Shown: in pieces, positions 1-64,000 of the stretch
Layout of the letters: each line of letters starts with the position of its first letter
How positions within the stretch are numbered: the stretch's first letter is position 1
Assembly: GCF_013761175.1 (NCBI RefSeq)
Contig: NZ_JACDUR010000003.1
Span: 1,027,896 to 1,091,895, forward strand
Direction: 5' to 3'
DNA length: 64,000 nucleotides
Source of the DNA: Nonomuraea soli
GTDB lineage: Bacteria > Actinomycetota > Actinomycetes > Streptosporangiales > Streptosporangiaceae
Position numbers and translations under genes: made by a program
The notes under the pieces: model-generated
The model's database searches: none
What the model was told of the DNA's origin: nothing
The model's input: only the letters and a program-made list of their open reading frames with translations

Positions 1-315
1 CTCGAATCGGTGATCGCCGACAACACCTCGGGCGCCGCCTACGTGCTCGGGCCGTGGCAACCGTACGACCCTGCCCGCTGGAACCTCGGCGTGCTCTTCC
101 GCGCGGGAGGCGCCGTGCAGTACGGCTCGACGGGGGCGATTCTCGGCGACCCGCGCCGCGCGGTGGCCGAGGCGGCGAGGCTGGCGGGCGGGCCGCTGGA
201 GGAGGGCTGGGTCGTGCTGGCCGGCGCGGCCACCGCGGCCGAGCCGCTGAGGCCCGGCATGCATGTCACGGCCGAGATCCAGCATCTCGGCTCGGTAGCA
301 CTGAGGAGCATCTGA
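1..315 (+). CDS. 2-oxo-3-hexenedioate (4-oxalocrotonate) decarboxylase-like protein, C-terminal part
   Basis: Only the last ~104 residues are present; the 5' end lies outside the window and the frame is open from base 1 to TGA at 313-315. The visible part resembles the C-terminus of the fumarylacetoacetase-fold 2-keto-4-pentenoate hydratase/4-oxalocrotonate decarboxylase family ([11 protein letters not shown], then a late [12 protein letters not shown] segment). Its stop overlaps the start of the deaminase gene. In the 3-hydroxyanthranilate meta-cleavage route a decarboxylase acts directly after 2-aminomuconate deaminase, so the position favours decarboxylase. A hydratase of the same fold cannot be excluded from this fragment. 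Confidence 0.7.
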
Positions 316-710
316 TGGCCCTGGCGACACCACGCGGCAGGTTCCCGCACGTCAGGCGGGCGGGTGACCACCTGTTCGTCTCGGGGACCAGCTCGCGCCG
401 CCCCGACAACAGCATCGCCGGAGCCACGACGGACGAGCTGGGCACCACCGACCTGGACATCAGGGAGCAGACCAGGGCGGTGATCGAGAACATCGGCCGG
501 ATACTCAAGACCGAGGACGCGTCGCTGGAGGACCTGGTCCAGGTCACCACGTACCTGGTCAGCATGAACGACTTCAAGGGCTACAACGAGGTCTGGGCGG
601 AGTACTTCGACGAGACCGGCCCCGCGCGCACCACCGTGGCGGTGCACCAGCTGCCGCACCCGCATCTGCTGATCGAGATCCAGGCCGTCGCTTACAAGGA
701 GCGCCGATGA
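315..710 (+). CDS. nbaF: RidA-family 2-aminomuconate deaminase
   Basis: This 131-residue protein has the length and pattern of the RidA/YjgF/TdcF family: an early [10 protein letters not shown] segment, a central [14 protein letters not shown] helix and the conserved Arg in [13 protein letters not shown] near the C-terminus. RidA proteins hydrolyse enamines or imines. In 3-hydroxyanthranilate catabolism a family member converts 2-aminomuconate to 2-oxo-3-hexenedioate plus ammonia. The ATG at 315 overlaps the upstream stop and the gene's own TGA overlaps the next ATG, so translation is probably coupled. The specific function is inferred from the dioxygenase and ACMS decarboxylase next to it; sequence alone supports only the RidA family. 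Confidence 0.8.
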
Positions 711-1216
711 TTCCCCCCATCGACTTCACCAGGTGGATCGAAGACAACGCGCACCTGCTCAAGCCGCCGGTGGCCAACAAGGTCGTCTTCGACCGGGCCG
801 ACGACTTCATCGTGATGGTCGTCGGCGGCCCCAACCAGCGCACCGACTTCCACATCGACCCGTACGAGGAGCTGTTCTACCAGATCAAGGGGAACATGCA
901 CCTGAACGTGATGACCCCGGAGGGGCCGCAGCGGATCGACATCCGCGAGGGCCAGATGTGGCTGCTGCCCGGCAACCTGCCGCACTCGCCGCAGCGCGAG
1001 GCGGACTCGGTCGGCCTGGTGATCGAGCGCGTCCGCGAGGAGGGCACGCTGGAGAAGTTCGTGTGGTTCTGCCCGAGCTGCGACCGGCCGGTGCACGAGG
1101 TGGAGCTGCAGGTGCGCGACATCGTCGAGGACCTGCCGCCGGTCTTCAACGCCTTCTACGCCGACGAGAAGGCGCGCACGTGCGACAACTGCGGAACGGT
1201 TCACCCCGGCAAATGA
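707..1216 (+). CDS. nbaC: 3-hydroxyanthranilate 3,4-dioxygenase
   Basis: A cupin protein of 169 residues that opens the ring of 3-hydroxyanthranilate with O2 to give 2-amino-3-carboxymuconate semialdehyde. Likely Fe(II) ligands are the His and Glu in [12 protein letters not shown] and the His in GNLPHSPQR, matching the family's His-Glu-His set. The C-terminal tail has two CxxC pairs (CPSC, CDNC), the rubredoxin-like iron site found in bacterial enzymes of this family. Length is typical. The ATG at 707 overlaps the upstream TGA, and the stop overlaps the following ATG. It is the defining enzyme of this operon. Confidence 0.95.
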
Positions 1217-2184
1217 TCATCGACGTCCATACACACTACGTGCCCCAGGGCTGGCCGGAACTGGGCTGGCCGGGGGCGCCCCGGCTGCGCGTCGACTCCG
1301 AGCGCGAAGCCATGATCGTTGTCAACGACCAGGATTTCCGCAAGGTCGGTCATGAGTGCTGGGATCCCGCGAGGCGCCTCGACGACATGGACGCCGACGG
1401 CGTCGACCGGCAGGTCGTCTCGCCCACGCCCGTCTTCTTCGGTTACGACAGGCCTGCCGCGCAGGGCGTGCGGATCTCGAAGATCTTCAACGACCTGGCG
1501 CTCGACATCTGCTCCGACGAGCGGCTGATCCCCTTCTGCCAGGTGCCGCTGCAGGATGTCGAGCTGGCCGTGGAGGAACTCGAGCGTTGCAAACGCCAGG
1601 GCCACAGGGGCGTCGAGATCGGCAACCACGTGGGCGACCTCGACCTCGACCATTTCGTGGAGTTCCTGCAGCACTGCGCCGACATCGGCATGCCGGTCTT
1701 CGTGCACCCGTGGGACCTGCCGGGCGGGCCGCGCATCGAGCGGTGGATGGCGCAGTGGATCGTCGGCATGCCGGCCGAGACCCACCTGTCGATCATCGCC
1801 ATGGTCCTCGGCGGCGTGTTCGACCGTGTCTCGCGTGACCTGCGCATCTGCTTCGCCCACGGCGGCGGCTCGTTCGCCTTCTGGCTGGGCCGCCTGGAGA
1901 ACGCCTGGCATCGCCGCCACGACGTGATCGGCACCTCGGAGCACCCGCCGAGCCACTACGTCGACCGCTTCAGCGTCGACTCGGTCGTCTTCGACGAGCG
2001 GGCCCTTCGGCTGCTGGTCGACGTCTTCACCGAGGACCGCGTGATGCTCGGCTCCGACTTCCCCTACCCGCTGGGAGAGTCGCCGGTCGGGCAACTTGTC
2101 CGCAACGCGGGGTTCCTTTCCGGCACCGCACGCGCAAAGATCCTCGGCAACAACGCTAGAACCTTCCTCGGGGAGTTCTCATGA
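1213..2184 (+). CDS. nbaD: 2-amino-3-carboxymuconate-6-semialdehyde decarboxylase (ACMSD)
   Basis: An amidohydrolase-superfamily protein of 323 residues. It starts [11 protein letters not shown], giving the HxH metal pair, and has a later His in VFVHPWDLPGG and the Asp in MLGSDFPYPLG. These match the zinc site of ACMSD, which decarboxylates the unstable product of 3-hydroxyanthranilate dioxygenase before it can cyclise to quinolinate. The gene overlaps the dioxygenase stop by 4 bp. Directly following its substrate-producing enzyme makes the assignment firm. Related amidohydrolases (2-hydroxy-aromatic decarboxylases) share the fold but do not fit this context. Confidence 0.93.
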   Translation: MIIDVHTHYVPQGWPELGWPGAPRLRVDSEREAMIVVNDQDFRKVGHECWDPARRLDDMDADGVDRQVVSPTPVFFGYDRPAAQGVRISKIFNDLALDICSDERLIPFCQVPLQDVELAVEELERCKRQGHRGVEIGNHVGDLDLDHFVEFLQHCADIGMPVFVHPWDLPGGPRIERWMAQWIVGMPAETHLSIIAMVLGGVFDRVSRDLRICFAHGGGSFAFWLGRLENAWHRRHDVIGTSEHPPSHYVDRFSVDSVVFDERALRLLVDVFTEDRVMLGSDFPYPLGESPVGQLVRNAGFLSGTARAKILGNNARTFLGEFS

Positions 2185-3311
2185 GACACGCGGTGCTCGC
2201 CTTGCTGGTGCTGTCGGTCAGCGCATGCGGTGGCGCGGCGACCCAGAGCGCGGCCGACGACTCGACGATCAAGGTCGGCGCGATCGTCTCGCAGACGGGC
2301 GTCTACTCCGCCCTCGGCGACGACATGGAAACCGCCATGAAGCTCTACCTCGAAGGGCACGGCAACAAGCTGGGCGGCAAGCAGGCCGAGCTCATCGTCG
2401 CCGACGACGCGGGCAACCCGGAGACCGGGCAGCAGAAGGCCAAGCAGCTCACGCTCGAGAACAAGGTCGATGTGATCACCGGCCTGATCGCCTCGCCCGT
2501 CGCGGTCGCGGTGGCCAAGGAGGCGGGCGCCCAGAAGACGCCCGTGGTGATCGCCAACGCCGGAGCCGACGCGCTGGGCGGTCCCGGCGTCTTCCGCGTC
2601 TCCTACACCAACTACATGCACGGCTACGCGGCGGGCAAGTACGCGGTCGAGGCCTACGGCAAGGAGGGCGCGGTGCTCATGGGCGCCGACTACTCCGCGG
2701 GCACCGAGACTCTCAAGGGCTTCGAGGACGGTTACACCAAGGCGGGCGGCGCCAAGCCGATCAAGCAGATCCTCACCCCCTTCGGCAAGACGCAGAACTT
2801 CCAGCCGTACCTGAGCCAGATCCCCTCCGAGGCCAAGTTCCTCTACACCTTCTACGCCGGTGGCGAGGCGATCACCTTCGCCAAGAACTTCAAGCAGTTC
2901 GGTTACGACTCCAAGATCAAGCTGCTGACCTGCCAGAACATCACCGACGAGGACGTGCTGCAGGCCATCGGCGCCGACGCCGAGGGCATCACCAGCGTCG
3001 GCCTGTACTCCCCGGCGCTCGACAACCCGGAGAACGCCGCCTTCGTCAGCATGTGGAAGGCCAAGACCGGCAAGAACCCGTCGGTGGTCGCGCTGCAGAG
3101 CTGGGACGCCATGCAGCTCATCGACAAGGCGGCGGCCGCGGGTGGCAGCCTGTCCGACGCGCTGGCCAAGGTCGGCGAGATCAAGAGCCCGCGCGGCACG
3201 TTCACCCTCGACGCCGACAAGCACAACCCCGTGCAGAACTGGTACGCCCGCACCTACGAGGGCGGCGTGAACAAGGTCGTGGCCACCATCCCGCCGGACC
3301 CCGCATCGTGA
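2181..3311 (+). CDS. LivK-type ABC transporter substrate-binding lipoprotein
   Basis: A 376-residue periplasmic-binding-fold protein (type I, Leu/Ile/Val-binding family). It begins with a lipoprotein signal peptide ending VSAC (Cys at about residue 16), then KVGAIVSQTGVYSALG, typical of the mature N-terminus of this family. It should be anchored outside the membrane and deliver ligand to the permeases encoded downstream. The start overlaps the ACMSD stop (ATGA). The family binds amino acids, amides or aromatic acids. Because it sits between ACMSD and kynureninase, kynurenine, tryptophan or an aminobenzoate-like ligand is a reasonable inference, but the ligand cannot be read from sequence. Confidence 0.92.
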   Translation: MRHAVLALLVLSVSACGGAATQSAADDSTIKVGAIVSQTGVYSALGDDMETAMKLYLEGHGNKLGGKQAELIVADDAGNPETGQQKAKQLTLENKVDVITGLIASPVAVAVAKEAGAQKTPVVIANAGADALGGPGVFRVSYTNYMHGYAAGKYAVEAYGKEGAVLMGADYSAGTETLKGFEDGYTKAGGAKPIKQILTPFGKTQNFQPYLSQIPSEAKFLYTFYAGGEAITFAKNFKQFGYDSKIKLLTCQNITDEDVLQAIGADAEGITSVGLYSPALDNPENAAFVSMWKAKTGKNPSVVALQSWDAMQLIDKAAAAGGSLSDALAKVGEIKSPRGTFTLDADKHNPVQNWYARTYEGGVNKVVATIPPDPAS

Positions 3312-4165
3312 GTCTGCTCGTCACCGCGTTCGACGGCATCGCCTTCGGATGCCTGCTCTTCGTCCTGGCCGTCGGGTTAACCATGATCTTCGGCCTCCTG
3401 GACGTGCTCAACCTGGCCCACGGCGCCCTCTACATGGCAGGCGGCTACCTGGCCTTCCTGGTCATCGGCGAGGTGCCCACCTCGCTGGCGGTCTTCATCG
3501 GCGTCGCCCTGCTGGCCGTGGTCGCGGGCCTGGTGCTCGGCGGCGGCCTGTCGGTGGCGATCAGGCCGCTGACCAGGCGCGGCCATTTGGACCAGGCGTT
3601 GCTGACCATGGGCCTGGCCATCCTGCTGTCGGAGTTCCTGCTGCAGGTGGCCGACCGCGGTTTCCACAGCCTGGCCGCGCCGCGCGGGCTCGACGGCAGT
3701 ATCGCGGGCAGCTACCCGGCCTACCGGGTGGCGGTCATCGTGGCCGGACTGGCGATCGCCGGGGCCACCTTCTGGATCTTCGAGCGGACCAGGGCGGGCG
3801 CGCTGGTCCGCGCGGCCGTGGACGACCCCGAGATGCTCGCTGCCTCGGGCGTCAACGTCAGGCGCATCCGCCTGTCGGTGGTGCTCGCGGGTTGCGCGCT
3901 GGCGACTCTCGCGGGGGTGCTGGGCGGGCCGCTGCTCAACCTGCGCGCGGGGCTCGACACCGAGGTGCTGGTCCTGGCGCTGATCGTCATCGTGGTCGGC
4001 GGGCTGGCCTCGATCCGCGGCGCGGCGCTGGGCGCGCTCCTGATCGGGCAGGTGCAGACGCTCGGCGTGGCGCTGGTGCCGGAACTGGCCGCCTACCTGC
4101 TGTTCGCGGTCATGGCCGCGGTGTTGTTGTGGCGCCCCGCCGGACTCTTCGGGAGGGCGACATGA
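3308..4165 (+). CDS. LivH-type ABC transporter permease
   Basis: A 285-residue integral membrane protein of the branched-chain amino acid permease family. The GTG at 3308 overlaps the upstream stop and is the only start that gives the normal N-terminus. Hydrophobic helices run through the protein, with the LAVGLTMIFGLLDVLNLAHGALYMAGGY segment characteristic of LivH (about residues 20-47) and the coupling region near DDPEMLAASGVNVRRIRL. It should form the membrane channel together with the next gene product. Spacing (4-bp overlaps on both sides) shows one operon. Confidence 0.93.
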   Translation: MSLLVTAFDGIAFGCLLFVLAVGLTMIFGLLDVLNLAHGALYMAGGYLAFLVIGEVPTSLAVFIGVALLAVVAGLVLGGGLSVAIRPLTRRGHLDQALLTMGLAILLSEFLLQVADRGFHSLAAPRGLDGSIAGSYPAYRVAVIVAGLAIAGATFWIFERTRAGALVRAAVDDPEMLAASGVNVRRIRLSVVLAGCALATLAGVLGGPLLNLRAGLDTEVLVLALIVIVVGGLASIRGAALGALLIGQVQTLGVALVPELAAYLLFAVMAAVLLWRPAGLFGRAT

Positions 4166-5109
4166 GGGAGAGCGTCATGAGGGGAGGCGACGCGCGCATG
4201 AGCCGCCTGACGAGGAGGCTCGCCTTCGCGGCCGCCCTCGTCCTGCTGGCTGCCATGCCGTACATGCTCGACGCCTATCGCCTCGACCTGCTGGCCGGTG
4301 GGCTCGCCTACGGGCTGATGGCCGCGAGCCTGGCCTTCCTGGTGGGGCACGGCGGGCTGCCCTCGCTCGGCCACGCGGCCTTCCTGGGCGTCGGAGCCTA
4401 CGCCGCAGGGCTGACCGCCAAGCACGTCACGCCCAACGTGGCGCTCCAACTGCTGGTCGCGATCGCGGCGGGCGTGCTGTTCGCCCTGCTCACCGGATGG
4501 TTCGCGGTGCGCACCAGAGGCTTCTTCTTCCTGATGTTCACCCTGGCCATCGGCGAGATCGCGGTGCAGGCGGCGACCCGCTCCACGCGCGTGACCGGCG
4601 GCGACAACGGCCTGGCCGACATCCCGCCGACCGGCCTGGACGTGGTGACGTTCTACTGGTGGGCGCTGGCGGTCGTCGCGGTCGGCTTCGGCGTGCTGGT
4701 CCTGCTGCGCGACGGCCCGCTGGGCCGCTCCATCGCGGGCGCGCGCGAGAACGAGGCGCGCATGGCCGCGCTCGGCTACCACGTGACCGGCGTACGGCTG
4801 GCGGCCGTGGTGATCGCCGGGGCGGTCTGCGCGGCAGGGGGAGCGCTGGTGGAGCAGAAGGACACCTTCGTCGCACCCACGCACCTGGAGATCGGCGTAT
4901 CGGTGCTCTTGCTGATCATGGTGCTGCTCGGCGGGCGTCAGACGCTCATCGGGCCGCTGATCGCGGGCGTCGGTCTGATCGTGCTGCGCTCGGTCACCTC
5001 GACCGCGCTCGGCGAGCTGTGGTTGCTGGTGGAGGGCGCGCTGTTCGTGATCTGCGTCTACCTGCTGCCCAACGGACTGCTGGGGAGGCGACGTGCTCAG
5101 GCTGCATGA
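4162..5109 (+). CDS. LivM-type ABC transporter permease
   Basis: A 315-residue polytopic membrane protein of the LivM family, with LPSLGHAAFLGVGAYAAGL near residue 75 and the coupling-helix region ARENEARMAALGYHV near residue 195. The ATG at 4162 overlaps the stop of the preceding permease. Two further in-frame ATGs (4177, 4198) would shorten the cytoplasmic N-terminus and cannot be excluded. Its 3' end overlaps the first ATPase gene by 17 bp, an unusually long overlap for this operon. Confidence 0.92.
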   Translation: MRESVMRGGDARMSRLTRRLAFAAALVLLAAMPYMLDAYRLDLLAGGLAYGLMAASLAFLVGHGGLPSLGHAAFLGVGAYAAGLTAKHVTPNVALQLLVAIAAGVLFALLTGWFAVRTRGFFFLMFTLAIGEIAVQAATRSTRVTGGDNGLADIPPTGLDVVTFYWWALAVVAVGFGVLVLLRDGPLGRSIAGARENEARMAALGYHVTGVRLAAVVIAGAVCAAGGALVEQKDTFVAPTHLEIGVSVLLLIMVLLGGRQTLIGPLIAGVGLIVLRSVTSTALGELWLLVEGALFVICVYLLPNGLLGRRRAQAA

Positions 5110-5830
5110 GCTGACCATGCGTTTCGGCGCGCTCAACGCCGTCGACGGGGTGAGCCTGTCGGTGGGCGAGGGGGAGCGGCGGGCGCTGATCGGGCCGAAC
5201 GGCGCGGGCAAGTCGACGCTGTTCGCCATGATCGCGGGGGCGCTGAGGCCGTCGGGCGGCACGATCGAGTTCGACGGCCAGGACGTGACCGGGCTGCCCG
5301 AACATCGGCGCGCGCGGCGCGGCATCGCCAGGACCTTCCAGCACAGCAGCCTGTTCGCGGGGCTGAGCTGCGCGGAGAACGTGGCGCTGGCCGTACGGGC
5401 GCGGCGGGGGCTCGGGATGAGGGCGTGGCTGGGTAGTGGGCGAAATATGGATATAAAACGGGAGGTGACCGGCTACTTGGACCTCATGGAGCTCAGCGAA
5501 GAAAGACCAGCCGGCGCCCTGTCCCACGGTGAGGCACGCAGGCTGGAGGTGGCCATGGCCCTGGCCCAGCAGCCCAGGCTGCTGCTGCTCGACGAGCCCG
5601 CGGCGGGCATGTCGTCGGCCGAGAGCGCCCGCTTCGCCGAGCTCATCCAGAACCTGGACACCACGCTGCTGATCGTGGAGCACGACCTCGACGTCGTGTT
5701 CGCGGTCGCCTCCCACGTGACCGTGCTGGCCTCCGGCAAGGTCATCGCCGACGGCTCGCCCGCCGAGATCAAGGCCAGTGCCGAGGTCGAGCGGGTCTAC
5801 CTGGGTACGGCCAAGGAGATCTGGTGCTGA
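5093..5830 (+). CDS. LivG-type ABC transporter ATP-binding protein
   Basis: A 245-residue ABC ATPase starting at GTG 5093. Walker A is GPNGAGKST, the signature is LSHGEARRLEVAMAL, Walker B is LLLLDEPAAGM, and the switch His is in LLIVEHDLDVV. The FQHSSLF motif after the Q-loop and the LivG-type layout place it with the branched-chain amino acid importer ATPases. About 30 bases around 5440-5465 are much richer in A+T than the surroundings and fall in the variable helical-domain insert. It should pair with the LivF-type ATPase that follows. Confidence 0.92.
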   Translation: MLRLHELTMRFGALNAVDGVSLSVGEGERRALIGPNGAGKSTLFAMIAGALRPSGGTIEFDGQDVTGLPEHRRARRGIARTFQHSSLFAGLSCAENVALAVRARRGLGMRAWLGSGRNMDIKREVTGYLDLMELSEERPAGALSHGEARRLEVAMALAQQPRLLLLDEPAAGMSSAESARFAELIQNLDTTLLIVEHDLDVVFAVASHVTVLASGKVIADGSPAEIKASAEVERVYLGTAKEIWC

Positions 5831-6510
5831 CCGTCGAAGCGCTCACCTCCGGTTACGGCCAGGGCCAGGTGCTGCACGAAGCCGCCATGGAGCTCCCGCC
5901 GGGCAAGGCGGTGGCCGTCCTCGGCCGCAACGGCGTCGGCAAGACGACCTTCGTGCACACCCTCATGGGCCTGGTCAAGCCGTGGAGCGGCTCGATCAGG
6001 CTCGGCGACGACGAACTGGCCGGGCTCGACACCCGGCAGATCGCCCGGCACGGCGTGCGGATCGTGCCGCAGGGGCGGCGCGTCTACCGCTCGCTGACCG
6101 TCGAGGAGACCCTCGCCATATCCTCCGGACCGGGGGAGTGGACAATCGAGCGGGTCTACGAGTTGTTCCCCTCGCTGGCCGCCCGTCGCGGCCACCGGGG
6201 CGACCAGCTGTCCGGCGGCGAGCAGGAGATGCTCGCCATCGGCAGGGCCCTGCTGGGCAACCCCCGGCTGCTGCTGCTCGACGAGCCGTCTGAAGGCCTG
6301 GCGCCGCTCGTCGTCGAGGAGCTGGGCCGGGCCCTTTCGAGCCTGGAAGGCATGTCGATCATTCTGGTCGAGCAGAACCTGCACCTGGCCGTGGCCGTCG
6401 CCGACGAGGTGCGGTGCATGGTGAAGGGCAGCTTCGTCTACCAGGCCACGACCGCCGAGTTCCGCAGGGACCCGGCTGCTGCGAAGGAGTATCTGGGTGT
6501 TGGATCGTGA
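5824..6510 (+). CDS. LivF-type ABC transporter ATP-binding protein
   Basis: A 228-residue ABC ATPase starting at GTG 5824 inside the end of the preceding gene. It has Walker A GRNGVGKTT, the LivF-typical VPQGRRVYRSLTVEETL segment, signature LSGGEQEMLAIGRALL, Walker B LLLLDEPSEGLAPL and a switch region ILVEQNLHLA. It completes a five-component importer (binding protein, two permeases, two ATPases). Its 3' end overlaps kynureninase by 14 bp, which ties the transporter to kynurenine catabolism. Confidence 0.92.
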   Translation: MLTVEALTSGYGQGQVLHEAAMELPPGKAVAVLGRNGVGKTTFVHTLMGLVKPWSGSIRLGDDELAGLDTRQIARHGVRIVPQGRRVYRSLTVEETLAISSGPGEWTIERVYELFPSLAARRGHRGDQLSGGEQEMLAIGRALLGNPRLLLLDEPSEGLAPLVVEELGRALSSLEGMSIILVEQNLHLAVAVADEVRCMVKGSFVYQATTAEFRRDPAAAKEYLGVGS

Positions 6511-7666
6511 GGCCTGCGCCGCGCTGGACGAGGCCGATCCGCTGGGCGGCTTCAGGGACGAGTTCGTGCTGCCCGAGGGGGTCGTCTACCTCGTGGGCAA
6601 CTCCCTGGGCGCCATGCCCCGCCGTACGGCGGAGCGGGTGGCCCGCACGGTCACCGAGGAGTGGGGGCGCGAGCTGGTCGGCGGCTGGAACAGCGCGGGC
6701 TGGTTCGCCCAGCCCCTGACCACCGGCGACCGCCTAGCGCCGCTGATCGGCGCCGGTCCCGGCACGGTCGTGGTCGGCAACACCACCTCGATCGCCGTCT
6801 ACCAGGCGGTTTCCGCGGCCCTGGGATTGCGGCCGGGCACGATCGTGGTGGACCGTGCCAACTTCCCCACCGACAACTACATGATCGAACGGCTCGGCCC
6901 GACACGGGACGTCTCGGAGGGCTTCGAGGGCGCCGCAGTGGTGCTGCTGGCCGAGGTCGACTACCGCACCGGCGCCCGCTACGACGTGCCCGAGGTCACC
7001 CGCCAGGTCCACGAGGCCGGCGCGCTGATGATCTGGGACGTCTGCCACAGCGTCGGAGCGCTGGAGGTCGACGTCGCCGAGGCGGACTTCGCGGTGGGCT
7101 GCACCTACAAGTACCTCAACGGCGGACCCGGCTCCCCGGCCTTCCTCTACGTCAACCCGCGCCACCACGAGGCCGCCCAGAACGTGCTGCCGGGCTGGTA
7201 CAGCCATGCGGAGCCGTTCGCCTTCGAGCCCCGCTACCGGCCGGCGGAGGGCATCAGGCGCTTCGCCGTCAGCACCCCGCACGTGTTGTCGTTCGCCGCC
7301 CTGGAGGCCTCGCTCGACCTGTGGGACCAGGTGGCCGTGGCCGATGTGAGGCGCAAGAGCACGATGCTCACCGACCTCTTCATCGACCTGGTGGGCGACC
7401 GGCTGGAGCTGGCCTCGCCGCGCGACGCCGAGCGGCGGGGCAGCCAGGTCAGCTTCCTGCACGACGACGGCTACCCGGTGATGCGGGCGCTGATCGACCG
7501 TGGCGTGCACGGCGACTTCCGCGCGCCCGACATCCTGCGGTTCGGTTTCGCCCCGCTCTACACCCGGTTCGTCGACGTCTTCGACGCCGCGACGATCATC
7601 GGCGAGGTCCTGGAGAAGGAACTGTGGCGCGACCCCGCCTACCGCAACCGTCTGGCGGTCACCTGA
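6497..7666 (+). CDS. kynU: Kynureninase
   Basis: A PLP-dependent aminotransferase-fold protein of 389 residues. The N-terminus (YLVGNSLGAMPRRTAERV) and the PLP-lysine segment CTYKYLNGGPGSPAF, at about residues 201-215, are characteristic of kynureninase. The enzyme hydrolyses L-kynurenine or 3-hydroxykynurenine to (3-hydroxy)anthranilate plus alanine, supplying the substrate of the dioxygenase encoded upstream. The GTG at 6497 overlaps the ATPase gene. Its last 28 bp overlap a convergent gene. Which of the two kynurenines is preferred cannot be told from sequence. Confidence 0.95.
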   Translation: MLDREACAALDEADPLGGFRDEFVLPEGVVYLVGNSLGAMPRRTAERVARTVTEEWGRELVGGWNSAGWFAQPLTTGDRLAPLIGAGPGTVVVGNTTSIAVYQAVSAALGLRPGTIVVDRANFPTDNYMIERLGPTRDVSEGFEGAAVVLLAEVDYRTGARYDVPEVTRQVHEAGALMIWDVCHSVGALEVDVAEADFAVGCTYKYLNGGPGSPAFLYVNPRHHEAAQNVLPGWYSHAEPFAFEPRYRPAEGIRRFAVSTPHVLSFAALEASLDLWDQVAVADVRRKSTMLTDLFIDLVGDRLELASPRDAERRGSQVSFLHDDGYPVMRALIDRGVHGDFRAPDILRFGFAPLYTRFVDVFDAATIIGEVLEKELWRDPAYRNRLAVT

Positions 7667-8151
7667 GCGTCCTTGAGATGCCGGCGGAAGTCGGAGGCGC
7701 GTGGGAGGTCGGAGCCCTCGTCGGCGTGGGCGTAGACCATCACGTAGCGGCCCTGTCTCGCGACGACGGCGCGCTGGCCGTGCAGCGTCGGCCGCGCGCC
7801 GTGGTGGCTCTGCATGGCCACCCTGAGCGCCTCGTCGCCCACCTTGACCGAGGTGCTCGTCCACACCTGGTCGCGGCCCACGCCGCTGCCGTCGTCGGTG
7901 CGCGCGCAGCGCACCAGGGCGCCGCGCAGGTCGGCCATGGCCTGCTTGGCGGCCTTGACGTTGCGGTAGCGGGCGATCTCCTCCAGTCGTGAGAAGGCCG
8001 GGTCGTGCTTCTGGGCGTTGGCGACCTCGACCCGGCCCGCGGCGCCGAGCCGGGGGTCTCCGCAGGGGTTGACCCAGTGGGTCTCGCGCGGAGCCTCGGT
8101 CACGGGCCAGTCGGCGTGGAGCAGGGGCAGGGCCAGCAGCAGAATCATCAT
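7639..8151 (-). CDS. Hypothetical secreted protein
   Basis: A 170-residue protein with a short N-terminal hydrophobic stretch (MMILLLALPLLHA) that looks like a signal peptide with cleavage after LLHA. The mature part has two Cys (in VNPCGDPRL and LVRCART) that could form one disulfide, and a beta-rich C-terminal half. No family is recognised. Two adjacent ATG codons (8151, 8148) are possible starts and no strong ribosome site precedes either. It converges on kynureninase and overlaps it by 28 bp, so it is not part of that operon. Confidence 0.7.
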   Translation of the reverse strand: MMILLLALPLLHADWPVTEAPRETHWVNPCGDPRLGAAGRVEVANAQKHDPAFSRLEEIARYRNVKAAKQAMADLRGALVRCARTDDGSGVGRDQVWTSTSVKVGDEALRVAMQSHHGARPTLHGQRAVVARQGRYVMVYAHADEGSDLPRASDFRRHLKDAQVTARRLR

Positions 8152-8302
8152 GTCCGGTGTGACGGGTCAGAGCGTGCTAACTGTTCCGATAGCATCTTGA
8201 TGCCCACAAGGCACTTTTGTTGTTGTTTGCCCGCGTTCCGTGCGGCCTGCACACCCGCGGGTTCCTCGGAGCGCGCCCCCAGCTCTCCGGGAGATCCCCG
8301 CC

Positions 8303-8875
8303 ATGCTGCTCACCTTCACGGTGACCGGACTGATCATGATCATGATTCCAGGGCCGGACGCCGCGCTGATCATGCGCACCTCCATCAGCCACGGCCGCGC
8401 CGCGGGACTCCGCACGATGCTCGGCGGGCTGATCGGCCTGACCGTCCACGCCGCAGCTGCGACAGCGGGGCTCTCGGCCCTCCTGGCCGCCTCGCCGACC
8501 GCCTTCGCCATCCTGCGCTGGGCCGGCGTCGCCTACCTGCTGTGGCTCGGGGTCCAGGCGCTGCGGGCCCGCGGACGCGCCGCGGAGTCGAGCGCGCCCA
8601 CCGCGCGTCACATCCGCAGCGGGCTGCTGTCGAACCTGCTCAACCCGAAGGTCCTGCTCTTCTTCGTGACCTTCCTGCCGCAGTTCATGGCCACCGAGTC
8701 GCCCGTGTTGCTCTCGGCGATCTTCGCCGGGCTCTACGCGCTCTGGTTCACCCTCTACATCCTGGTCGTCGACCGGCTGGGCGCGCTGCTGCGCACGCCG
8801 CGCATGCGCCGCCGCATCGAGCGGGTGACCGGCGTGGTGCTCGTCGGCTTCGCCCTACGCCTGGCCGTCCAGTAG
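8303..8875 (+). CDS. LysE/RhtB-family exporter
   Basis: A 190-residue membrane protein. It has the family's N-terminal IMIPGPDAALIMRTSISHGRAAGL motif region, about six hydrophobic segments, and the central LSNLLNPKVLLFFVTFLPQF motif. Members export amino acids or homoserine lactone-like compounds. The start at 8303 is chosen because the family begins just before LTFTVTGLIMIMIPGPD; the longer frame would add an unsupported Arg/Pro-rich extension. Its last 21 bp overlap the convergent YjbR-type gene. The exported solute is unknown. Confidence 0.9.
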   Translation: MLLTFTVTGLIMIMIPGPDAALIMRTSISHGRAAGLRTMLGGLIGLTVHAAAATAGLSALLAASPTAFAILRWAGVAYLLWLGVQALRARGRAAESSAPTARHIRSGLLSNLLNPKVLLFFVTFLPQFMATESPVLLSAIFAGLYALWFTLYILVVDRLGALLRTPRMRRRIERVTGVVLVGFALRLAVQ

Positions 8876-9196
8876 TTTCACCAGCCGCTTGGGCGCCACG
8901 TTGCGGTAGCTCTCCTCGACCCAGTCGCGCAGCACCTCGAAGCCCGGCGCCTTGGAGTAGGGCACGCTGACCCAGCCCGACTTGCCCAGCCCGTAGCCCG
9001 CGGGCTCGGCGCCCTCCACGGTCATGGCGTGGCCGTGCGCCTCGCTGGTGAGCTTCACCGTGAACCCGTCGGGGGAACCCAGGAAGACGAAGATCTTCTT
9101 GGCCACCTTGGCCACGGTGTCGCCCTCCCAGGGCTCGTCCTCCCAGGCCTCGGGCAGGCTCAGGGCGAACTCCAGCAGCCGTTCCCTCATCTCCAC
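8855..9196 (-). CDS. MmcQ/YjbR-family protein
   Basis: A 113-residue protein matching the small MmcQ/YjbR (DUF419-type) fold: N-terminal LPEAWEDEPWEGDTVAKVAKKIFVFLG and a C-terminal WVEESYRNVAPKRL segment. Such proteins are often called DNA-binding-like on structural grounds, but no biochemical role is established. It overlaps the DUF2293-type gene upstream by 10 bp, suggesting that the two are co-transcribed. Confidence 0.85.
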   Translation of the reverse strand: MEMRERLLEFALSLPEAWEDEPWEGDTVAKVAKKIFVFLGSPDGFTVKLTSEAHGHAMTVEGAEPAGYGLGKSGWVSVPYSKAPGFEVLRDWVEESYRNVAPKRLVKLLDGQA

Positions 9197-10206
9197 GAGG
9201 CGAGCTTAGCCTCGATCTTCTCGCGGATCCGCTCCCGCGCCAGCATGCGCGGGACCCCCTGCATCAGCAGGGTGTCGTAGTCGGTGTCGAGGTGGCGCAC
9301 GGAGGCCACCACCGCGAGGGTGATCGCGTTCTCGTCGAGCACCTTGGCGGCGGCCGTGCGGCCCACCCGGCCGCTGCCGCGCCGGCCGGCGTGGCGGGCG
9401 ATCTCCTCGGCGCGCCCGTCCGGGCATCCGGGGAACAGCCGGGCGATCTCGGCGGCCATCCGGGCCTGGTACTCCTCGTCCTGGTGGTCGCGCCGCTCCC
9501 GGTCGCGGTCGCGGCGGCGCAGCCGCACCTCCTCGTCGGCCAGGCACTGCTCCTCGGCCAGCGCCAGCGCGGCCTCCTCCACCAGCACGCCGACGCGCTG
9601 GTAGATCTTGCGGCGCCGGTTGAACTCGACGACCACCGCCGACAGGGTGCTCTCCTTCTTGGCCCGGCGGCTGAGCGTGGCGTTGCCGGCGGGCAGCAGG
9701 ACCAGGTGGTCGAGGTCGGTGCAGGTCAGGCAGTGCGGCCGCTCCTCCTCCATGATCAGGTAAGGCCCGGTCTCGCCGCAGTCGGCGCACGTCCACGCCT
9801 TCTGCGGCACGACCACGACCAGGTCGGGCACCTTCTCGGCCGTCAGCTGCCTGACCCTGGCCTCGCTGAGTTCGGCGGAGAGCCAGTGGGTGCGGAAGGC
9901 CTCCTGGTCGCCCTCACGGGTGAAGCGCAGCTCGCGCCGGTCGCGGCTGCCGGAGAGGTACGGCACCGCGGCGGGCCTGAGACCCTGGGCCCGCGCCCAG
10001 TCGCGCAGGAGCGCCGCCGCCTGAACCATGCGCTCGTCGTCGACCGCGGCCAGCTCGGAGAGCGTGGCGGCACGCCCCTGCCGCCAGGTGTCGACATGGC
10101 GTGTGTGCAGCCAGCGCAGCCCGGTCACCACGTCGAGGAAGGTGACGTGCTTGCGGGTGGCCAGGGCGATCTCGGCGGCCTTGGCCACCCGCACGGTCAG
10201 GCTCAT
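9187..10206 (-). CDS. DUF2293-domain protein with a zinc-ribbon-like CxxC pair
   Basis: A 339-residue cytoplasmic protein. The middle part (about residues 143-163) carries CADCG followed by HCLTC, a four-Cys arrangement that suggests a structural zinc site. The C-terminal third (LFPGCPDGRAEEIARHAGRRGSGRVGR and YDTLLMQGVPRMLARERI regions) matches DUF2293, a domain of unknown function. A charged Arg/Glu-rich helix lies between the two. The ATG at 10206 is preferred because the longer open frame reads backwards into the promoter region of the divergent lipoprotein gene. Confidence 0.85.
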   Translation of the reverse strand: MSLTVRVAKAAEIALATRKHVTFLDVVTGLRWLHTRHVDTWRQGRAATLSELAAVDDERMVQAAALLRDWARAQGLRPAAVPYLSGSRDRRELRFTREGDQEAFRTHWLSAELSEARVRQLTAEKVPDLVVVVPQKAWTCADCGETGPYLIMEEERPHCLTCTDLDHLVLLPAGNATLSRRAKKESTLSAVVVEFNRRRKIYQRVGVLVEEAALALAEEQCLADEEVRLRRRDRDRERRDHQDEEYQARMAAEIARLFPGCPDGRAEEIARHAGRRGSGRVGRTAAAKVLDENAITLAVVASVRHLDTDYDTLLMQGVPRMLARERIREKIEAKLASWR

Positions 10207-10254
10207 GGCCCCAAGCTTGCCGTATCCGGAGTTCTCGCAGGCGGGACCGGGGAA

Positions 10255-11103
10255 ATGCCGACAACCGTGCGTGCGACATGTCTTGCCCTGCTCCTGGCCA
10301 CCGCCTCCTGCGGTCTGGGCGCGAACCAGGCGATGCCCATCGTGACCGGCCGGGTGGGCGCCAAGCCCGTCATCCACCTGCCCAGTGCCAGGCCGGAGGG
10401 CAGGACGCACACGATCTCGGTGCTGGAGGAGGGTTCGGGGCGGCCGTCGCGGCGAGGCGACGTGGTGCTGACCGATGTCGAGGTCCGCCAGTGGACCGGC
10501 AACGAGCCGTACCTGAACACCTACGACACCCACCAGCCGACCACGGTCGTCTTCGACGGCGAACACGTCTCCAAGACGTGGGAGGAGGCCCTGATCGGCA
10601 GGCGGCCGGGCAGCAGGGTGCTCCTGGTCAGCCCGGCGGTGACGGGCTTCGGGCCTGACGGCCCGCCGGCGAACGTCGATCCCGGCGACACCCTCGTACT
10701 GCTCTTCGACGTGCTCGGCGGCTACGCGCCTGACGCGCGCCTGGAGGGGCGGAGCCTGCCCGCGGTGCCCGACGATCCGCGTCCCGGCGTGCCGGTCGAG
10801 GGCAGGGGCGAGGTCGTACGGCCCGGCGCGCGGCTCGTGGTGCAGTATGTGGGCGCCGACCTGGCCTCACGGCAGGTCTACGACTCCTCCTACCGGCGTG
10901 GCGGCCCGAACGCCGTCACGCTTCTCCCCGGAGCGGTGCCGCCTGGCTGGCTGGAGGCGCTGGTGGGCGAGCGGGTGGGCAGCCGGGTCGTGCTCACGGT
11001 GCCTGCCGCACGGACCAGGGGCTTCGGGATGACCACGGGCGGCATGGGCGTGCCCGAGGGCCGGGATCTGATCTACGTGGTGGACGTGCTCGACCAGCTC
11101 TGA
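10255..11103 (+). CDS. FKBP-like peptidyl-prolyl isomerase lipoprotein, two domains
   Basis: A 282-residue protein with a signal peptide ending LLATASC, where Cys19 is a likely lipidation site. Two FKBP-like halves follow. Each has the hallmark order: a beta strand with the substrate name (TDVEVRQWTG; VQYVGADLASRQVYDSSY), a helix with W-EAL-G---GSRV-L, and a closing VLLFDVL or IYVVDVL strand. FKBPs catalyse cis-trans proline isomerisation and assist folding of exported proteins. The first half lacks the usual VYDSS loop and may be inactive. The ATG at 10255 follows GGGG in the 50-bp gap to the divergent gene. Confidence 0.85.
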   Translation: MPTTVRATCLALLLATASCGLGANQAMPIVTGRVGAKPVIHLPSARPEGRTHTISVLEEGSGRPSRRGDVVLTDVEVRQWTGNEPYLNTYDTHQPTTVVFDGEHVSKTWEEALIGRRPGSRVLLVSPAVTGFGPDGPPANVDPGDTLVLLFDVLGGYAPDARLEGRSLPAVPDDPRPGVPVEGRGEVVRPGARLVVQYVGADLASRQVYDSSYRRGGPNAVTLLPGAVPPGWLEALVGERVGSRVVLTVPAARTRGFGMTTGGMGVPEGRDLIYVVDVLDQL

Positions 11104-11165
11104 CAGCAGCATGATACCTATGTGTCACCGAATGATCACTTGTTGTAACAATGGAGGGTCCAGCC

Positions 11166-12080
11166 ATGAAATGGGGCACTTTCGCGCGCCGCGGCGGGCT
11201 CATCGGTGGCCTCGCCGTCGCAGCCGCGGCACCATCGATCACGGCGGCGGCAGCACAGCAGGCGGAGCGCTCCGCCGACGACTGGGGCACCGTCGTCGCG
11301 GACGGCGGCTGCGTCCAGGCCCACTCCTGGATCGTCCGGGTCAAGGGCCTGGCGGGCCTGGTGGACACCACGCTCTACGGCGCCCACTACCCGGCCATCC
11401 CGGCCGCTCCCGAGGAACGCAGCGGTGGCAAGGGCCTGATCGACCTGGCCTTCCCGCGCGGGCCCGGCCTCGGCAGGGGCGGCGCCCTGTTCACCCGCGC
11501 CCTGGGCCACAGGCTGCCCGGCGAGGAGGGCGTGCCCCGGCCGGCCCCGTGCAGCGCCTACGCCGAGGCGGGGGGCTCCGAGATCACCGTCGGCATGCCG
11601 TTCGTCCCGAAGGTGCTGGGCAGGGTGATCCAGCCGCCCATCGGCGTCCACGCCGAGCGTGTCCAGGTCCGAGCCGTGACCACGCCCGAGGGGCCCGTGA
11701 CGTTCAGCGGCGAGGTGGCCGCCGCCTCCATCTCGTCGTTCGGCAAGAAGGTCATCGACGTGCCGGTGCAGTGGCCCGTCAACTTCGGCGTCCGCATCCC
11801 GGCCGACCTCACGCGACCGGCCATCGCGCAGGCGGTCACCAACGAGCAGGTCACGACCGACGCCAGGGGCCGGCCGACCGAGCGCGACGGGAGGTACTTC
11901 TTCGACCCGCTGGCCAAGAGCGGTTACGTCAACGCCGCCCACGCCACCCTGCTGGGCCTGAACGCGGCCGACGCGACCGTGGGCCACGCGGCCGTGCTGC
12001 AGACCGGGATCCCGGACGCCGCGCCGCCGAACGTGACACCTGTGGAGCCCGCGCCGGTCGACCTGCCCCCGCCGCCCTAG
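11166..12080 (+). CDS. Hypothetical secreted protein
   Basis: A 304-residue protein with an Ala-rich signal peptide (GGLIGGLAVAAAAPSITAAAA) after MKWGTFARR, and a proline-rich C-terminal tail (PVDLPPPP). The ATG at 11166 is chosen over the upstream in-frame ATG at 11151 because GGAGGG lies 8-10 bases before it. The mature part has two Cys and no recognised domain. The gene is followed by a perfect 12-bp-stem hairpin. A wall or envelope role is possible but not shown. Confidence 0.75.
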   Translation: MKWGTFARRGGLIGGLAVAAAAPSITAAAAQQAERSADDWGTVVADGGCVQAHSWIVRVKGLAGLVDTTLYGAHYPAIPAAPEERSGGKGLIDLAFPRGPGLGRGGALFTRALGHRLPGEEGVPRPAPCSAYAEAGGSEITVGMPFVPKVLGRVIQPPIGVHAERVQVRAVTTPEGPVTFSGEVAAASISSFGKKVIDVPVQWPVNFGVRIPADLTRPAIAQAVTNEQVTTDARGRPTERDGRYFFDPLAKSGYVNAAHATLLGLNAADATVGHAAVLQTGIPDAAPPNVTPVEPAPVDLPPPP

Positions 12081-12094
12081 ACGCACGACGCGCG

Positions 12095-12124
12095 AATGAG
12101 CCCCGCCCCCGTGCGGGGCTCATT
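12095..12124. terminator. Bidirectional transcription terminator hairpin
   Basis: A perfect 12-bp inverted repeat (AATGAGCCCCGC / GCGGGGCTCATT) encloses a 6-base loop between two convergent genes. There is no long T-run, as is usual for GC-rich actinobacteria. The right arm includes the stop codon of the minus-strand gene. Confidence 0.75.
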
Positions 12125-12824
12125 GTTCGGCGCGCAGCAACCGGATGAAGGCCTTCAGGCCGGTGATCACCTCGTGGTTGTCGGCCATGCCGTTCACCGT
12201 CTCGGCGAAACGTTGCGAGATGCCGTTGACCTTGCGCTCGGCGTCGTAGACCCGTCCCTGGAGCATGGCGATCTCGTCGCGCAGGTGGTCGTTCTCCTCC
12301 GCCATGCGCCTCAGCTCCTGCTCGTGCCGCTGGACGGACTCCCGCATGGTCAGCACGTCGTCGCGCGGGTGCGTCGTGCTCGTCGACAGGCTGGTGATGC
12401 GGCGGCGCAGGTGGCCGAAGTAGGCGACGGCGGGACGGAAGAGGGTGCTGAGCAGGTAGAACCCGGCGAAGTAGTAGCCCACCTGGCTGCCGGAGAAGTA
12501 GCTGATCACCCCCACCACGACGGCCGAGAGCACGTGGCCGACGATCGCCAGGCGCAGCATGCGCTGGGCGATCCTGCGCGCCTCCTCCTCGTGGTGGGCG
12601 TCGATCTCGATGCCGCGCCTGCGCGACTCGGCCATGCCGCCCACCGCGCGCAGCGCGCCGAAGTACAGGTTCCACGGGACGATCAGCAGGCCGACCAGCC
12701 AGGCCAGGCTGACGAAGCCCAGGGCGAGCGAGAGCAGGGTGGACAGGGGTACGTCGAGGAAGATCAGTAACCAGATCGCGAAGAGCGCCACCACCACCGT
12801 GACCGGAAATATCCAGAATCGCAT
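12120..12824 (-). CDS. Membrane protein with C-terminal coiled coil
   Basis: A 234-residue protein. Two hydrophobic segments at the N-terminus (about residues 3-25 and 30-55) and another pair near 92-130 suggest four membrane spans. From about residue 150 the sequence becomes a heptad-like helix (SVQRHEQELRRMAEENDHLRDEI) that should form a cytoplasmic coiled coil. No known family is recognised. It stands alone between two terminator or promoter regions. Confidence 0.75.
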   Translation of the reverse strand: MRFWIFPVTVVVALFAIWLLIFLDVPLSTLLSLALGFVSLAWLVGLLIVPWNLYFGALRAVGGMAESRRRGIEIDAHHEEEARRIAQRMLRLAIVGHVLSAVVVGVISYFSGSQVGYYFAGFYLLSTLFRPAVAYFGHLRRRITSLSTSTTHPRDDVLTMRESVQRHEQELRRMAEENDHLRDEIAMLQGRVYDAERKVNGISQRFAETVNGMADNHEVITGLKAFIRLLRAEQ

Positions 12825-12893
12825 GGAAGAGAGTCTCGGCCTCGGGCCTGCGCGTCAGTAAGCGCCCGGATACTCAGTTACCCATGAGTAGCC

Positions 12894-14198
12894 TCAGTCG
12901 CGACGGAAGAGCCGCTTCCACCACGACGATTCCGGCTGGGGTTCGGCGGCGGGCTCGTCGAGCGCCGCCAGGGCCTGCGCGGCCGACGGCCGGCGGGCCG
13001 GTGACACGTCGAGCATGCGCGCCACCACCTCGGGCGGATCGGCCAGGAACCGTTGCGCGATCACCCCTGCCGCGTAGACGTCGGAGGCGGCGTTCATCAG
13101 GTCGGGGCGGTTCTGGCACTCGGGCGCCACGAACTGCGTGTCGAGCACGTTGCCGAGCTCGTGGGCGACGGTGTAGGCGCGCGGGCCCGGCTTGGCGTAG
13201 TCGAAGCCGGTGAGCATCGCGTGACCGTCGTCGGTCACCAGCACGCTCGCCGGCGTCAGCGCGCGGTGGATCACCCCGTGGGCGTGCGCGTGGACCAGTC
13301 CCGCCAGCATCTCCCTGATCACGCCCTGGCCCACCTGCCTGCGAAGCTGGAGCGCCTCGCCGTGCACGTCGTCGAGGACCAGGACGAAGCGGCTCTCGTC
13401 GTCGATGGCGAAGAAGTCGCGCGGGCGCACCACGTTGGGGTGCGGCGGCAGGATGGCCAGCGACTGGTAGGCGTTGGCGATGCGCTGCAGCTCCGCGGCA
13501 CGGGTCGCCTTGTCGGCCATCGGATCGGCCTGGTAGACGCGCAGCAGCACGGTCTGGCTGCCGGGCAGAGTGGCGTTGAAGGCGCGATACTCGGTGACCT
13601 TGGCGTCGCCGCCGAGCTCCTCCTCCACCTCCCAGTGGCCGAACCTGGGCGCGGCCGTGCTGCGCCGGACCATCGCGTTGAGCGAGTCGAGGATGGCGCC
13701 GCGGTAGGACCTGGCGTCGGTGGTGCCGCCGCGGCGCACCCGCCGCACGTCGCCGAGGGTGTCGATGAGGCCGGGCAGGCCGCTCACGTGGCCGGTGTCG
13801 CGGTTGTCGGGGTCGACCAGCTTGGCGTCGGGCGCGGTCAGCACGACAAGGCTGTCGACGTAGACCCGCTCCAGCTCGCGATGCTTGTCGACGAGCAGGC
13901 CCTTGATCGCCCTGGCGGTGCCGCGGAGCTTGACGGCGGGCGAGCCGTACGCGGGGCTCCTCGACGGGAACCAGCGCGGGCCCGCGACCTCGATGCGGCC
14001 CCTGGTGCCCTTCACGTCGATCACGACCAGCGAGTGGCCGGTGATGACCAGGAGGTCGACCTCGAAGACGTCGTCGCCGCGAGGGACCTCGACGTTGTGC
14101 AGCAGCAGCCAGTCGTCGGGCGCGTGGTCGCGCAGATGGGCGATCACGCGGCGCTCGGCATCGTTGACCGGGCGCCCGCCTCCGACGATCTCTGCCAT
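12894..14198 (-). CDS. NERD-domain protein fused to a Ser/Thr kinase-like domain
   Basis: A 434-residue protein. Residues ~15-130 match the nuclease-related (NERD) domain: DDWLLLHNVEVPRGDDVFEVDLLVI then VVIDVKGTRG, the restriction-endonuclease-like E/D-VDK core. A protein-kinase fold follows from about residue 195. It has no clear glycine-rich loop and the catalytic loop reads HAHGVIHRALTPASVLV, so the usual HRD Asp is replaced (HRA) and the Mg-binding segment reads LTGFDYAK. The kinase part may therefore be a pseudokinase. The ATG at 14198 is preferred; a second ATG three codons upstream (14207) is possible. Such fusions occur in actinobacteria with unknown roles. Confidence 0.8.
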   Translation of the reverse strand: MAEIVGGGRPVNDAERRVIAHLRDHAPDDWLLLHNVEVPRGDDVFEVDLLVITGHSLVVIDVKGTRGRIEVAGPRWFPSRSPAYGSPAVKLRGTARAIKGLLVDKHRELERVYVDSLVVLTAPDAKLVDPDNRDTGHVSGLPGLIDTLGDVRRVRRGGTTDARSYRGAILDSLNAMVRRSTAAPRFGHWEVEEELGGDAKVTEYRAFNATLPGSQTVLLRVYQADPMADKATRAAELQRIANAYQSLAILPPHPNVVRPRDFFAIDDESRFVLVLDDVHGEALQLRRQVGQGVIREMLAGLVHAHAHGVIHRALTPASVLVTDDGHAMLTGFDYAKPGPRAYTVAHELGNVLDTQFVAPECQNRPDLMNAASDVYAAGVIAQRFLADPPEVVARMLDVSPARRPSAAQALAALDEPAAEPQPESSWWKRLFRRD

Positions 14199-14224
14199 GG
14201 GGATCATCTTCGCATGTTTTGGAT

Positions 14225-14259
14225 TGACAACATGCTGTCCAAATGACAGCATGTTGTCA
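14225..14259. promoter_or_regulatory. Likely MarR-family operator: 15-bp perfect inverted repeat
   Basis: TGACAACATGCTGTC at 14225-14239 is repeated exactly in inverse at 14245-14259, with 5 bases between. Each arm is itself nearly palindromic (GACA...TGTC), so two regulator dimers could bind. The repeat ends on the A of the DJ-1 gene's ATG. The MarR-type gene encoded two genes downstream is the obvious candidate ligand, which is inference. Confidence 0.75.
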
Positions 14260-14846
14260 TGAACACGATCTACATGGGTGTGTACGACGGCCTGTCCGAC
14301 TGGGAGTTCGGCTACGTCACCGCCGGGCTCGCCGAGCAGCGTGTCGTGACCGCCGCCCTGACGCTCGACCCCGTCTCCACCATCGGCGGGCTGCGCGTGC
14401 TGCCCGACGTGCTGTTGTCCGACGTCCAGCCGTCCGGCTCGTCGATGCTGGTCCTGCCCGGCGGCGAGCCGTGGGAGAGCGGCGACTCCTTGGCGCCGTT
14501 CGCCGCCAAGGCCGCCGCCTTCCTCGAAGCCGGGGTGCCGGTCGCCGCGATCTGCGGCGCCACCCTCGGCCTGGCCCGCGCCGGACTGCTCGACTCCCGC
14601 CCCCACACCAGCAACGCGCCCTTCTACCTCGCGATGGCCGAGAAGTACGCCGGGGCGGAGCACTACGTCGACTCCCCGGCGGTGACCGACGGCGACCTGA
14701 TCACCGCGGCCGCCTATGCTCCCGTCGAGTTCGCCCGTGAGATCTTCGCCAAGCTGGAGGTCTACCCTCCGGTCGTGCTCGACGCGTGGTACCGGCTGTT
14801 CGGCAAGAAGGACACGTCGGCCTGGGAGGTACTCTCCTCCGCATGA
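14259..14846 (+). CDS. DJ-1/PfpI-family (type 1 glutamine amidotransferase-like) protein
   Basis: A 195-residue flavodoxin-like protein with the nucleophile elbow AAICGATLGLARAGLL; the Cys is at about residue 99. LVLPGGEPWE supplies the conserved upstream Glu region. Family members act as chaperones, glyoxalases, isonitrile hydratases or regulators, and sequence does not choose between them. The ATG lies at the very edge of a long inverted repeat without a separate ribosome site, so a leaderless or tightly repressed transcript is likely. The gene overlaps the MarR-type gene by 4 bp (ATGA), forming a two-gene operon. Confidence 0.85.
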   Translation: MNTIYMGVYDGLSDWEFGYVTAGLAEQRVVTAALTLDPVSTIGGLRVLPDVLLSDVQPSGSSMLVLPGGEPWESGDSLAPFAAKAAAFLEAGVPVAAICGATLGLARAGLLDSRPHTSNAPFYLAMAEKYAGAEHYVDSPAVTDGDLITAAAYAPVEFAREIFAKLEVYPPVVLDAWYRLFGKKDTSAWEVLSSA

Positions 14847-15319
14847 ACGGACCGCCGTCCCCGTACCCGCACGGCCCGATGCTGACCGACGCCGCGCTCA
14901 CGGTCTACCGGCTCAACGGCCAGTTCCTCGCCCTCGGCGACGCGCTGGCCCGGCCCGCCGGCATCACCGTGGCCTGGTGGCAGGTGCTCAGCGCGGTCCT
15001 CGGCACGCCCATGTCCGTGGCCGGCATCGCCCGGCTGCGGGGCCTGACCCGCCAGGGCGTGCAGCGGGTGGCCGACCTGCTGGTCGACAAGGGCTTGGCG
15101 GAATACGAGACCAATCCCGCCCACCGCCGTGCCAAGCTCCTGTGCCCCACGGCGGCGGGCCGGGCCGCCATCGAGGCCATCGACCCCGACCTGGAGGCGG
15201 CCGCGGACCGGGTGATCGGAGCGCTCGGCCATGAAGGCCTGCTGGAGGTCGTCGACGCGCTCAAGCGGCTGTCGGCCGCGCTGGAGTTCGATCCGGCCGA
15301 CCTGAAATCGATGCCGTAA
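14843..15319 (+). CDS. MarR-family transcriptional regulator
   Basis: A 158-residue winged-helix protein. The DNA-binding part runs from about residue 45 to 105 (SVAGIARLRGLTRQGVQRVADLLVDKGLAEY, then a wing with NPAHRRAKLLCPTAAG), with dimerisation helices on both sides. The ATG at 14843 overlaps the DJ-1 stop and follows GGGAGG by 12 bases; the longer open frame inside the DJ-1 gene is not credible. It probably represses its own operon through the inverted repeat at 14225-14259. Confidence 0.88.
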   Translation: MNGPPSPYPHGPMLTDAALTVYRLNGQFLALGDALARPAGITVAWWQVLSAVLGTPMSVAGIARLRGLTRQGVQRVADLLVDKGLAEYETNPAHRRAKLLCPTAAGRAAIEAIDPDLEAAADRVIGALGHEGLLEVVDALKRLSAALEFDPADLKSMP

Positions 15320-15412
15320 CCCGAGTCAAGGTCCTTTACTTCCGAATCCCTTGCGTTCCCCCACCGATCTAGCTGATAGTGACCATCTGTGCACAGATCG
15401 TTGGGGGTAGCT

Positions 15413-16069
15413 GTGACGAGGATCCTGCTTGCCGAGGACCTGCACCTGATCAGGGGAGCACTCAAGGCACTGATCGACGCCGAGCCTGACATGGAGGTCG
15501 TCCACGACGTCGACAACGGCAACGACATCGTCAAGGCCGCCTTACACTGCCGCCCCGACGTGGCCCTGGTCGACATCGCGCTGCCAGGGCTCGACGGCCT
15601 CACCGCCGTCGCGGAACTGCGCCGCGAACTGCCGTCGTGCCGGGCGGTGATCCTCACGGGCCTGGCCACGCCCACCGCGCTGCGCCGGGCGCTCGCCGCC
15701 GACGTGCAGGGCTTCATCGTCAAGGACGCCAGGCCAGGCGACCTGACCGCGTGCATCCGCCGGGTGATGAAGGGGGAGCGGGTGATCGACCCCGAGCTGG
15801 CCGTGGCCGCGCTCAAGGCCCCCGAGAACCCCCTGACCGCGCGGGAACTCGACGTGCTGGGCGTGGTGGCCGAGGGGGCGACGATCGAGGACGCCGCCGT
15901 ACGGCTGTGCCTGTCGGACGGCACCGTCCGCAACTACATGTCGCGCATCCTGATGAAGGTAGGGGCACGCACCAGGGTGGAGGCCGTCGAGATCGCCAGG
16001 GAGGCGGGCTGGTTGTGGCCCGCCTCCCTGGGACGTTTCGGCCTCATCCGATGGCGTCAGCGCAGGTGA
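15413..16069 (+). CDS. Orphan NarL/LuxR-type response regulator (RamR-like)
   Basis: A 218-residue protein: receiver domain with the acidic pocket in LLAEDLH, the phosphoacceptor Asp in VALVDIALPGLDG and Lys in FIVKDARPG, then a LuxR-type helix-turn-helix (LTARELDVLGVVAEGATIEDAAVRL...SDGTVRNYMSRILMKV). The GTG at 15413 follows GGGGG by about 7 bases and is preferred over a GTG 24 bases upstream. No histidine kinase gene is near. It converges on the lanthipeptide operon. Because ram/amf class III lanthipeptide clusters are controlled by such an orphan regulator (RamR), a role in activating the operon is plausible but inferred. Confidence 0.85.
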   Translation: MTRILLAEDLHLIRGALKALIDAEPDMEVVHDVDNGNDIVKAALHCRPDVALVDIALPGLDGLTAVAELRRELPSCRAVILTGLATPTALRRALAADVQGFIVKDARPGDLTACIRRVMKGERVIDPELAVAALKAPENPLTARELDVLGVVAEGATIEDAAVRLCLSDGTVRNYMSRILMKVGARTRVEAVEIAREAGWLWPASLGRFGLIRWRQRR

Positions 16070-17868
16070 TGGCGGAAGAAGGCGAGCAGATCGGCGGCCA
16101 GCTCGACCCCCCTGCTGTAGGCCCGCCGCCCGTGACCCACATGGCGCTCGCGCCGCAGGTAGACGTGCTCGGCCCCCGACTCCATCATGGCCGCGTACAT
16201 CTTGCGCGCGTGCATCGGATCCACCCGGGTGTCGCCCTCGAACACCGTGAAGAGCGTCGCCGGATACCGCACCCCCGGCCGCACGTGGTGGTAGGGCGAG
16301 TAGGCCATCAACCACTCCAGCTCCTCGGGCACGTCGGCCGAGCCGTACTCCTGACGCCACGAGGCGCCCATCCCGAACAGCTCGTAGCGGGCCATGTCGA
16401 GGACGGCCGCCGACATCACGGCCGCGCCGAACAGCTCGGGACGCTGCGTGATCGCCGCCCCCACGAGCAGCCCGCCGTTCGACTCGCCGCAGGCGCCCAG
16501 CAGCGACGGCGTGGTCCAGCCCCCCTCGATCAGGAGGGACGCGGAGGCGACGAAGTCGTCGAAGCTGTTCTGCTTGTCGGCCCGCATGCCCTGCCGGTGC
16601 CACTCCTCGCCGCGCTCGCCGCCGCCCCTGACCCCGGCCAGCGCGAAGACACCTCCTGACAGCACCCACGGCAGGATGTAGGTGGAGTAGGCGGGGGTGA
16701 GCGGGATGCCGAAGCCGCCGTAGCCGTACAGAATGGTCGGCCGCGGGCCGGAGTCGCCCGGCCTCGACAACACCAGCACCGGCACCCTCGTGCCGTCGGC
16801 GGAGATCGCCTCGACCCGCTCGGTGTGGATCTCGGTCTCCATGATCGGCGTCTCGCCGGGATAGCGCAGCACGGTCGAGGGCGTCACGTAGTCGGTGTAG
16901 ACGAACCACGCCTCGTCGCCGCGCACGCTGATCGGCCCCACGGAGCCCGGCCCCGGCAGCGGCACCTCTCCGATCCTGGCCCCGCTCTCGAGATCGTGCA
17001 CGGTCACCTCGGACACCGCGTCGCGCAGCCAGGCCACCAGCAGCCGGGTCTCCAGCACGGCGAAGCCGGCGAACACCGCCTCCGGGTCCTGCGGCACCAG
17101 CTCCCGCCACTCGGCGGGGTGCTCGGGATCGGCCACGCACAACCGGCCGAGCGGCGCGTCGCGATCGGTCGCCACGTACAACCGCCCGTCGGGGCCGACC
17201 GCCGCCACCGTGCGCGCCTGGACCCCCTCCTGTACGGCCTGCGTCGTGGACTCCGGCAGGTCGATGATCCGCACGTCACGGTCCTGGGCGACGACGAGCC
17301 AGCGCCCGTCGCGGCTCAGCCCGATGCCCTGGCCCTTGCACACCCGCTCCTCCGGCCCGCCGATGCGGCGCAGCCAGACGGCGCCCTGCCGCACGTAGTA
17401 GAAGGCCTTGCCGTCGGGCAGCCAGGCCACCGGGGAGTAGCGGCACTCGTGCACGGGACCGTCGACGATCTGGCCGGTGTCGGCGTCGACGACGTAGAGC
17501 GCCGAGCGCTCGTCGCCGCCACGCGACAGCTGGAAGGCCACCTGACGGCCCTCCAGGTCGGGCTGCCAGTCGTCGAGCACCGTGGCGCCGCTGGGGTCGA
17601 GCAGGTTCGGGTCGATCAGTGCCTTGTCGTCGCGGTAGAGCACGGCGTGGTCCTGCCAGGCCGCGCGCCTGGTGATGAACTGGTGCTCGCCCCGCCACAT
17701 GGGCGCCGACACCTCACCAGCCGCCGACATGGCCCTGATCTGGGCCATGGCCTCTTCGCGCCATTCGAGCCGGTGGACGTGGCGATGCCAGATGTCGTCC
17801 TGACGCAGGCTCCAGTCTCGGGTCTCCCGGCTGCTCGGGTCCTCGAGCCAGCGGAAGGGGTCGTTCAC
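16057..17868 (-). CDS. Prolyl oligopeptidase family (S9) serine peptidase, candidate lanthipeptide leader peptidase
   Basis: A 603-residue cytoplasmic enzyme. The N-terminal NDPFRWLEDPSSRETRDW is typical of prolyl oligopeptidases; a beta-propeller region follows, then the alpha/beta-hydrolase domain from about residue 380. The catalytic triad is visible: Ser463 in GESNGG, Asp546 in EGDTRVDP and His579 in HVGHG. The GTG at 17868 overlaps the stop of the ABC gene (GTGA), so it is the last gene of the lanthipeptide operon. POP enzymes are known leader proteases in some class III lanthipeptide clusters (FlaP type). The precursor here has one leader proline, Pro12. Leader processing is inferred. 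Confidence 0.9.
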   Translation of the reverse strand: MNDPFRWLEDPSSRETRDWSLRQDDIWHRHVHRLEWREEAMAQIRAMSAAGEVSAPMWRGEHQFITRRAAWQDHAVLYRDDKALIDPNLLDPSGATVLDDWQPDLEGRQVAFQLSRGGDERSALYVVDADTGQIVDGPVHECRYSPVAWLPDGKAFYYVRQGAVWLRRIGGPEERVCKGQGIGLSRDGRWLVVAQDRDVRIIDLPESTTQAVQEGVQARTVAAVGPDGRLYVATDRDAPLGRLCVADPEHPAEWRELVPQDPEAVFAGFAVLETRLLVAWLRDAVSEVTVHDLESGARIGEVPLPGPGSVGPISVRGDEAWFVYTDYVTPSTVLRYPGETPIMETEIHTERVEAISADGTRVPVLVLSRPGDSGPRPTILYGYGGFGIPLTPAYSTYILPWVLSGGVFALAGVRGGGERGEEWHRQGMRADKQNSFDDFVASASLLIEGGWTTPSLLGACGESNGGLLVGAAITQRPELFGAAVMSAAVLDMARYELFGMGASWRQEYGSADVPEELEWLMAYSPYHHVRPGVRYPATLFTVFEGDTRVDPMHARKMYAAMMESGAEHVYLRRERHVGHGRRAYSRGVELAADLLAFFRHHLR

Positions 17869-19598
17869 GCGATCCTCCAGTGTCCTACCAGGTCGGCGTA
17901 GAGAGGGGAGCGGTCGAGCAGATCCTCGTGGGTGCCGAGCATCACGCCGGTGCCGTCCATGACGAGCACCCTGCGGGCCCGGACGGCTGAGCTGATCCGG
18001 TGGGCGATGACGACGAGCGTGCCGCCGCGCCGGGCGAAGGCCTCCTCGGCCCGTGCCTCGGCGGCGGCGTCGAGGTGGCAGGTGGCCTCGTCGAGGATCA
18101 CCAGGCGGGCGGGTGACAGGTAGGCGCGGACGAGGGTGATCAGCTGGCGCTCGGCGGGTGACAGCAGCGCCGGGTCGACGTCGGCCTCCAGCCCGCCCAG
18201 CCGGGCGACCAGGTCCTCCGCCCCGACCGCGCGCACCGCGGCCATGATCTCGCCGCAACCCAGGTACATGAGGTTCTCCAGCAGCGTGCCCCTGAAGACG
18301 TAGGCCTCCTGTGGCACCAGGACCCGGTTGACCGGGTCGATGAGATCGGCCCTGATGCCCCCGACCAGCACCCATCCCGCGTCGGGCGACAGCAGCCCGG
18401 CCAGCAGCGAGGCCAGCGTCGACTTGCCGATGCCGCTCGGCCCGACCACGGCCAGGTGCTCGCCTTCGGCCAGGTCCAGGTCGAGCCCGTCGAGGACCGG
18501 CTCGGCGTGCGGGCCGTAGGCGAAGCGCACACCGCGCAGGCGGGCCCCGCCGCTGCGCCCTCCCTCCAGGACGGAACGCGGTGGCGGGACCGGCGCCGAT
18601 TCGAGCACGCGCCCCAGCGAGACGCCCAGCCGTACCCCGTTGGCCCCCAGGCCCTCGAACAGGTTGCTCAGCGCGGGCACCAGCGACTGGGTGACGTAGG
18701 TGAGCGCGCCCAGGACCACGCCGGGCCCGGCGCCGAGCGAGGGCGCGCTCGCCAGGACGATCACGACCGGCAGCCAGCCGCCCACGGCCAGGGTGAGGGT
18801 GCGCGCCCCGGTGAGCCCGGCCAGCCGCGTGCCCGCGCGCGCCTGGGCGTCGACGCGGGCGACGACCTGGTCGCCGATACGTTCCTCCGCCCCCGCGGCG
18901 CTCACGTCGCGCAGCCCGGCGGCCATCGCGGTGACGGACTCCGCGGTGGCCTCGTCGGCCAGCAGGAAGGCGCGGTGGCGGCGGGCCAGCGCGGGCAGCG
19001 ACGCGGCGAACAGCGCCAGTCCCGCGACCACCGGCGGCAGGATGAGCACCACCAGCTCGGGGACGAGAGCGGCCAGCCCGATGATGACCCCGGCCAGGCT
19101 GAAGACGAAGGAACGCAGAACGGTGATCACCGCGGCCAGGGCGTCGCGGGCCAGCTCCACCTGAAGGTTCGTACGGGCGAGCGCGGCGGTGTCGCCGTCG
19201 GCGCGGTGCAGCACGCCGGCCACGACCCGGCTCAGCAGCGCCTCGCGGAAGGGTTCCACCAGGCCCGCGATCGTCACGACGACCTGGCGGGCGCCCACGG
19301 CGCCGACCACCCAGGCGGCGCCCAGCGCGCCGAGCCAGAGCAGGCCCGTCACCGGCTCGCCCGCCGCGAAGCCGTCGTCGATGGCGTGGGCCAGGACGAT
19401 GCCCAGCGCCGCCATGGGCAGCGCCTCGACCACCGACCAGCCGGCCAGCGCCCACAGCAGCCGCGGCCTGGAGCCGAGGACCTGCCGGACCAGCGTCAGG
19501 CGGGGGCCGCCGCGACCGGCCGGAAGCCTCAAAGGAGCGCCGCCGCGACCGGCCAGGGGCCTCAGGAGAACGCCGTCGTGACGGGCACGGAGCCTCAT
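17865..19598 (-). CDS. ABC exporter half-transporter (lanthipeptide cluster), degenerate signature motif
   Basis: A 577-residue protein with about six membrane helices (residues ~30-310) and a C-terminal ATPase domain. Walker A is GPSGIGKST and Walker B VILDEATCHLD keeps the catalytic Glu, but the signature reads LLSPAERQL instead of LSGGQ. The ATG at 19598 overlaps the previous stop. With its partner it should form a heterodimer: its own Walker motifs pair with the partner's intact signature to give the active site. It occupies the ramA/ramB position in a ram-like gene order. Confidence 0.9.
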   Translation of the reverse strand: MRLRARHDGVLLRPLAGRGGAPLRLPAGRGGPRLTLVRQVLGSRPRLLWALAGWSVVEALPMAALGIVLAHAIDDGFAAGEPVTGLLWLGALGAAWVVGAVGARQVVVTIAGLVEPFREALLSRVVAGVLHRADGDTAALARTNLQVELARDALAAVITVLRSFVFSLAGVIIGLAALVPELVVLILPPVVAGLALFAASLPALARRHRAFLLADEATAESVTAMAAGLRDVSAAGAEERIGDQVVARVDAQARAGTRLAGLTGARTLTLAVGGWLPVVIVLASAPSLGAGPGVVLGALTYVTQSLVPALSNLFEGLGANGVRLGVSLGRVLESAPVPPPRSVLEGGRSGGARLRGVRFAYGPHAEPVLDGLDLDLAEGEHLAVVGPSGIGKSTLASLLAGLLSPDAGWVLVGGIRADLIDPVNRVLVPQEAYVFRGTLLENLMYLGCGEIMAAVRAVGAEDLVARLGGLEADVDPALLSPAERQLITLVRAYLSPARLVILDEATCHLDAAAEARAEEAFARRGGTLVVIAHRISSAVRARRVLVMDGTGVMLGTHEDLLDRSPLYADLVGHWRIA

Positions 19599-21211
19599 GC
19601 GAACACCGCCCGGTAACGCGGGTCCTGCCACAGCCGCTCGTGGGGTCCCTCGGCGCGCACCCGGCCGTCCTCGAGCCAGATCACCCGGTCGGCGGCGGCG
19701 GCGGTCGCCACGCGGTGGGTCACGATCAGGCGCGTACGGCTGTCGCGTGACAGGGCCCGGCGCACCTGGTGCTCGGTGACCGTGTCGAGGCTGGAGGTCG
19801 CGTCGTCGAGGATCAGCAGCCGCTCGCCCTGCGCGAACGCGCGGGCCAGGCCGAGCCGCTGGCGCTCACCGCCGGACATCGGCGCCCGTGCGAGCGGGGT
19901 GTCGTAGCCCTCGGGCAGGCGGCGCACGAAGGCGTCGGCTCCGGCGTGCTCGGCCGAGCGGATCACCGGCGCCTTGCGGCCGTTCAGCGCGATCGTGCCC
20001 GCCACGGTGTCGCCGAGCATCGCGGGCCGCTCCCACGCGTAGCCGACCGCGCCGCGCAGCGCCGCGCGGCTCAGCCACGGCAGCGGCACCCCGTCGAGCC
20101 TGACGGTGCCCCGCTCCGGGTCGGCCATGCGCCCGGCGAGCTCGGCCAGGCGTGACTTGCCCGATCCGCTGCGCCCGACGATCGCCACGCAGCTGCCGCC
20201 CATGATGGCCAGGTCCAGGCCGTCGGTGCCGCGGATCTCCAGGGTGCCGGGTCCCGGCGGCAGCTCGCTCCTGCCGTACCTGGTGGCGGGCTCGTCGAGC
20301 AGTTCGGTCACCCGGGCGGCGGCGGCGCGGGCCCTGGCGAGCCCGGCGAGCTGCCCCACCGCCGAGCCGAGCGCGGTGCCGAGCACGACGTAGCGCGCGG
20401 CCGCGTAGAGCTCGCCGACGCTCAGCTCGCCCGCGGCCAGGCGGAATCCGGCCATGCAGAGCACGACGATCTCCAGGAGCGGCACCAGCAGCCCGGCACG
20501 GACCGCGGCGTCGGCGTTCGCGCGCCACAGGCCCATGGCGTGGGTGCGCAGCCGGGGCAGGACGTGGAGGATCCGGCCCGCCTCGCGTTCCTCCGAGTGC
20601 GCCGCGGCGATGGTGCGGGCGCCCTTGATCGCGTCGAGGAAGCGGCCCGCCAGCTCGGCCTGGGCCTCCTGGTATCCGGCGGCCAGGTCGGTGGAGGTGC
20701 GCAGGAACGCCTTGAGGATGAGGGCGATGACGACGAGGCCGGCCGCCAGGGCGACGGCCAGCCAGGGATCGATCACGATCAGGAGGACGAGGGCGCCCGC
20801 CGAGGGGATCAGCAGGCTCAGGCCGGAGACGATGGAGTCGGGGGCGCGGCCGGTCTCCTCGGCGTTGAGCCCGATCCTGGTGGCCAGGTCGCCCTCGGTG
20901 AACCGCCGGGTCAGGCGTGGCCCCACGCCGAGCACGTGTCGTACGGCCCGGCGGCGTACCCAGGCGGCGGCCCGCGCGCCGCTCGCGCCGGAGGCCCACG
21001 CGGCCAGAGCGTCGCAGCCGACCAGCGCGGCCGCGGTCACCGCGGCCAGCACCGGCCAGAGGCTCTGGCCCGGGGTGTCGACCGCCTTGCCGATCAGATG
21101 GGGGAGGGCGAGGAGGGCCACGGAGGTGACCACCGACGCCAGGGCCAGCAGCATGGTCCAGACGCCCGCCTGTCGCAGGGTTCTGGTGACCAGCCGGTCC
21201 GCCGCCCGCAC
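19595..21211 (-). CDS. ABC exporter half-transporter (lanthipeptide cluster), degenerate catalytic Glu
   Basis: A 538-residue protein with membrane helices over the first ~290 residues and an ATPase domain with Walker A GRSGSGKS, signature MSGGERQRLGLA and Walker B LLILDDATSSLD, where Asp replaces the usual catalytic Glu. The switch His is in LIVTHRVA. The GTG at 21211 has GGGAGG five bases upstream; an upstream ATG at 21250 would lie inside the hairpin that follows lanA. The altered Walker B and the partner's altered signature would fall in the same composite site. Confidence 0.9.
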   Translation of the reverse strand: MRAADRLVTRTLRQAGVWTMLLALASVVTSVALLALPHLIGKAVDTPGQSLWPVLAAVTAAALVGCDALAAWASGASGARAAAWVRRRAVRHVLGVGPRLTRRFTEGDLATRIGLNAEETGRAPDSIVSGLSLLIPSAGALVLLIVIDPWLAVALAAGLVVIALILKAFLRTSTDLAAGYQEAQAELAGRFLDAIKGARTIAAAHSEEREAGRILHVLPRLRTHAMGLWRANADAAVRAGLLVPLLEIVVLCMAGFRLAAGELSVGELYAAARYVVLGTALGSAVGQLAGLARARAAAARVTELLDEPATRYGRSELPPGPGTLEIRGTDGLDLAIMGGSCVAIVGRSGSGKSRLAELAGRMADPERGTVRLDGVPLPWLSRAALRGAVGYAWERPAMLGDTVAGTIALNGRKAPVIRSAEHAGADAFVRRLPEGYDTPLARAPMSGGERQRLGLARAFAQGERLLILDDATSSLDTVTEHQVRRALSRDSRTRLIVTHRVATAAAADRVIWLEDGRVRAEGPHERLWQDPRYRAVFA

Positions 21212-21230
21212 GCGGCCTCCCTTCGTCGGA

Positions 21231-21276
21231 CGAAACCCGGAAGCCCTCACCGAGGGCTCCCGGGAATCGGGTTTCG
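21231..21276 (-). terminator. Hairpin after the lanthipeptide precursor gene (attenuator or RNA stabiliser)
   Basis: Nested inverted repeats: outer arms CGAAACCCG (21231-21239) and CGGGTTTCG (21268-21276), inner stem AGCCCTC/GAGGGCT with a 3-base loop (21242-21258). The structure lies in the 66-bp gap between the lanA stop and the first transporter start. It would let the small precursor gene be expressed in excess over the downstream genes. Confidence 0.65.
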
Positions 21277-21277
21277 C

Positions 21278-21409
21278 CTAGTGGCAGAGCAACAGGCTGA
21301 GGTTGCTCGGGGTGTAGGAGTTGCATCCCAGGACGGTCAGGGTGGAGCCGCCGCCGTGGCCGTGGCCGCCGCCGGGAGCTTCGAGGGTCTGGAGGTCGAG
21401 CAGAGTCAT
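21278..21409 (-). CDS. lanA: Class III lanthipeptide precursor (LanA)
   Basis: A 43-residue ORF with AAAGG about 9 bases before the ATG at 21409. The leader MTLLDLQTLE has the LFDLQ-type motif recognised by class III synthetases (RamS/AmfS/erythreapeptin leaders). A Gly/His linker (GGGHGHGGG) follows Pro12. The core carries two complete S-x2-S/T-x3-C motifs, STLTVLGC (residues 22-29) and SNLSLLLC (35-42), each able to form a labionin or lanthionine ring, with Tyr32-Pro34 between them and a final His. It lies 28 bp after the LanKC stop and before the exporters, the same order as ramC-ramS-ramA-ramB. Unmodified side chains and true ring type need mass data. Confidence 0.92.
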   Translation of the reverse strand: MTLLDLQTLEAPGGGHGHGGGSTLTVLGCNSYTPSNLSLLLCH

Positions 21410-21437
21410 GATCGTTACCTTTCTGGATGGAATGCTC

Positions 21438-23861
21438 TTACTTGGCCGGACAAGGGCTGGACCCGGTCACACCTCCTGAGGGGTCGAGGAATGGCAGGGA
21501 CGCACCGCTGAGCGCGAGCAGGATGCCCGCGGTGCCCGTTGCGAGATCCATCGACAACCGCAGGAGCTGGTTGCCGGGGAAGGCCAGGCCGCCCATGAAC
21601 GGCAGGGCGTGCCAGGCGAGGCCGGAGACGAGCCGATCGAGATCGTCGCCGGGTCCTTGCAGGGCGCGAAGCGCGGCGATCATGCCGGCCCGGCCCGTGA
21701 ACAGGCCAGGCTGGACGAAGTAGCGTCCGCGCGTGACGAGCATCGTGTCGGCCAGCGCCCGCTCGAACTCCTCGTCGGAGTCGTGGCGGAGATACCTGGC
21801 GATGACCAGCGCGATGCCGATCGAGCCCTCGTCGAGGTAGGGCAGCGTGCGCCAGCCCTGGTTGACCTGGAGCGAACCGTCGTCGGTGCGCACGCACCTG
21901 CGCAGGTCCTGCCTGATCGCGGTGCCGGCGAGCTCCAGGAGCCGCGGGTCGCGTGATCGCTCGTAGGCGTGGAGGAACAGGAGGGCGACACCGGACGAGC
22001 CGTACATCAGGCCGGCGCGGGGATGGTCGCCGCCGCTGATGCCGGGGACGTCGTCCGGGCCGCCGAGGCGGTCGGCGGCGAGCTCGACGATGCCGCCGGC
22101 GTCGAGGCCGAGGCGCATTCGCGCCAGGCCGATGCCCGCGAGGCCGCCGAACAGGTCGAGCCCCAGGTGCCCGACCTGTTCGCAGCGCCCGGCCAGCTCT
22201 CGCGCCGCCTGGTGGTGGCCGAGCTCGTCGAGGACGTAGGCGACGCCGTGCAGGCCGTCGTAGAAGCCGCCGACCTCCGGATCGGTGTGCCGCCGCAGCC
22301 AGTCGAGCTGCTCGTCGGTGGCCTCGCCCATGGCCAGGAGCACCCCGGCCGCGCCGTAGGCGAGGCTCGTTCCGCCGCCCGGCTGGAACTGCGCCGGGTC
22401 GCCGGGGAAGAGCCTGTCGGTGCGATCGAGGGTCTCGCTGGACCGGATGGCCGTCCGCAGCCTGGCCGGGCTCAGCGGTGGCGGGCCGGCCATGGTCCTG
22501 ACCGCCTGCCGGACGAACTCGGCCGGCACGGGGAACTGCTCCAGGATCAGCTCGGCCAGGTGGAAGACCTTGCCGCGGTCGAGCGGCAGCATGATCGTGG
22601 TCTGCGGCGCGAAGAGGTTGAGCCGCATGCTGGCCAGGGCGTACCGGTCGACGTCGAGGCCGCGCCAGCCGCGCGGCGCGGCGTAGGCGGGATTGGCGAG
22701 CGTCGCGGTGGCGTCATCGGCCGCGAGGGAGGAGACCTCGTAGTCGATGAGCACCACCCGCCGCTCCCGGGTGATCAGGATGTTGTTGGGGTGCAGGTCG
22801 CCGAAGACGACGCCGCGCTCGTGGATGGTGGCGACCGCCCGCTCGACCCGCTCGGCGGTCTCGACGGCCCAGGCCGTGTAGCCGGCCAGGTCGCGATCGT
22901 CGAGCGGGAAGCGCTGGACGATCTGGCGTTGCAGCGGGTTGCCGTCGACGAACTCCATCACGATGAACTCGTGGTCGCCCAGCGAGAAGCTGTCCTTCAG
23001 CCTGGGCACGGCGTCGAGTCCCTGGAGCTTTTCCAGGATCGCCTTCTCGTGCCTGAGCCTGGCGACGGCGTCGCGGCGGGCGGTGTCGAGGCCCGCGTGG
23101 GGCCTGGCCTCCTTCAGGACCACCTGCCGGCCGTCGCTCCTGTCGGTGGCCAGATAGACGCCGCCGCCGTTGGAGAAGGCCAGCACGCTCTCGATCTCGT
23201 ACGGCAGGCCCTGCGTGGTGACCGCGTTGCGCGCCGCGAGATGGGGTTCGAGGAAGGCCGGCAGCTCGATCCAGGCGGGTACGGCGAAGCCGGGTCCGCG
23301 CCTGTCGGGGACCAGGTCTCCCTTGTCGTTCTCGATGGCCAGGACGAGCCGGCCGTCGTCGCCGAGCACCTTCCTGGGGACGAACCCTCCGTACCTGACG
23401 TACAGGGGGCCCTGGCCGTAGCGCAGATCGCTGAGGATGTACGGCCCTGGCGTGCCGGTCAGGAGGCCGTCGAGCTCTTCGAGGGTCTCCTTGAGCTGGA
23501 CGTCGTCCTTGGGGTAGATCGTGACGAGTTTGCCGCTGGAGCCGCGGTCGGCCGCCTTGCTGTTGAGCATCGCGACGACCGTGCGGCTGCGCAGGAACTT
23601 GAAGGGGATCTTCCGCGACACGCAGTAGTCCCACACGGTGGAGATGACCCGCTCCGCGTCGTCGAGGCCGGCGCTGGCGTGGATCTTCCAGCCCTGCGCG
23701 GGCAGGGTCTGGCCTTCTGGGGCGTAGTGCATCCAGGTGTCGGTGGGGGCGTGGAGCCAACCCTCCGGGGTGGATTTGGTCGGATAATCCGCCCTTTCTT
23801 CTGAAAAGGCATCATAGAACAGCGGATTTGCAAGGCAGTGAAGTTCGTACTGTTCTAACAA
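21438..23861 (-). CDS. lanKC: Class III lanthipeptide synthetase (LanKC)
   Basis: An 807-residue three-domain enzyme: an N-terminal lyase-like region (~1-220), a Ser/Thr kinase domain (~225-480) with the ATP-binding Lys in VVLKEARP (about residue 250), catalytic Asp in VVFGDLHPNNILI (~355) and LIDYE, and a LanC-like cyclase region (~500-807; GLHGVAYVL, LMYGSSGVALL, GLFTGRAGMI). The cyclase region has no Cys-Cys-His zinc set, which separates class III from class IV. It should phosphorylate and eliminate Ser/Thr in the precursor and close the rings. The start is TTG at 23861, five bases after a perfect AAGGAGG; this begins the family N-terminus (LEQYELHCLANPLFYD) correctly. An upstream ATG would add 25 residues that do not fit. 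Confidence 0.93.
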   Translation of the reverse strand: MLEQYELHCLANPLFYDAFSEERADYPTKSTPEGWLHAPTDTWMHYAPEGQTLPAQGWKIHASAGLDDAERVISTVWDYCVSRKIPFKFLRSRTVVAMLNSKAADRGSSGKLVTIYPKDDVQLKETLEELDGLLTGTPGPYILSDLRYGQGPLYVRYGGFVPRKVLGDDGRLVLAIENDKGDLVPDRRGPGFAVPAWIELPAFLEPHLAARNAVTTQGLPYEIESVLAFSNGGGVYLATDRSDGRQVVLKEARPHAGLDTARRDAVARLRHEKAILEKLQGLDAVPRLKDSFSLGDHEFIVMEFVDGNPLQRQIVQRFPLDDRDLAGYTAWAVETAERVERAVATIHERGVVFGDLHPNNILITRERRVVLIDYEVSSLAADDATATLANPAYAAPRGWRGLDVDRYALASMRLNLFAPQTTIMLPLDRGKVFHLAELILEQFPVPAEFVRQAVRTMAGPPPLSPARLRTAIRSSETLDRTDRLFPGDPAQFQPGGGTSLAYGAAGVLLAMGEATDEQLDWLRRHTDPEVGGFYDGLHGVAYVLDELGHHQAARELAGRCEQVGHLGLDLFGGLAGIGLARMRLGLDAGGIVELAADRLGGPDDVPGISGGDHPRAGLMYGSSGVALLFLHAYERSRDPRLLELAGTAIRQDLRRCVRTDDGSLQVNQGWRTLPYLDEGSIGIALVIARYLRHDSDEEFERALADTMLVTRGRYFVQPGLFTGRAGMIAALRALQGPGDDLDRLVSGLAWHALPFMGGLAFPGNQLLRLSMDLATGTAGILLALSGASLPFLDPSGGVTGSSPCPAK

Positions 23862-23866
23862 CCTTG

Positions 23867-23873
23867 CCTCCTT
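23867..23873 (-). promoter_or_regulatory. Ribosome binding site that fixes the LanKC TTG start
   Basis: AAGGAGG on the minus strand lies five bases before TTG at 23861-23859. No comparable site precedes the upstream ATG at 23936, so this site decides the start. Confidence 0.8.
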
Positions 23874-23932
23874 AATTCGCTGTTTACTCCTGCAATATTT
23901 ACGGATAACCAGAGCTGTTCCTAGTGAGATTT

Positions 23933-23949
23933 TCACCGGTCACCGGTGA
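23933..23949. promoter_or_regulatory. 17-bp palindrome in the lanKC/sigma-factor intergenic region
   Basis: TCACCGGT-C-ACCGGTGA is a perfect inverted repeat with 8-bp arms. It lies in a 173-bp A+T-richer gap between the divergent lanKC gene and a sigma-factor-like gene. It looks like an operator; the binding protein is unknown. Confidence 0.5.
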
Positions 23950-24034
23950 GGAATTAACTAGGCAATAAATGGCGCTGCCGAATTGTGTGGCTATTTCCGT
24001 GTCACGTTCCGGCCCCGTGCTCCGTCATGGGGGC

Positions 24035-24454
24035 ATGGACGACTCCTTCCTCGCAGAGCGCTTCGCCGCCGACCGGGTGCACCTGACCGCCGTCGCCTAC
24101 CGGCTGCTCGGCTCGCTCGACGACGCCGACGAAGCCGTGGCCGAGGCATGGGAGCGCGTGCGTGTCCAGGACCCCACGTGCTGGTTCGCCAGCGTGGTGG
24201 CCAGGGTGTGCGTCGACCGGCTGCGCGGCGCCCCGCCCGCCACGGCGCCCGTCGCGGGGTCAGGATTGTCGGACTCGGTGCAGCTCGCGCTGCTGGTGCT
24301 CCTGGAGACCCTGCCCGAGTCGGCCAGGCTCGCCTTCGTCCTGCGCGAGCTGTTCGCCGTGCCGTACGAAGAGGTCGCCCGGATCCTGGGACGGACCGTT
24401 GCCGAGGTGGAGGAGCTGGCGGACGACGCACGACGACACGTCAGAGGGGGATAG
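24035..24454 (+). CDS. Short ECF-type sigma-70 family protein
   Basis: A 139-residue protein. Region 2 is seen in RFAADRVHLTAVAYRLLGSLDDADEAVAEAWERV and region 4 in LPESARLAFVLRELFAVPYEEVARILGRTVAEVEELADDARRHV. The layout matches SigJ-type ECF sigma factors, but the protein ends after region 4 and lacks the C-terminal SnoaL-like domain those usually carry. The linker is also short. The ATG at 24035 follows GGGGG. It is divergent from lanKC, so a regulatory link to the lanthipeptide cluster is possible but not shown. Confidence 0.75.
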   Translation: MDDSFLAERFAADRVHLTAVAYRLLGSLDDADEAVAEAWERVRVQDPTCWFASVVARVCVDRLRGAPPATAPVAGSGLSDSVQLALLVLLETLPESARLAFVLRELFAVPYEEVARILGRTVAEVEELADDARRHVRGG

Positions 24455-24481
24455 CCCGCGCGGTGATCCGCTGAGGCCGGG

Positions 24482-25939
24482 TCACCGGGCCAGCCAGCGG
24501 AGGGCGAGGACGCCGAGCGCCGCGTGCAGCACCGCGGCCACCGCGGCGACCACGTGCAGGCCCGTGACGAACGCCGCCTTCGCCTGCTCCGCCGCCGCGT
24601 GCGCGAGTGAGGGGAGCTGCAGGGTCTCCTCCAGGGTGGGCGCCAGCTCCGGCCCCTGGAGCCGGAAGACCAGCACCGCGAGCGAGCCGAGCAGGGCGAT
24701 GCCGAGCGCGTTGCCGATCTCGTTGCTGGTCTCGGCGATCGCGCCCGCCGCGCCCGCCCGGTCGGCCGGGACGGCGCCCACGGCGGTGTCGGCGACGACG
24801 CTGAAGCTGATGCCGTAACCGAGGCCGGCGACGACCGTGGAGGCCACGTACCAGCCCGCCCCGCCCGTGACCGCCGCCGGCAGCAGGAACAGCAGGCCGG
24901 TCGCGATCGAGAAGTGGCTGGTGACGAGCGCGGTCCGCTTGCCGATCCGGTCGACGACGAAGGGCGTCACGACGCAGGTCAGGATGAGCACCGCCGCGCC
25001 GGGAAGCGCCAGCAGGGCCGCGTCGAGCACCGGCAGGCCCAGGACCGACTGCAGGTAGACGCCCGCCAGGTAGGCCGACGCCGACCACGCGGCCAGCGGC
25101 AGCAGCCCGGTGACGATCGCCACGGTGAAGACCCGGTCGCGGAAGAGCGAGAAGTCGATCAGCGGGTGTTCGAGCGTGCGCTGCCTGACGGCGAACCACA
25201 CCAGCAGCCCCGGCCCGACCACCCCCAGCAGGGCGGGGACGAGGTCCACGCCTTCGGCGGCGAGGTGCTTGAGCGCGTAGATCGTGAGCAGGAGCCCGGC
25301 CGCGGAGGTCACGACGCTCAGCGCGTCGACGCCGCCCGGCCGGCTCGCGCGCACCTCGCGCAGCACCATCGGCGCGAAGACCAGGAACAACGCGACGACG
25401 GGAAGGTTGATCAGGAAGATCGCGCCCCACCAGAAGCGCTCCAGCAGCACCCCGCCGAACACCGGCCCGATGGCGAACCCGGCCGCGAACGCCGCCGCGA
25501 AGATGCCGATCGCCTGAGCCCTGCGCCGGGGATCGGCGAACAACTCACTCAGGACGGCGAGCGCCGACGGCAGGAGCGTCGCCCCCGCCACCCCCATCAG
25601 GGCGCGGGCGAGGATCAGCAGCTCGGCACTGGGCGCGAACGCCGCGATCGCCGAGCTGATCCCGAAGGCCGTCGTGCCGATCATGAGCAGGCGCAGCCTG
25701 CCGTACCGGTCGCCGATGGCGCCGAAGGCGATCAGCAGGGAGCCGACGGCGAAGCCGTAGCTGTCGAGGATCCACAGGGCCTGGTCGGCGGTCGGGGAGA
25801 GCGCCTGGCTGATGCGCGGCATCGCCAGGAACAGGATCGACCCGTCCATGGACACCAGCAGGACGGGTCCGAGGACGACCAGGAGGCCGAGCCAGGCCTT
25901 CAGTGCGGGCGGGCGGTGCGTTGCGAGCTGTCGAGACAT
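24482..25939 (-). CDS. MFS drug transporter, DHA2 (14-helix) family
   Basis: A 485-residue membrane protein. Motif A-like GDRYGRLRLLMIG (about residue 75), motif C-like GPVFGGVLLERFWWGAIFLINLP and a long C-terminal half are typical of QacA/LfrA-type proton-driven drug exporters. The ATG at 25939 is chosen because it begins immediately before the first helix; the longer frame crosses the promoter of the divergent regulator. The regulator at 26043 is its likely controller. Confidence 0.9.
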   Translation of the reverse strand: MSRQLATHRPPALKAWLGLLVVLGPVLLVSMDGSILFLAMPRISQALSPTADQALWILDSYGFAVGSLLIAFGAIGDRYGRLRLLMIGTTAFGISSAIAAFAPSAELLILARALMGVAGATLLPSALAVLSELFADPRRRAQAIGIFAAAFAAGFAIGPVFGGVLLERFWWGAIFLINLPVVALFLVFAPMVLREVRASRPGGVDALSVVTSAAGLLLTIYALKHLAAEGVDLVPALLGVVGPGLLVWFAVRQRTLEHPLIDFSLFRDRVFTVAIVTGLLPLAAWSASAYLAGVYLQSVLGLPVLDAALLALPGAAVLILTCVVTPFVVDRIGKRTALVTSHFSIATGLLFLLPAAVTGGAGWYVASTVVAGLGYGISFSVVADTAVGAVPADRAGAAGAIAETSNEIGNALGIALLGSLAVLVFRLQGPELAPTLEETLQLPSLAHAAAEQAKAAFVTGLHVVAAVAAVLHAALGVLALRWLAR

Positions 25940-26011
25940 GACGCCGACGATCCAGCAGGCCGGGATGAGCAGCCATCCCCCTGCTGAGGGTGCACCTGAC
26001 AGGGTTACCCA

Positions 26012-26026
26012 CGGGCTCGGAGCCCG
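26012..26026. promoter_or_regulatory. Inverted repeat between the divergent MFS and XRE genes
   Basis: CGGGCTC-G-GAGCCCG is a perfect 7-bp-arm inverted repeat in the 103-bp shared promoter region. It may be the operator of the XRE-type regulator. No footprint evidence is available. Confidence 0.4.
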
Positions 26027-26042
26027 GCCTAGGCTCGATCGT

Positions 26043-26867
26043 GTGGAAGGACTGGGGACGTTTCTGAAGAGCCGCCGCGACAAGGTCACGCCGGAGCAGG
26101 CGGGGCTGCGCACGTTCGGCGGCGCGCGCCGGGTGCCGGGGTTGCGCCGTGAGGAGCTCGCGCAGCTCGCGGGCGTGAGCGCCGGCTACTACACGCGCCT
26201 GGAGCAGGGTCAGGCGGGCACCGCCTCCACGCAGGTGCTCGACGCCCTCGCGCGGGTGTTGCGGCTCGACCGCGTCGAGACCGCCCACCTGCACAACCTC
26301 GCCCACCAGCCGACCGTGCCCGGCCTGTCGGAGCCGCCGCCCGAGGAGCCTCACCCGAGGGTGCTCTCGCTGCTGGGAGCGCTGGGCGAGACGACGCCGG
26401 CGATCGTGCTGGGCCGCCGGGGCGATGTGCTGGCATGGAACCGGACGGGTCACGCGCTCTTCGCCGAGCACGTCCCCTTCGACGCGCCGTGGGAGCCCGG
26501 CCGGCGGCCGTCGATCCCGCGCATGTTCTTCCTCGACCACCTCACCCGCGACCTGCATCGCAACTGGGAGGAGCTCGCCCGCATCCATGTCGCCTACCTG
26601 CGGCTCACCGCCGGGCGGTTCCCGACGGACGCGCGGCTTGCGGCGCTGATCGGTGAGCTCACGATGCGCAGCGACGAGTTCGCGAGGATGTGGGCGATCG
26701 GGGAGGTCTCCGACTGCACCGTGGGAACCATGCACCTGCGTCACCCCACGGTGGGGACGGCCAGCGTCGACTACCAGGTGTGGCTGCAGCCCGACAGCCC
26801 CGACCACCGGCTGGAGATCTACACCCCGAAGGACCCGAGCTCGGCCGACGCGCTGCGCATGCTCTGA
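26043..26867 (+). CDS. XRE-family regulator with MmyB-like ligand-binding domain
   Basis: A 274-residue protein. The N-terminal helix-turn-helix (FLKSRRDKVTPEQAGL...RVPGLRREELAQLAGVSAGYYTRLEQG) is followed from about residue 105 by the PAS-like MmyB/MltR ligand domain (VLAWNRTGHALFAEH, then WIAY-type RIHVAYLRLTAGRFP). Proteins of this kind control nearby transporter or enzyme genes in response to fatty-acid-like ligands. The GTG at 26043 fits the family's start. It is divergent from the DHA2 exporter. Confidence 0.88.
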   Translation: MEGLGTFLKSRRDKVTPEQAGLRTFGGARRVPGLRREELAQLAGVSAGYYTRLEQGQAGTASTQVLDALARVLRLDRVETAHLHNLAHQPTVPGLSEPPPEEPHPRVLSLLGALGETTPAIVLGRRGDVLAWNRTGHALFAEHVPFDAPWEPGRRPSIPRMFFLDHLTRDLHRNWEELARIHVAYLRLTAGRFPTDARLAALIGELTMRSDEFARMWAIGEVSDCTVGTMHLRHPTVGTASVDYQVWLQPDSPDHRLEIYTPKDPSSADALRML

Positions 26868-26871
26868 CCGG

Positions 26872-28002
<1,131 letters not shown>

Positions 28003-28006
<4 letters not shown>

Positions 28007-28569
28007 GCCGTGGTCCGCAGCTCTGCGATCACCTGGCGGATGTCGGGGCGCGGGCCGCGGTTGTAGGGCAGCCTGGCCAGCAGCATGCCCATCGCGCAGG
28101 TGTTGCTGAGCGCGGCGAAGGCCAGACCGGCGCCGACCGCCGTGCCGACCAGGTGGGCGCCCGGGACGACAACCCCGGCCAGGCCGGTGACCAGCACGAT
28201 CGAGCCGGCGACCAGGCGGACCTGGCGCTCCATGTCCCAGCGCTCGGGGCCGCGGGTCAGGGGTGCGCCGGCCAGCTCCCACGCGTTCACGCCGCCGTCG
28301 AGCACGCGCAGGCCGGGCAGCAGGTTCGCCGCCTGGGCGGCGCGGGCGCCGGAGCGGCAGACGAGGACGGTGTCGGTGCCGACGTGGGGGAGGAGGTCGG
28401 CCCGGTGCTCGCGAAGGGTGGCGAGAGGCACGTTCGTCGAGCCGGGGATGTGGGCGGTGCGGAACTCGGCGGGCGTGCGCACGTCGAGCAGGCGCGGGGC
28501 GCGGCCGTCCTGGACGAGACGGTGGAGCGCGGTGGGAGTGAGGGTGGTGGTGCTCAAGGGTGACTCCAT
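28003..28569 (-). CDS. Rhodanese with C-terminal membrane (DUF2892-like) domain
   Basis: A 188-residue protein. The rhodanese fold covers residues ~10-105, with the active-site loop VCRSGARAAQAA (Cys at about residue 71). Two hydrophobic helices follow (RLVAGSIVLVTGLAGVVV and AGLAFAALSNTCAMGMLLA), the DUF2892-like pair that anchors it in the membrane. It should transfer sulfane sulfur near the TSUP exporter. It corresponds in position to cstA-like genes, though the domain make-up differs from CstA. Confidence 0.88.
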
Positions 28570-28608
28570 GGTCGGATCAGGGGCCGGACTGGGCGGGGTC
28601 CGCCGGTT

Positions 28609-28668
28609 TTCAGGTCAGCGTCCAGGCGGTGTAGCCGCTTCAGGTCAGCGTCCAGGCGGTGTAGCCGC
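28609..28668. repeat. 30-bp tandem duplication at the 3' end of the persulfide dioxygenase gene
   Basis: Two identical 30-base copies, 28609-28638 and 28639-28668, lie head to tail. The second copy holds the last codons and stop of the dioxygenase gene; the first is a non-coding copy after the stop. It looks like a recent slippage or unequal-crossover event. Confidence 0.85.
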
Positions 28669-30004
28669 CGAGGATGTCGGACACGTCGTCGAAGCCGCGC
28701 CGCCGCAGCAGGCTCGCCGCGATCGAGGAGCGGTGCCCGCCCGCGCAGTGCACGACGATCGGCCGGTCGGCGGGCAGTTCGCCCGCGCGGCCCGGAAGCT
28801 CGCTGAGCGGCAGGTGCCAGGCGCCGTCGATGAAGCCGCCCTCCCGCTCGTCGGCCCCGCGCACGTCCACGACGACGGGCGGGTCGCCGCCGGCGAGCGC
28901 CGCCCGCAACTGGGCGGCCGTGACGCGGCTCGCCTGGGTGACCTCCCCGGCCAGGTGCTCCAGGGCGTCCTCGGGGTCGCGCAGATACCCGGCGACCCGG
29001 TCGAAGCCGACCCGCGCGAGACGCGTGACGACCTCCTCCTCCCGTCCCTCGGGCGCCACCACGACGAGCTCGTCCGCCGGGTCGAGGACGGTGCCGGCCT
29101 GCTCGGCGAAGCGCCCGTCGGCGGGCACGTTCACCGAGCCCCGCAGGTGGCCCGCGGCGAACTCCTGGGGCGAGCGGGCGTCCACGACCACCGCGCCGCC
29201 CTCCCGCAGCCCGGCGAACTCGGCGACCACGAGCGGCCGCGCCGCCGCGGCGTCGTACCGGCGCCGGTCCTTGCGGTTGAGCTCGGCGTCGTAGGCGAAG
29301 TAGCCGGGCGCCGCGCTCTGACCGGCGGTGACGAGCGCGACGAACGCGTCGCGGCTCATCGGCGCGCACGCGTAGTTGGTGGCGCGCTGCTCCCCGATGG
29401 TCGATTGCTTGTCCGCCGAGAGGTTCTTGCCGCAGGCGGAGCCGGCGCCGTGGGCGGGGAAGACCCTCACCTCGTCGGGCAGGGCCATGAGCTTGTTCTG
29501 CACGCTGTCGTGGAGCATCGCGCCGAGTTCCTCGGCGCTCACGCCCACGGAGGCGAGCAGGTCGGGCCGGCCGACGTCGCCGATGAAGAGCGCGTCGCCG
29601 GTGAGCACGCCGTACGGCACGGCGTCGTCCGCGTGCTCGAAGACCAGGACGCTGATGGACTCCGGGGTGTGCCCGGGCGTCTCCATGATCTGGAGGGTGA
29701 CGTCGCCGAGCGGGATGCGCTCGCCGTCGGCGAGTTTCCTGATCGGGTACTCGGTCTCGGCGCGCGTGCCGTACCCGATCCAGGCGCCGGTCTGGTCGGC
29801 CAGCTCCAGGTGTCCGGCGACGAAGTCGGCGTGGAAGTGGGTGTTGATGACGCCGGTCACGGTCAGGCCGCGGGCACGGGCGTCGGCGAGGTAGTCGGAG
29901 ACGTCGCGGCGCGGGTCGACCACGACGGCCTGGCCGGTGCTCTCGTCGGCGATCAGGTAGGAGGCCTGGGAGAGGCAGTCGAGGTAGTACTGGGTGAAGA
30001 TCAC
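28640..30004 (-). CDS. cstB: Persulfide dioxygenase-rhodanese fusion (CstB-like)
   Basis: A 454-residue protein. An N-terminal metallo-beta-lactamase domain (~1-245) carries NTHFHADFVAGH, ETPGHTPES and GDVGRPDL, the iron-site pattern of ETHE1-type persulfide dioxygenases. Two rhodanese domains follow: the first (~265-350) has no active-site Cys and is probably inactive, while the second (~365-450) has VVHCAGGHRSS with an active Cys. This is the layout of CstB, which oxidises persulfides to thiosulfate. The GTG start at 30004 follows GGGGGG that is part of operator 2, so repressor binding would also mask translation signals. Confidence 0.92.
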   Translation of the reverse strand: MIFTQYYLDCLSQASYLIADESTGQAVVVDPRRDVSDYLADARARGLTVTGVINTHFHADFVAGHLELADQTGAWIGYGTRAETEYPIRKLADGERIPLGDVTLQIMETPGHTPESISVLVFEHADDAVPYGVLTGDALFIGDVGRPDLLASVGVSAEELGAMLHDSVQNKLMALPDEVRVFPAHGAGSACGKNLSADKQSTIGEQRATNYACAPMSRDAFVALVTAGQSAAPGYFAYDAELNRKDRRRYDAAAARPLVVAEFAGLREGGAVVVDARSPQEFAAGHLRGSVNVPADGRFAEQAGTVLDPADELVVVAPEGREEEVVTRLARVGFDRVAGYLRDPEDALEHLAGEVTQASRVTAAQLRAALAGGDPPVVVDVRGADEREGGFIDGAWHLPLSELPGRAGELPADRPIVVHCAGGHRSSIAASLLRRRGFDDVSDILGGYTAWTLT

Positions 30005-30011
30005 GATTGAT

Positions 30012-30027
30012 ATACCCCCCTGGGTAT
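30012..30027. promoter_or_regulatory. CstR/CsoR-type operator 2
   Basis: ATACCC-CCCT-GGGTAT, a perfect 6-bp-arm repeat with 4-base spacer, begins 8 bp upstream of the cstB start and overlaps its ribosome-site region. Confidence 0.8.
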
Positions 30028-30068
30028 TTGCCTGCCTCGACCCTATGTGAGGTGTAGTGGCTGGTCAA

Positions 30069-30084
30069 ATACCCCTATAGGTAT
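30069..30084. promoter_or_regulatory. CstR/CsoR-type operator 3
   Basis: ATACCC-CTAT-AGGTAT matches the same pattern with one mismatch, 57 bp from operator 2. Two operators before the first structural gene recall the double sites of known cst promoters. It could also affect the divergent secreted-protein gene. Confidence 0.65.
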
Positions 30085-30164
30085 CCGCCGCATTGGGGAA
30101 AGCTCTGAGGCCCCCGGCCTGTCGGCACGGTCCCGGCGGCCTGGCCGGTGGTCGGCTGTGCGTC

Positions 30165-31604
30165 ATGGGCGTGCACTCGATCGGACTGAGACTCCTCGCG
30201 GGGACGTCGGTGACGGCGGCGCTCGTCGCCGCCCCCGCCACGGCGCGCGTGCCGTTGAACCCCGTGGCGGGCAACCGCGGCTTCACCGCCGTGGTCGAGA
30301 CCGACGCCAACGTGGCCAGCAACGAGAACGAGGGCACGATGGCCCTCGGCGGCAACCTCGTGCTCGGCGACAACTACCGGGTCGCGCTGCAGACGCCAGG
30401 ACCCTGGACCGCGCCGGGCGACGCCAGGCCCACCTCCCTGCTGGTGGACGGCAGGATCCTGTGGGGCGCGACCACCGGCGACGGCCTGATCCAGGTGCTG
30501 CAGCGGAGCTACGTCAAGATCGGCGACCTGACCGGCAGCACGGTGCGCAACGTCGACCAGAACAACGCCGTGGTCAACACCCAGATCAACAGCGGCGGCC
30601 CGTACGGCACGCTGCCCCGCATCGAGCTCACCGTGACCCAGCCGCAAGCGTCGATCAGCGCCCCCACCGGCATGAACTTCCCCGCGCTCTTCGCCACCTA
30701 CCGGCAGCGCGCCACACAACTCGCCACCTGCTCGGCGACCGTCATCCTGCGCGACGCGAGCGGCGCCCCGCTGCCCAGCCCGCCCCCGATCGGCGCCCAG
30801 GGCTACGTCCACCTGAGGACGGGAATCACCAACGTCCTGAAGATCGACGCCGAGGACCTCAGCCGCCTGTCGGAACTCTCCTTCCGCGACCAGCCCACCG
30901 CCGACACCCCGCTGCTGATCGTCGTCGACACCAGCGGGGTCGGCGACGACTACACCTGGACGCCCCAGCTGGCCGGCGTCAGCGGTGCCCAGGCGCCGTA
31001 CATCCTGTGGGACTTCCCGACCGCCACCCGCATCCTGCTGCCCGCCGGCAGCGGCGACACCGTCGAAGGCACCGTGTTCGCGCCCAGCGCCCACCTCGTC
31101 GACGAGAACTCCGCCAACATCGAAGGCAACGTCGTGGTGCGGCGGCTGACCCACGGGACGACGGAGGACAACGGCGGCGAGATCCACGACTTCCCGTTCG
31201 ACGCACAGCTCGACTGCGGGCGCGAGCCGGAGTTCGAGGTGGTCAAGCGGGTGAACAGGACCGCGGTCAAGGTCGGGGGGACGGTCCGGTACACGATCGA
31301 GGCGACCAACGTCGGAGGGGTGGCCGGGTCGGGGACCTACACCGACGACCTCACCGACGTGAACCACCACGGGCAGGTCGTCGGCGGCTTCCGCGCCAGC
31401 AAGGGCACGGTCACCTACGACGCGCCCATCCTGGTGTGGACGGGCGAGCTCGACGCGGGGGAGTCGGCGACGCTGACGTACGACGTGCGGACCGACCGGG
31501 TGGGGAAGATGCGCAACGTGGCCGTCGAGGCCCCCGACGAGCACGGCGAGAAACCGGTCAAGTCGGTGACGGTCACGAGGGTGACGCCGCGCCGCACCAA
31601 GTGA
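30165..31604 (+). CDS. Secreted choice-of-anchor-A-like protein with C-terminal DUF11-type domain
   Basis: A 479-residue exported protein with a signal peptide (IGLRLLAGTSVTAALVAAPATA). Residues ~35-355 resemble the choice-of-anchor A domain (ETDANVASNENEGTMALGGNLVLG; later VEGTVFAPSAHLVDENSANIEGNVV). A short beta-sandwich of the DUF11 type (FEVVKRVNRTAVKVGGTVRYTIEATNVGG) ends the protein. Both domain types are found in surface-adhesive or wall-associated proteins. No sortase motif is present at the C-terminus (TPRRTK). The ATG at 30165 gives a clean signal peptide. Confidence 0.8.
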   Translation: MGVHSIGLRLLAGTSVTAALVAAPATARVPLNPVAGNRGFTAVVETDANVASNENEGTMALGGNLVLGDNYRVALQTPGPWTAPGDARPTSLLVDGRILWGATTGDGLIQVLQRSYVKIGDLTGSTVRNVDQNNAVVNTQINSGGPYGTLPRIELTVTQPQASISAPTGMNFPALFATYRQRATQLATCSATVILRDASGAPLPSPPPIGAQGYVHLRTGITNVLKIDAEDLSRLSELSFRDQPTADTPLLIVVDTSGVGDDYTWTPQLAGVSGAQAPYILWDFPTATRILLPAGSGDTVEGTVFAPSAHLVDENSANIEGNVVVRRLTHGTTEDNGGEIHDFPFDAQLDCGREPEFEVVKRVNRTAVKVGGTVRYTIEATNVGGVAGSGTYTDDLTDVNHHGQVVGGFRASKGTVTYDAPILVWTGELDAGESATLTYDVRTDRVGKMRNVAVEAPDEHGEKPVKSVTVTRVTPRRTK

Positions 31605-31612
31605 CCCCAGTG

Positions 31613-31628
31613 CGGGGCGGATGCCCCG
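31613..31628. terminator. Short hairpin between convergent genes
   Basis: CGGGGC-GGAT-GCCCCG forms a 6-bp stem and 4-base loop 9 bp after the secreted-protein stop and 11 bp after the end of the response regulator gene. No T-run. Confidence 0.5.
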
Positions 31629-31638
31629 TTCACGGCGG

Positions 31639-32301
31639 TCAGCCCGGCAGGTCGTGGCGTCCGACGAGCCCGTTCTCGTAGGCGTAGATCACCACGTGCA
31701 CGCGGTCGCGCAGGTCCAGCTTCTGCAGCACGGCCCTGACGTGCGACTTCACCGTGTTCTCGCTCAGCACCAGCTCGGCGCAGATCTCGCTGTTGGAGCG
31801 GCCGCGGGCGAGCAGGCCGAAGATCTCGGCCTCGCGCGGGCTGAGGCCGTCGAGGGCCGCCGCCCGGCGCATCGGCGCCTGCCGTACGAGATCGAGGACG
31901 GTCGCGGCCACGCCCGGGGCCAGCGCCGCCGTCCCCGAGGCGACGTCGCACACGGCCTGCGCGAGACCGGCCGGCCGCACGTCCTTGGTCAGGTAGCCGC
32001 TCGCCCCGGCCCGGATGGCGGCCACGACCAGGTCGTCGTCATCGAAGGTCGTCAGCATGAGCACCCGGGTCCCGGGCGCGATCCTGACGATCTCCGCCGT
32101 GGCGGCGACCCCGTCGACGCGCGGCATGCGGATGTCCATCAGGACGACGTCGAGGCGGTGACGCCTGACGACCTCGATCGCCGCGCCGCCGTCGCCGACG
32201 TCGTGCGTGACCTCGATGCGCTCGTCGGCCGACAGCACCGTACGGAGCGAGGCCCGCAACAACTCCTGGTCATCGACCAGCATGACGCGGATCCTGGTCA
32301 T
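31639..32301 (-). CDS. NarL/LuxR-family response regulator
   Basis: A 220-residue protein. The receiver has the pocket MLVDDQ, phosphoacceptor Asp in VVLMDIRMPRVDG and the conserved Lys in YLTKDVRP. The LuxR-type helix-turn-helix is LSPREAEIFGLLARGRSNSEICAELVLSENTVKSHVRAVLQKL. The ATG at 32301 overlaps the kinase stop, so kinase and regulator are translated together. It probably controls the ABC genes upstream in the same operon. Confidence 0.93.
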   Translation of the reverse strand: MTRIRVMLVDDQELLRASLRTVLSADERIEVTHDVGDGGAAIEVVRRHRLDVVLMDIRMPRVDGVAATAEIVRIAPGTRVLMLTTFDDDDLVVAAIRAGASGYLTKDVRPAGLAQAVCDVASGTAALAPGVAATVLDLVRQAPMRRAAALDGLSPREAEIFGLLARGRSNSEICAELVLSENTVKSHVRAVLQKLDLRDRVHVVIYAYENGLVGRHDLPG

Positions 32302-33434
32302 GCCCCCTCCTTGGTGGGCAGCCGTGCTCGCAGCACCCATCCGCCGCCGCCCTCGTCGATCGACAGTGTGCCGCCGGCCGTACGCACCCGTTCCTCGACC
32401 CCCATCAGCCCGGCCCCCTGGCTCCCGGCGGCGCGGCGGGCCGTGCCGCCGTCGTCGCGCACCTCCACCACCGCCTCGCCAGGAGCCCAGCGGACGGAAA
32501 CGGTCACCTCGACCGGAGGTTCGAGGTGACGCAGCGCGTTGGTGACACCTTCCTGTACGGCACGCACGGCCGCCACCTCGGCGCTCAGGCTCAGCGGCCG
32601 CCGCTCGCCCACCTCCTCGAACGTCACCGCGTGCAGCGGGCTCGCCGCGGAGGCCACGAGGTCGGGGATCGCGTCGAGCGAGATCGGCACCCGCCCGGCC
32701 CCGGCGCGCGGCCCCAGCGTGGCGAGCATCGCCCGCAGACCCTGGTGGGCGTCGCGCCCGGTTTCCGCGATGTCGCCGAGTTCGCGGCGGGTCGCCGGAT
32801 CCGTCGTCGTCACCGCCGCCGCCTCGATCCTGGCGACCATGACGGTGACCGTGTGAGCGATCACGTCGTGCAGGTCGCGGCGGATGCCGGCCCGTTCGTC
32901 CGCGACGGCCGCGGCCAGCCGTACGCTCTCGGCGCGTTGACGGGCGTCGTGCCTGCGCCGTACCAGGAGGGCCGCCAGCCACACGCCGCCGACCACGAGC
33001 ATCAGCAGCCAGCCCTCGCTCAGGCGGCTCCACACGGGGACGCCGGTGGGCCGCCGGGCCCACGCCACCAGTTCGGTGAGGACGATCCCGAGCACCGCGA
33101 CGGCCAGCGCCTTGATCGAGGACCGCGACGGGAGCCTGATGGTCAGCCGCCACAACATGAAGGGGAACCACACGGCCGAGGGCAGCATGACCGCCGACCA
33201 GCCGGGGAAGGGCGTCAACGCCAGGACGAGCATGCCCAGCGCGCCTGTCGCGTAGCCCTTCCACAGGTTCGCCTGCTGGGCCGCTCCCATGTGGAGGAGG
33301 ACGGCGGCACCTGTCGCGGCGAGGATCTGCCAGGGGGCTGCGCCCAGGTACCAGGAGCCTGCGAGGGTGAGCAGGGTCAGGGAGGCGATGAGCACGTGGG
33401 CGACCACGGTCGCCGCAGGCCGGGGGGCTGTCAT
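32298..33434 (-). CDS. Sensor histidine kinase (HisKA_3 type)
   Basis: A 378-residue membrane kinase. About five or six hydrophobic helices occupy residues 10-155, followed by the phosphoacceptor region IRRDLHDVIAHTVTVMVAR and an ATPase domain with VQEGVTNALRH and GLMGVEERV. The ATG at 33434 has GGGAGG eight bases upstream; the ATG at 33440 is too close to that site. It partners the response regulator encoded next to it. The stimulus is unknown. Confidence 0.92.
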   Translation of the reverse strand: MTAPRPAATVVAHVLIASLTLLTLAGSWYLGAAPWQILAATGAAVLLHMGAAQQANLWKGYATGALGMLVLALTPFPGWSAVMLPSAVWFPFMLWRLTIRLPSRSSIKALAVAVLGIVLTELVAWARRPTGVPVWSRLSEGWLLMLVVGGVWLAALLVRRRHDARQRAESVRLAAAVADERAGIRRDLHDVIAHTVTVMVARIEAAAVTTTDPATRRELGDIAETGRDAHQGLRAMLATLGPRAGAGRVPISLDAIPDLVASAASPLHAVTFEEVGERRPLSLSAEVAAVRAVQEGVTNALRHLEPPVEVTVSVRWAPGEAVVEVRDDGGTARRAAGSQGAGLMGVEERVRTAGGTLSIDEGGGGWVLRARLPTKEGA

Positions 33435-33503
33435 GCGCATCGCCTCCCGGTGGTCGTGGCTCGACGTGCCACAGGATAGCCAGCGGCGGTGACGCCTCTG
33501 CTC

Positions 33504-35009
33504 CTATCCACGCAGCCGGAGGTATCCGCCCAGGACGGCCAGGCCGGTCAGAGCCTGCGTCGCGAGCCACGGAAGGAGATCGGCGGGCTGGACGACGAAC
33601 GCCACGAGCGTGGGAGCGACGCCGAGGAGGGCGAGGTCCAGACCCGTGGCGGCCCACAGCAGGGGGCCCGTCGGGATGGCGCCGCCCGGGGTGTCGATGA
33701 CGGGCATCGAGTGGTCGACGGGCCGGCGAAGGGCCATGCGCGACGCCGCCGCGGCGAGAGCAGGGGCGCACGCGGGTCCGAACAGCCACCACGCGGCGTC
33801 GGTGATTCCGCTTGGGTCGGTCATTCCGCTTGGGTCCGTCATTTCGCCCGTGACGGTCATCGCGCCCAGTGCCGCGGCGAGCCACGCGGCGCTCACCAGC
33901 GTGGACGGCACGGCCCTGACGGCGAGCGCGCGGCGCCGGCCCACGGCCAGGAGCCGGAGCAGGGCCGGGTTGTCGCCATCACGCCGGACGCCCGACGTCG
34001 CGGACGCCGCCGCCGCGAGCCCGCCCGCGAACGCCAGCACCGCGGCCAGGCGCGGCCCTCCCGCCGTTACGGCCAGCGCCGGCAGCACAGGGGAAAGAGC
34101 CAGTACGGCAAGGCGGACCGGGTGCCGTCCCAGGCGCCGGAGCTCCTGCCAGCCGAGCACCCACGCGCCCCTCACCGGCCACGCCTTCGAGCCAGGTGTA
34201 CGGCTCCGCCAGTGGGCGTCCTCCGCCGCCCAGGTCAGCGCGGAAGGGTCGAGTGCGACAGCGGCCTGCGTGACCCGCCCGGTCCTGACGGAGGCGGCCA
34301 GGATCGCGCGAGCCGGCACCCTGGGCAGCTCGCGCCAGGCACGCCGGACGAGGAAGGCGGTCACGGCAGTCGCGAGCGCGGCGGCGGGCCAGGAGGGAGC
34401 GTTCGCCACCGATGCGAGGAAGCTCCTGCCGGGCCCGCTGCCAAGGACGGCCAGCAGGACCGCCGCCGCCACGGTGGCCGTGGTGAGTGCCTGCAGCCAG
34501 CCGTCCCAGGCGGGCGAGGACTGTCCCATCACGCCGAGCGCCATGCCGCCGAGCGTCGCGCAGAGGCCGAGGAACAGCGCGGCCGCCAGCCGTACGAGGG
34601 TGTGGTCGGGGGCGCCGAGCGCGGCGACGAGCACCACGCCGAGTGCCAGCCCGCACAGGACGGCGACCGCCGCCATGAGCGTGGTCGTCCTGCCCAGCAC
34701 ACTACGGCGGGGCAGGGGTGACAGCAGCCGCCAGGAGGCGTCGGCGGCGGACAGCACGACCGGGCCCACCGCCCGGACGAGCGCCAGATATCCGGCATAC
34801 GCCACGGCCGCGAGAGCGAGCCCCGGGCCGATCCGCGCGGGGTCGGCGTGCCCGGCGTGCTCGGCGAGCAAGCCGATCGCGGAGGCGACGGGCTGCCCGC
34901 CGATCGCGACCAGCATGAGCAGGCCGAACAGCATGGTGTACCTGTCCTGCCAGCGGTTCACGCGCTTGTCCCGGGAGTGCTTCACGAGGCCGTCGTATCG
35001 GCGCTTCAC
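33504..35009 (-). CDS. Polytopic membrane protein, probable ABC permease
   Basis: A 501-residue protein with about twelve hydrophobic segments and Arg-rich loops. The GTG at 35009 overlaps the stop of an ABC ATPase gene (GTGA), so it is probably the permease of that transporter. It resembles uncharacterised actinobacterial permeases (DUF6297-like; tentative). Near residues 385-400 a direct repeat in DNA (about 33799-33850) encodes MTDPSGMTDPSGITD. The gene leads into the two-component system on the same strand, giving a four-gene unit. Confidence 0.7.
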   Translation of the reverse strand: MKRRYDGLVKHSRDKRVNRWQDRYTMLFGLLMLVAIGGQPVASAIGLLAEHAGHADPARIGPGLALAAVAYAGYLALVRAVGPVVLSAADASWRLLSPLPRRSVLGRTTTLMAAVAVLCGLALGVVLVAALGAPDHTLVRLAAALFLGLCATLGGMALGVMGQSSPAWDGWLQALTTATVAAAVLLAVLGSGPGRSFLASVANAPSWPAAALATAVTAFLVRRAWRELPRVPARAILAASVRTGRVTQAAVALDPSALTWAAEDAHWRSRTPGSKAWPVRGAWVLGWQELRRLGRHPVRLAVLALSPVLPALAVTAGGPRLAAVLAFAGGLAAAASATSGVRRDGDNPALLRLLAVGRRRALAVRAVPSTLVSAAWLAAALGAMTVTGEMTDPSGMTDPSGITDAAWWLFGPACAPALAAAASRMALRRPVDHSMPVIDTPGGAIPTGPLLWAATGLDLALLGVAPTLVAFVVQPADLLPWLATQALTGLAVLGGYLRLRG

Positions 35010-35632
35010 GAGGCCGGCTCCAGGGCGAGGTGGACCGCGCCGCACGCCTCGGCGAGGTCGAGGGAGTGGGTGGCCATGACCACCGCGCCTCCCTCGCCGG
35101 CGTAGTCGCGCAGGAGCGCGGCCAGACGGGGGCGGAAGGCGGCGTCGAGCCCGCGTTCGGGTTCGTCGAGGAGCAGAACACGGCTGGGCCTGATGAGGGC
35201 CATCGCGAGGGACAGCCGCTGGCGTTGCCCCGTGGACAACGTCAGCGGGTGCCGTTCGTCCCGGCCTGCGAGGTCGACCGCCGACAGCGCGGCCTCAGCG
35301 GACATCCGTCCGCCCTGGTGGACGGAGAGGACCATGTCCAGGTGCTCGCGGACGCCGAGGCCGGGATACCAGGCGGGTTCGTCGGCGACGAACGCGACAT
35401 CGCGCCAGAAGGCGGCCGCGTCGGCCGGAGGGCCGTGGAGCACGTCGATCTCGCCGCCGGTCGGGGTCTGCAGACCGGCCAGGCAGCGGAGGAGCGTGGA
35501 CTTGCCGGCGCCGTTCTCGCCGGTGATGGCGATGATCTGGCCTGGGCGGGCTGACAGGGCGACGTCGTCGAGCACCCGGTGACCGGCCAGATCGACCCGG
35601 ACGTGGCGGACGGTGATGATCTCTGCCCTCAT
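35006..35632 (-). CDS. ABC transporter ATP-binding protein
   Basis: A 208-residue ATPase with Walker A GENGAGKST, a signature LSTGQRQRLSLAMALI (Thr in place of the second Gly region), Walker B VLLLDEPERGLDAA and switch MATHSLDLAEA. The arrangement is that of the small CcmA-like drug or lantibiotic exporter ATPases. It starts at ATG 35632 and is the first gene of the unit ATPase-permease-kinase-regulator, a pattern common for peptide-antibiotic sensing and detoxification. That role is inferred. Confidence 0.88.
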   Translation of the reverse strand: MRAEIITVRHVRVDLAGHRVLDDVALSARPGQIIAITGENGAGKSTLLRCLAGLQTPTGGEIDVLHGPPADAAAFWRDVAFVADEPAWYPGLGVREHLDMVLSVHQGGRMSAEAALSAVDLAGRDERHPLTLSTGQRQRLSLAMALIRPSRVLLLDEPERGLDAAFRPRLAALLRDYAGEGGAVVMATHSLDLAEACGAVHLALEPAS

Positions 35633-35761
35633 GGGCGGGGAGTCTATGCGCTGTTCCTCGGCGAGCGCCGACTGCTGCGCGTCGGCGCCGTGCGGGTGGC
35701 TGCCTTCTGTACGGCGTGGCGTTGCGGGCACCGTGGCGCTCTGTACGCGTATAACTACCCT

Positions 35762-36961
35762 GTGCCAAATGGAGTACAGAAGGTGGTCTGTGTCGGCGGC
35801 GGGCCCGCAGGCCTGTATTTCGCCATTCTGACGAAGCTGCGCGATCCCTCGTGTGACATATCCGTCTTCGAGCGCGATCCTGCGGGTTCGACGTACGGCT
35901 GGGGCGTCACCTACTGGGGCAGCCTCCTCGACCGGCTGCGCGAGAGCGACCCCGAATCGGCCCGCGCCATCGGTGAGGCGTCCGTGCGATGGCAGGACGG
36001 CAAGGCCCTCGTCGGCGGCCGCACCACCACCCACCGCGGCGACCCCGGTTTCGGCATCGGCCGCCACCGCCTGCTCGGCATCCTGGCCGACCGGGCGATC
36101 GCCCTCGGCGTGCGGGTGGAGTTCGAGCGGGAGATCGCCGGCGAGGCCCTGGACGCCGACCTGGTGGTGGCCGCCGACGGCGTGCACAGCCCGCTGCGCG
36201 GCCGCCACGACTTCGGCACCGAGGTCGCCACCGGGGGCAACACCTACATCTGGCTCGGCACCACCAAGGTCTTCGACGCCTTCACCTTCGCCTTCGTGGA
36301 GACCGAGCACGGCTGGATCTGGTGCTACGGCTACCGCTTCGACGACGAGCGCAGCACCTGCGTGATCGAGTGCGCGCCCACGACGTGGCGCGGCCTCGGT
36401 CTCGACCGCACCGACGAGGCGGCCAGCCTGGAGCTGCTGGAGAAGCTGTTCGCCGACCTGCTCGACGGGCACCGGCTCATCGGGCGCGGGCAGGGCGTCG
36501 CGCAATGGCTGCGCTTCCAGACCGTGACGAACCGCTCCTGGCACCACGGCAACCTCGTCCTGCTCGGCGACGCCGCGCACACCACGCACTACTCCATCGG
36601 CGCCGGGACCACCCTCGCGATCGAGGACGCCATCGCGCTGGCCGGCGCGCTCGAGCGCCACCCCGCCCTGGAGCCCGCGCTCGCGGCCTACACGCGGGAA
36701 CGCCAGGCCGCGCTGCTGCCGATCCAGAGCGCCGCCCGCTACAGCGCGCGGTTCTACGAGGATGTGCCGCGCTACCTGCGCCTGGAGCCCGCGCAGATGT
36801 TCGCGCTGCTCGGCCAGCGGCACTCCCCGCTGCTGCCGCACCTGCCGCCGAGGCTGTACTACCGGCTCGACCGGGCGGCCAGCCGGCTGGAGCCGCTGCG
36901 CAAGGTCAAACGCTGGGCCGGGCACCGGATCGCCGGGTCGCTGCAGTCGTTGTCGCGCTGA
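35762..36961 (+). CDS. FAD-dependent aromatic monooxygenase (VioD-like class A flavoprotein)
   Basis: A 399-residue protein. The Rossmann motif VGGGPAGLYFAIL is at the N-terminus and the second FAD motif LLGDAAHTTHYSIGAGTT is at about residue 275. STYGWGVTYWG and TYIWLGTTKVFDAFTF resemble the VioD/salicylyl-CoA hydroxylase branch of class A monooxygenases, so an indole or aryl substrate is plausible. The GTG at 35762 lacks a ribosome site. TATAAC at 35750-35755 lies 7 bp upstream, consistent with a leaderless mRNA. It stands alone beside the divergent ABC ATPase gene. The substrate is unknown. Confidence 0.85.
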   Translation: MPNGVQKVVCVGGGPAGLYFAILTKLRDPSCDISVFERDPAGSTYGWGVTYWGSLLDRLRESDPESARAIGEASVRWQDGKALVGGRTTTHRGDPGFGIGRHRLLGILADRAIALGVRVEFEREIAGEALDADLVVAADGVHSPLRGRHDFGTEVATGGNTYIWLGTTKVFDAFTFAFVETEHGWIWCYGYRFDDERSTCVIECAPTTWRGLGLDRTDEAASLELLEKLFADLLDGHRLIGRGQGVAQWLRFQTVTNRSWHHGNLVLLGDAAHTTHYSIGAGTTLAIEDAIALAGALERHPALEPALAAYTRERQAALLPIQSAARYSARFYEDVPRYLRLEPAQMFALLGQRHSPLLPHLPPRLYYRLDRAASRLEPLRKVKRWAGHRIAGSLQSLSR

Positions 36962-36997
36962 TGACGGAACGCACCCTGCCGTCGCCGATCAGCAGGG

Positions 36998-37819
36998 TCA
37001 CAGCCGGCCGCTGCCGTGGCCGAGCCGCTGCGCGCGGCTCGGCCGCATCAGCCATACGGCAGCGGCCAGCGTGAGCACCCAGCCGATCACCTCGATGAGC
37101 AGGTGATCCGTTGCGTTGGGGACCGATTGCAGCAGGTACACCCGGACGCTGTTGATCGCTCCGTGCGTCAGGACCGCGGGCCAGACACTCCCCGACTGCC
37201 AGCGAAGCGCGAGCAACAACGGCGCCCAGGGCAGCATGCCCGCGAAGTAGATCACGATGTCCCACGCCGGCCGATCACCGATGACGGCGAGGACCGGCAG
37301 GTGCCAGACGATCCAGACCAGACCGCTGACCAGGGCCAGCGGCCAGAACCCCCAAGACGCGGCACGCGTCGCCAGCCAGCCGCGCCAGCCGAATTCCTCG
37401 CCGATGGCGAAGACCGACTGCATGAGGAAGACCGGGACGATCCAGATGGCCGCGGTGAGGATCTGGTCAAGCGGGTTGAGCTGCCAGATCCCCGCCGCCA
37501 GCGCGATCGCGGTCTGGATCGCGGCGATCGCGGCGATGAGGCCGATCCCGATGCCGGCCCACCTGGGGGTGCCGCGCCACCCGGTGGCGAACGTCTCACG
37601 GAACGTTCCGGTGCGTCGGGCCAGCCACATGATGATCGCTGCGAGCATCGGGGTGAGCTGCAGGATCGGGGTGATCAGGTTGTTGAAGTCCGTCGGGACC
37701 AGACGGAAGACCATCGGAACGGACAGGGCGAAACACAGCAGGACGGCTATCGCGAAGAACCACGTGACCTCGGCGAGGGTTGATCCGGCATAGCGGGAGC
37801 CGGTGGGGGACGCGGTCAT
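36998..37819 (-). CDS. CPBP-family intramembrane metalloprotease
   Basis: A 273-residue protein with about eight hydrophobic helices and the ABI/CPBP motifs: EEFGWRG (paired Glu and Arg), WHLPV and a later HGAINS His. Bacterial members process or protect against peptides (several are bacteriocin immunity or maturation proteins) but many have unknown substrates. The ATG at 37819 has AAGAGG about five bases upstream; the longer frame runs through the promoter. Confidence 0.88.
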   Translation of the reverse strand: MTASPTGSRYAGSTLAEVTWFFAIAVLLCFALSVPMVFRLVPTDFNNLITPILQLTPMLAAIIMWLARRTGTFRETFATGWRGTPRWAGIGIGLIAAIAAIQTAIALAAGIWQLNPLDQILTAAIWIVPVFLMQSVFAIGEEFGWRGWLATRAASWGFWPLALVSGLVWIVWHLPVLAVIGDRPAWDIVIYFAGMLPWAPLLLALRWQSGSVWPAVLTHGAINSVRVYLLQSVPNATDHLLIEVIGWVLTLAAAVWLMRPSRAQRLGHGSGRL

Positions 37820-38125
37820 GATGACCTCTTCCGTACGGGCGCGCAGATCCGGCTCGGGGAGCGTTCGGTGACCTTGGAGTGGCGCGGATCGGTGCGGCGC
37901 CGCGTGCCGTACGTGGAGTGGCGGTCGTTGCGGGGCTGCCCAGCCGGCCGGCACGACGACGCCGAGAAGGATGAGACGTGGGAGAAGAAGCGCACTCCCA
38001 GAAGCTAGGCCGCACGGAATCGGTCCTGCCTCACCCGAAGGGGTGAACTCGCTCCCGCCCGTCAGGATGGGCCCGAGCTTCATGGAGTCGCCGGCGACGG
38101 CCGACAGCGAGGCCGCGAGGCTTGG
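37820..38125. other. 306-bp intergenic region
   Basis: No credible coding sequence; open frames here lack ribosome sites and family matches. It must hold the promoter of the CPBP gene. One perfect inverted repeat, TCACCC-GAAG-GGGTGA, lies at 38031-38046 and could be an operator or a weak terminator for the ArsR-type gene. Confidence 0.5.
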
Positions 38126-38416
38126 TCAGAGCTGCGGCTCCTCCGGCCGGGCGTACTTCGTGGACCACGTGGCGATCTCGGCAAGCGGAGAAGGCACGAG
38201 GGTGTAGATGCGACGACCGGCATGCTCCGTGTAGCTCACCAGAGCGGCCCGGCGCAGGATCCCCAGGTGTTCAGAGACGGTCGACTGGCAGGTGGTGAAG
38301 CTGCTGGCGAGCTCCCCGGCCGTGCGCGGCTGTTCGGAGAGCAGTTCGATGATCTTCCGCCGGGTGGGATCGGCGATCGCTCGAAACGGATCCCCATCAG
38401 CCTGTGGTCGCCCCAT
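38126..38416 (-). CDS. ArsR-family transcriptional regulator
   Basis: A 96-residue winged-helix protein: DPFRAIADPTRRKIIELLSEQPRTAGELASSF, then the recognition helix TCQSTVSEHLGILRRAALV and the wing HAGRRIYTLVP. There is no Cys-rich metal site in helix alpha3 (ELASSF), so it belongs to the non-metal ArsR branch often paired with glyoxalase-fold or SRPBCC genes. It is divergent from the VOC gene, with a palindrome between. Confidence 0.9.
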   Translation of the reverse strand: MGRPQADGDPFRAIADPTRRKIIELLSEQPRTAGELASSFTTCQSTVSEHLGILRRAALVSYTEHAGRRIYTLVPSPLAEIATWSTKYARPEEPQL

Positions 38417-38431
38417 GGCTCGATGATAGGG

Positions 38432-38449
38432 TATCGGCGAAACCCGATA
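38432..38449. promoter_or_regulatory. Likely ArsR operator
   Basis: TATCGG-CGAAAC-CCGATA is a perfect 6-bp-arm inverted repeat in the 44-bp gap between the divergent arsR-type and VOC genes, overlapping both promoter regions. Confidence 0.6.
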
Positions 38450-38460
38450 GGAGGCGCGTC

Positions 38461-38826
38461 ATGCAGTTCATCTCCGTCGTGTCGGTGCCGGTCAGCGACC
38501 AGGTCCGAGCCAGGGACTTCTACCTCGACAAGCTCGGCTTCCGCCTCCTCGCCGAGTCCACGTTCGGCGATGAGCTGCGCTGGATTCAGGTCGGCATCCC
38601 CGGCGCCCAGACCAGCCTGACCCTTGTGAACTGGTTCGATGAGATGCCGCCAGGGTCGCTGCGCGGGCTGGTCATCGATTGCGAAGATCTCGAGAAGGAG
38701 TACCAGGCTCTCACCGAGCGCGGCGTCACGTTCCTCGGCCCCCCGAGCCGGCAACCCGGCGGCCTTTTCGCCATCCTCAGCGACCCCGATGGCAACCTCA
38801 TCAGCCTCCGCCAGACCGGCAGCTGA
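38461..38826 (+). CDS. VOC-superfamily (glyoxalase/bleomycin-resistance fold) protein
   Basis: A 121-residue protein made of two beta-alpha-beta-beta-beta units: VVSVPVSDQVRARDFYLDKLGF at the start and SDPDGNLISLRQ at the end, with Glu in the DLEKEYQALTERGV helix region. The ATG at 38461 follows AGGAGG. The usual metal-binding first His is replaced (VVSVPVSD), so it may not be a metalloenzyme. The adjacent ArsR-type regulator probably controls it. Confidence 0.88.
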   Translation: MQFISVVSVPVSDQVRARDFYLDKLGFRLLAESTFGDELRWIQVGIPGAQTSLTLVNWFDEMPPGSLRGLVIDCEDLEKEYQALTERGVTFLGPPSRQPGGLFAILSDPDGNLISLRQTGS

Positions 38827-38986
38827 CCGCCGACGGCCTGGAACAGGCAATTCCCTGACCGGCGGGACGCGGCAGGAAGACCGGGGTGTGAAGACCGGGC
38901 CGGGGCCGGAGGGCAGCCAGGCGTCGATCGAGGAGGTCGGCGACGGCATGCGGCAGGGGCGGCCCTGGATCGTGGGCGGCTCAATG

Positions 38987-40012
38987 TCACCAATGGGCAG
39001 CGCTGGCAGAGTCCCGGGCCGATACCGCGGCCATCCCGCTCAAAGAGGCCCCGAGAGCAGTGGTCGTGTACAGCACGCTCCGGCCGGATCGTTCGCGAGT
39101 CACCAGCCCGCTCTCGCGCAATACGCGGAGGTGCTGTGAGATCGCGCTGGGCGTGATCCCGAGCGCCCGCGCCAAGTCCGTCGTCGTTGCGGGCGACCTC
39201 AGTGCCTCCAGCAGTTCGGCCCGTGCCCGGCCCAGCAGCCGGGCCGTACTGTTTGCGCGCTCCTGCGTCCCGGCCGTCCACAGAGTCCCGACGCCCCGTG
39301 CCGGATAACGCACCGTGGTCTGCGTGGACGTCCTCTTCTTGATCAACACGTACGGCGAGCCCAGAACGACCGGCATCAGGACCAGCCCACCCGGGCCGAG
39401 TTCCACGACGCTCTCGGCTCGCCGGCGCGTTTCACTCAGCTTCATCCGGCCGCCATTCCAGCGCAGATCCGGATGCAGGTTGGTGAACAGCTTCTCGACA
39501 CCGCCGGCCGCCATCTGCTTGGCGCGATAGACGACATCCGTTTCGAGGACGGCACGGATCCGTGGCCAGTGCGGTGCGATGAGCCGGTCGTGTGCCGCGC
39601 GCAGTTCCGCCGCGATCGCACGTAAGCCCGCCACCGGCCCTTCGGCGAGCTCGGCGGCGGCAGCGGGGAGTTCGTCACCGAACACGCGCCGGAGGCTGAT
39701 CCGGACTTGAGCAGGGGAGGTCCTTTGCAACGCCGCCAGGTCGTCGTCGATGGATCCCCCGGAGCCGGGCGGGGCGGGGACGAGGAAGCCTGGCCAGCTC
39801 GGCCGTTCGTTCACGATCAGCGGCCACGTATGCGTGAGGTCGAGTGGATGCCTTGCGAGCTCGTTCGTCGCCCATCGCAGCCACCGCAGGTTGAGCGGGT
39901 TGCGATCGAGGCCGCCCAACTGCTGCAGGCCGGAGACGGTCTCCGACAAGGGCGAGATCGCGAACCGGGTCGCCGCCAGCTCCGCAATGCCGAGATCGAT
40001 CGTCAGAGCCAT
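38987..40012 (-). CDS. ArsR-type winged-helix regulator with large N-terminal domain
   Basis: A 341-residue protein. The first ~240 residues are an uncharacterised domain (DUF5937-like; LAATRFAISPLSETVSGLQQL at the start) and the C-terminus is an ArsR-type helix-turn-helix (LRSPATTTDLARALGITPSAISQHLRVLRESGLVTRERSGRSVLY). This layout is common in actinobacterial regulators next to MFS genes. It is divergent from the MFS gene, 66 bp away. The ATG at 40012 fits the family N-terminus. Confidence 0.87.
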   Translation of the reverse strand: MALTIDLGIAELAATRFAISPLSETVSGLQQLGGLDRNPLNLRWLRWATNELARHPLDLTHTWPLIVNERPSWPGFLVPAPPGSGGSIDDDLAALQRTSPAQVRISLRRVFGDELPAAAAELAEGPVAGLRAIAAELRAAHDRLIAPHWPRIRAVLETDVVYRAKQMAAGGVEKLFTNLHPDLRWNGGRMKLSETRRRAESVVELGPGGLVLMPVVLGSPYVLIKKRTSTQTTVRYPARGVGTLWTAGTQERANSTARLLGRARAELLEALRSPATTTDLARALGITPSAISQHLRVLRESGLVTRERSGRSVLYTTTALGASLSGMAAVSARDSASAAHW

Positions 40013-40078
40013 GGATCGATTATGTAGCCCCCGCCTAAAAGCTGTCGTGACGGGCGTTGGGCGCCAGAAGATCCCGGC

Positions 40079-41287
40079 ATGACGCAGAGCGAGCCTGAGC
40101 CGCGTTTGTCCGCGGACTACTGGCGGATGTGGTGGGCGACAGGCGTCAACAGCGTCGGCGACGGGGCGTTCGCCGCCGCTGTTCCCTTGCTGGCCATCAT
40201 GGTCACTCAAGACCCGCGGCTCATCGCGGTCGTGTCCGCGGCGACGTACCTCCCCTGGCTGCTGCTGTCCCTGCCAGTCGGTGCGATCGTCGACCGGTAT
40301 GACCGCGTCGTCCTCATGTGGCGCGCCCAGGGGCTTGCGGCCCTGATCGTCGCTGCCCTCGCGGGCTTCGTCGCACTCGATCGGATCGGTATCCCGGCGC
40401 TCGCGCTCACCGCCTTCGCCCTGGGAGCGTGCGCGGTCGTCTTCGCCAACGCGGCGCAGGCGGCGCTGCCGGATATCGTCGCCGTCCCGCTGTTGCCCAA
40501 GGCGAACGGTCACCAGCAGGCGATCACCACGGTCGGCCTGCAATTCGCGGGACCACCAGCCGGCAGCCTGCTCTTCGCGGTCGCCGCGGCGCTGCCGTTC
40601 GGTCTGAACGCCGCCTCGTTCGCTCTGTCCGCCGCGCTACTGGCGACGCTGCCTCGACGAGGACATGTGCGGGACGGCCACCAGCCGATGCGTACGGCGA
40701 TCGCGGACGGCCTGCGCTGGCTGGTCCGTCACCGGCTACTGCGCACCCTCGCGGTTCTGCTCGGCGTCAACACCTTCTGCTTCCAACTCGGCAACGCCAC
40801 CCTGATCCTGCTGGCGACCCACACGCTGCGCCTGGACACGCGTGGTTACGGGCTCCTGCTCGCCGGCGCCGCTGTCGGCAGTCTGCTCGGTGGGCTGGTC
40901 GGCGCGCGTCTCGTCAAGAGCCAGGGGGAGTTGCGCCCGCTCGTCGCCGCGCTTGTCACGAACGCCCTCGTCTTCGTCGGGATCGGGCTGAGCCCGAACG
41001 TGACCATGCTCGGCGCACTCTTGGCTGTCAACGGCTTCGTCACCACGCTGTGGAGCATCGTGACCGTCGGGCTCCGGCAGCGGATCGTGCCATCCGACCT
41101 GCTCGGCCGGGTGAACAGCGCTTACAGGATGCTCGGCTGGGGGCTGATTCCGCTCGGGGCGCTGGCCGGGGGGCTGGTGGCGCACGTATTCGGCTTGCGG
41201 GCGCCGTACCCGGTGGCGGGGATATTGCGAGCGGTCGCCTTGCTGGTGGCGCTGCCCGTGCTGATCCGCACAATGGGTCCGTCATAA
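40079..41287 (+). CDS. MFS transporter (12-helix, EntS/MefA-like)
   Basis: A 402-residue membrane protein. The N-terminal YWRMWWATGVNSVGDGAFAAAVPLLA, the motif-A-like GAIVDRYDRVVLMWRAQ loop and the central ALLATLPRRGHVRD linker match the MefA/EntS group of MFS exporters. The ATG at 40079 begins just before helix 1. The divergent ArsR-type regulator probably represses it. Exported compound unknown. Confidence 0.9.
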   Translation: MTQSEPEPRLSADYWRMWWATGVNSVGDGAFAAAVPLLAIMVTQDPRLIAVVSAATYLPWLLLSLPVGAIVDRYDRVVLMWRAQGLAALIVAALAGFVALDRIGIPALALTAFALGACAVVFANAAQAALPDIVAVPLLPKANGHQQAITTVGLQFAGPPAGSLLFAVAAALPFGLNAASFALSAALLATLPRRGHVRDGHQPMRTAIADGLRWLVRHRLLRTLAVLLGVNTFCFQLGNATLILLATHTLRLDTRGYGLLLAGAAVGSLLGGLVGARLVKSQGELRPLVAALVTNALVFVGIGLSPNVTMLGALLAVNGFVTTLWSIVTVGLRQRIVPSDLLGRVNSAYRMLGWGLIPLGALAGGLVAHVFGLRAPYPVAGILRAVALLVALPVLIRTMGPS

Positions 41288-41327
41288 GACCAGCCGCTGG
41301 TGCTGGGGGCTCGCAGGCCCCTCCTGA

Positions 41328-41717
41328 TCAACCGCGTCTTTCCGTCCAGGGGTGCTGACGTGCCAAGGTCGGAAGGTCCTCCATGTAAGAGACCGCCCGG
41401 CGAAGGAGTGGAATGGCCACCGATCCGCCTCCCACAAGCGCGACCTGCAGCGCCTCAAGCACCTGTTCGCGGGCGACTCGCTCCTCGTCGCATCGCTCCA
41501 GGTGGTAATAGACGCACTCCTCGCAGTCTTTCATCACGGATATCACGAGGCCGAGCAGTTCCTTGACCGAGGCGGGCAGGGCGCCGGGCGCGTAGGCTGC
41601 GCCGTCCAAGGAGAAGAAGGATTCGAAAAGCGCCCCGCTGCTTCGTAGGAGTTCGTTTCCCTCGGCTCTGGCCGCGCGGAAAGCTTCTGGAGAAGGCGTC
41701 ACAGTCATGGGGGGCAT
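41328..41717 (-). CDS. Carboxymuconolactone decarboxylase/AhpD-like protein
   Basis: A 129-residue all-helical protein with the AhpD-type redox motif DCEECVYYHLERC (CxxC followed by His) and LPASVKELLGLVISV before it. Such proteins are peroxidase-like or decarboxylases. The CxxC-x3-H pattern favours alkylhydroperoxidase activity. ATG codons at 41717 and 41708 are both possible; neither has a strong ribosome site. Confidence 0.85.
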   Translation of the reverse strand: MPPMTVTPSPEAFRAARAEGNELLRSSGALFESFFSLDGAAYAPGALPASVKELLGLVISVMKDCEECVYYHLERCDEERVAREQVLEALQVALVGGGSVAIPLLRRAVSYMEDLPTLARQHPWTERRG

Positions 41718-41767
41718 TCTGCTCTGCCGATAAGGTCCATCTCCAACGATGATTTCTGCACCGGTTA

Positions 41768-42148
41768 TCAGGGTTGCTTATTCCGATGCCGGGCCTGTTC
41801 GATCTCGTTGATGTGGTCTTCCGTCCACCGGCGGAGCGCGGTGATGGGTTCGGCGAGACTGCGCCCGAGCGGGGTGAGGTCGTAGTCCACCCGGGGTGGG
41901 ATGGTGGGGTGGACGGTGCGCGTGATGAAGCCGTCGCCTTCGAGGCTGCGCAGGGTCTGGGTGAGCATCTTCTGTGAGACGCCCTCGATGCGTCGGCTCA
42001 GGTCGGTGTAGCGCATGGTGCCTTCGAGGAGGGCATCCACGACGAGGATGGTCCATTTGCCTGCGATGTGATCCAGCACCTGGCGGGTCGGGCACTTCGC
42101 CGAGAAGGCGTCGGCCGGTAGTCCGGACGACTCCACGATGGTTTCCAT
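41768..42148 (-). CDS. HxlR-family transcriptional regulator
   Basis: A 126-residue winged-helix protein: CPTRQVLDHIAGKWTILVVDALLEGTMRYTDLSRRIEGVSQKMLTQTLRSLEGDGFI and a PRVDYDLTPLGRSL wing. The Cys before PTRQVLD is conserved in redox- or quinone-sensing HxlR proteins (YodB/HypR type). The ATG at 42148 is preferred over a GTG at 42166 that lies inside the palindrome. It is divergent from a nitroreductase, a typical target. Confidence 0.9.
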   Translation of the reverse strand: METIVESSGLPADAFSAKCPTRQVLDHIAGKWTILVVDALLEGTMRYTDLSRRIEGVSQKMLTQTLRSLEGDGFITRTVHPTIPPRVDYDLTPLGRSLAEPITALRRWTEDHINEIEQARHRNKQP

Positions 42149-42162
42149 GGAGGGAGAGTAAC

Positions 42163-42176
42163 GCACTAAATAGTGC
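42163..42176. promoter_or_regulatory. Likely HxlR operator
   Basis: GCACTA-AA-TAGTGC is a perfect inverted repeat in the hxlR/nitroreductase gap. A second perfect repeat, GGAGAGT-C-ACTCTCC, lies at 42189-42203. Either could be the regulator's site. Confidence 0.6.
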
Positions 42177-42216
42177 CTTCTTTCGAATGGAGAGTCACTC
42201 TCCGATAGTTAGTGGC

Positions 42217-42867
42217 ATGACGCCTCACATCATGTCTGTCGCCGAAGCCATCCGCACCCGCCGCACCGTCCGTCACTACCGTCCCGATGCGATCCCCGTG
42301 GGCACGCTCGACGCGCTCCTCGCTCTTGCCATCGAGGCGCCCACCAGCTGGAACCTCCAGGACCGGTCCATCGTCGCCGTCACCAGTGACGAAGGGCGTG
42401 CGAATCTGGCGTGGGCCACCGGTGGTCAGCCGCAGCCGCAGGAGGCGCCGCTCATGCTGGTCTTCGTCGCCGAGCCGCTGTCCTGGCGCGAGGATCGCAG
42501 CGACGTGTATGAGCAGGCTCGCCGCAATGGAGCGTGGAACGACGAGTTCATCGCGATGTTCTCCGCGGCGTCGCAAGCCTTCCAGGCGGATCTTGAGGAG
42601 CGTGGCCTGTTGCGGGAGTACGCGGTCAAGGATGCGATGATCGCGGCCACCTACGTGATGCTCGCCGCCATGGAGATGGGGCTTGCCACTTCGCCGATGA
42701 ACGGCTGGGACGAGGTCAAGGTGAAGAAGGCGATCGGCATCGAGGGCCGGAACGACCTGGCCATCGCGCTGCTGATGTCCGTCGGGTATCCGGCGGAGGA
42801 GCGTCGCCACCCCGGCCGCCGGGCTCAGGAACGCAACGTGTTCCGTGAGCTGTACGGGCGCCCGTGA
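42217..42867 (+). CDS. Nitroreductase-family FMN oxidoreductase
   Basis: A 216-residue protein with the N-terminal VAEAIRTRRTVRHYRPDAIP, the APTSWNLQDRSIVAV substrate/FMN region and a C-terminal LLMSVGYPAEERRHPGR that binds the FMN phosphate. It should reduce nitro-aromatics or quinones with NAD(P)H. Starts at 42187 or 42232 are also in frame; 42217 is chosen as closest to the usual length. Divergent HxlR-type control fits quinone or electrophile response. Confidence 0.88.
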   Translation: MTPHIMSVAEAIRTRRTVRHYRPDAIPVGTLDALLALAIEAPTSWNLQDRSIVAVTSDEGRANLAWATGGQPQPQEAPLMLVFVAEPLSWREDRSDVYEQARRNGAWNDEFIAMFSAASQAFQADLEERGLLREYAVKDAMIAATYVMLAAMEMGLATSPMNGWDEVKVKKAIGIEGRNDLAIALLMSVGYPAEERRHPGRRAQERNVFRELYGRP

Positions 42868-42887
42868 AGGCCGCTGCTCCTGAGACC

Positions 42888-43736
42888 TTAGACGTCGCCC
42901 AGGAGCCAGCGCAGCATCGCGGGTGTGGCGGCGAAATGTCCGGCGTGACCGGCGTCGTCTGCCTCGATGAGCGTGGCGGACGGGATGTGGGCGGCCAGCC
43001 AGCGTCCGTGCGTCGCCGGGACGACCGTGTCCAGGGAGCCGTGCCAGATCCGCACCGGCACGCCGATCGTCGCAGGGTCGAACCCCCACGGCAGGCCGTA
43101 CAGGGCGAACTCGTCGTCGATCCACCCCTCCTTGCCTGGCCGTACGGCTTCCGCGAAAGCCGTACGGAGCATGGCCTGGACTTCGGGCTGGGCCAGGACG
43201 GCCTGCTCGGCGGGCGGCAGCAGCGCGGCGGGGCTCTGGCTCTCCTCGTCCTCGGCGAACAGCTTGACCAGGGCGTCCCTGCCGATCAGCGCCGCGTCGG
43301 AGGAGCGGCGGTTGCTCTCCATCATGCCGGCCGTCCAGTCCAGCCCCTGCGCGTCGCAGGGCGCCAGGCTCGCCAGTGACGCGGCGCGCGTGACGCGGCC
43401 GGGGTGACGGGCGGCGAAGGCGAGCGCGTGCGGCCCGCCTCCTGACACGCCGAAAATGGGGAAGCGGTCGAGGCCGAGGGCATCGGCGATCGTGCGGATG
43501 TCGTCGGCGGCGTCCACCACCCGGCGTCCGCGGTGCGGCGTGGAGTGGCCGAAGCCGGGCCGGTCGTAGGTGATCAGCCGGATGCCCAGGTCGGTGAACA
43601 GCTCGGGGTACGGGTAGCGGGCGAGGCGGCTCATGGGTGTGCCGTGGGTGTACACGACGGGGTTGCCATCGGGCTCGCCCCACTCCTCGACGGCCAGGGT
43701 GCGGCCGTCGGCCGCCTTCACCTCACGCACGCTCAA
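42888..43736 (-). CDS. Alpha/beta-hydrolase
   Basis: A 282-residue protein. The oxyanion region is VYTHGTPMSR, the nucleophile elbow GVSGGGPHAL (Ser at about residue 98), an acidic residue lies in IWHGSLDTVVP and the His in DAGHAGHF. It belongs to the large esterase/haloalkane-dehalogenase-like group; the substrate is not predictable. It is divergent from an AraC-type regulator across 120 bp. Confidence 0.88.
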   Translation of the reverse strand: MSVREVKAADGRTLAVEEWGEPDGNPVVYTHGTPMSRLARYPYPELFTDLGIRLITYDRPGFGHSTPHRGRRVVDAADDIRTIADALGLDRFPIFGVSGGGPHALAFAARHPGRVTRAASLASLAPCDAQGLDWTAGMMESNRRSSDAALIGRDALVKLFAEDEESQSPAALLPPAEQAVLAQPEVQAMLRTAFAEAVRPGKEGWIDDEFALYGLPWGFDPATIGVPVRIWHGSLDTVVPATHGRWLAAHIPSATLIEADDAGHAGHFAATPAMLRWLLGDV

Positions 43737-43856
43737 GCTCCTTCACACATGCCGCGGATTCTGGTTTCACCTACGCTATTCGGCCCTTGAAGGGAGGATG
43801 CGGTCGGATCGTGCCATAAAGCGGACGAAAGGTGCCATTCGCGTAGGCTCGCGGGT

Positions 43857-44837
43857 GTGATCGAGGGGACCGTGTCGACCCAGCTGGCCCGGTTGCTGGC
43901 CGGCGCCGCGGGTGCGCACGCCGAGCTGGCCGCCTTCGGCGACGAGCTCCACGACGACATGGTGCGCGTGCCGGCGTCGGTCACCGACTCGCTCTGGGAG
44001 GCGCTGGCTGACGTCGGCGCCCCGCAGCTCGTCCGCGCCCTGCCCGGCCAGGGGGTCGGGCTGTGGAGCCAGCTGTTCGGCGGGGGCGAGAACCTCCTGG
44101 ACGGCTTGCGCGACGCCGCCACCTATCTCCCCGTCCTCGCCGATCCGGCGACGGAGTCGATCGAGGTGATCGACGACGGCGAGCTGACCACGGTGCGCCA
44201 CAGCTCCACGACACGCCTGGCCCCGGCGGTGGCCGCCGCCCGCATCGAGTTCGGGCTCGGGGTGGTGCTCGAACAGGTACGGCGTGCCGGCGGCAGAACC
44301 GTCACCCCCGTGCACGCGGGGTTCAGCCGTGCCGCGCCCCGGCGTCACGACGGCCTCGCCGAGCTGTTCGGCAGCGGGAACATCACCTTCGGCGCCGAAT
44401 CCGACAGCCTGACGTTCCTCACCGCCGACCTCACGGCGCCCCTGCCGTACGTCAGGCCAGGCCTGGCCGGAGTGCTGCGGCAGCATGCCGGCCTCGTGCT
44501 GCGTGCCGTACGGCCCGCGTCGACCTGGCACGACAGGTTCCGCGCGGCCGTCGCGGACGCGCTGCGCGACGGCGACTGCTCGCTGCGGGCGGTCGCCGCG
44601 CGCCTGACCCTGAGCTCGCGCACGCTGCAGCGCCGCCTGGCCGAGCAGGGCACCACCTGGCGGGCCGAGCTGGAGACCGTACGGCAGGGCAGGGCGGTGC
44701 GGCTGCTGCGGGACACCGGCCTCACGGTCGACGCCGTCGCCGATCGGGTCGGTTACAGCGACGCCCGAGCCCTGCGACGTGCCACGCAGCGCTGGCACGG
44801 CAGCTCGCCGCGCACCGTACGCGAGCGGCCGACGTGA
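43857..44837 (+). CDS. AraC-family transcriptional regulator
   Basis: A 326-residue protein with an N-terminal OruR/AraC-binding-like domain (~1-210) and a C-terminal double helix-turn-helix (CSLRAVAARLTLSSRTLQRRLAEQGTTWRAELETVRQGRAVRLLRDTGLTVDAVADRVGYSDARALRRATQRWHGSSP). GTG start at 43857. It probably controls the divergent alpha/beta-hydrolase gene. Confidence 0.9.
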   Translation: MIEGTVSTQLARLLAGAAGAHAELAAFGDELHDDMVRVPASVTDSLWEALADVGAPQLVRALPGQGVGLWSQLFGGGENLLDGLRDAATYLPVLADPATESIEVIDDGELTTVRHSSTTRLAPAVAAARIEFGLGVVLEQVRRAGGRTVTPVHAGFSRAAPRRHDGLAELFGSGNITFGAESDSLTFLTADLTAPLPYVRPGLAGVLRQHAGLVLRAVRPASTWHDRFRAAVADALRDGDCSLRAVAARLTLSSRTLQRRLAEQGTTWRAELETVRQGRAVRLLRDTGLTVDAVADRVGYSDARALRRATQRWHGSSPRTVRERPT

Positions 44838-44849
44838 CCGTTGCCCGTC

Positions 44850-45389
44850 CTACCTTCTGACGTAGTCGAGAAAGAGCGTTCCGCTCCGGCCCTGCTCGAC
44901 ACCCGAGAGCGTCCACGACCGCACGACGTCTTCCGCCTCGAACACGCGCCTGCCCTGTCCCACGACGGCAGGCGCGACGACCAGCCGCATCCGGTCGATG
45001 AGTCCGGCGCCCATGAGCGATCGTGCCAGGTGGAGGCTGCCGTGCACGCCGATGTCACCGCCCGGCCGCTGTTTCAGGTCGGTGACGTAGTCGACCGCAG
45101 GCGCGTGGGCCACGACCGTGTTCGTCCACGTCGAGGTGAGCTCGCTGGAGGTGACGACGTGCTTGCGCACGCTGTTGATGAAGGTGGCGAAAGGCTCGAA
45201 GTCTGAGACGGGCCAGTGCCCGACCCAGTAGTCGTAGGTTCCCCGCCCGAGCAGGACGTCGTCCTGGGTGGCGATGACCTGTCCGAGACAGTCGATCAGG
45301 TGATCACCCTCGTCGGCCAGCCAGTCGCCCGGCTCCTCGTAGGCGACGCCGTCCAGCGACATCAGGTGATACAGCACGACCTCGCGCAT
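44850..45389 (-). CDS. Dihydrofolate reductase-like (RibD C-terminal fold) protein
   Basis: A 179-residue protein. VVLYHLMSLDGVAYEEPGDW, DVLLGRGTYDYWVGHWP and GDIGVHGSLHLARSLMGAGLIDRMRLVVAPAVVGQGRRVF are hallmarks of the RibD_C/YyaP-YwjB-like DHFR family common in actinobacteria. Catalysis of folate reduction is not established for this group; NADPH binding is likely. It converges on the AraC-type gene, 12 bp apart. Confidence 0.9.
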   Translation of the reverse strand: MREVVLYHLMSLDGVAYEEPGDWLADEGDHLIDCLGQVIATQDDVLLGRGTYDYWVGHWPVSDFEPFATFINSVRKHVVTSSELTSTWTNTVVAHAPAVDYVTDLKQRPGGDIGVHGSLHLARSLMGAGLIDRMRLVVAPAVVGQGRRVFEAEDVVRSWTLSGVEQGRSGTLFLDYVRR

Positions 45390-45451
45390 GGTTGATCCTC
45401 TGCTTGGTTGTGTCGATCTCTGTGCATGGCGAGGTTAGGGCCTTACGTCGC

Positions 45452-45650
45452 GTGAGGTTCAAGAGTGAACAACACGACCCGTCGCGGTTCGAGGGGGTGT
45501 ACCGGCGCACCTACGAGCAGATCCTCGGCTATGCCGTACGGCGATGCTCTTCCCCGAGGGCGCCGCCGACGTCGTGGCCGAGACGTACGTGATCGCCTGA
45601 CGGCGGATCGCCGAGCTTCCCCGCGGTGAGGCCGACAACAGGCCGCTGAC
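45452..45650 (+). pseudogene. Decayed ECF sigma-factor gene
   Basis: The frame from GTG 45452 reads RFEGVYRRTYEQILGYAVRR, the start of region 2 of an actinobacterial ECF sigma factor. Near 45550 the reading shifts by one base to EGAADVVAETYVIA, then meets TGA at 45598-45600 where the family has Trp, and continues RRIAELPRG. Frameshift, in-frame stop and loss of everything after region 2 mark a pseudogene. The rest of the gene is absent before the next start. Confidence 0.75.
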
Positions 45651-45723
45651 GGGCGATCGCGTCTCGGGGCCGTGGCTATGATGCTCACTCCGTGCCCGAA
45701 TCGATCATTGGAAGGCTTCTCAC

Positions 45724-46113
45724 ATGGCCGAACACGCCACCCTCGTCGACGAGCTGCGCAAGGCCGAGGGCCGCCTGCAGGCTGCCCAGCTCGCCGGAGA
45801 CGTCGCAGAGCTCGACCGGCTGCTCGACGACCGGCTCGTCTTCACCGGTCCGCCGGACGGCCGGTGTCACCCCGATGCCAAGGAGCTCGATCTGCACAAC
45901 CACCGCTCAGGTGTCCAGGTCATGACGAAGGTCGCCCAGGAGGACCTCACCGTGCTCGTCGCGGGGAGCACGGGCGTCACCTGCTTCCTCGGCACGTTGG
46001 AGGGCACCTACGCCGGAACGCCGTTCGCCGGGCGGATGGCCTACACCCGCACGTGGGTTCACACGGACGAGTACGGCTGGCGGATCCTGGCCGTTCACGC
46101 CGGTCCTGCGTGA
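45724..46113 (+). CDS. NTF2-like (SnoaL/DUF4440-type) protein
   Basis: A 129-residue protein with the NTF2-like pattern: helix VDELRKAEGRLQAAQLAGDVAELDRLLDDRLVFTG, then strands ending YTRTWVHTDEYGWRILAVHAGP. GGAAGG lies about 9 bases before the ATG. Members bind small ligands or serve as cyclases or isomerases. No catalytic role can be assigned. It follows the sigma-factor remnant. Confidence 0.85.
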   Translation: MAEHATLVDELRKAEGRLQAAQLAGDVAELDRLLDDRLVFTGPPDGRCHPDAKELDLHNHRSGVQVMTKVAQEDLTVLVAGSTGVTCFLGTLEGTYAGTPFAGRMAYTRTWVHTDEYGWRILAVHAGPA

Positions 46114-46207
46114 GTGGCATGCGGCGCAATCCCGGCCGCACGACAGGCCCCGGCGAGGATGACAGTTCGGGTTGAGGCCGGGCTACGGGTGCTGTTAGCT
46201 TCGCACG

Positions 46208-47083
46208 GTGGACGACAGACGGGCTCGGACGGCGACGATCGAGGAATTCGCGACAGTCCTTCGGGAGTTACGCGACGCGGTCGGTAATCCACCCTTCCGG
46301 GAGATGTCCGGCCGGTCCGGGGCGATCTCCCATACGACATTGCACGAGGCCACCAAGGGCAATCGGCTCCCGAGCTGGGAGACGACCGTCGAGTTCGTCA
46401 AGGCCTGCGGCGCCGACCCGGCCGACTACCGGGAGCGGTGGGAGGCGGCGAGCCTGGCGGTCAGGTCGACGGGGGTGACGGAGGAACGTCCGGTCGCCGA
46501 GCCTCCCGCGCTGCCGGTCGGTAAACGGTTTCAGCTCAGCAAGCCGATCATGATCGCGGCGGGCATCGGCGCGTGCGGGGCGGCGGCGCTGATCGCGCTG
46601 CTCGCCGGGCTCGGCGGCGAGCCCGAGGCGCGCGGCCACGCGCCGGCGATCACCGCATCGGTGGCGGCGCTCTCTCCCGCGGACTGTCCGGTGCGCTCCA
46701 CCAACCCGCCCGCCGCCGCGCCCCTGCACAAGGGCGACGCGGCCATGTTCATCAAGGACGTGACACTCCCCGACTGCACCCGGGTAGGGCAGGGGGAGAC
46801 CATGACGAAGGTCTGGCAGCTCAAGAACGCCGGCACCGTGCTCTGGAAGGGCTATTCGCTGCGCCGCCTCGATGCCGCGCAGCAGGCCGACCAGTGCCAG
46901 ACCATCTCCGACGTGCCGATCCCTGACACCCCGCCCGGCGAGACGGTCGACATCCGCACCGATGTCACCACGCCGCGCAAGCCGGGCCTGTGCTACGTGC
47001 GGTTCAAGATGGTCGACGCTTCGGGGACGGTCGTGTTTCCCGGGAACCGGCCGATCAACTTCCAGCTCATCGTCGGCGGATGA
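46208..47083 (+). CDS. Membrane protein: N-terminal HTH, one membrane span, C-terminal NBR1-like Ig domain
   Basis: A 291-residue protein. Residues ~8-80 form a helix-turn-helix of the type found in actinobacterial XRE-like proteins (EFATVLRELRDAVGNPPFREMSGRSGAISHTTLHEATKG). A single hydrophobic helix (IMIAAGIGACGAAALIALLAGLGG, ~115-138) crosses the membrane. The exported part is an NBR1-like Ig domain (VWQLKNAGTVLWKGYSLRR...PPGETVDIRTDVTTPRKPGLCYVRFKMVD). NBR1-like domains are best known from eukaryotic autophagy receptors. Their bacterial role is unknown. A perfect terminator follows. Confidence 0.85.
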   Translation: MDDRRARTATIEEFATVLRELRDAVGNPPFREMSGRSGAISHTTLHEATKGNRLPSWETTVEFVKACGADPADYRERWEAASLAVRSTGVTEERPVAEPPALPVGKRFQLSKPIMIAAGIGACGAAALIALLAGLGGEPEARGHAPAITASVAALSPADCPVRSTNPPAAAPLHKGDAAMFIKDVTLPDCTRVGQGETMTKVWQLKNAGTVLWKGYSLRRLDAAQQADQCQTISDVPIPDTPPGETVDIRTDVTTPRKPGLCYVRFKMVDASGTVVFPGNRPINFQLIVGG

Positions 47084-47088
47084 CGATC

Positions 47089-47112
47089 CCCGCCGTGTGC
47101 GCACACGGCGGG
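47089..47112. terminator. Bidirectional terminator
   Basis: CCCGCCGTGTGC followed directly by GCACACGGCGGG, a perfect 12-bp inverted repeat in the 39-bp gap between convergent genes. No T-run. Confidence 0.75.
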
Positions 47113-47122
47113 AAGATCGAGG

Positions 47123-48082
47123 TCAGCCGAGGGCGATGCCCCTGTAGTAGTGCCTCAGGATGGCGGCGTAGCTCCAGCCCGCCCTCGCCTTGTCGCGCGA
47201 GCCGTACTGCGACATCCAGTCGCCGTCGCTCCAGTTGCCGCAGGCGGTCGTGGTCGAGCAGTACTGCGCGCGGAAGATCTTTCCGTTCCGGGTCAGCCTG
47301 GTTCCCCAGATCGCGTCGACGGCCGCGCTGGTCACGGCCTTCGCGGACCCGGGCTTGTAGACCTGGCTCGACGTGTGGTCGTAGACGTCGAAGCACTGGC
47401 CGCCCGGCGTCTTCTTGTTGGAGTGCAGCGCCCAGTACCAGCCGAAGTTCTTGACCGCCACGGCGCCGGCCTTGAGCGACTCAGCGGGCCAGCTCGACAC
47501 CCACTCGTTGGGCAGGACATTCTTGACGTACGTCTTGAAGTCCACCCGCTCCACCCGGCCGAGAGACTTGCGGTAGACGAGGATCGTCGTCGGGAGCCTG
47601 GTGTCGGAGCCGTCGGTCTTGCAGCCGGTCGGTGTGCTTCCACCGCCGCCGCTCACGAACTGGTGTGAGGCGTTCTGGTTCTTCAGGGTGGGGCTGAGGT
47701 TGCCGCGGCTTCCTGGGCCGAAGTCTTGATACTGGCCGGCGTGGCCGGTGTTGAAGTAGACGCGGACGGTCTTGCTGCTGCGGTTCCAGACGGAGGCGGC
47801 TGAGTTCTTGATGCACTGGCCCTTGCCGGCGCCGGGGCCCTTGAAGTCGTAGCAGCTCGGCTGGGTTGTGGCGTAGTCGGCGACCGAGCTGGTGAAGTCG
47901 GAGACCGAGCCCTGGTTGTTGCTGTTGAAGTAGTAGCAGAACTCGCCGGAGTCGCAGACGCCGTCGCGACCGGCCGCCGCGGCGGGGGCGGCCGTCGCCA
48001 GGAGCGCGCCGCCGAACATCATCGCGGCGGCGACGCCGGCGCTCAGCCGTACAGATCGTGGAGACACGTTCGCCTTCCTCAT
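47123..48082 (-). CDS. Secreted I36-domain protein with C-terminal SpoIID/LytB-like domain
   Basis: A 319-residue exported protein. The signal peptide (residues ~1-37) ends in ATAAPAAAA. Next is a peptidase-inhibitor-I36/crystallin-like module (DGVCDSGEFCYYFNSNNQGSV...) with paired Cys, then a SpoIID-like domain (VDFKTYVKNVLPNEWVSSWPAESLKAGAVAVKNFGWYWAL; later MSQYGSRDKARAGWSYAAILRHYY). SpoIID-type enzymes cleave denuded glycan strands; the I36 part may bind wall or inhibit proteases. ATG starts at 48118, 48100 and 48082 are in frame because an 18-bp unit is duplicated; 48082 gives the best signal peptide. Confidence 0.85.
   Translation of the reverse strand: MRKANVSPRSVRLSAGVAAAMMFGGALLATAAPAAAAGRDGVCDSGEFCYYFNSNNQGSVSDFTSSVADYATTQPSCYDFKGPGAGKGQCIKNSAASVWNRSSKTVRVYFNTGHAGQYQDFGPGSRGNLSPTLKNQNASHQFVSGGGGSTPTGCKTDGSDTRLPTTILVYRKSLGRVERVDFKTYVKNVLPNEWVSSWPAESLKAGAVAVKNFGWYWALHSNKKTPGGQCFDVYDHTSSQVYKPGSAKAVTSAAVDAIWGTRLTRNGKIFRAQYCSTTTACGNWSDGDWMSQYGSRDKARAGWSYAAILRHYYRGIALG
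47657..47968. repeat. Near-identical 312-bp I36 module, copy A (copy B at 48598-48909)
   Basis: The I36-domain coding DNA of the SpoIID-type gene and of the neighbouring M23 gene differ at about six of 312 positions when read side by side, including silent sites. The flanking domains are unrelated. This indicates a very recent duplication or gene conversion. Confidence 0.85.
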
Positions 48083-48114
48083 CGGAGCCTCGGAGATCAT
48101 CGGAGCCTCGGAGG

Positions 48115-49005
48115 TCATCGGACGGTGTAGCCCTGGGAGTTCCAGAAGGAGGTGGGGTTCGGGTTCTGCAGGTGCGAGTCGCCGACGCTCTTCGCGGCAC
48201 GCAACTGGCGGCCGGGGCGCATCTCGACGTGGGTGTGCGCGGAGGCCCTGGTGGACACGCCGCGCCACGACTCGGTGGCGATGACCTGGCCCTTCGCGAT
48301 CTGCTGACCCACCCGCAGCGAGGAGAGCGGGGCGGTGTGCAGGTAGACGACCGTCTTGTTCACGGAGCGGAGGTAGATGGAGATCGTCGACAGGCCGGCT
48401 CGGCCGGTGGCACCGTACTGGACGTTGATGAGCTCGCCCGACACCAGCGACCGCACGTTGGAGCCGACTCCGTACGCGAAGTCGATGCCCTCGTGGCGGC
48501 CCGCGGTGCTGGTGTAGCCGTCGAAGCCGCAGGTGATACGGCCGGCCGCCGCGTAGAGCGAGAACGACAGGTTGCTGCGCGCCGAGGTCGAAGGGGAGAA
48601 CTGGTGTGAGGCGTTCTGGTTCTTCAGGGTGGCGTTGAGGTTGCCGCGGCTTCCTGGGCCGAAGTCCTGGTACTGGCCGGCGTGGCCGGTGTTGAAGTAG
48701 ACGCGGACGGTCTTGCTGCTGCGGTTCCAGACGGAGGCGGCTGAGTTCTTGATGCACTGGCCCTTGCCGGCGCCGGGGCCCTTGAAGTCGTAGCAGCTCG
48801 GCTGGGTCGTGGCGTAGTCGGCGACCGAGCTGGTGAAGTCGGAGACCGAGCCCTGGTTGTTGCTGTTGAAGTAGTAGCAGAACTCGCCGGTGTCGCAGAC
48901 GCCGTCGCGGCTCGCGGCCGAGACTGGCGAGGCCGCGCCGAGCACGGCGGCGCTCAGCGCTAAGGCGGCGGTCGCGGACATGAGGATGCTGGTACGCGCT
49001 CTCAT
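48115..49005 (-). CDS. Secreted I36-domain M23-family metallopeptidase
   Basis: A 296-residue exported protein with a signal peptide (MSATAALALSAAVLGAASPVSA) and an I36/crystallin-like module (~33-135) almost identical to that of the downstream gene. The C-terminal M23 (lysostaphin-type) domain has HEGIDFAYG and HTHVEM as the zinc site. M23 enzymes cut peptidoglycan cross-bridges or stems. Its stop overlaps the first possible ATG (48118) of the SpoIID-type gene, so the two are likely co-transcribed. Confidence 0.88.
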   Translation of the reverse strand: MRARTSILMSATAALALSAAVLGAASPVSAASRDGVCDTGEFCYYFNSNNQGSVSDFTSSVADYATTQPSCYDFKGPGAGKGQCIKNSAASVWNRSSKTVRVYFNTGHAGQYQDFGPGSRGNLNATLKNQNASHQFSPSTSARSNLSFSLYAAAGRITCGFDGYTSTAGRHEGIDFAYGVGSNVRSLVSGELINVQYGATGRAGLSTISIYLRSVNKTVVYLHTAPLSSLRVGQQIAKGQVIATESWRGVSTRASAHTHVEMRPGRQLRAAKSVGDSHLQNPNPTSFWNSQGYTVR

Positions 49006-49047
49006 GGTGTGTCTCCTTGAACGAAGGGATGGAGGGAGGTGGGGAGA

Positions 49048-49893
49048 TCAGCGGCGCTGATACTCCTCCCATGTGCGGATGGGCACCTTGGGGCCGTCGT
49101 CGGGGCCACGCCCCGACAGCCCGTTCATGCCGAGGTAGTAGTCGCCGGCCTGGCGTTGGGCCTGGGTGGACAGGCTCGGGTCGCTGATGGCGACGGCGTG
49201 GATGTGCCACGGCCAGGCGTCCTGCTGGGGATTGCGCAGCCAGGCGGCGAACCCGGCCCTGCGCAACGCGCGAACCCCCGCGGTGCGGGCGGCCGGATCG
49301 AGACCGCGCACCGAGATGTCGACCACGCCGCCGCCGTCGTGGGTGCCGACGGACGTGGGATCACCGCCCGGGTTGTAAGAACCCTGGTCCAGCGTGAACC
49401 CGCGCCCGAACAGCCGCTCCGCCTCCGTCAGCATGGCCTTCGTCCTGGCGTTGACGACGTAGCCGTCCATCGGCACCCGGCCGCCCGGCTCGATCACGTC
49501 GACCACCCTGAAGCGGCCGGCGCCGAGCTTCGTCAGCGAGTTCCTGCCCGGCAGCCCGTTGGCGTCGAGCCCCGACAGGCCCAGCGACCTCTGGTACTTC
49601 GCGTAGGCGGTGACGGTGGTCGTGCCGAAGTAGCCGTCCACCCACTTGGCGTCGAGCAACCGCCGGTCGCGCAGCGCCTGCTCGACGAGCAGGACGCTCG
49701 CCTTCGCGCCCGGCGTGAGCGTGTCGTCCAGCCGGCGCGGGTCGATCTGCGCCGCCTTCACGGTGACCGCCATGCTCACCGCGGGCAGCGCCGCGGCGCC
49801 GCCCACCCGCGCCGCCGCCGCCCCGGGCGCTCCGATCAACGAAGCGGTCAGTACGGCTCCCGCGAGGATGGCGGCGGATGCGGGCAGCTTCAT
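49048..49893 (-). CDS. Secreted peptidoglycan-binding protein with M15-like peptidase domain
   Basis: A 281-residue exported protein. The signal peptide starts MKLPASAAILAGAVL (ATG 49893, AGGAG six bases upstream). A PG_binding_1-type repeat (WVDGYFGTTTVTAYAKYQRSLGLSG) is followed by a domain with GTHDGGGVVDISV and WPWHIHAVAI, which together give the His-Asp-His zinc pattern of M15/D,D-peptidase-like enzymes. It probably trims cell-wall peptides. It precedes two other wall-active genes on the same strand. Confidence 0.8.
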   Translation of the reverse strand: MKLPASAAILAGAVLTASLIGAPGAAAARVGGAAALPAVSMAVTVKAAQIDPRRLDDTLTPGAKASVLLVEQALRDRRLLDAKWVDGYFGTTTVTAYAKYQRSLGLSGLDANGLPGRNSLTKLGAGRFRVVDVIEPGGRVPMDGYVVNARTKAMLTEAERLFGRGFTLDQGSYNPGGDPTSVGTHDGGGVVDISVRGLDPAARTAGVRALRRAGFAAWLRNPQQDAWPWHIHAVAISDPSLSTQAQRQAGDYYLGMNGLSGRGPDDGPKVPIRTWEEYQRR

Positions 49894-50071
49894 GGGTTCT
49901 CCTGAGGTGATTCCTGTGGCGGCGATAACCAAGGTTTCGGCTCGGCATGGTGTCCACAAGGAATCGGTGTTGTCAGGCTGTCCCACATCGTTCGCTGACG
50001 CGCTGAACAGGGCTTACACCGGCCCGACAGGGTTTGGGAGCCTGAGGGACCGGGGGCTAGCGGCTGACGTC

Positions 50072-50743
50072 CTAAGGCGCTCTCAAGGCCTCGAGAGCGG
50101 CGAGGACGAGGTCGAGGCCGAAGACGAACTCGTCCGCCGGGTCGTAGCCGGCAGCGGCGAGCACCGCGGCGGACTCGTTGAGGTACGGGTACTTGTCAGG
50201 AGGAAGCTGGGGCAGGAAGACGCCCTCGGTCATGTCCGCGAGCTCGCCGGCGGTGTCGAACGGCAGACTGGCTTCCTGCAGGGCGAAACCGTAGACGTAG
50301 CTGTCGAGCAACCAGTTGGCGTGCGCCGCCATCACGACCGTGAAGCCGGCCTTCCGCAGGCAGGCGGTGACCGCTTCGCGGTGGCGGAGGTTCGCGGGCC
50401 CCGGCGATGTCCGCGACTCCATCAGGCCGATCGCCCACGGGTGACGTGCGAGAACCTGCCGGGCGGACACCGCCCGCCGTCGCATCGCCGACTGCCAGTC
50501 GGTCTCGTCGGGCGGGAGCTCGATCTCCTCGAACACGATGTCGATCATGGCGTCCAGCAGCTCTTCCTTGCTCGCCACGTAGTAGTAGAGCGACATCGCG
50601 CCCGCGCCGAGCGCACGAGCCAGCCCGCGCATGCTCAGCCCGTCGACCCCGTCACGGTCGGCGAGCTGGAGCGCCTCGGCCACCACCCGCGCCTTGCTCA
50701 GCCCGGGGTCTGACGCGGCCTGGCGTGGTTCCCTCGCGGACAA
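50072..50743 (-). CDS. TetR-family transcriptional regulator
   Basis: A 223-residue protein. The N-terminal HTH (VVAEALQLADRDGVDGLSMRGLARALGAGAMSLYYYVASKEELLDAMIDIVF) and a TetR_C-type ligand domain are clear. The TTG at 50743 is preferred because AGGAG lies six bases before it; another TTG at 50776 lacks such a site. It is divergent from the small membrane protein gene, across a region full of GTAC repeats. Confidence 0.88.
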   Translation of the reverse strand: MSAREPRQAASDPGLSKARVVAEALQLADRDGVDGLSMRGLARALGAGAMSLYYYVASKEELLDAMIDIVFEEIELPPDETDWQSAMRRRAVSARQVLARHPWAIGLMESRTSPGPANLRHREAVTACLRKAGFTVVMAAHANWLLDSYVYGFALQEASLPFDTAGELADMTEGVFLPQLPPDKYPYLNESAAVLAAAGYDPADEFVFGLDLVLAALEALRAP

Positions 50744-50796
50744 CGGGTCTCCTCGCTCTCTCGGACGGCTTGACAATCGCCCAGCGCACGGTCATG

Positions 50797-50840
50797 GTAC
50801 AGCGTACTATCCGTAGTACGGCGTACGAAGTACGATGTAC
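50797..50840. promoter_or_regulatory. GTAC iterons, probable TetR operator array
   Basis: GTAC occurs six times, starting at 50797, 50804, 50816, 50823, 50830 and 50837; all but one spacing is 7 bp, the other 12. Within it CGTACT-ATCCGT-AGTACG (50803-50820) is a perfect inverted repeat. The array lies in the shared tetR/DUF6326 promoter region. Confidence 0.65.
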
Positions 50841-50870
50841 GAAAGCGCGCTCCTCAGGAAGGAAGAACCG

Positions 50871-51350
50871 ATGACCGTGCGAACGAAGACCCCGAACCTG
50901 CTCGACACCCCGCCGATCCCCGTGCAGGCCAAACTCGCCGCCGCATGGACCAGCTTCATGTTCCTCTACATCTACGTCGACTACTTCCACCTCTACAAGC
51001 CGGGCACCGTCGACGGCATCCTGGCCGGCGTCGTCTTCGAGTTCGACGTCAGCCCGATGTTGCTGACCATCTTCACCGCGTGCCTGGCGATCCCGATCCT
51101 GATGGTGCTGCTCTCCATGACGCTGCCCGCCCGGGTGAACCGCGCCACGAACCTCGTCGTCGCATCGCTCTACATCCCCTTCTCGTTGTTCAACGCGGTG
51201 GGGGAGACCTGGGAGTGGGCCTTCTTCTACGGCCTCTCCATCGGGATCGAGGTGCTGCTCCTGGCCTTCATCCTGCGCTCCGCGTGGACCTGGCCCCGAA
51301 CCGCCGTCGCCGTCCCGGCCGACCCCGCGATGACCGGCCTTCGACAGTAG
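50871..51350 (+). CDS. DUF6326-like small membrane protein
   Basis: A 159-residue protein with four hydrophobic helices (AAAWTSFMFLYIYVDYFHLY; LLTIFTACLAIPILMVLLSM; NLVVASLYIPFSLFNAVGE; GLSIGIEVLLLAFILRSAW). It resembles the actinobacterial DUF6326 family, whose function is unknown. The ATG at 50871 follows GGAAGGAAG. It should be regulated by the divergent TetR protein. Confidence 0.8.
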   Translation: MTVRTKTPNLLDTPPIPVQAKLAAAWTSFMFLYIYVDYFHLYKPGTVDGILAGVVFEFDVSPMLLTIFTACLAIPILMVLLSMTLPARVNRATNLVVASLYIPFSLFNAVGETWEWAFFYGLSIGIEVLLLAFILRSAWTWPRTAVAVPADPAMTGLRQ

Positions 51351-51491
51351 GCGTTGGCTCCTACGGCGTGAGGTGTGCCGCAGCGAACACCGGGCCGACC
51401 GTGGCCAATTACGTGGAGAACTCGTTCACGAACGGCTCGGTGTCCGTGCCAGGTTCAAACGACTGGCCGGCCGCTACATCGCGCCCGTGAG

Positions 51492-51917
51492 TCACTCGAT
51501 CAGGCGACACATCCCCTTCAGCTCGCCGGCGCCGAAGCCGTGACGCTCGTAGAGCGCGGCCCCGTCGGGCGTGGCGAACAGTCCGACGAACGCTCGCTTG
51601 CCGTACTGGCCGTGGACATGCTCGAGCAGCCGGCGCATCATCGCGTCGCCCAGGCCGTGCCTGCGGTGGTCGGGGTGGACGACAAAGTCCTGCACGTAGA
51701 AGTACATCGCGCCGTCGCCGACCAGCCGGGCCATGGCCACCGCACGTCCACGGTGCTCGATCACCACACACGCCAGGGAGGCGGCCAGCGCGCGCGGGGC
51801 AGCAGAGAAGTCCTGGGTGAGCCACCCGACGACCCGGCACAACCGCTCGTATTCGGCGATCGTGGGGGCGCGATCCAGCAGTTGATAGTCCGGTAGGTGA
51901 GGGCGGTGCCCACTCAA
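51492..51917 (-). CDS. GNAT-family N-acetyltransferase
   Basis: A 141-residue protein with acetyl-CoA-binding motif A in VVHPDHRRHGLGDAMMRRLLEHV and motif B in FVGLFATPDGAALYERHGF. A TTG at 51917 with AGGAG seven bases upstream is the best start; no ATG or GTG in frame is close. The substrate is unknown. Confidence 0.85.
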   Translation of the reverse strand: MSGHRPHLPDYQLLDRAPTIAEYERLCRVVGWLTQDFSAAPRALAASLACVVIEHRGRAVAMARLVGDGAMYFYVQDFVVHPDHRRHGLGDAMMRRLLEHVHGQYGKRAFVGLFATPDGAALYERHGFGAGELKGMCRLIE

Positions 51918-52144
51918 GGTCGTGCTCCTGGTGCCGTAACAGCGAAAGCATGATCCGGACCAGCCCGGGCAATTCACGGGCTCAGCTCGGAGGACTCCAC
52001 CATAAGCCCAGATCGAGGGCGACAAGCCACAGGCCACCGCCGAGGCTCGCTGCCTCCGCATCGACCGGCTCCGGCCTGGTCGCCGCCAGAGTCCCCGCAG
52101 GCAAGACCACAGCCCGCGTCCGTTCGTCACGCGGGTGAGTGAAC

Positions 52145-53071
52145 TCATGCGGCCCAGATGACCTTGCCATCGGTGTCCACTGTCACCAGGCTGCCCGTCT
52201 CGGTGAATCTGGCCGCGACGACGCCCTCGCGCCGCTCGCGGACCTGCCCTTTGACATCGAGCAGTTCCAGCTCGCCATCGTGGACCAGGCCGATCACCGT
52301 ACCGGAGGGATCGGCGATCACGCCGGCCCGAGCGGCGACGTCGCGCGACCACGTTTGCCGCCCGCTCGGGTCGATGCCGCGAACCTCGGTGTGATGGATT
52401 CCGCGTTGGTCAACGTAGCGGGACACCACCGCGCCCCCTCGCGTACCGGCCACGCATTCCCCCGGCTGGTCGAGACTGACCTGAAGGGGAACGACGGTCC
52501 CGTCCCTGAGCATCCCACCGCGCTCGCCGGTCAGGATCGCCCAGTCTCCGCCGACGCAGCCACCCCAGAACCCCCCGGCAGGAACGCGCTCCCCTGTCGA
52601 CCGCCATCCGTCAGCGTCGCGCCGGAAGCGCAGGATCTCACCGCCGCGTACCGTGGGGTCGGCGTAGAGCAACAGAGCGGTCGTCCTGTCGGGGCTTTCC
52701 AGCCAAAGGACGTTCTCCACATCGGCGACCGGAAAGCTCTCCTTCTTGCCGTCAGCACGCTGGATCCGGAGCGTAGCTCCCTCGGCGACGACCGTGTCCG
52801 CATCGCCCCGCTGGCTCAGCACCTTCCGGGTGGCGGTGGAGAATGCTGCTTCCGGGCACCGGGCCGCACAGACGGCGGCCTGCCTGTCCGTCCACACGCG
52901 CCGCCCGTCCGAGGCGTACCCGAGGTGCGATTCGGTCTGCGGTTCGTAGAGAATCGCCCCCGTCGAGGAGGCGGCGACGAAGATCGGCGCACTTTCCTGC
53001 TCAACGTGCATGGAACACGACGTGACCGCCACCAGCGCCAGCAGGGACACGATGAGTGCGCGGTGGTTCAT
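52145..53071 (-). CDS. Hypothetical lipoprotein, beta-propeller-like
   Basis: A 308-residue protein with a signal peptide ending VAVTSC (Cys19), indicating a lipid anchor. The rest is beta-rich with repeated short strands (GYASDGRRVWTD, GIDPSGRQTWSRD, TVDTDGKVIWAA) spaced like propeller blades. No defined family. It is 6 bp downstream of a secreted-protein gene on the same strand, so the pair is probably an operon. Confidence 0.75.
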   Translation of the reverse strand: MNHRALIVSLLALVAVTSCSMHVEQESAPIFVAASSTGAILYEPQTESHLGYASDGRRVWTDRQAAVCAARCPEAAFSTATRKVLSQRGDADTVVAEGATLRIQRADGKKESFPVADVENVLWLESPDRTTALLLYADPTVRGGEILRFRRDADGWRSTGERVPAGGFWGGCVGGDWAILTGERGGMLRDGTVVPLQVSLDQPGECVAGTRGGAVVSRYVDQRGIHHTEVRGIDPSGRQTWSRDVAARAGVIADPSGTVIGLVHDGELELLDVKGQVRERREGVVAARFTETGSLVTVDTDGKVIWAA

Positions 53072-53077
53072 CCGCCG

Positions 53078-53527
53078 TTAGATCCGCTTGGTCTGGAAGC
53101 TGCACGTGGGGTCGAGGCCCGGAAGGTCCCAGCGCACCCAGAACTTGACGTAGACCTTGTCCTTCGACGAGGCGGGGATACTGACGGTCACGCTCTTCGT
53201 GCCCACCTTGGCCTTGTCGGTGCTCCAGCCGCTCCACCAGGTGTCGGGCGCGTTGTTCTTGTCCGAGTAGACATCGATGGCCACGTCGGTCTTCGATCCG
53301 GCGCGACCGCCGATCGTGTACGTGAACTTGGTGAAGACGTCACGCCCCACGCCGTTGAAGTAGTAGCGGGCCGAGCCGCTGAAACCCTTGGGGTCCGACG
53401 AGCAGCTGCCGCTGAGAGTCTTGTCGGCCGACACGGAGGCGGTAGCGCCGCCGGCGCCGATGATCGACAACATCAGGCTCGCGGTTCCGACGATCGCCGT
53501 ATGTCTAAGTACGGTACCCAGTCGCAT
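53078..53527 (-). CDS. Hypothetical secreted protein
   Basis: A 149-residue protein with a signal peptide (TAIVGTASLMLSIIGAGGATA) and two Cys (GSCSSDPKG, DPTCSFQ) that may form a disulfide linking the ends of a beta-sandwich. The family is not recognised. The ATG at 53527 follows AAAGGG. It may be co-transcribed with the lipoprotein gene 6 bp downstream. Confidence 0.7.
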   Translation of the reverse strand: MRLGTVLRHTAIVGTASLMLSIIGAGGATASVSADKTLSGSCSSDPKGFSGSARYYFNGVGRDVFTKFTYTIGGRAGSKTDVAIDVYSDKNNAPDTWWSGWSTDKAKVGTKSVTVSIPASSKDKVYVKFWVRWDLPGLDPTCSFQTKRI

Positions 53528-53641
53528 GGTGCCCTTTCCGTTCCTTGGCTGCATTCATCGAAGGAGCGTAGGGAGCTGCGGTATGCCGCCGGTATGTCGC
53601 TGGGCTGCCCGATTGCCGATGATCATGTGCGCAGAAGAAGA

Positions 53642-54442
53642 TCAGCCGGGGAGGCTCTGCAGGAACGCTTCCATCGCCGCGTTGACGAGGTGCGGAGCGT
53701 CCTGGTTGGCGATGTGGCCGGCTCCGGGGATGACGACCTCCTCGACGCCTTCGATCTCGGCCCACAGGGGCATGGCCGTGGCGATGTTGCCGGTGCGGTC
53801 CGCCTCGCCCCGGATCAGGCACAGCGGTACGGGTGTGCGGTAGTGCGGGGCGGGGTCCAGCAGGTCGGCGGTGGCCTGCCACACATGTACGAACTCCTGC
53901 TTGGTCAGCTGGGAGAAGGCTCGTCGCGCGTCCTCCCGCGCCTGCGGCGTTTGCGCGCTGGCCTCCGCCATCACCCTTGGCAGGCTCCTGGCGGGGATCA
54001 TCAACAGGCCGGGCGTGGCCGCCTTGATCAGCAGGCGTTCCTTCCACGTCAGCGGTGCGGTGTTCCACGTCGAGCCGATGACGATCAGCGCTCGGGCGAG
54101 GTCTGGATGTCGCCGGATGAGCGCCTGGCCGAGGTTGCCGCCAAGAGACTGCCCGACCAGGACCGGCCGGTCCAGTTCCAGGTGCCGGATGAGCGTGTGC
54201 AGGTCGACGATCGCCTGCTCGGCGGTGAACCGGGCCCCTGCCGGGCGGGACAGTCCGTGCCCGCGCAGGTCCCAGGTGATGACCCGGAACCCGCGAGCGC
54301 TCAGATACTCGCTCTGAGCGTCGAACATCACATGATCGGCTCCGGCGCCATGCGAGAACACGACCGGCACGCCATCGCCGCCGCCGTCCCTGTAGTGGAG
54401 ATCGCAGCCATGCAGCGGGAGTACGGACCACAGATCCACCAT
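53642..54442 (-). CDS. Alpha/beta-hydrolase
   Basis: A 266-residue protein. The oxyanion region is VFSHGAGADHV, the nucleophile elbow VGQSLGGNLGQ (Ser at about residue 95), an Asp lies in RGEADRTGN and the His in PGAGHIANQDAP. The ATG at 54442 has GGAGG five bases upstream and is preferred over three upstream starts. It is a typical esterase/lipase-like fold without a predictable substrate. Confidence 0.88.
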   Translation of the reverse strand: MVDLWSVLPLHGCDLHYRDGGGDGVPVVFSHGAGADHVMFDAQSEYLSARGFRVITWDLRGHGLSRPAGARFTAEQAIVDLHTLIRHLELDRPVLVGQSLGGNLGQALIRRHPDLARALIVIGSTWNTAPLTWKERLLIKAATPGLLMIPARSLPRVMAEASAQTPQAREDARRAFSQLTKQEFVHVWQATADLLDPAPHYRTPVPLCLIRGEADRTGNIATAMPLWAEIEGVEEVVIPGAGHIANQDAPHLVNAAMEAFLQSLPG

Positions 54443-54620
54443 TTCCACCTCCGAGAGCATCCGATCGCCGCTGACGTTGGCAAGATCGGTTGTCCCCGAT
54501 GGTGGCACGGTTGCGCGGCACCGTGCCGCTCGTCGGTCTGGGCGCCGGCCGTTCAGGCCGACATGAGGCTGGGGTGTGGTGGCTCCCCCTCTCGCGGCGG
54601 CGGGCGCCGAGTGGTCCGGG

Positions 54621-55055
54621 TCAGATGACGCCGCTCTGCCCGACGCAGCTCGTGACGCCCTGCCTGCCGGCCAGCTTCACGAAAACCCGATCCGCCATCG
54701 GCCGGGTCGCCGGAATGTCCTTGTGGCCGGTATTGCCGGTGATCACGACTGACTTGAACGCAACGTCCGGAAGGCCACCCCGGTCCTGGACGAGGCTCAC
54801 CTTGACGTTGGTGGGGCCGCCGGAGGCAGTCCAGAAGACCTTGCGGAAGCGGTGCGCACCCAACCCGTTGACATAGGTGACGGTCACCTTCAGCTTGTAG
54901 GACCCCTTCGAACAGGTCGCGACGAGGGCCGAGTCTGCCGACGTGGTCACCGACGCCGCCGGCGCGGACGCCGAGGCCAACGCGGACGTAGGCGCGCCCA
55001 TCATGGCCACAGCCCCCATGACCCCGACGACGACCGCGGCACGCATGATCTTCAT
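54621..55055 (-). CDS. Hypothetical secreted protein
   Basis: A 144-residue protein with a signal peptide (IMRAAVVVGVMGAVAMMGAPTSALA) and a basic, beta-rich mature part with two Cys (ATCSKGSYKL and TSCVGQ). It resembles the protein encoded at 53078-53527 in overall plan but not in sequence. The ATG at 55055 follows GGAGGG by five bases. No function assigned. Confidence 0.7.
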   Translation of the reverse strand: MKIMRAAVVVGVMGAVAMMGAPTSALASASAPAASVTTSADSALVATCSKGSYKLKVTVTYVNGLGAHRFRKVFWTASGGPTNVKVSLVQDRGGLPDVAFKSVVITGNTGHKDIPATRPMADRVFVKLAGRQGVTSCVGQSGVI

Positions 55056-55350
55056 ATGGTTCCCTCCGTTGATTTCCCGTCGAGGTGAGACCATACGGAG
55101 ACGCGGTATAGCGGAGGTATGTCCCGATCGGACAACTCGGAGCGCGCTAGTCAGACGCTGGGTTGTGAAAGTCCGCACGGCTGCCGTGCCAAGCGGCAAG
55201 CCCGCGACCACCCATCACCTTCGTCAGCGTAAGTACGGCACCCGCGCCGCTCATCGGCCGAAAGTACGCCTGATTGGCAGCCGATAGAACGTCTCGAACG
55301 CAGCCTCGCGCGCGATGCCCGGAGCGGCTCGGCTCGCCACGATCGAGGGC

Positions 55351-55974
55351 ATGAGGAGTCGTACCATTCCGGCCGCGCTGCTGGCGCTCAGTGCCGTTCC
55401 GATCGTCGCGGGCGGGATCCGCATGACCGAACTGTCCGTGGGCGCGGCGATCACGCCGGACAACGCGCGCTTCTTCGCCTCGCCGCTTCCGGTGAGCCTG
55501 CACATCGCGGGCGCGACCGTCTATACCGTCGTCGGCGCTTTCCAGTTCGCGCCCGCTCTGCGGCGCAGCCGTGCCGGCTGGCATCGCGCCGCTGGGCGGG
55601 TGCTGGTGCCCGCGGGGCTGATCGCGGCGCTCGCCGGGATGTGGATGACGCTGTTCAGCTCGCTGCCCGAGGCCGACGGCACGCTGCTGGGCGTCTTTCG
55701 CGTGATCTTCGGTACGGCCATGGCCGCCTCGCTGGTCCTCGGCCTGCTCGCGATCCGGCGCCGCGACATCGCCGCCCACCGGGCCTGGATGATGCGCGCC
55801 TATGCGATCGGCCTGGGCGCGGGCACGCAGGCGTTCACGTTGCTGCCGTGGTTTGTGCTCGTCGGCACGCCTGGACAACTTCCCAAGGCGTTGTTGTCGG
55901 CTGCGGGCTGGCTGATCAATCTGGCGGTCGCCGAGTGGGTCATCCGCCGGCCCTACAGGCGGTTGGTCTCGTAG
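55351..55974 (+). CDS. DUF2306-like membrane protein
   Basis: A 207-residue membrane protein with about six helices and the family's H-x-A-G-A/H-RAAGRVLVP loop (WHRAAGRVLVPAGL) and later AAHRAWMMRAYA. DUF2306 is of unknown function; the His residues in the loops may bind a cofactor. The ATG at 55351 follows GAGGG. Its 3' end overlaps the convergent response-regulator gene by 22 bp. Confidence 0.82.
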   Translation: MRSRTIPAALLALSAVPIVAGGIRMTELSVGAAITPDNARFFASPLPVSLHIAGATVYTVVGAFQFAPALRRSRAGWHRAAGRVLVPAGLIAALAGMWMTLFSSLPEADGTLLGVFRVIFGTAMAASLVLGLLAIRRRDIAAHRAWMMRAYAIGLGAGTQAFTLLPWFVLVGTPGQLPKALLSAAGWLINLAVAEWVIRRPYRRLVS

Positions 55975-56603
55975 GCCCACATGGCGATCTCGACGCGGTT
56001 GCGGGCGCCGAGTTTGGCCATGAGGCTGGCGATATGTGATTTGACCGTGCTGAGCGAAATATGCAGGTCGTCGGCGATCTCGCCGTTGGTTCGTCCGCGC
56101 GCCACGGTCAGCAAGATCTGCTCCTCCCGCTCGGTCAGCGTCTCGATCGGCCGTACGGGCGGAGAGGCGGGCCCGGTGCGGGAGAAGGCGCCGAGCAGCC
56201 GCGCGGTGACGCTGGGCGCGATGAGCGCCTCGCCGCTGGCGGCGGCATGGACGGCCTGCGAGAGCAGGGCCGCGCCCGCGTTCTTGAGCAGGAAGCCCTT
56301 GGCCCCGGCCCGCAGTGCGGCATAGACGTACTCGTCGAGGTCGAAGGTGGTGATGACGACCACGGCCAGCGGGTCCGCGACGTCGGGCCCGGCCAGGCAG
56401 CGGGTGGCCTGGATGCCGTCGAGTCCGGGCATGCGGATGTCGAACAGGCAGACGTCGGGGCGCAGGCGCCGGGCCAGTTCGACCGCGCGCCTGCCGTCGC
56501 CCGCCTGGCCGATGACCTCGATGCCGGGCTGGGCGTCGAGGATCATGGTGAGGCCGGTCAGGACGATCTCCTGGTCGTCGGCGACGAGCACCCGCACGCT
56601 CAC
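55953..56603 (-). CDS. NarL/LuxR-family response regulator
   Basis: A 216-residue protein with receiver (LVADDQEIV; phosphoacceptor Asp in VCLFDIRMPGLDG; Lys in FLLKNAG) and a LuxR-type HTH (LTEREEQILLTVARGRTNGEIADDLHISLSTVKSHIASLMAKL). The GTG at 56603 overlaps the kinase stop. It lies downstream of the right-hand lanthipeptide genes on the same strand and might regulate them. Confidence 0.92.
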   Translation of the reverse strand: MSVRVLVADDQEIVLTGLTMILDAQPGIEVIGQAGDGRRAVELARRLRPDVCLFDIRMPGLDGIQATRCLAGPDVADPLAVVVITTFDLDEYVYAALRAGAKGFLLKNAGAALLSQAVHAAASGEALIAPSVTARLLGAFSRTGPASPPVRPIETLTEREEQILLTVARGRTNGEIADDLHISLSTVKSHIASLMAKLGARNRVEIAMWAYETNRL

Positions 56604-57730
56604 GACCGCCTCCCCGCCCGGGGGAGGACGGCGGTGACCGTCCAGCCGGTCCCGGGGCCGGGGCCGGCCTGGCAGGTGCCGCCGAGCAGCTCGGCGCGTT
56701 CGATCATGCCGATGATGCCGTAGCCGGGCCCGGGGGCGGACGGGGGTGCGCCGTCGTCGGTCACGCTCAGCCGTACGCAGTCCTCCTCCGCTCTGACGCT
56801 CACCTCGATGAGCTCGACGTGGCGTCCGTGCCGCCTGGCGTTGGTGACCGACTCCTGCGCGAGCCGGTAGAGCGCCGCCCCGACCGACGGCGGCAGCTCG
56901 CCGAGGTCGCCGGAGAGGTTCACCCTCACAGCCGGTACGGCGGAGCCCTGAGTGGCCAGCTCCGCGAGATCGGCGACCCCGCGCCCGGGCGCCAGCTCGG
57001 GCGGCTGGTTCTGGCGCAGCACGCGGACCATGCTGTTCATCTCGGCCAGCGCGCGAGCCGCCTCCTCCTCGATCAGCTTCAGCGCGTCGGTCGCGGCGTC
57101 GGGCCGCGACGCGGAGGTGGCCAGCCCGGCCTGCGCGCGGATCGCCATGGCCGAGACGTGATGGGCCACGGTGTCGTGCAGGTCGCGGGCGAGCTGGGCG
57201 CGTTCGAGCAGCTTGACCTGGTCCAGCTCGCGCGATCGAGCTCTGGCCCGGTATCGCAGGGCGATGCCGAGCGTGGTGGCCGCCGACATCACGGCGAGCG
57301 AGCCGACCACGTCGGAAGGCGCTGTACGGCCGAAGGCGGTCGAGAGCCCGAGCGCCGTGATCATGGCGGCCAGTCCGATCGCGATCTCGCGTCCCGATCC
57401 CCAGCGAGCCAGCGCGTAAACGAGGATCAGCAGGTAGACCAGGGAGTATGCCTGCGAGGGCGCGCCGCCGGTCAGCAGCGGCGCCAGCGCCGTGGCGGCG
57501 AAGACGATCAGGAGCATCCGCAGCGGATGCGTCCGCCGCCACAGCAGCGTGGGCACCAGGGCGACGCTGAGCGTCACGGCGACGACCCGGTCGGGCAGGT
57601 CGGGGCGGAGGAAGCCTTCGAGCAGCGCGACCGGCACGAGCACGCCTACGAGCACCCAGTCACGCGGCACTCGCGCGGGCGGATCGGGGGGACGCGGTTC
57701 GTTCCACAGGGAACGAAGAACGGCGTGCAC
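56600..57730 (-). CDS. Sensor histidine kinase (HisKA_3 type)
   Basis: A 376-residue membrane kinase. Hydrophobic helices occupy about residues 25-160, followed by the phosphoacceptor segment LARDLHDTVAHHVSAMAIRA and the ATPase part with AQESVTNARRHG and GIIGMIERAELLGG. GTG start at 57730. It is 110 bp downstream of the ABC exporter gene; whether it belongs to the same transcript is unclear. It partners the regulator that follows. Confidence 0.92.
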   Translation of the reverse strand: MHAVLRSLWNEPRPPDPPARVPRDWVLVGVLVPVALLEGFLRPDLPDRVVAVTLSVALVPTLLWRRTHPLRMLLIVFAATALAPLLTGGAPSQAYSLVYLLILVYALARWGSGREIAIGLAAMITALGLSTAFGRTAPSDVVGSLAVMSAATTLGIALRYRARARSRELDQVKLLERAQLARDLHDTVAHHVSAMAIRAQAGLATSASRPDAATDALKLIEEEAARALAEMNSMVRVLRQNQPPELAPGRGVADLAELATQGSAVPAVRVNLSGDLGELPPSVGAALYRLAQESVTNARRHGRHVELIEVSVRAEEDCVRLSVTDDGAPPSAPGPGYGIIGMIERAELLGGTCQAGPGPGTGWTVTAVLPRAGRRS

Positions 57731-57840
57731 GGCCTTATGGTACGACTTGCCCGCTCAGCGTCGACGGGTCGCCGGTGAGGGCGCCGTTTCCCCACCGGCG
57801 CCGGCCCCGAGCCGGTCGCCGACCCGCTTGGCGCCCCGGA

Positions 57841-59655
57841 TCACTGGTCCTGGTACCCCTTGGCGTGCAACGCGTACAACGTGGCGTAAAGATCCCCCGC
57901 TGCCATCAGCTCCTCATGGCTCCCGACCTCCCGGATCCGGCAGTCGTCAAGCACCACGATGAGGTCGGCACTCCGGACGGTGGCGAATCGATGGGAGACG
58001 AAGACCGTGATCGTGCCTTCGTCCGACTGGGCGGCCGTCTCCTGAAAGCTCCTGAAGATCTCGTACTCGGCGGCCGGGTCCAGGTTGGCCGCCGGCTCGT
58101 CCAGGACGCGGAGCAGCGGTGCGGCGCGCATCCCGGCCCTGGCCATCGCCAGCTTCTGCCACTGACCGCCGGACAGGTCGGTGCCGCCGGGGAAGGTGGC
58201 CCCGAGCTGGGTGCGGAGGCCGTGGGGGAGCAGCCCTGGTAGCGCCGAGGCGCCGGCCCGGTCGAGGGCGCGCTCGGCCGCGGGGAAGTCGTCGATCCGG
58301 GGCAGGTCGCCGAGCCCGACCGATTCGTGCAGGAGGAACTCGGGACGCAGGTAGTCCTGGAAACACGCGGTCGTACGGCTGCGCCAAGCCTGCAGGTCGT
58401 AGTCGGTGATGTCCCGCCCGGCATAGGTGATGCGCCCCGAGGTGGGCTGGTACATCTGGCACAGCAGCTTGACCAGCGTGGTCTTGCCGGCGCCGTTCTC
58501 GCCCACGATGGCGACGGTGCTTCCGGCTGGCAGCCGCAGGGACAGGTTGTCCAGGTTGGGCCGCGCGGCGCCGGGATAACGGAAGGTGAGGCGGTCGAGC
58601 ACGAGGTCGTGGCCGGGCGGCGGGGGGACGGCCGAGCCGTTCCCTGCGGTGGCGACGGCCTTGGCGTGGTCGTCGAGCCAGAGGTAGTAGCCCACCGTGC
58701 GGACGGAGCGTTGCAGGAACGACAGCATGGTGATCATGCCTGAGACGTTCGAGGTGAGCTGGGAGCCCAGCGACAGGGTGAGGACGACGTCGCCGGGGGT
58801 GGCCTTGCCCTGGAGGGCGGCGGAGACGACCAGGTAGAGGGCGCCGGCGAAACCGAGGCCAAAGAGGGTCCAGCCGCCGCTGGTCCACAGGGTGCTTCGC
58901 CACTCCGCGCGGCGCTTGGGGCCGTCGACCTGTTCCTGGAGGTCGCGGTGGCGTTCGGCGAGCTCGCCCTGAAGGCCGTAGACGCGGATCTCCTTGGCCG
59001 ACAGCGGCGAGGTGACGAGGGCGAACAGGGACTTGCGCAGCCGGTTGGGCTCGGTGGTGGTCTCCTCGGCCTGGGCCGTGGCCCGCTCGCCCCGCCGTAC
59101 CGCCAGGACGGTAGGCAGGGCGAGCAGCACCAGGAAGAGCAGTTCGGGGCGGACACTCATCAGCAGGGAGACGGTCAGGCCGAAGGTGATGAGAGTGCGC
59201 GCGTTCTCCACGATGATGCCGAACGCGCCGCCGAGCCCCTGACGATGGTTGCGCAGCAGGTCGAGCCGGTCCTGGTAGGCGGGGTTCTCGTGGTGGTCGA
59301 GCTGGGGCAGGGATCCGCAGAGAGTCATGATGCGCTGGTCGAGGACGAGCCCGACGCGCAGCTGCAACTGGATGCGCGCCTCGGCCACGAGTGTGCTGGC
59401 CAGGAAGGCGACGACCAGCGCGCCGGCCATCAGAGCGGCGGCACTCATCATGCCGGCCAGGTCGGCGGCGGTCGCGGAGTCCACCATCAGGCGCAGCCCG
59501 ATCGCGGTCACCGCGGCGGTGGCCCCGCTCACCGGGGTGAGCACGAGGACGAGCAGAGCCTTGCGCGGGTCGGCCCGGAAGGCGGCGGCGATGAGCAGGG
59601 CGGTGCTCCGCCCCAGCTTGCGCGGGGTCATGCGGTCATCGACCAGCTCAGACAC
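57841..59655 (-). CDS. ABC exporter half-transporter, right-hand lanthipeptide cluster
   Basis: A 604-residue protein with six membrane helices (~20-320) and an ATPase domain: Walker A GENGAGKTT, signature LSGGQWQKLAMARA, Walker B VLDEPAANLD, switch FVSHRFATV. No C39 peptidase domain precedes the helices, so it does not itself cleave a double-Gly leader. The GTG at 59655 overlaps the partner's stop by 8 bp. It likely works with the next exporter to move modified peptides out. Confidence 0.88.
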   Translation of the reverse strand: MSELVDDRMTPRKLGRSTALLIAAAFRADPRKALLVLVLTPVSGATAAVTAIGLRLMVDSATAADLAGMMSAAALMAGALVVAFLASTLVAEARIQLQLRVGLVLDQRIMTLCGSLPQLDHHENPAYQDRLDLLRNHRQGLGGAFGIIVENARTLITFGLTVSLLMSVRPELLFLVLLALPTVLAVRRGERATAQAEETTTEPNRLRKSLFALVTSPLSAKEIRVYGLQGELAERHRDLQEQVDGPKRRAEWRSTLWTSGGWTLFGLGFAGALYLVVSAALQGKATPGDVVLTLSLGSQLTSNVSGMITMLSFLQRSVRTVGYYLWLDDHAKAVATAGNGSAVPPPPGHDLVLDRLTFRYPGAARPNLDNLSLRLPAGSTVAIVGENGAGKTTLVKLLCQMYQPTSGRITYAGRDITDYDLQAWRSRTTACFQDYLRPEFLLHESVGLGDLPRIDDFPAAERALDRAGASALPGLLPHGLRTQLGATFPGGTDLSGGQWQKLAMARAGMRAAPLLRVLDEPAANLDPAAEYEIFRSFQETAAQSDEGTITVFVSHRFATVRSADLIVVLDDCRIREVGSHEELMAAGDLYATLYALHAKGYQDQ

Positions 59656-61441
59656 GGTGCGTCTCCTGGAACGGTGCGCTCTGGAGGGTGAACATGTGGG
59701 CGTACTGGCCGCCGAGCGCCATGAGCTCGTCGTGCGAGCCGTACTCGATCACCCGGCCGCCGTCGAGCACGCAGATCCGGTCGGCCAGCCGTACGGTCGC
59801 GAAGCGGTGGGAGACGAGGATCGTGGTCAGGCCACGAGTCAGGTCGAGGAAGTGCTCATAGATCTCGGCCTCGGCCCGGACGTCGAGGTTGGCGGTGGGC
59901 TCGTCGAGGATGAGCACCTTGGCGCCGTGCTCGACCGCCAGGAGCGCGCGGGCGAGCGCGACCCGCTGCCACTGCCCGCCGGACAGGTCGGTGCCGCCCT
60001 CGAACCGGCGGCTCAGCGGCGTGTCCCAGCCGGCGGCCAGCCGGGGGAGCACCTGGTCGAGCCCGGAGACGGCGGCCACCCGCTCCAGCGCGGCGTCGGA
60101 ACGATCGGCGTCGAGCCGGCCGAAGCCGACGTTGTCGCGCAGGGGCAGCTCGTAGCGCAGGAACTCCTGGAAGACGACCGCGAGCTGCCTGCGCCACGCC
60201 CTGACGTCGAGCGCGTGCAGGTCCTCGCCGTCGACGGTGATCCGGCCGCCGTCCGGCTCGTACAGGCGGGACAGCAGCTTGACGATCGTGCTCTTGCCCG
60301 CGCCGTTGACCCCGACGATGGCCAGCGACGTGCCGGCGGGGATGTCGAGGTCGAGGCCCTGGAGCACCTGACGGTCCGGGTAGCCGAAGCTGATGTTCTC
60401 CAGCCGGATGCCCTGCGCGGGAAGACCTTCGGCAGGCGGTACGGCGGGCCGCCGGTGCGCGGGTTCGATCCCCAGCCGCCCGACGGCGACCGCGTGGGGA
60501 ACAGCGGTGCTGGCATGCGTCAGCATCCACTGCACGTCACCCAGGAAGCCGAGCAGCGAGATCCCGGTGATCGCCTGGAGCGCGACGACGATCGATTCGA
60601 CGCCGAGCCGGCCGTCGGTGACCGCGAAGGCGAGGTACAGGAAGGCGGCGACGTGCGCGACCCCGACCAGCGCGAGGCTGACCGTTTTCACGAGCGTGCT
60701 GCCCATGCTGCCCGCGGTCCCGGTGCCCTCGTGCCAGGCGCGGGTGAAACGGTCGAGCAGCCAGTCCTGCCAGCCGAAGACCCGGATCTCCTTCGCGGCC
60801 GCGTCACCGATGGCCAGGTCCCTGGCGTAGGCGGCGTGGCGTAGGACGGGCATCGTCCCGGAGCTGGCGGCGACCGTCTTCTTCAGGTCACGCAGCCGCC
60901 ATCGGGACAGCAGGATCCACACGGCGGCCAGCGGGAGCGGCAACCACCATTCGACCGTGGCCAGGGTGATCGCCGCGGCGAGCCCGCCCAGCCGGCTGGA
61001 GACGAGCCGCGCCAGCGAGGTCACCGCGTTGCCCGGCGGGTAGCCGGTGTTCAGGCCCTGGGCGAGCTGGATGCGGTCGGAGACGACCGGATCGGTGAGA
61101 TGCTCGATGCCGATCGGCCGGAGCGTGCCTTCCAGCGTGGTCTGCGTGAGCATCGCGGTGAAGCGGCGGGCCAGCGAGTTGCCGAGCGCGGTCTCGACGG
61201 GGTCGAGGGCCAGCCGGAGGACGAACAGGGTCGTCAGGGCGGCCAGATACCAGCCCACCGCACCCGATCGTGCCGCCAGCTCGGCCACGACGGCACCGCT
61301 CGCGAGCATGAAGCCCGCGCTCAGCAGCGCGTCCAGCACCACCAGGAACGACAGCGCCGCGGTCAGCCCCGGAGACACCTTGGGCAACGCGCGGACCACG
61401 GCCAGCACGCTGGTGTGGTTCTTCGTCGTCTCGGAGCTCAT
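59648..61441 (-). CDS. ABC exporter half-transporter, right-hand lanthipeptide cluster
   Basis: A 597-residue protein with membrane helices over the first ~310 residues, then Walker A GVNGAGKST, signature LSGGQWQRVALARALL, Walker B VLILDEPTANLD and switch LVSHRFATV. All ATPase motifs are intact, unlike the class III cluster's pair. The ATG at 61441 overlaps the lanC stop (ATGA), so expression is coupled to the cyclase. It lacks an N-terminal peptidase domain. Confidence 0.9.
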   Translation of the reverse strand: MSSETTKNHTSVLAVVRALPKVSPGLTAALSFLVVLDALLSAGFMLASGAVVAELAARSGAVGWYLAALTTLFVLRLALDPVETALGNSLARRFTAMLTQTTLEGTLRPIGIEHLTDPVVSDRIQLAQGLNTGYPPGNAVTSLARLVSSRLGGLAAAITLATVEWWLPLPLAAVWILLSRWRLRDLKKTVAASSGTMPVLRHAAYARDLAIGDAAAKEIRVFGWQDWLLDRFTRAWHEGTGTAGSMGSTLVKTVSLALVGVAHVAAFLYLAFAVTDGRLGVESIVVALQAITGISLLGFLGDVQWMLTHASTAVPHAVAVGRLGIEPAHRRPAVPPAEGLPAQGIRLENISFGYPDRQVLQGLDLDIPAGTSLAIVGVNGAGKSTIVKLLSRLYEPDGGRITVDGEDLHALDVRAWRRQLAVVFQEFLRYELPLRDNVGFGRLDADRSDAALERVAAVSGLDQVLPRLAAGWDTPLSRRFEGGTDLSGGQWQRVALARALLAVEHGAKVLILDEPTANLDVRAEAEIYEHFLDLTRGLTTILVSHRFATVRLADRICVLDGGRVIEYGSHDELMALGGQYAHMFTLQSAPFQETHRV

Positions 61442-62550
61442 CGCAGCCCCAGCGTCGCCAGCCATCGCCGGTCGCCCCCCTCCACGGTGAGCAGGGCGGC
61501 CAGCACGCCGCCTGCGCCGTTCATCAGTGACCAGTCGGTGGCCGCCAGCTCGGCGACCTCCTCGTGGCGGTCGAGCAGGTAGCCGGTCAGGTGTGTGGCG
61601 AGTGCTTGCGCCCCGCCGAGCGGAGTGTGCCTGGCGAAGGCGTCGAAGATCAGCAGGGTGCCGGCGGCCCCGTGGCAGAGAGCCAGATTCCGCAGGTCCC
61701 GATCGTCGTAGGCGGTGACGAAGGAGGCCGCCGCTTCGAGCGCGAAGGCGGCCAGTTCGGGATCGCCGAGGATGCGGGCCGTCTCCCACATCACCCAGGC
61801 GTTGCTCGGACAGCCGTAGCACCAGGCCTGCAGCGGGCGGCTCGGGAGCTCGACGCCGATGGCGTGCGGCCAGGCATAGACGCCGCGGCCGTCGGGACGG
61901 CACTCGGCGACGAGGCGTCCGGCGAGGCGGGCCAGGGTGGTGGCCAGGTCGTCGCTCAGCCCGTCGGCTTCGGCCGCGGCACACAGGGCGATCATGATCC
62001 CGGGCAGGCCGTGGGCCAGGCCGAGGTTGACGTGGCCGATGTTCCACCGGCGAGGGTGATCGTTCTGGTGCTCGCCCACCCGCAGCCGTACGAGGTCCGG
62101 CGTGGCGCAGAGCCGGAGCAGATGGCCGGTCAAGGGCGCGCGGGCCGTGGCGGGCACCCCCGGATCGGCGGCCAGCGCGACCAGGATGCCCGACGGACCC
62201 ACGATCAGGTCGTAGTCCGGCCAGCCGACCTCGCTGTCCCGCCAGGTCGTGGCGGCCAGCTGCGCGATCAGCGCCTGGCGTTGCGCGCCGACGGGTCCGG
62301 TGAGCTTGGGCCAGGTGGACGCGGCGATCCGCAGGGCGAGCAGGCGTTCGGCGGAGCCGCCGAAGAGGCCCAGCCCTCGGGGTGCCTGCTTCAGCCCGCG
62401 CAACCAGGAGGTCAGGGCGCGAGTGGTGTCCGGCCCGTCCAGGGCTCCGGCGACGACCGCCATGGCCGCGTCGGGGGCCGCCTGCGGGAGCTCGCCCAGC
62501 AGCCGTCCGAGGCGCGCCAGGCTGGGTGATCGTTCCTTCACGTGGGGCAT
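61438..62550 (-). CDS. lanC: Lanthionine synthetase C-family cyclase (LanC)
   Basis: A 370-residue alpha-toroid protein. The zinc ligands are Cys244 in WCYGC and Cys292-His293 in LCHGAAG, spaced as in NisC. GLAHGLPG (His180) supplies the other conserved catalytic His region. It should add cysteine thiols to dehydrated Ser/Thr to form (methyl)lanthionines. Stand-alone LanC next to a LanB-like gene indicates a class I pathway. It lies directly after the array of precursor-like peptides and before two exporters. Confidence 0.92.
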   Translation of the reverse strand: MPHVKERSPSLARLGRLLGELPQAAPDAAMAVVAGALDGPDTTRALTSWLRGLKQAPRGLGLFGGSAERLLALRIAASTWPKLTGPVGAQRQALIAQLAATTWRDSEVGWPDYDLIVGPSGILVALAADPGVPATARAPLTGHLLRLCATPDLVRLRVGEHQNDHPRRWNIGHVNLGLAHGLPGIMIALCAAAEADGLSDDLATTLARLAGRLVAECRPDGRGVYAWPHAIGVELPSRPLQAWCYGCPSNAWVMWETARILGDPELAAFALEAAASFVTAYDDRDLRNLALCHGAAGTLLIFDAFARHTPLGGAQALATHLTGYLLDRHEEVAELAATDWSLMNGAGGVLAALLTVEGGDRRWLATLGLR

Positions 62551-62568
62551 GGAGGGCCTTTCGCCAGA

Positions 62569-62601
62569 GGATGGCGGCGCACAGGGCGTGCGCCGCCATC
62601 C
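62569..62601 (-). terminator. Hairpin between the precursor array and lanC
   Basis: A perfect 14-bp stem (GGATGGCGGCGCAC / GTGCGCCGCCATCC) with a 5-base loop lies between the last small peptide gene and lanC. No T-run. It probably limits read-through so that precursors are made in excess over enzymes. Confidence 0.7.
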
Positions 62602-62660
62602 CTTTCCCGGTGAATCAGGGACGGAGAGGGGGGTGGCGTCCCTTGGGTGAACTCGGCTGC

Positions 62661-62807
62661 TCAGATCAGCGAGGCGCGGTCCGGAGGCAACTGCTTCCGC
62701 ACCACCACCAGCTCGGGTTCCACCGGCGTCGCGGCGTGGATCTCCAGGTCGTCGACGAGCTCGTCGACACGTTCCTGTCCCGGCTCGGGCACGGTGTTCG
62801 CGGACAC
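62661..62807 (-). CDS. Precursor-like peptide 1, cysteine-free
   Basis: A 48-residue ORF starting at GTG 62807. It shares the leader of its neighbours (VPEPGQERVDELVDDLEIHA) but its C-terminal part (TPVEPELVVVRK, then QLPPDRASLI) contains no Cys and only one Ser. It cannot form lanthionine rings by itself. It may be a degenerate precursor, a substrate for dehydration only, or a leader-like helper peptide. No strong ribosome site is seen before the GTG. Confidence 0.65.
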   Translation of the reverse strand: MSANTVPEPGQERVDELVDDLEIHAATPVEPELVVVRKQLPPDRASLI

Positions 62808-62823
62808 GTGAGCCCTCGCCGGA

Positions 62824-62958
62824 TCAGCAGTTGCAGGTGTTGGTGACCTGGCAGTCCTCGGTGACCGTGCCGCCTTCGCGGACGGCGTGGACCTCGAGGT
62901 CGTCGATGAGCTCCTCGACCTGGTCCTGGGCGGGCTCGGGAGTGGTGTTCTCAGACAT
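62824..62958 (-). CDS. lanA: Lanthipeptide-type precursor peptide 2
   Basis: A 44-residue ORF, ATG at 62958 with AAAGGAA upstream. The leader contains VEELIDDLEVHAVRE and the core is GGTVTEDCQVTNTCNC, with three Cys and four Thr. It is nearly a copy of peptide 3. The Thr-rich, Cys-paired core and the adjacent LanB/LanC genes mark it as a class I lanthipeptide-type precursor; ring pattern unknown. Confidence 0.85.
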   Translation of the reverse strand: MSENTTPEPAQDQVEELIDDLEVHAVREGGTVTEDCQVTNTCNC

Positions 62959-62977
62959 AACGGGTTCCTTTCGGTGT

Positions 62978-63112
62978 TCAGCAGTTGCAGGTGCTGGTGA
63001 GGTTGCAGTCCTCGGTGACCGTGCCGCCCTCGCGGACGGCGTGGACCTCGAGGTCGTCGATGAGCTCCTCGACCTTGTCCTGGCCGGGCTCGGGAGTCGT
63101 GTTCTCGGACAT
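62978..63112 (-). CDS. lanA: Lanthipeptide-type precursor peptide 3
   Basis: A 44-residue ORF, ATG at 63112 preceded by AAAGGAAA. The leader is the same as in peptide 2 (VEELIDDLEVHAVRE), and the core is GGTVTEDCNLTSTCNC, differing from peptide 2 at three core positions. The 154-bp unit including the ribosome site is tandemly duplicated with peptide 2, which suggests recent amplification. Confidence 0.85.
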   Translation of the reverse strand: MSENTTPEPGQDKVEELIDDLEVHAVREGGTVTEDCNLTSTCNC

Positions 63113-63158
63113 GAAAGGTTTCCTTTCGGTTGCGGGGTGTCGAGGGTGGCTTGGGTGG

Positions 63159-63287
63159 CTAGCCGCAGTCCCAGGTGAGGGCGGTGCAGTCCTCGGTGAA
63201 GGCGGACGCGACGGGCAGGGCGGCGTGGGTCTCGAGGTCGTCGATGAGCTCCTCGACCCCGGTGCCGGGCTCGGGATTGTCTGACAT
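63159..63287 (-). CDS. lanA: Lanthipeptide-type precursor peptide 4
   Basis: A 42-residue ORF, ATG at 63287 with GGCGGAA upstream. It keeps the VEELIDDLETHA leader motif but the core is distinct: ASAFTEDCTALTWDCG, with two Cys, three Thr and one Ser. T-x2-C (TEDC) recurs at the same place as in peptides 2 and 3. The TAG stop at 63159 ends the core one residue after the last Cys. Confidence 0.85.
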   Translation of the reverse strand: MSDNPEPGTGVEELIDDLETHAALPVASAFTEDCTALTWDCG

Positions 63288-63300
63288 GGTTCCGCCCTTC

Positions 63301-63438
63301 TCAGCCCGGCTCGCAGCCCAGGATGGTGACGCACCAGTCGACGGACAGTGATCCGCCCTCGCGGACCGCGTGGACTTCGAGGTCGTCGATCAGTTCGTCG
63401 ACGTGGTCCTCGGGCTCGGGTGCGGGGGTGTCTGACAT
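63301..63438 (-). CDS. lanA: Lanthipeptide-type precursor peptide 5
   Basis: A 45-residue ORF, ATG at 63438 with AAAGGA upstream. The leader has VDELIDDLEVHAVRE, and the core is GGSLSVDWCVTILGCEPG with two Cys, two Ser and one Thr. It is more hydrophobic than the other cores. S-x3-C and T-x3-C pairings are possible. Confidence 0.85.
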   Translation of the reverse strand: MSDTPAPEPEDHVDELIDDLEVHAVREGGSLSVDWCVTILGCEPG

Positions 63439-63455
63439 GACGCGGGTCCTTTCGT

Positions 63456-63566
63456 CTAGCCGAAGGGGCAGATCTGGGTGCAGTGGATGGAGGCTTCCTC
63501 GACGGCCGGGGAAGAGTGCAGCTCCAGGTCGTCGATGAGGTCGTCGACCTCGTTGGGCTCGGGCAT
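63456..63566 (-). CDS. lanA: Lanthipeptide-type precursor peptide 6, in frame with the LanB-like gene
   Basis: A 36-residue unit beginning at ATG 63566, with AGGAGG seven bases upstream. The leader is short (MPEPNEVDDLIDDLELHS) and the core is SPAVEEASIHCTQICPFG with two Cys. The reading frame is open upstream into the LanB-like gene, so the peptide could be made by internal initiation, as a C-terminal extension of the enzyme, or both. Confidence 0.7.
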   Translation of the reverse strand: MPEPNEVDDLIDDLELHSSPAVEEASIHCTQICPFG

Positions 63567-64000
63567 CAAAGGCCTCCTAGGCGATTGCGCTGACACGGCT
63601 CGGGCGGCCAGGGCCTGGGGGGAGAGGTCGTACGGCAGGCGGATCATGAGCTCGGCGGCGACCGGGTCGGTGGCGGCGCGGACGGGGAGCTCGTCGGGGG
63701 CGGGGATCATCTCGGTGATGATCAGGCGCTGAGGGTCGTCGGACTTGGCCAGGGCCTTGAGCATCTGGTCGAGGACGCGGGGGGCGCGGACGCTCTCCAG
63801 GTCGCACCCGACCGGCTGCGTGCCGTACCGGTGATAGGAGAGGAAGACCCAGCGGGGCAGGCCGAGTTCGGCGCGCAGCCGGTCGAGGGCGCGCAGTTCG
63901 GACAGGTCGCCACCGCCGAGGAAGGAGAGCCGGGCGGGGTCGAGGGACCACTGCGCGGGGGAGACGACGAGGGTACCCGCCACGGTGATCCGGGGGACGA
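63456..64000 (-). CDS. lanB: LanB-like lantibiotic dehydratase, C-terminal part (gene continues beyond the window)
   Basis: About 145 residues before the peptide-6 start resemble the C-terminal end of the LanB glutamylation domain: RITVAGTLVVSPAQWSLDPARL, GLPRWVFLSYHRYG, LESVRAPRVLDQML and LIITEMIPAPDELPV. LanB proteins dehydrate Ser/Thr using glutamyl-tRNA. The frame has no stop before peptide 6 and ends at 63456. In the neighbouring frame a TAG at 63577-63579 would end the protein right at the AGGAGG site, the usual arrangement. A one-base change in the six-G run at 63617-63622 would switch between the two, so a true fusion, programmed frameshift or sequencing error are all possible. Confidence 0.65.
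   Translation of the reverse strand, partial: VPRITVAGTLVVSPAQWSLDPARLSFLGGGDLSELRALDRLRAELGLPRWVFLSYHRYGTQPVGCDLESVRAPRVLDQMLKALAKSDDPQRLIITEMIPAPDELPVRAATDPVAAELMIRLPYDLSPQALAARAVSAQSPRRPLMPEPNEVDDLIDDLELHSSPAVEEASIHCTQICPFG

Follow-up and report, generated by a model that had tools for sequence, protein, structure and literature searches.

The closest described system to the one analysed here is SapT, encoded by the spt genes of Streptomyces lavenduligriseus Tu901 (PMC9011353). In the portion of that paper at our disposal, SapT is made by a split LanB and a LanC, its rings are of the S/TxxC type, and its lyase has Lys in place of Tyr and Leu in place of Arg; each of these features has its counterpart in our locus, the rings as a prediction. 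The same portion describes one precursor, where our locus has six, and reports that clusters homologous to spt, sought with the SptA sequence, came from Streptomyces only. Dmxorosin, the product of the dmx genes of Streptomyces thermolilacinus SPC6, also combines a split LanB with a LanC, as here; it contains one lanthionine and three methyllanthionines, and its authors group it with SapT (PMC11855644). One precursor gene is named in the part of that source available to us, and its core is hydrophobic as judged via a relative (G1034), whereas our locus has six precursors, of which the five with Cys have polar cores. The coi genes of Streptomyces coelicolor (PMC9486935, PMC9011353, both in part) include a syn-type glutamyl lyase, as predicted here, and likewise several substrate peptides, three, per enzyme set, but the LanB there is full-length and the lyase forms one protein with a methyltransferase. 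Among the nine proteins of our locus scanned against NCBIfam and Pfam, none was recognised as a methyltransferase.

The locus lies at one end of the window, by which we mean the whole stretch of 64,000 nucleotides of Nonomuraea soli DNA that was analysed; the host genome measures 10.1 Mb. One enzyme set serving many cores behind one leader is familiar from the prochlorosins and ProcM, which is however a class II LanM, and whose precursors are mostly not in one tandem array. We consider it very probable that the present locus is a SapT-type (spt) operon for class I lanthipeptides, in which a single precursor was multiplied to six in the Nonomuraea branch.

The operon and its precursor array

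The features of the operon are the following, in the order in which they are transcribed on the minus strand: lyase, LanB, p1 to p6, LanC and the two exporters. Numbers preceded by L009 refer to the continuing contig, the others to the window.

L009:8906-9709, minus strand: elimination-domain lyase (SpaB_C); TIGR03891 E 3.2e-30 and PF14028 E 8.8e-19, both above cut-off
63567..64000, minus strand: LanB glutamylation protein (Pfam PF04738), C-terminal part; continues past the window to L009:8909
63456..63566, minus strand: precursor p1, 36 aa, own ATG, two S/TxxC motifs
63301..63438, minus strand: precursor p2, 45 aa, two S/TxxxC motifs
63159..63287, minus strand: precursor p3, 42 aa, two TxxC motifs
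62978..63112, minus strand: precursor p4, 44 aa, three TxxC motifs, TVTEDC present
62824..62958, minus strand: precursor p5, 44 aa, three TxxC motifs, TVTEDC present, near-duplicate of p4
62661..62807, minus strand: p6, 48 aa, GTG start, leader retained, Cys absent
61438..62550, minus strand: stand-alone LanC cyclase, 370 aa, PF05147 E 2.3e-25
59648..61441, minus strand: ABC exporter 1, 597 aa, PF00005; its start overlaps the LanC stop
57841..59655, minus strand: ABC exporter 2, 604 aa, PF00005; its start overlaps exporter 1

The stretch that the initial annotation saw as a LanB-like end belongs to a complete LanB ORF (minus strand, L009:6456-8909; 781 aa without p1), of which it forms the C-terminus. 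The gene upstream of the peptides, whose identity the annotation wanted checked, is thus a LanB: it matches PF04738 with E 8.9e-18, above the curated cut-off, over residues 471-693 only, and all five Nonomuraea members of the family match as well. No NCBIfam model and no PDB chain matched it by sequence. Its orthologues in four Nonomuraea genomes are 42-54% identical, and its ORF overlaps that of the lyase (6456-8909 versus 8906-9709). Judged by its domains, this LanB is split: glutamylation (PF04738) and elimination (TIGR03891/PF14028) reside in separate proteins. The predicted structures of the N. jabiensis proteins are of low confidence, with a mean pLDDT of 40 for LanB and 50 for the lyase.

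The LanC was said to have a full zinc site, and its motifs AWCYG and CHG do align with those of NisC and are kept in 5/5 Nonomuraea proteins. The two exporters described as intact are both open, each with an ABC_tran domain. A C39 peptidase and the membrane half are absent from the Pfam listing of both proteins; whole-length exporter models of NCBIfam match both, below their cut-offs. In three relatives exporter 1 is 67-70% identical and exporter 2 66-68%; in a fourth the values are 47% and 48%.

Between LanB on one side and LanC on the other, the six short ORFs announced in 0.9 kb are all present, within 906 bases of the minus strand (62661-63566). Their leader had been given as V(E/D)ELIDDLE-x-H-A: the motif common to the six is V[DE][DE]L[IV]DDLE-x-H, and the next residue is A except in p1, which has S. 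The paired cysteines seen in five cores are there as well, two or three in 5/6 precursors and zero in p6. Over the six ORFs, the GC content at the three codon positions is 0.70/0.41/0.93, as one would expect for genes when the genome is rich in G+C. Over 11 codons of the leader, compared in 15 pairs, synonymous differences amount to 0.25 and non-synonymous ones to 0.09. That p1 to p6 are coding is supported by these two measures together with their conservation in other species.

A profile of 11 precursors run against 54 Nonomuraea genomes gave strong matches (E < 1e-8) only in five genomes, those that bear the operon, and all six places matched in the genome of N. soli belong to the array. 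The weak matches, one each in seven other Nonomuraea genomes (E 0.009-0.08), fall within frames of about 890-980 aa. None of the six precursors matched any model of NCBIfam or Pfam, curated precursor models of the FxLD type included, in agreement with the remark that the leader is not of the FxLD type.

The last member of the array, p6, may be a degenerate or a non-lanthionine paralogue. Since p6 has no Cys, since relatives manage with one precursor, since the ring spacing of p2 differs and since p1 is fused to LanB, it is possible, though we think it unlikely, that the enzymes work on no more than one or a few of these peptides and that the array is a decaying by-product of tandem duplication. 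Against such decay, p1 to p5 retain the leader, the S/TxxC or S/TxxxC motifs and a high third-position GC, and synonymous differences exceed non-synonymous ones in the leader.

Distribution and kinship with SapT

Full-length relatives of LanB, sought by profile, occur in 5/54 Nonomuraea genomes, our own included, and any match at E 0.001 in 23/54. Five Nonomuraea genomes share the operon SpaB_C-LanB-LanA-LanC-ABC-ABC, and the order SpaB_C-LanB-LanA-LanC recurs in the four distant clusters that were fetched with long flanks. A draw of 298 genomes of the family, in which ours is the only one of the five operon-bearers, held no further full-length relative; 73 of these genomes have some LanB match at E 0.001, mostly around positions 640-770 of 788, and the draw includes a LanB fragment with an internal TGA (G183) and a partial match (G241). 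Among 394 genomes of the class, at E 1e-15, there are four relatives besides our own (G544, G458, G476 and G596), one match in pieces on two contigs (G650) and two partial ones (G353, G575). In the genus of G458, which we infer to be Streptomyces, LanB is matched at E < 1e-40 in 16/392 genomes. The distant LanB relatives number 17 in that one genus, and one (G544) in another family.

We examined 23 clusters: the window, the four Nonomuraea relatives, G544 and the 17 of the genus of G458, with G353, G575 and G650 outside the set. Of these 17, 13 were read over LanB plus two flanks of about 1.5 kb each, a span that leaves LanC outside. The LanB profile matches over its full or nearly full length in 14/18 distant clusters (E 1.5e-116 to 1.7e-173), and partially or in pieces in the other four. 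A precursor adjoining LanB is recognised in 21/23 clusters: one in 19 of them, two in G004 and six in the window. G951 and G739 have none recognisable by the search pattern, which required two Cys (or DDLE) together with a leader motif and a triplet resembling a ribosome site, and which odd precursors may escape. The leader, whose conservation the annotation had made a test, is kept beside LanB in other genomes. A scan of contigs by two peptide patterns gave three Nonomuraea records only; the distant clusters came from the profile search.

In a midpoint-rooted tree of LanB with 22 rows, the partial G739 being omitted, the five Nonomuraea sequences form one clade (100/100), and the window is closest to G010, G040 and G051. 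The kinship with SapT emerges when LanB, lyase and leader are set against more distant relatives. The core of the precursor in cluster G841 is YTQGCSGLCTIVICATVVICG, identical to the sequence of SapT, and the LanB proteins of G841 and the window share about 34% identity. The primers published for dmxA (PMC11855644, in part) have no exact match, but they fit the G1034 precursor gene, one with 1 mismatch and the other with 3. The family thus holds both a cluster with the presumed SapT core and a close relative of dmx, and our locus belongs to the SapT (spt) family as a divergent branch, rather than to an unknown class.

That the leader is without precedent is a view that we do not retain: it resembles the SapT-type motif LDxLIxDL[ED], a motif that was derived from G841 and its relatives and not from the SapT paper. 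The likeness is visible by eye and bridged by G004, but weak by score. When 1250 frames are searched with a profile built on 16 precursors of other genera than Nonomuraea, four of the six window precursors take ranks 1-4, of which p3 is the best (E 0.0055) and the sole one below E 0.01, the next having E 0.53; p5 comes tenth (E 9.6), and p4 is absent from the list.

The SapT type had been reported from Streptomyces only, as far as the available part of PMC9011353 goes, and the Nonomuraea branch would extend it. A literature search for a SapT-like or multi-precursor cluster in Nonomuraea, at the level of titles and abstract openings, showed no matching title among the papers listed.

Cores and predicted ring chemistry

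In ten Nonomuraea precursors (p6, without Cys, is omitted), 26/29 core Cys have a Ser or Thr three positions earlier. The mean over shuffled cores is 5.9 (sd 2.0), and 0/2000 shuffles reach as high, a count that is not a probability, as the peptides are related. For p1 to p5 alone, the figures are 10/12 Cys against 2.2 in shuffles. Among offsets 1 to 8, the runner-up is -7, with 8 Cys for a mean of 4.5 and 135/2000 shuffles as high. A Ser or Thr in this direction and at this spacing fits the need of small (methyl)lanthionine rings, and S/TxxC would be the signature of four-residue rings, predicted in the product. Peptide p2 differs from the others of the window: both of its Cys have the Ser or Thr at -4, a spacing also found in distant SapT-type cores.

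The lyase bears on the configuration of these rings. In general, syn-lyases do without the catalytic His of anti-lyases. In the alignment of our lyase to MibB, FFIRY of MibB faces FFMRK and ERYGG faces YLFGG, such that Lys, residue 49 of our lyase, replaces Tyr, and Leu replaces the Arg of RYGG. According to the parts of PMC9011353 and PMC9486935 at hand, Lys and a hydrophobic residue at these sites are marks of syn-lyases, SptBb included; PMC9486935 words the criteria as Lys for Tyr and a hydrophobic residue for Arg826 of NisB, a numbering that we carried over to the Arg of MibB, presumed equivalent. The Lys and the motifs GLR[IV]RF, LFGG and FHWNR are common to 9/9 aligned lyases (the five of Nonomuraea, G544, G458, G476 and G596). 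G458 has a precursor core close to that of SapT, and in its lyase Lys and Leu are 50 residues apart by eye, the same as K92 and L142 in SptBb. With Lys and Leu in place, E-dehydrobutyrine and D-allo-L-MeLan are the predicted products.

From what is observed, namely the genes, their synteny, the leader and S/TxxC pattern, the kinship of LanB and the signature residues, we infer the modification, stereochemistry, export, processing of all five cores, and function, as follows. LanB would bind the common leader and glutamylate Ser and Thr of the core via glutamyl-tRNA. The separate lyase (L009:8906-9709), syn by its residues, would remove glutamate and yield E-dehydrobutyrine from Thr; LanC would then join each Cys to the dehydro residue three positions earlier, or four in p2, so that every peptide gains two or three small rings. 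The ABC pair would export the product, and a protease would cut off the leader. The substrates would be p1 to p5, and p6, without Cys, could not form such rings by itself. The product is probably a small family of ring-closed peptides. The reading of the locus as a class I LanB/LanC cluster, in which one enzyme set faces several leader-sharing candidate substrates, holds up well, and a combinatorial product set is plausible.

PEARLs, the peptide aminoacyl-tRNA ligases, are LanB proteins without an elimination domain in the same chain. The LanB of our locus also lacks one in its chain, and it could be asked whether it is a PEARL, with the peptides as scaffolds extended at their C-terminus. However, 5/5 Nonomuraea operons also encode the elimination domain, in a protein of its own, and a LanC that has the zinc motifs, and the S/TxxC pattern is conserved: the chance of a PEARL is negligible, and we reject it on the lyase and the LanC.

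The annotation had also suggested a two-peptide product, that is, an alpha/beta lantibiotic, and an array of precursors that share a leader but differ in their cores is indeed what such a system would have. Moreover, the TVTEDC of p4 and p5 is one residue, Asp for Glu, off TxTxEC, the lipid II motif of mersacidin (PMC7268733, in part), and would suit an antibacterial alpha peptide. However, the relatives keep the Thr at Cys-3 and not the Thr at Cys-5 that TxTxEC needs, so that the lipid II motif is a lead only. No alpha/beta pairing is seen, p4 and p5 are near-copies, p6 is without Cys, and exactly one precursor is present in 19 of the 20 relatives' clusters in which a precursor is recognised. 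We found nothing in favour of a two-peptide product that these observations leave standing, and hold it to be very improbable.

Within the SapT type, which we retain, the cores set our locus apart. The hydropathy (GRAVY), computed on the stretch that starts four residues ahead of the first Cys of the core, lies between -0.28 and 0.71 for p1 to p5, between -0.83 and 0.45 for the four Nonomuraea relatives, and at 0.38 for G544. In the 15 other clusters with a precursor, all of the genus of G458, presumably Streptomyces, it goes from 1.13 to 2.21: SapT-type cores are hydrophobic there, while p1 to p5 are polar and fall outside what characterizes a morphogen or surfactant core. The products here are thus unlikely to act as surfactants in the manner of SapT. 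Polar cores in a six-member array suggest an enzyme set that is not tied to hydrophobic morphogens and that may tolerate diverse cores. The cluster is a natural test of the substrate range of a syn-eliminating split LanB, and a possible tool for making small D-allo-L-MeLan rings.

The LanB-p1 junction, the hairpin and the neighbouring module

The annotation treated p1 as an ORF of its own. It does have its own ATG, preceded by AGGAGG 6 bases upstream, but it is in frame with LanB, and no stop separates the two: LanB and p1 form a single ORF of 817 codons. Unlike spt, and alone of the 21 precursor-bearing clusters (0/20 relatives), the window has LanB running in frame into the precursor. In the four Nonomuraea relatives, a stop is found 5 to 53 bases before the precursor; in four other relatives (G596, G741, G909 and G919), the end of LanB overlaps the start of the precursor out of frame. 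A candidate fusion in G476 was rejected, as LanB ends there in another frame. A literature search for a chain of LanB and precursor, at the level of titles and abstract openings, showed none that names one among the papers listed.

Free p1 would be made from its own strong ribosome site, and p1 perhaps also as the C-terminal tail of LanB. This leads to a specific version of the mechanism, which we consider doubtful: a library of at least five polar cores, syn-eliminated by one split LanB and cyclised by LanC into two or three consecutive four- or five-residue D-allo-L-methyllanthionine rings, in which LanB has p1 as its C-terminal tail and would be at once catalyst and tethered precursor, free p1 coming from the internal start. 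Given that TGATG is present in another frame at the start of p1, the fusion may also be a sequencing or assembly error.

At the other end of the array, the gap before LanC contains a potential stem:

62566..62604, minus strand: hairpin between the last precursor and LanC, 17 pairs, for a shuffle maximum of 12

For 21 clusters, the best stem of each precursor-LanC gap was compared with those of 60 single-base shuffles. The stem beats all 60 in 12/21 clusters, including all five of Nonomuraea (17-18 pairs); it ties the longest shuffle in three (G458, G704 and G741) and is shorter in six (G544, G743, G905, G841, G1034 and G1016), that of G544 being not above the shuffle mean. With 17 pairs and no T-run, the hairpin of the window looks like an attenuator or an RNA stabiliser rather than a standard terminator, and is likely one of the former two.

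Upstream of the lanthipeptide operon are genes for an ATP-grasp enzyme, a cyclase-ATPase, a 61-aa peptide, a GAF protein and an S8 protease. The first of these deserves attention:

L009:9755-10729, same direction as the lyase: ATP-grasp enzyme, TIGR04187 E 1.7e-21 (below the curated cut-off)

This enzyme also matches the PDB entry for AMdnB (E 2.3e-11) and is related to peptide-modifying ATP-grasps. Its gene sits between those of the cyclase-ATPase and the lyase, co-directional with the latter and with gaps of about 40-45 bases, and several cores of the array contain Thr together with Glu or Asp. One could thus conceive of a hybrid of lanthipeptide and graspetide, in which the ATP-grasp adds ester or amide cross-links to the precursors of the array. 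We deem such a hybrid improbable. The ATP-grasp finds no match in the operon regions read of the four other Nonomuraea. Conversely, three genomes have the ATP-grasp, cyclase-ATPase, S8 and GAF set with no LanB match in 16-17 kb: G156 and G227 with a peptide of about 60 aa, which is a likelier substrate, and G135 with no peptide recognised. In G004, a lanthipeptide operon shows no match to the ATP-grasp/S8/GAF module in the bases read. An operon without the module, and the module without LanB elsewhere, indicate that the lanthipeptide unit can stand alone.

The 61-aa peptide, whose gene is beside that of the cyclase, carries an aroma-sacti domain (NF045560, E 4e-21). The ATP-grasp most likely serves this other peptide, and probably belongs to a separate RiPP module. 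The available part of PMC8939145 describes ATP-grasps that are associated with YcaO/TfuA and with adenylate cyclases and that may fall outside the graspetide class. In N. jabiensis, the lanthipeptide operon is preceded by genes for an S8 protease (74%), a GAF protein (69%), an aroma-type peptide and another cyclase; two genes there look like radical SAM genes, by eye, from their CxxxCxxC motifs.

A second peptide system beside the operon

Past the window end, in a stretch of the same contig (L009), lies a small peptide gene whose neighbours encode the ATP-grasp enzyme, a cyclase-ATPase, a GAF protein and an S8 protease:

L009:13638-13823 (window numbering 70638-70823), minus strand, 61-aa peptide with an aroma-sacti domain

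Peptide and ATP-grasp module together form a second RiPP system, probably modified by the ATP-grasp enzyme, that adjoins the lanthipeptide operon.

Relatives of the ATP-grasp gene in other Nonomuraea (among loci L130-L134) adjoin a divergent ABC gene, as does a second copy in the genome of Nonomuraea soli itself, at L134. Most of these loci, read by eye, also hold YcaO-like and TfuA-like genes.

In Nonomuraea jabiensis (L024, about 3100-6033), the module stands ahead of the same lanthipeptide operon in what appears by eye to be a radical-SAM-like form; its peptide ends in YASGGWCW.

Precursor motif and a LanB fragment

The near-duplicate precursors p4 (window 62978-63112) and p5 (window 62824-62958) both contain TVTEDC, one residue off TxTxEC, the mersacidin-type lipid II motif as quoted in PMC7268733.

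In genome G183, a fragment of the SapT-like LanB family with an internal TGA (contig C111, L077, about 8347-8798) is likely a remnant; none of the cluster's remaining genes had a match in 18 kb of sequence there.

Genes downstream of the exporters and elsewhere in the window

Two gene pairs were identified by eye:

55953-57730, minus strand, histidine kinase and response regulator
47123-49005, minus strand, two neighbouring secreted proteins

The first pair, directly 3' of the ABC exporters, possibly acts as regulators. The secreted proteins share a segment of about 100 amino acids that is nearly identical, but their C-terminal parts are unlike.
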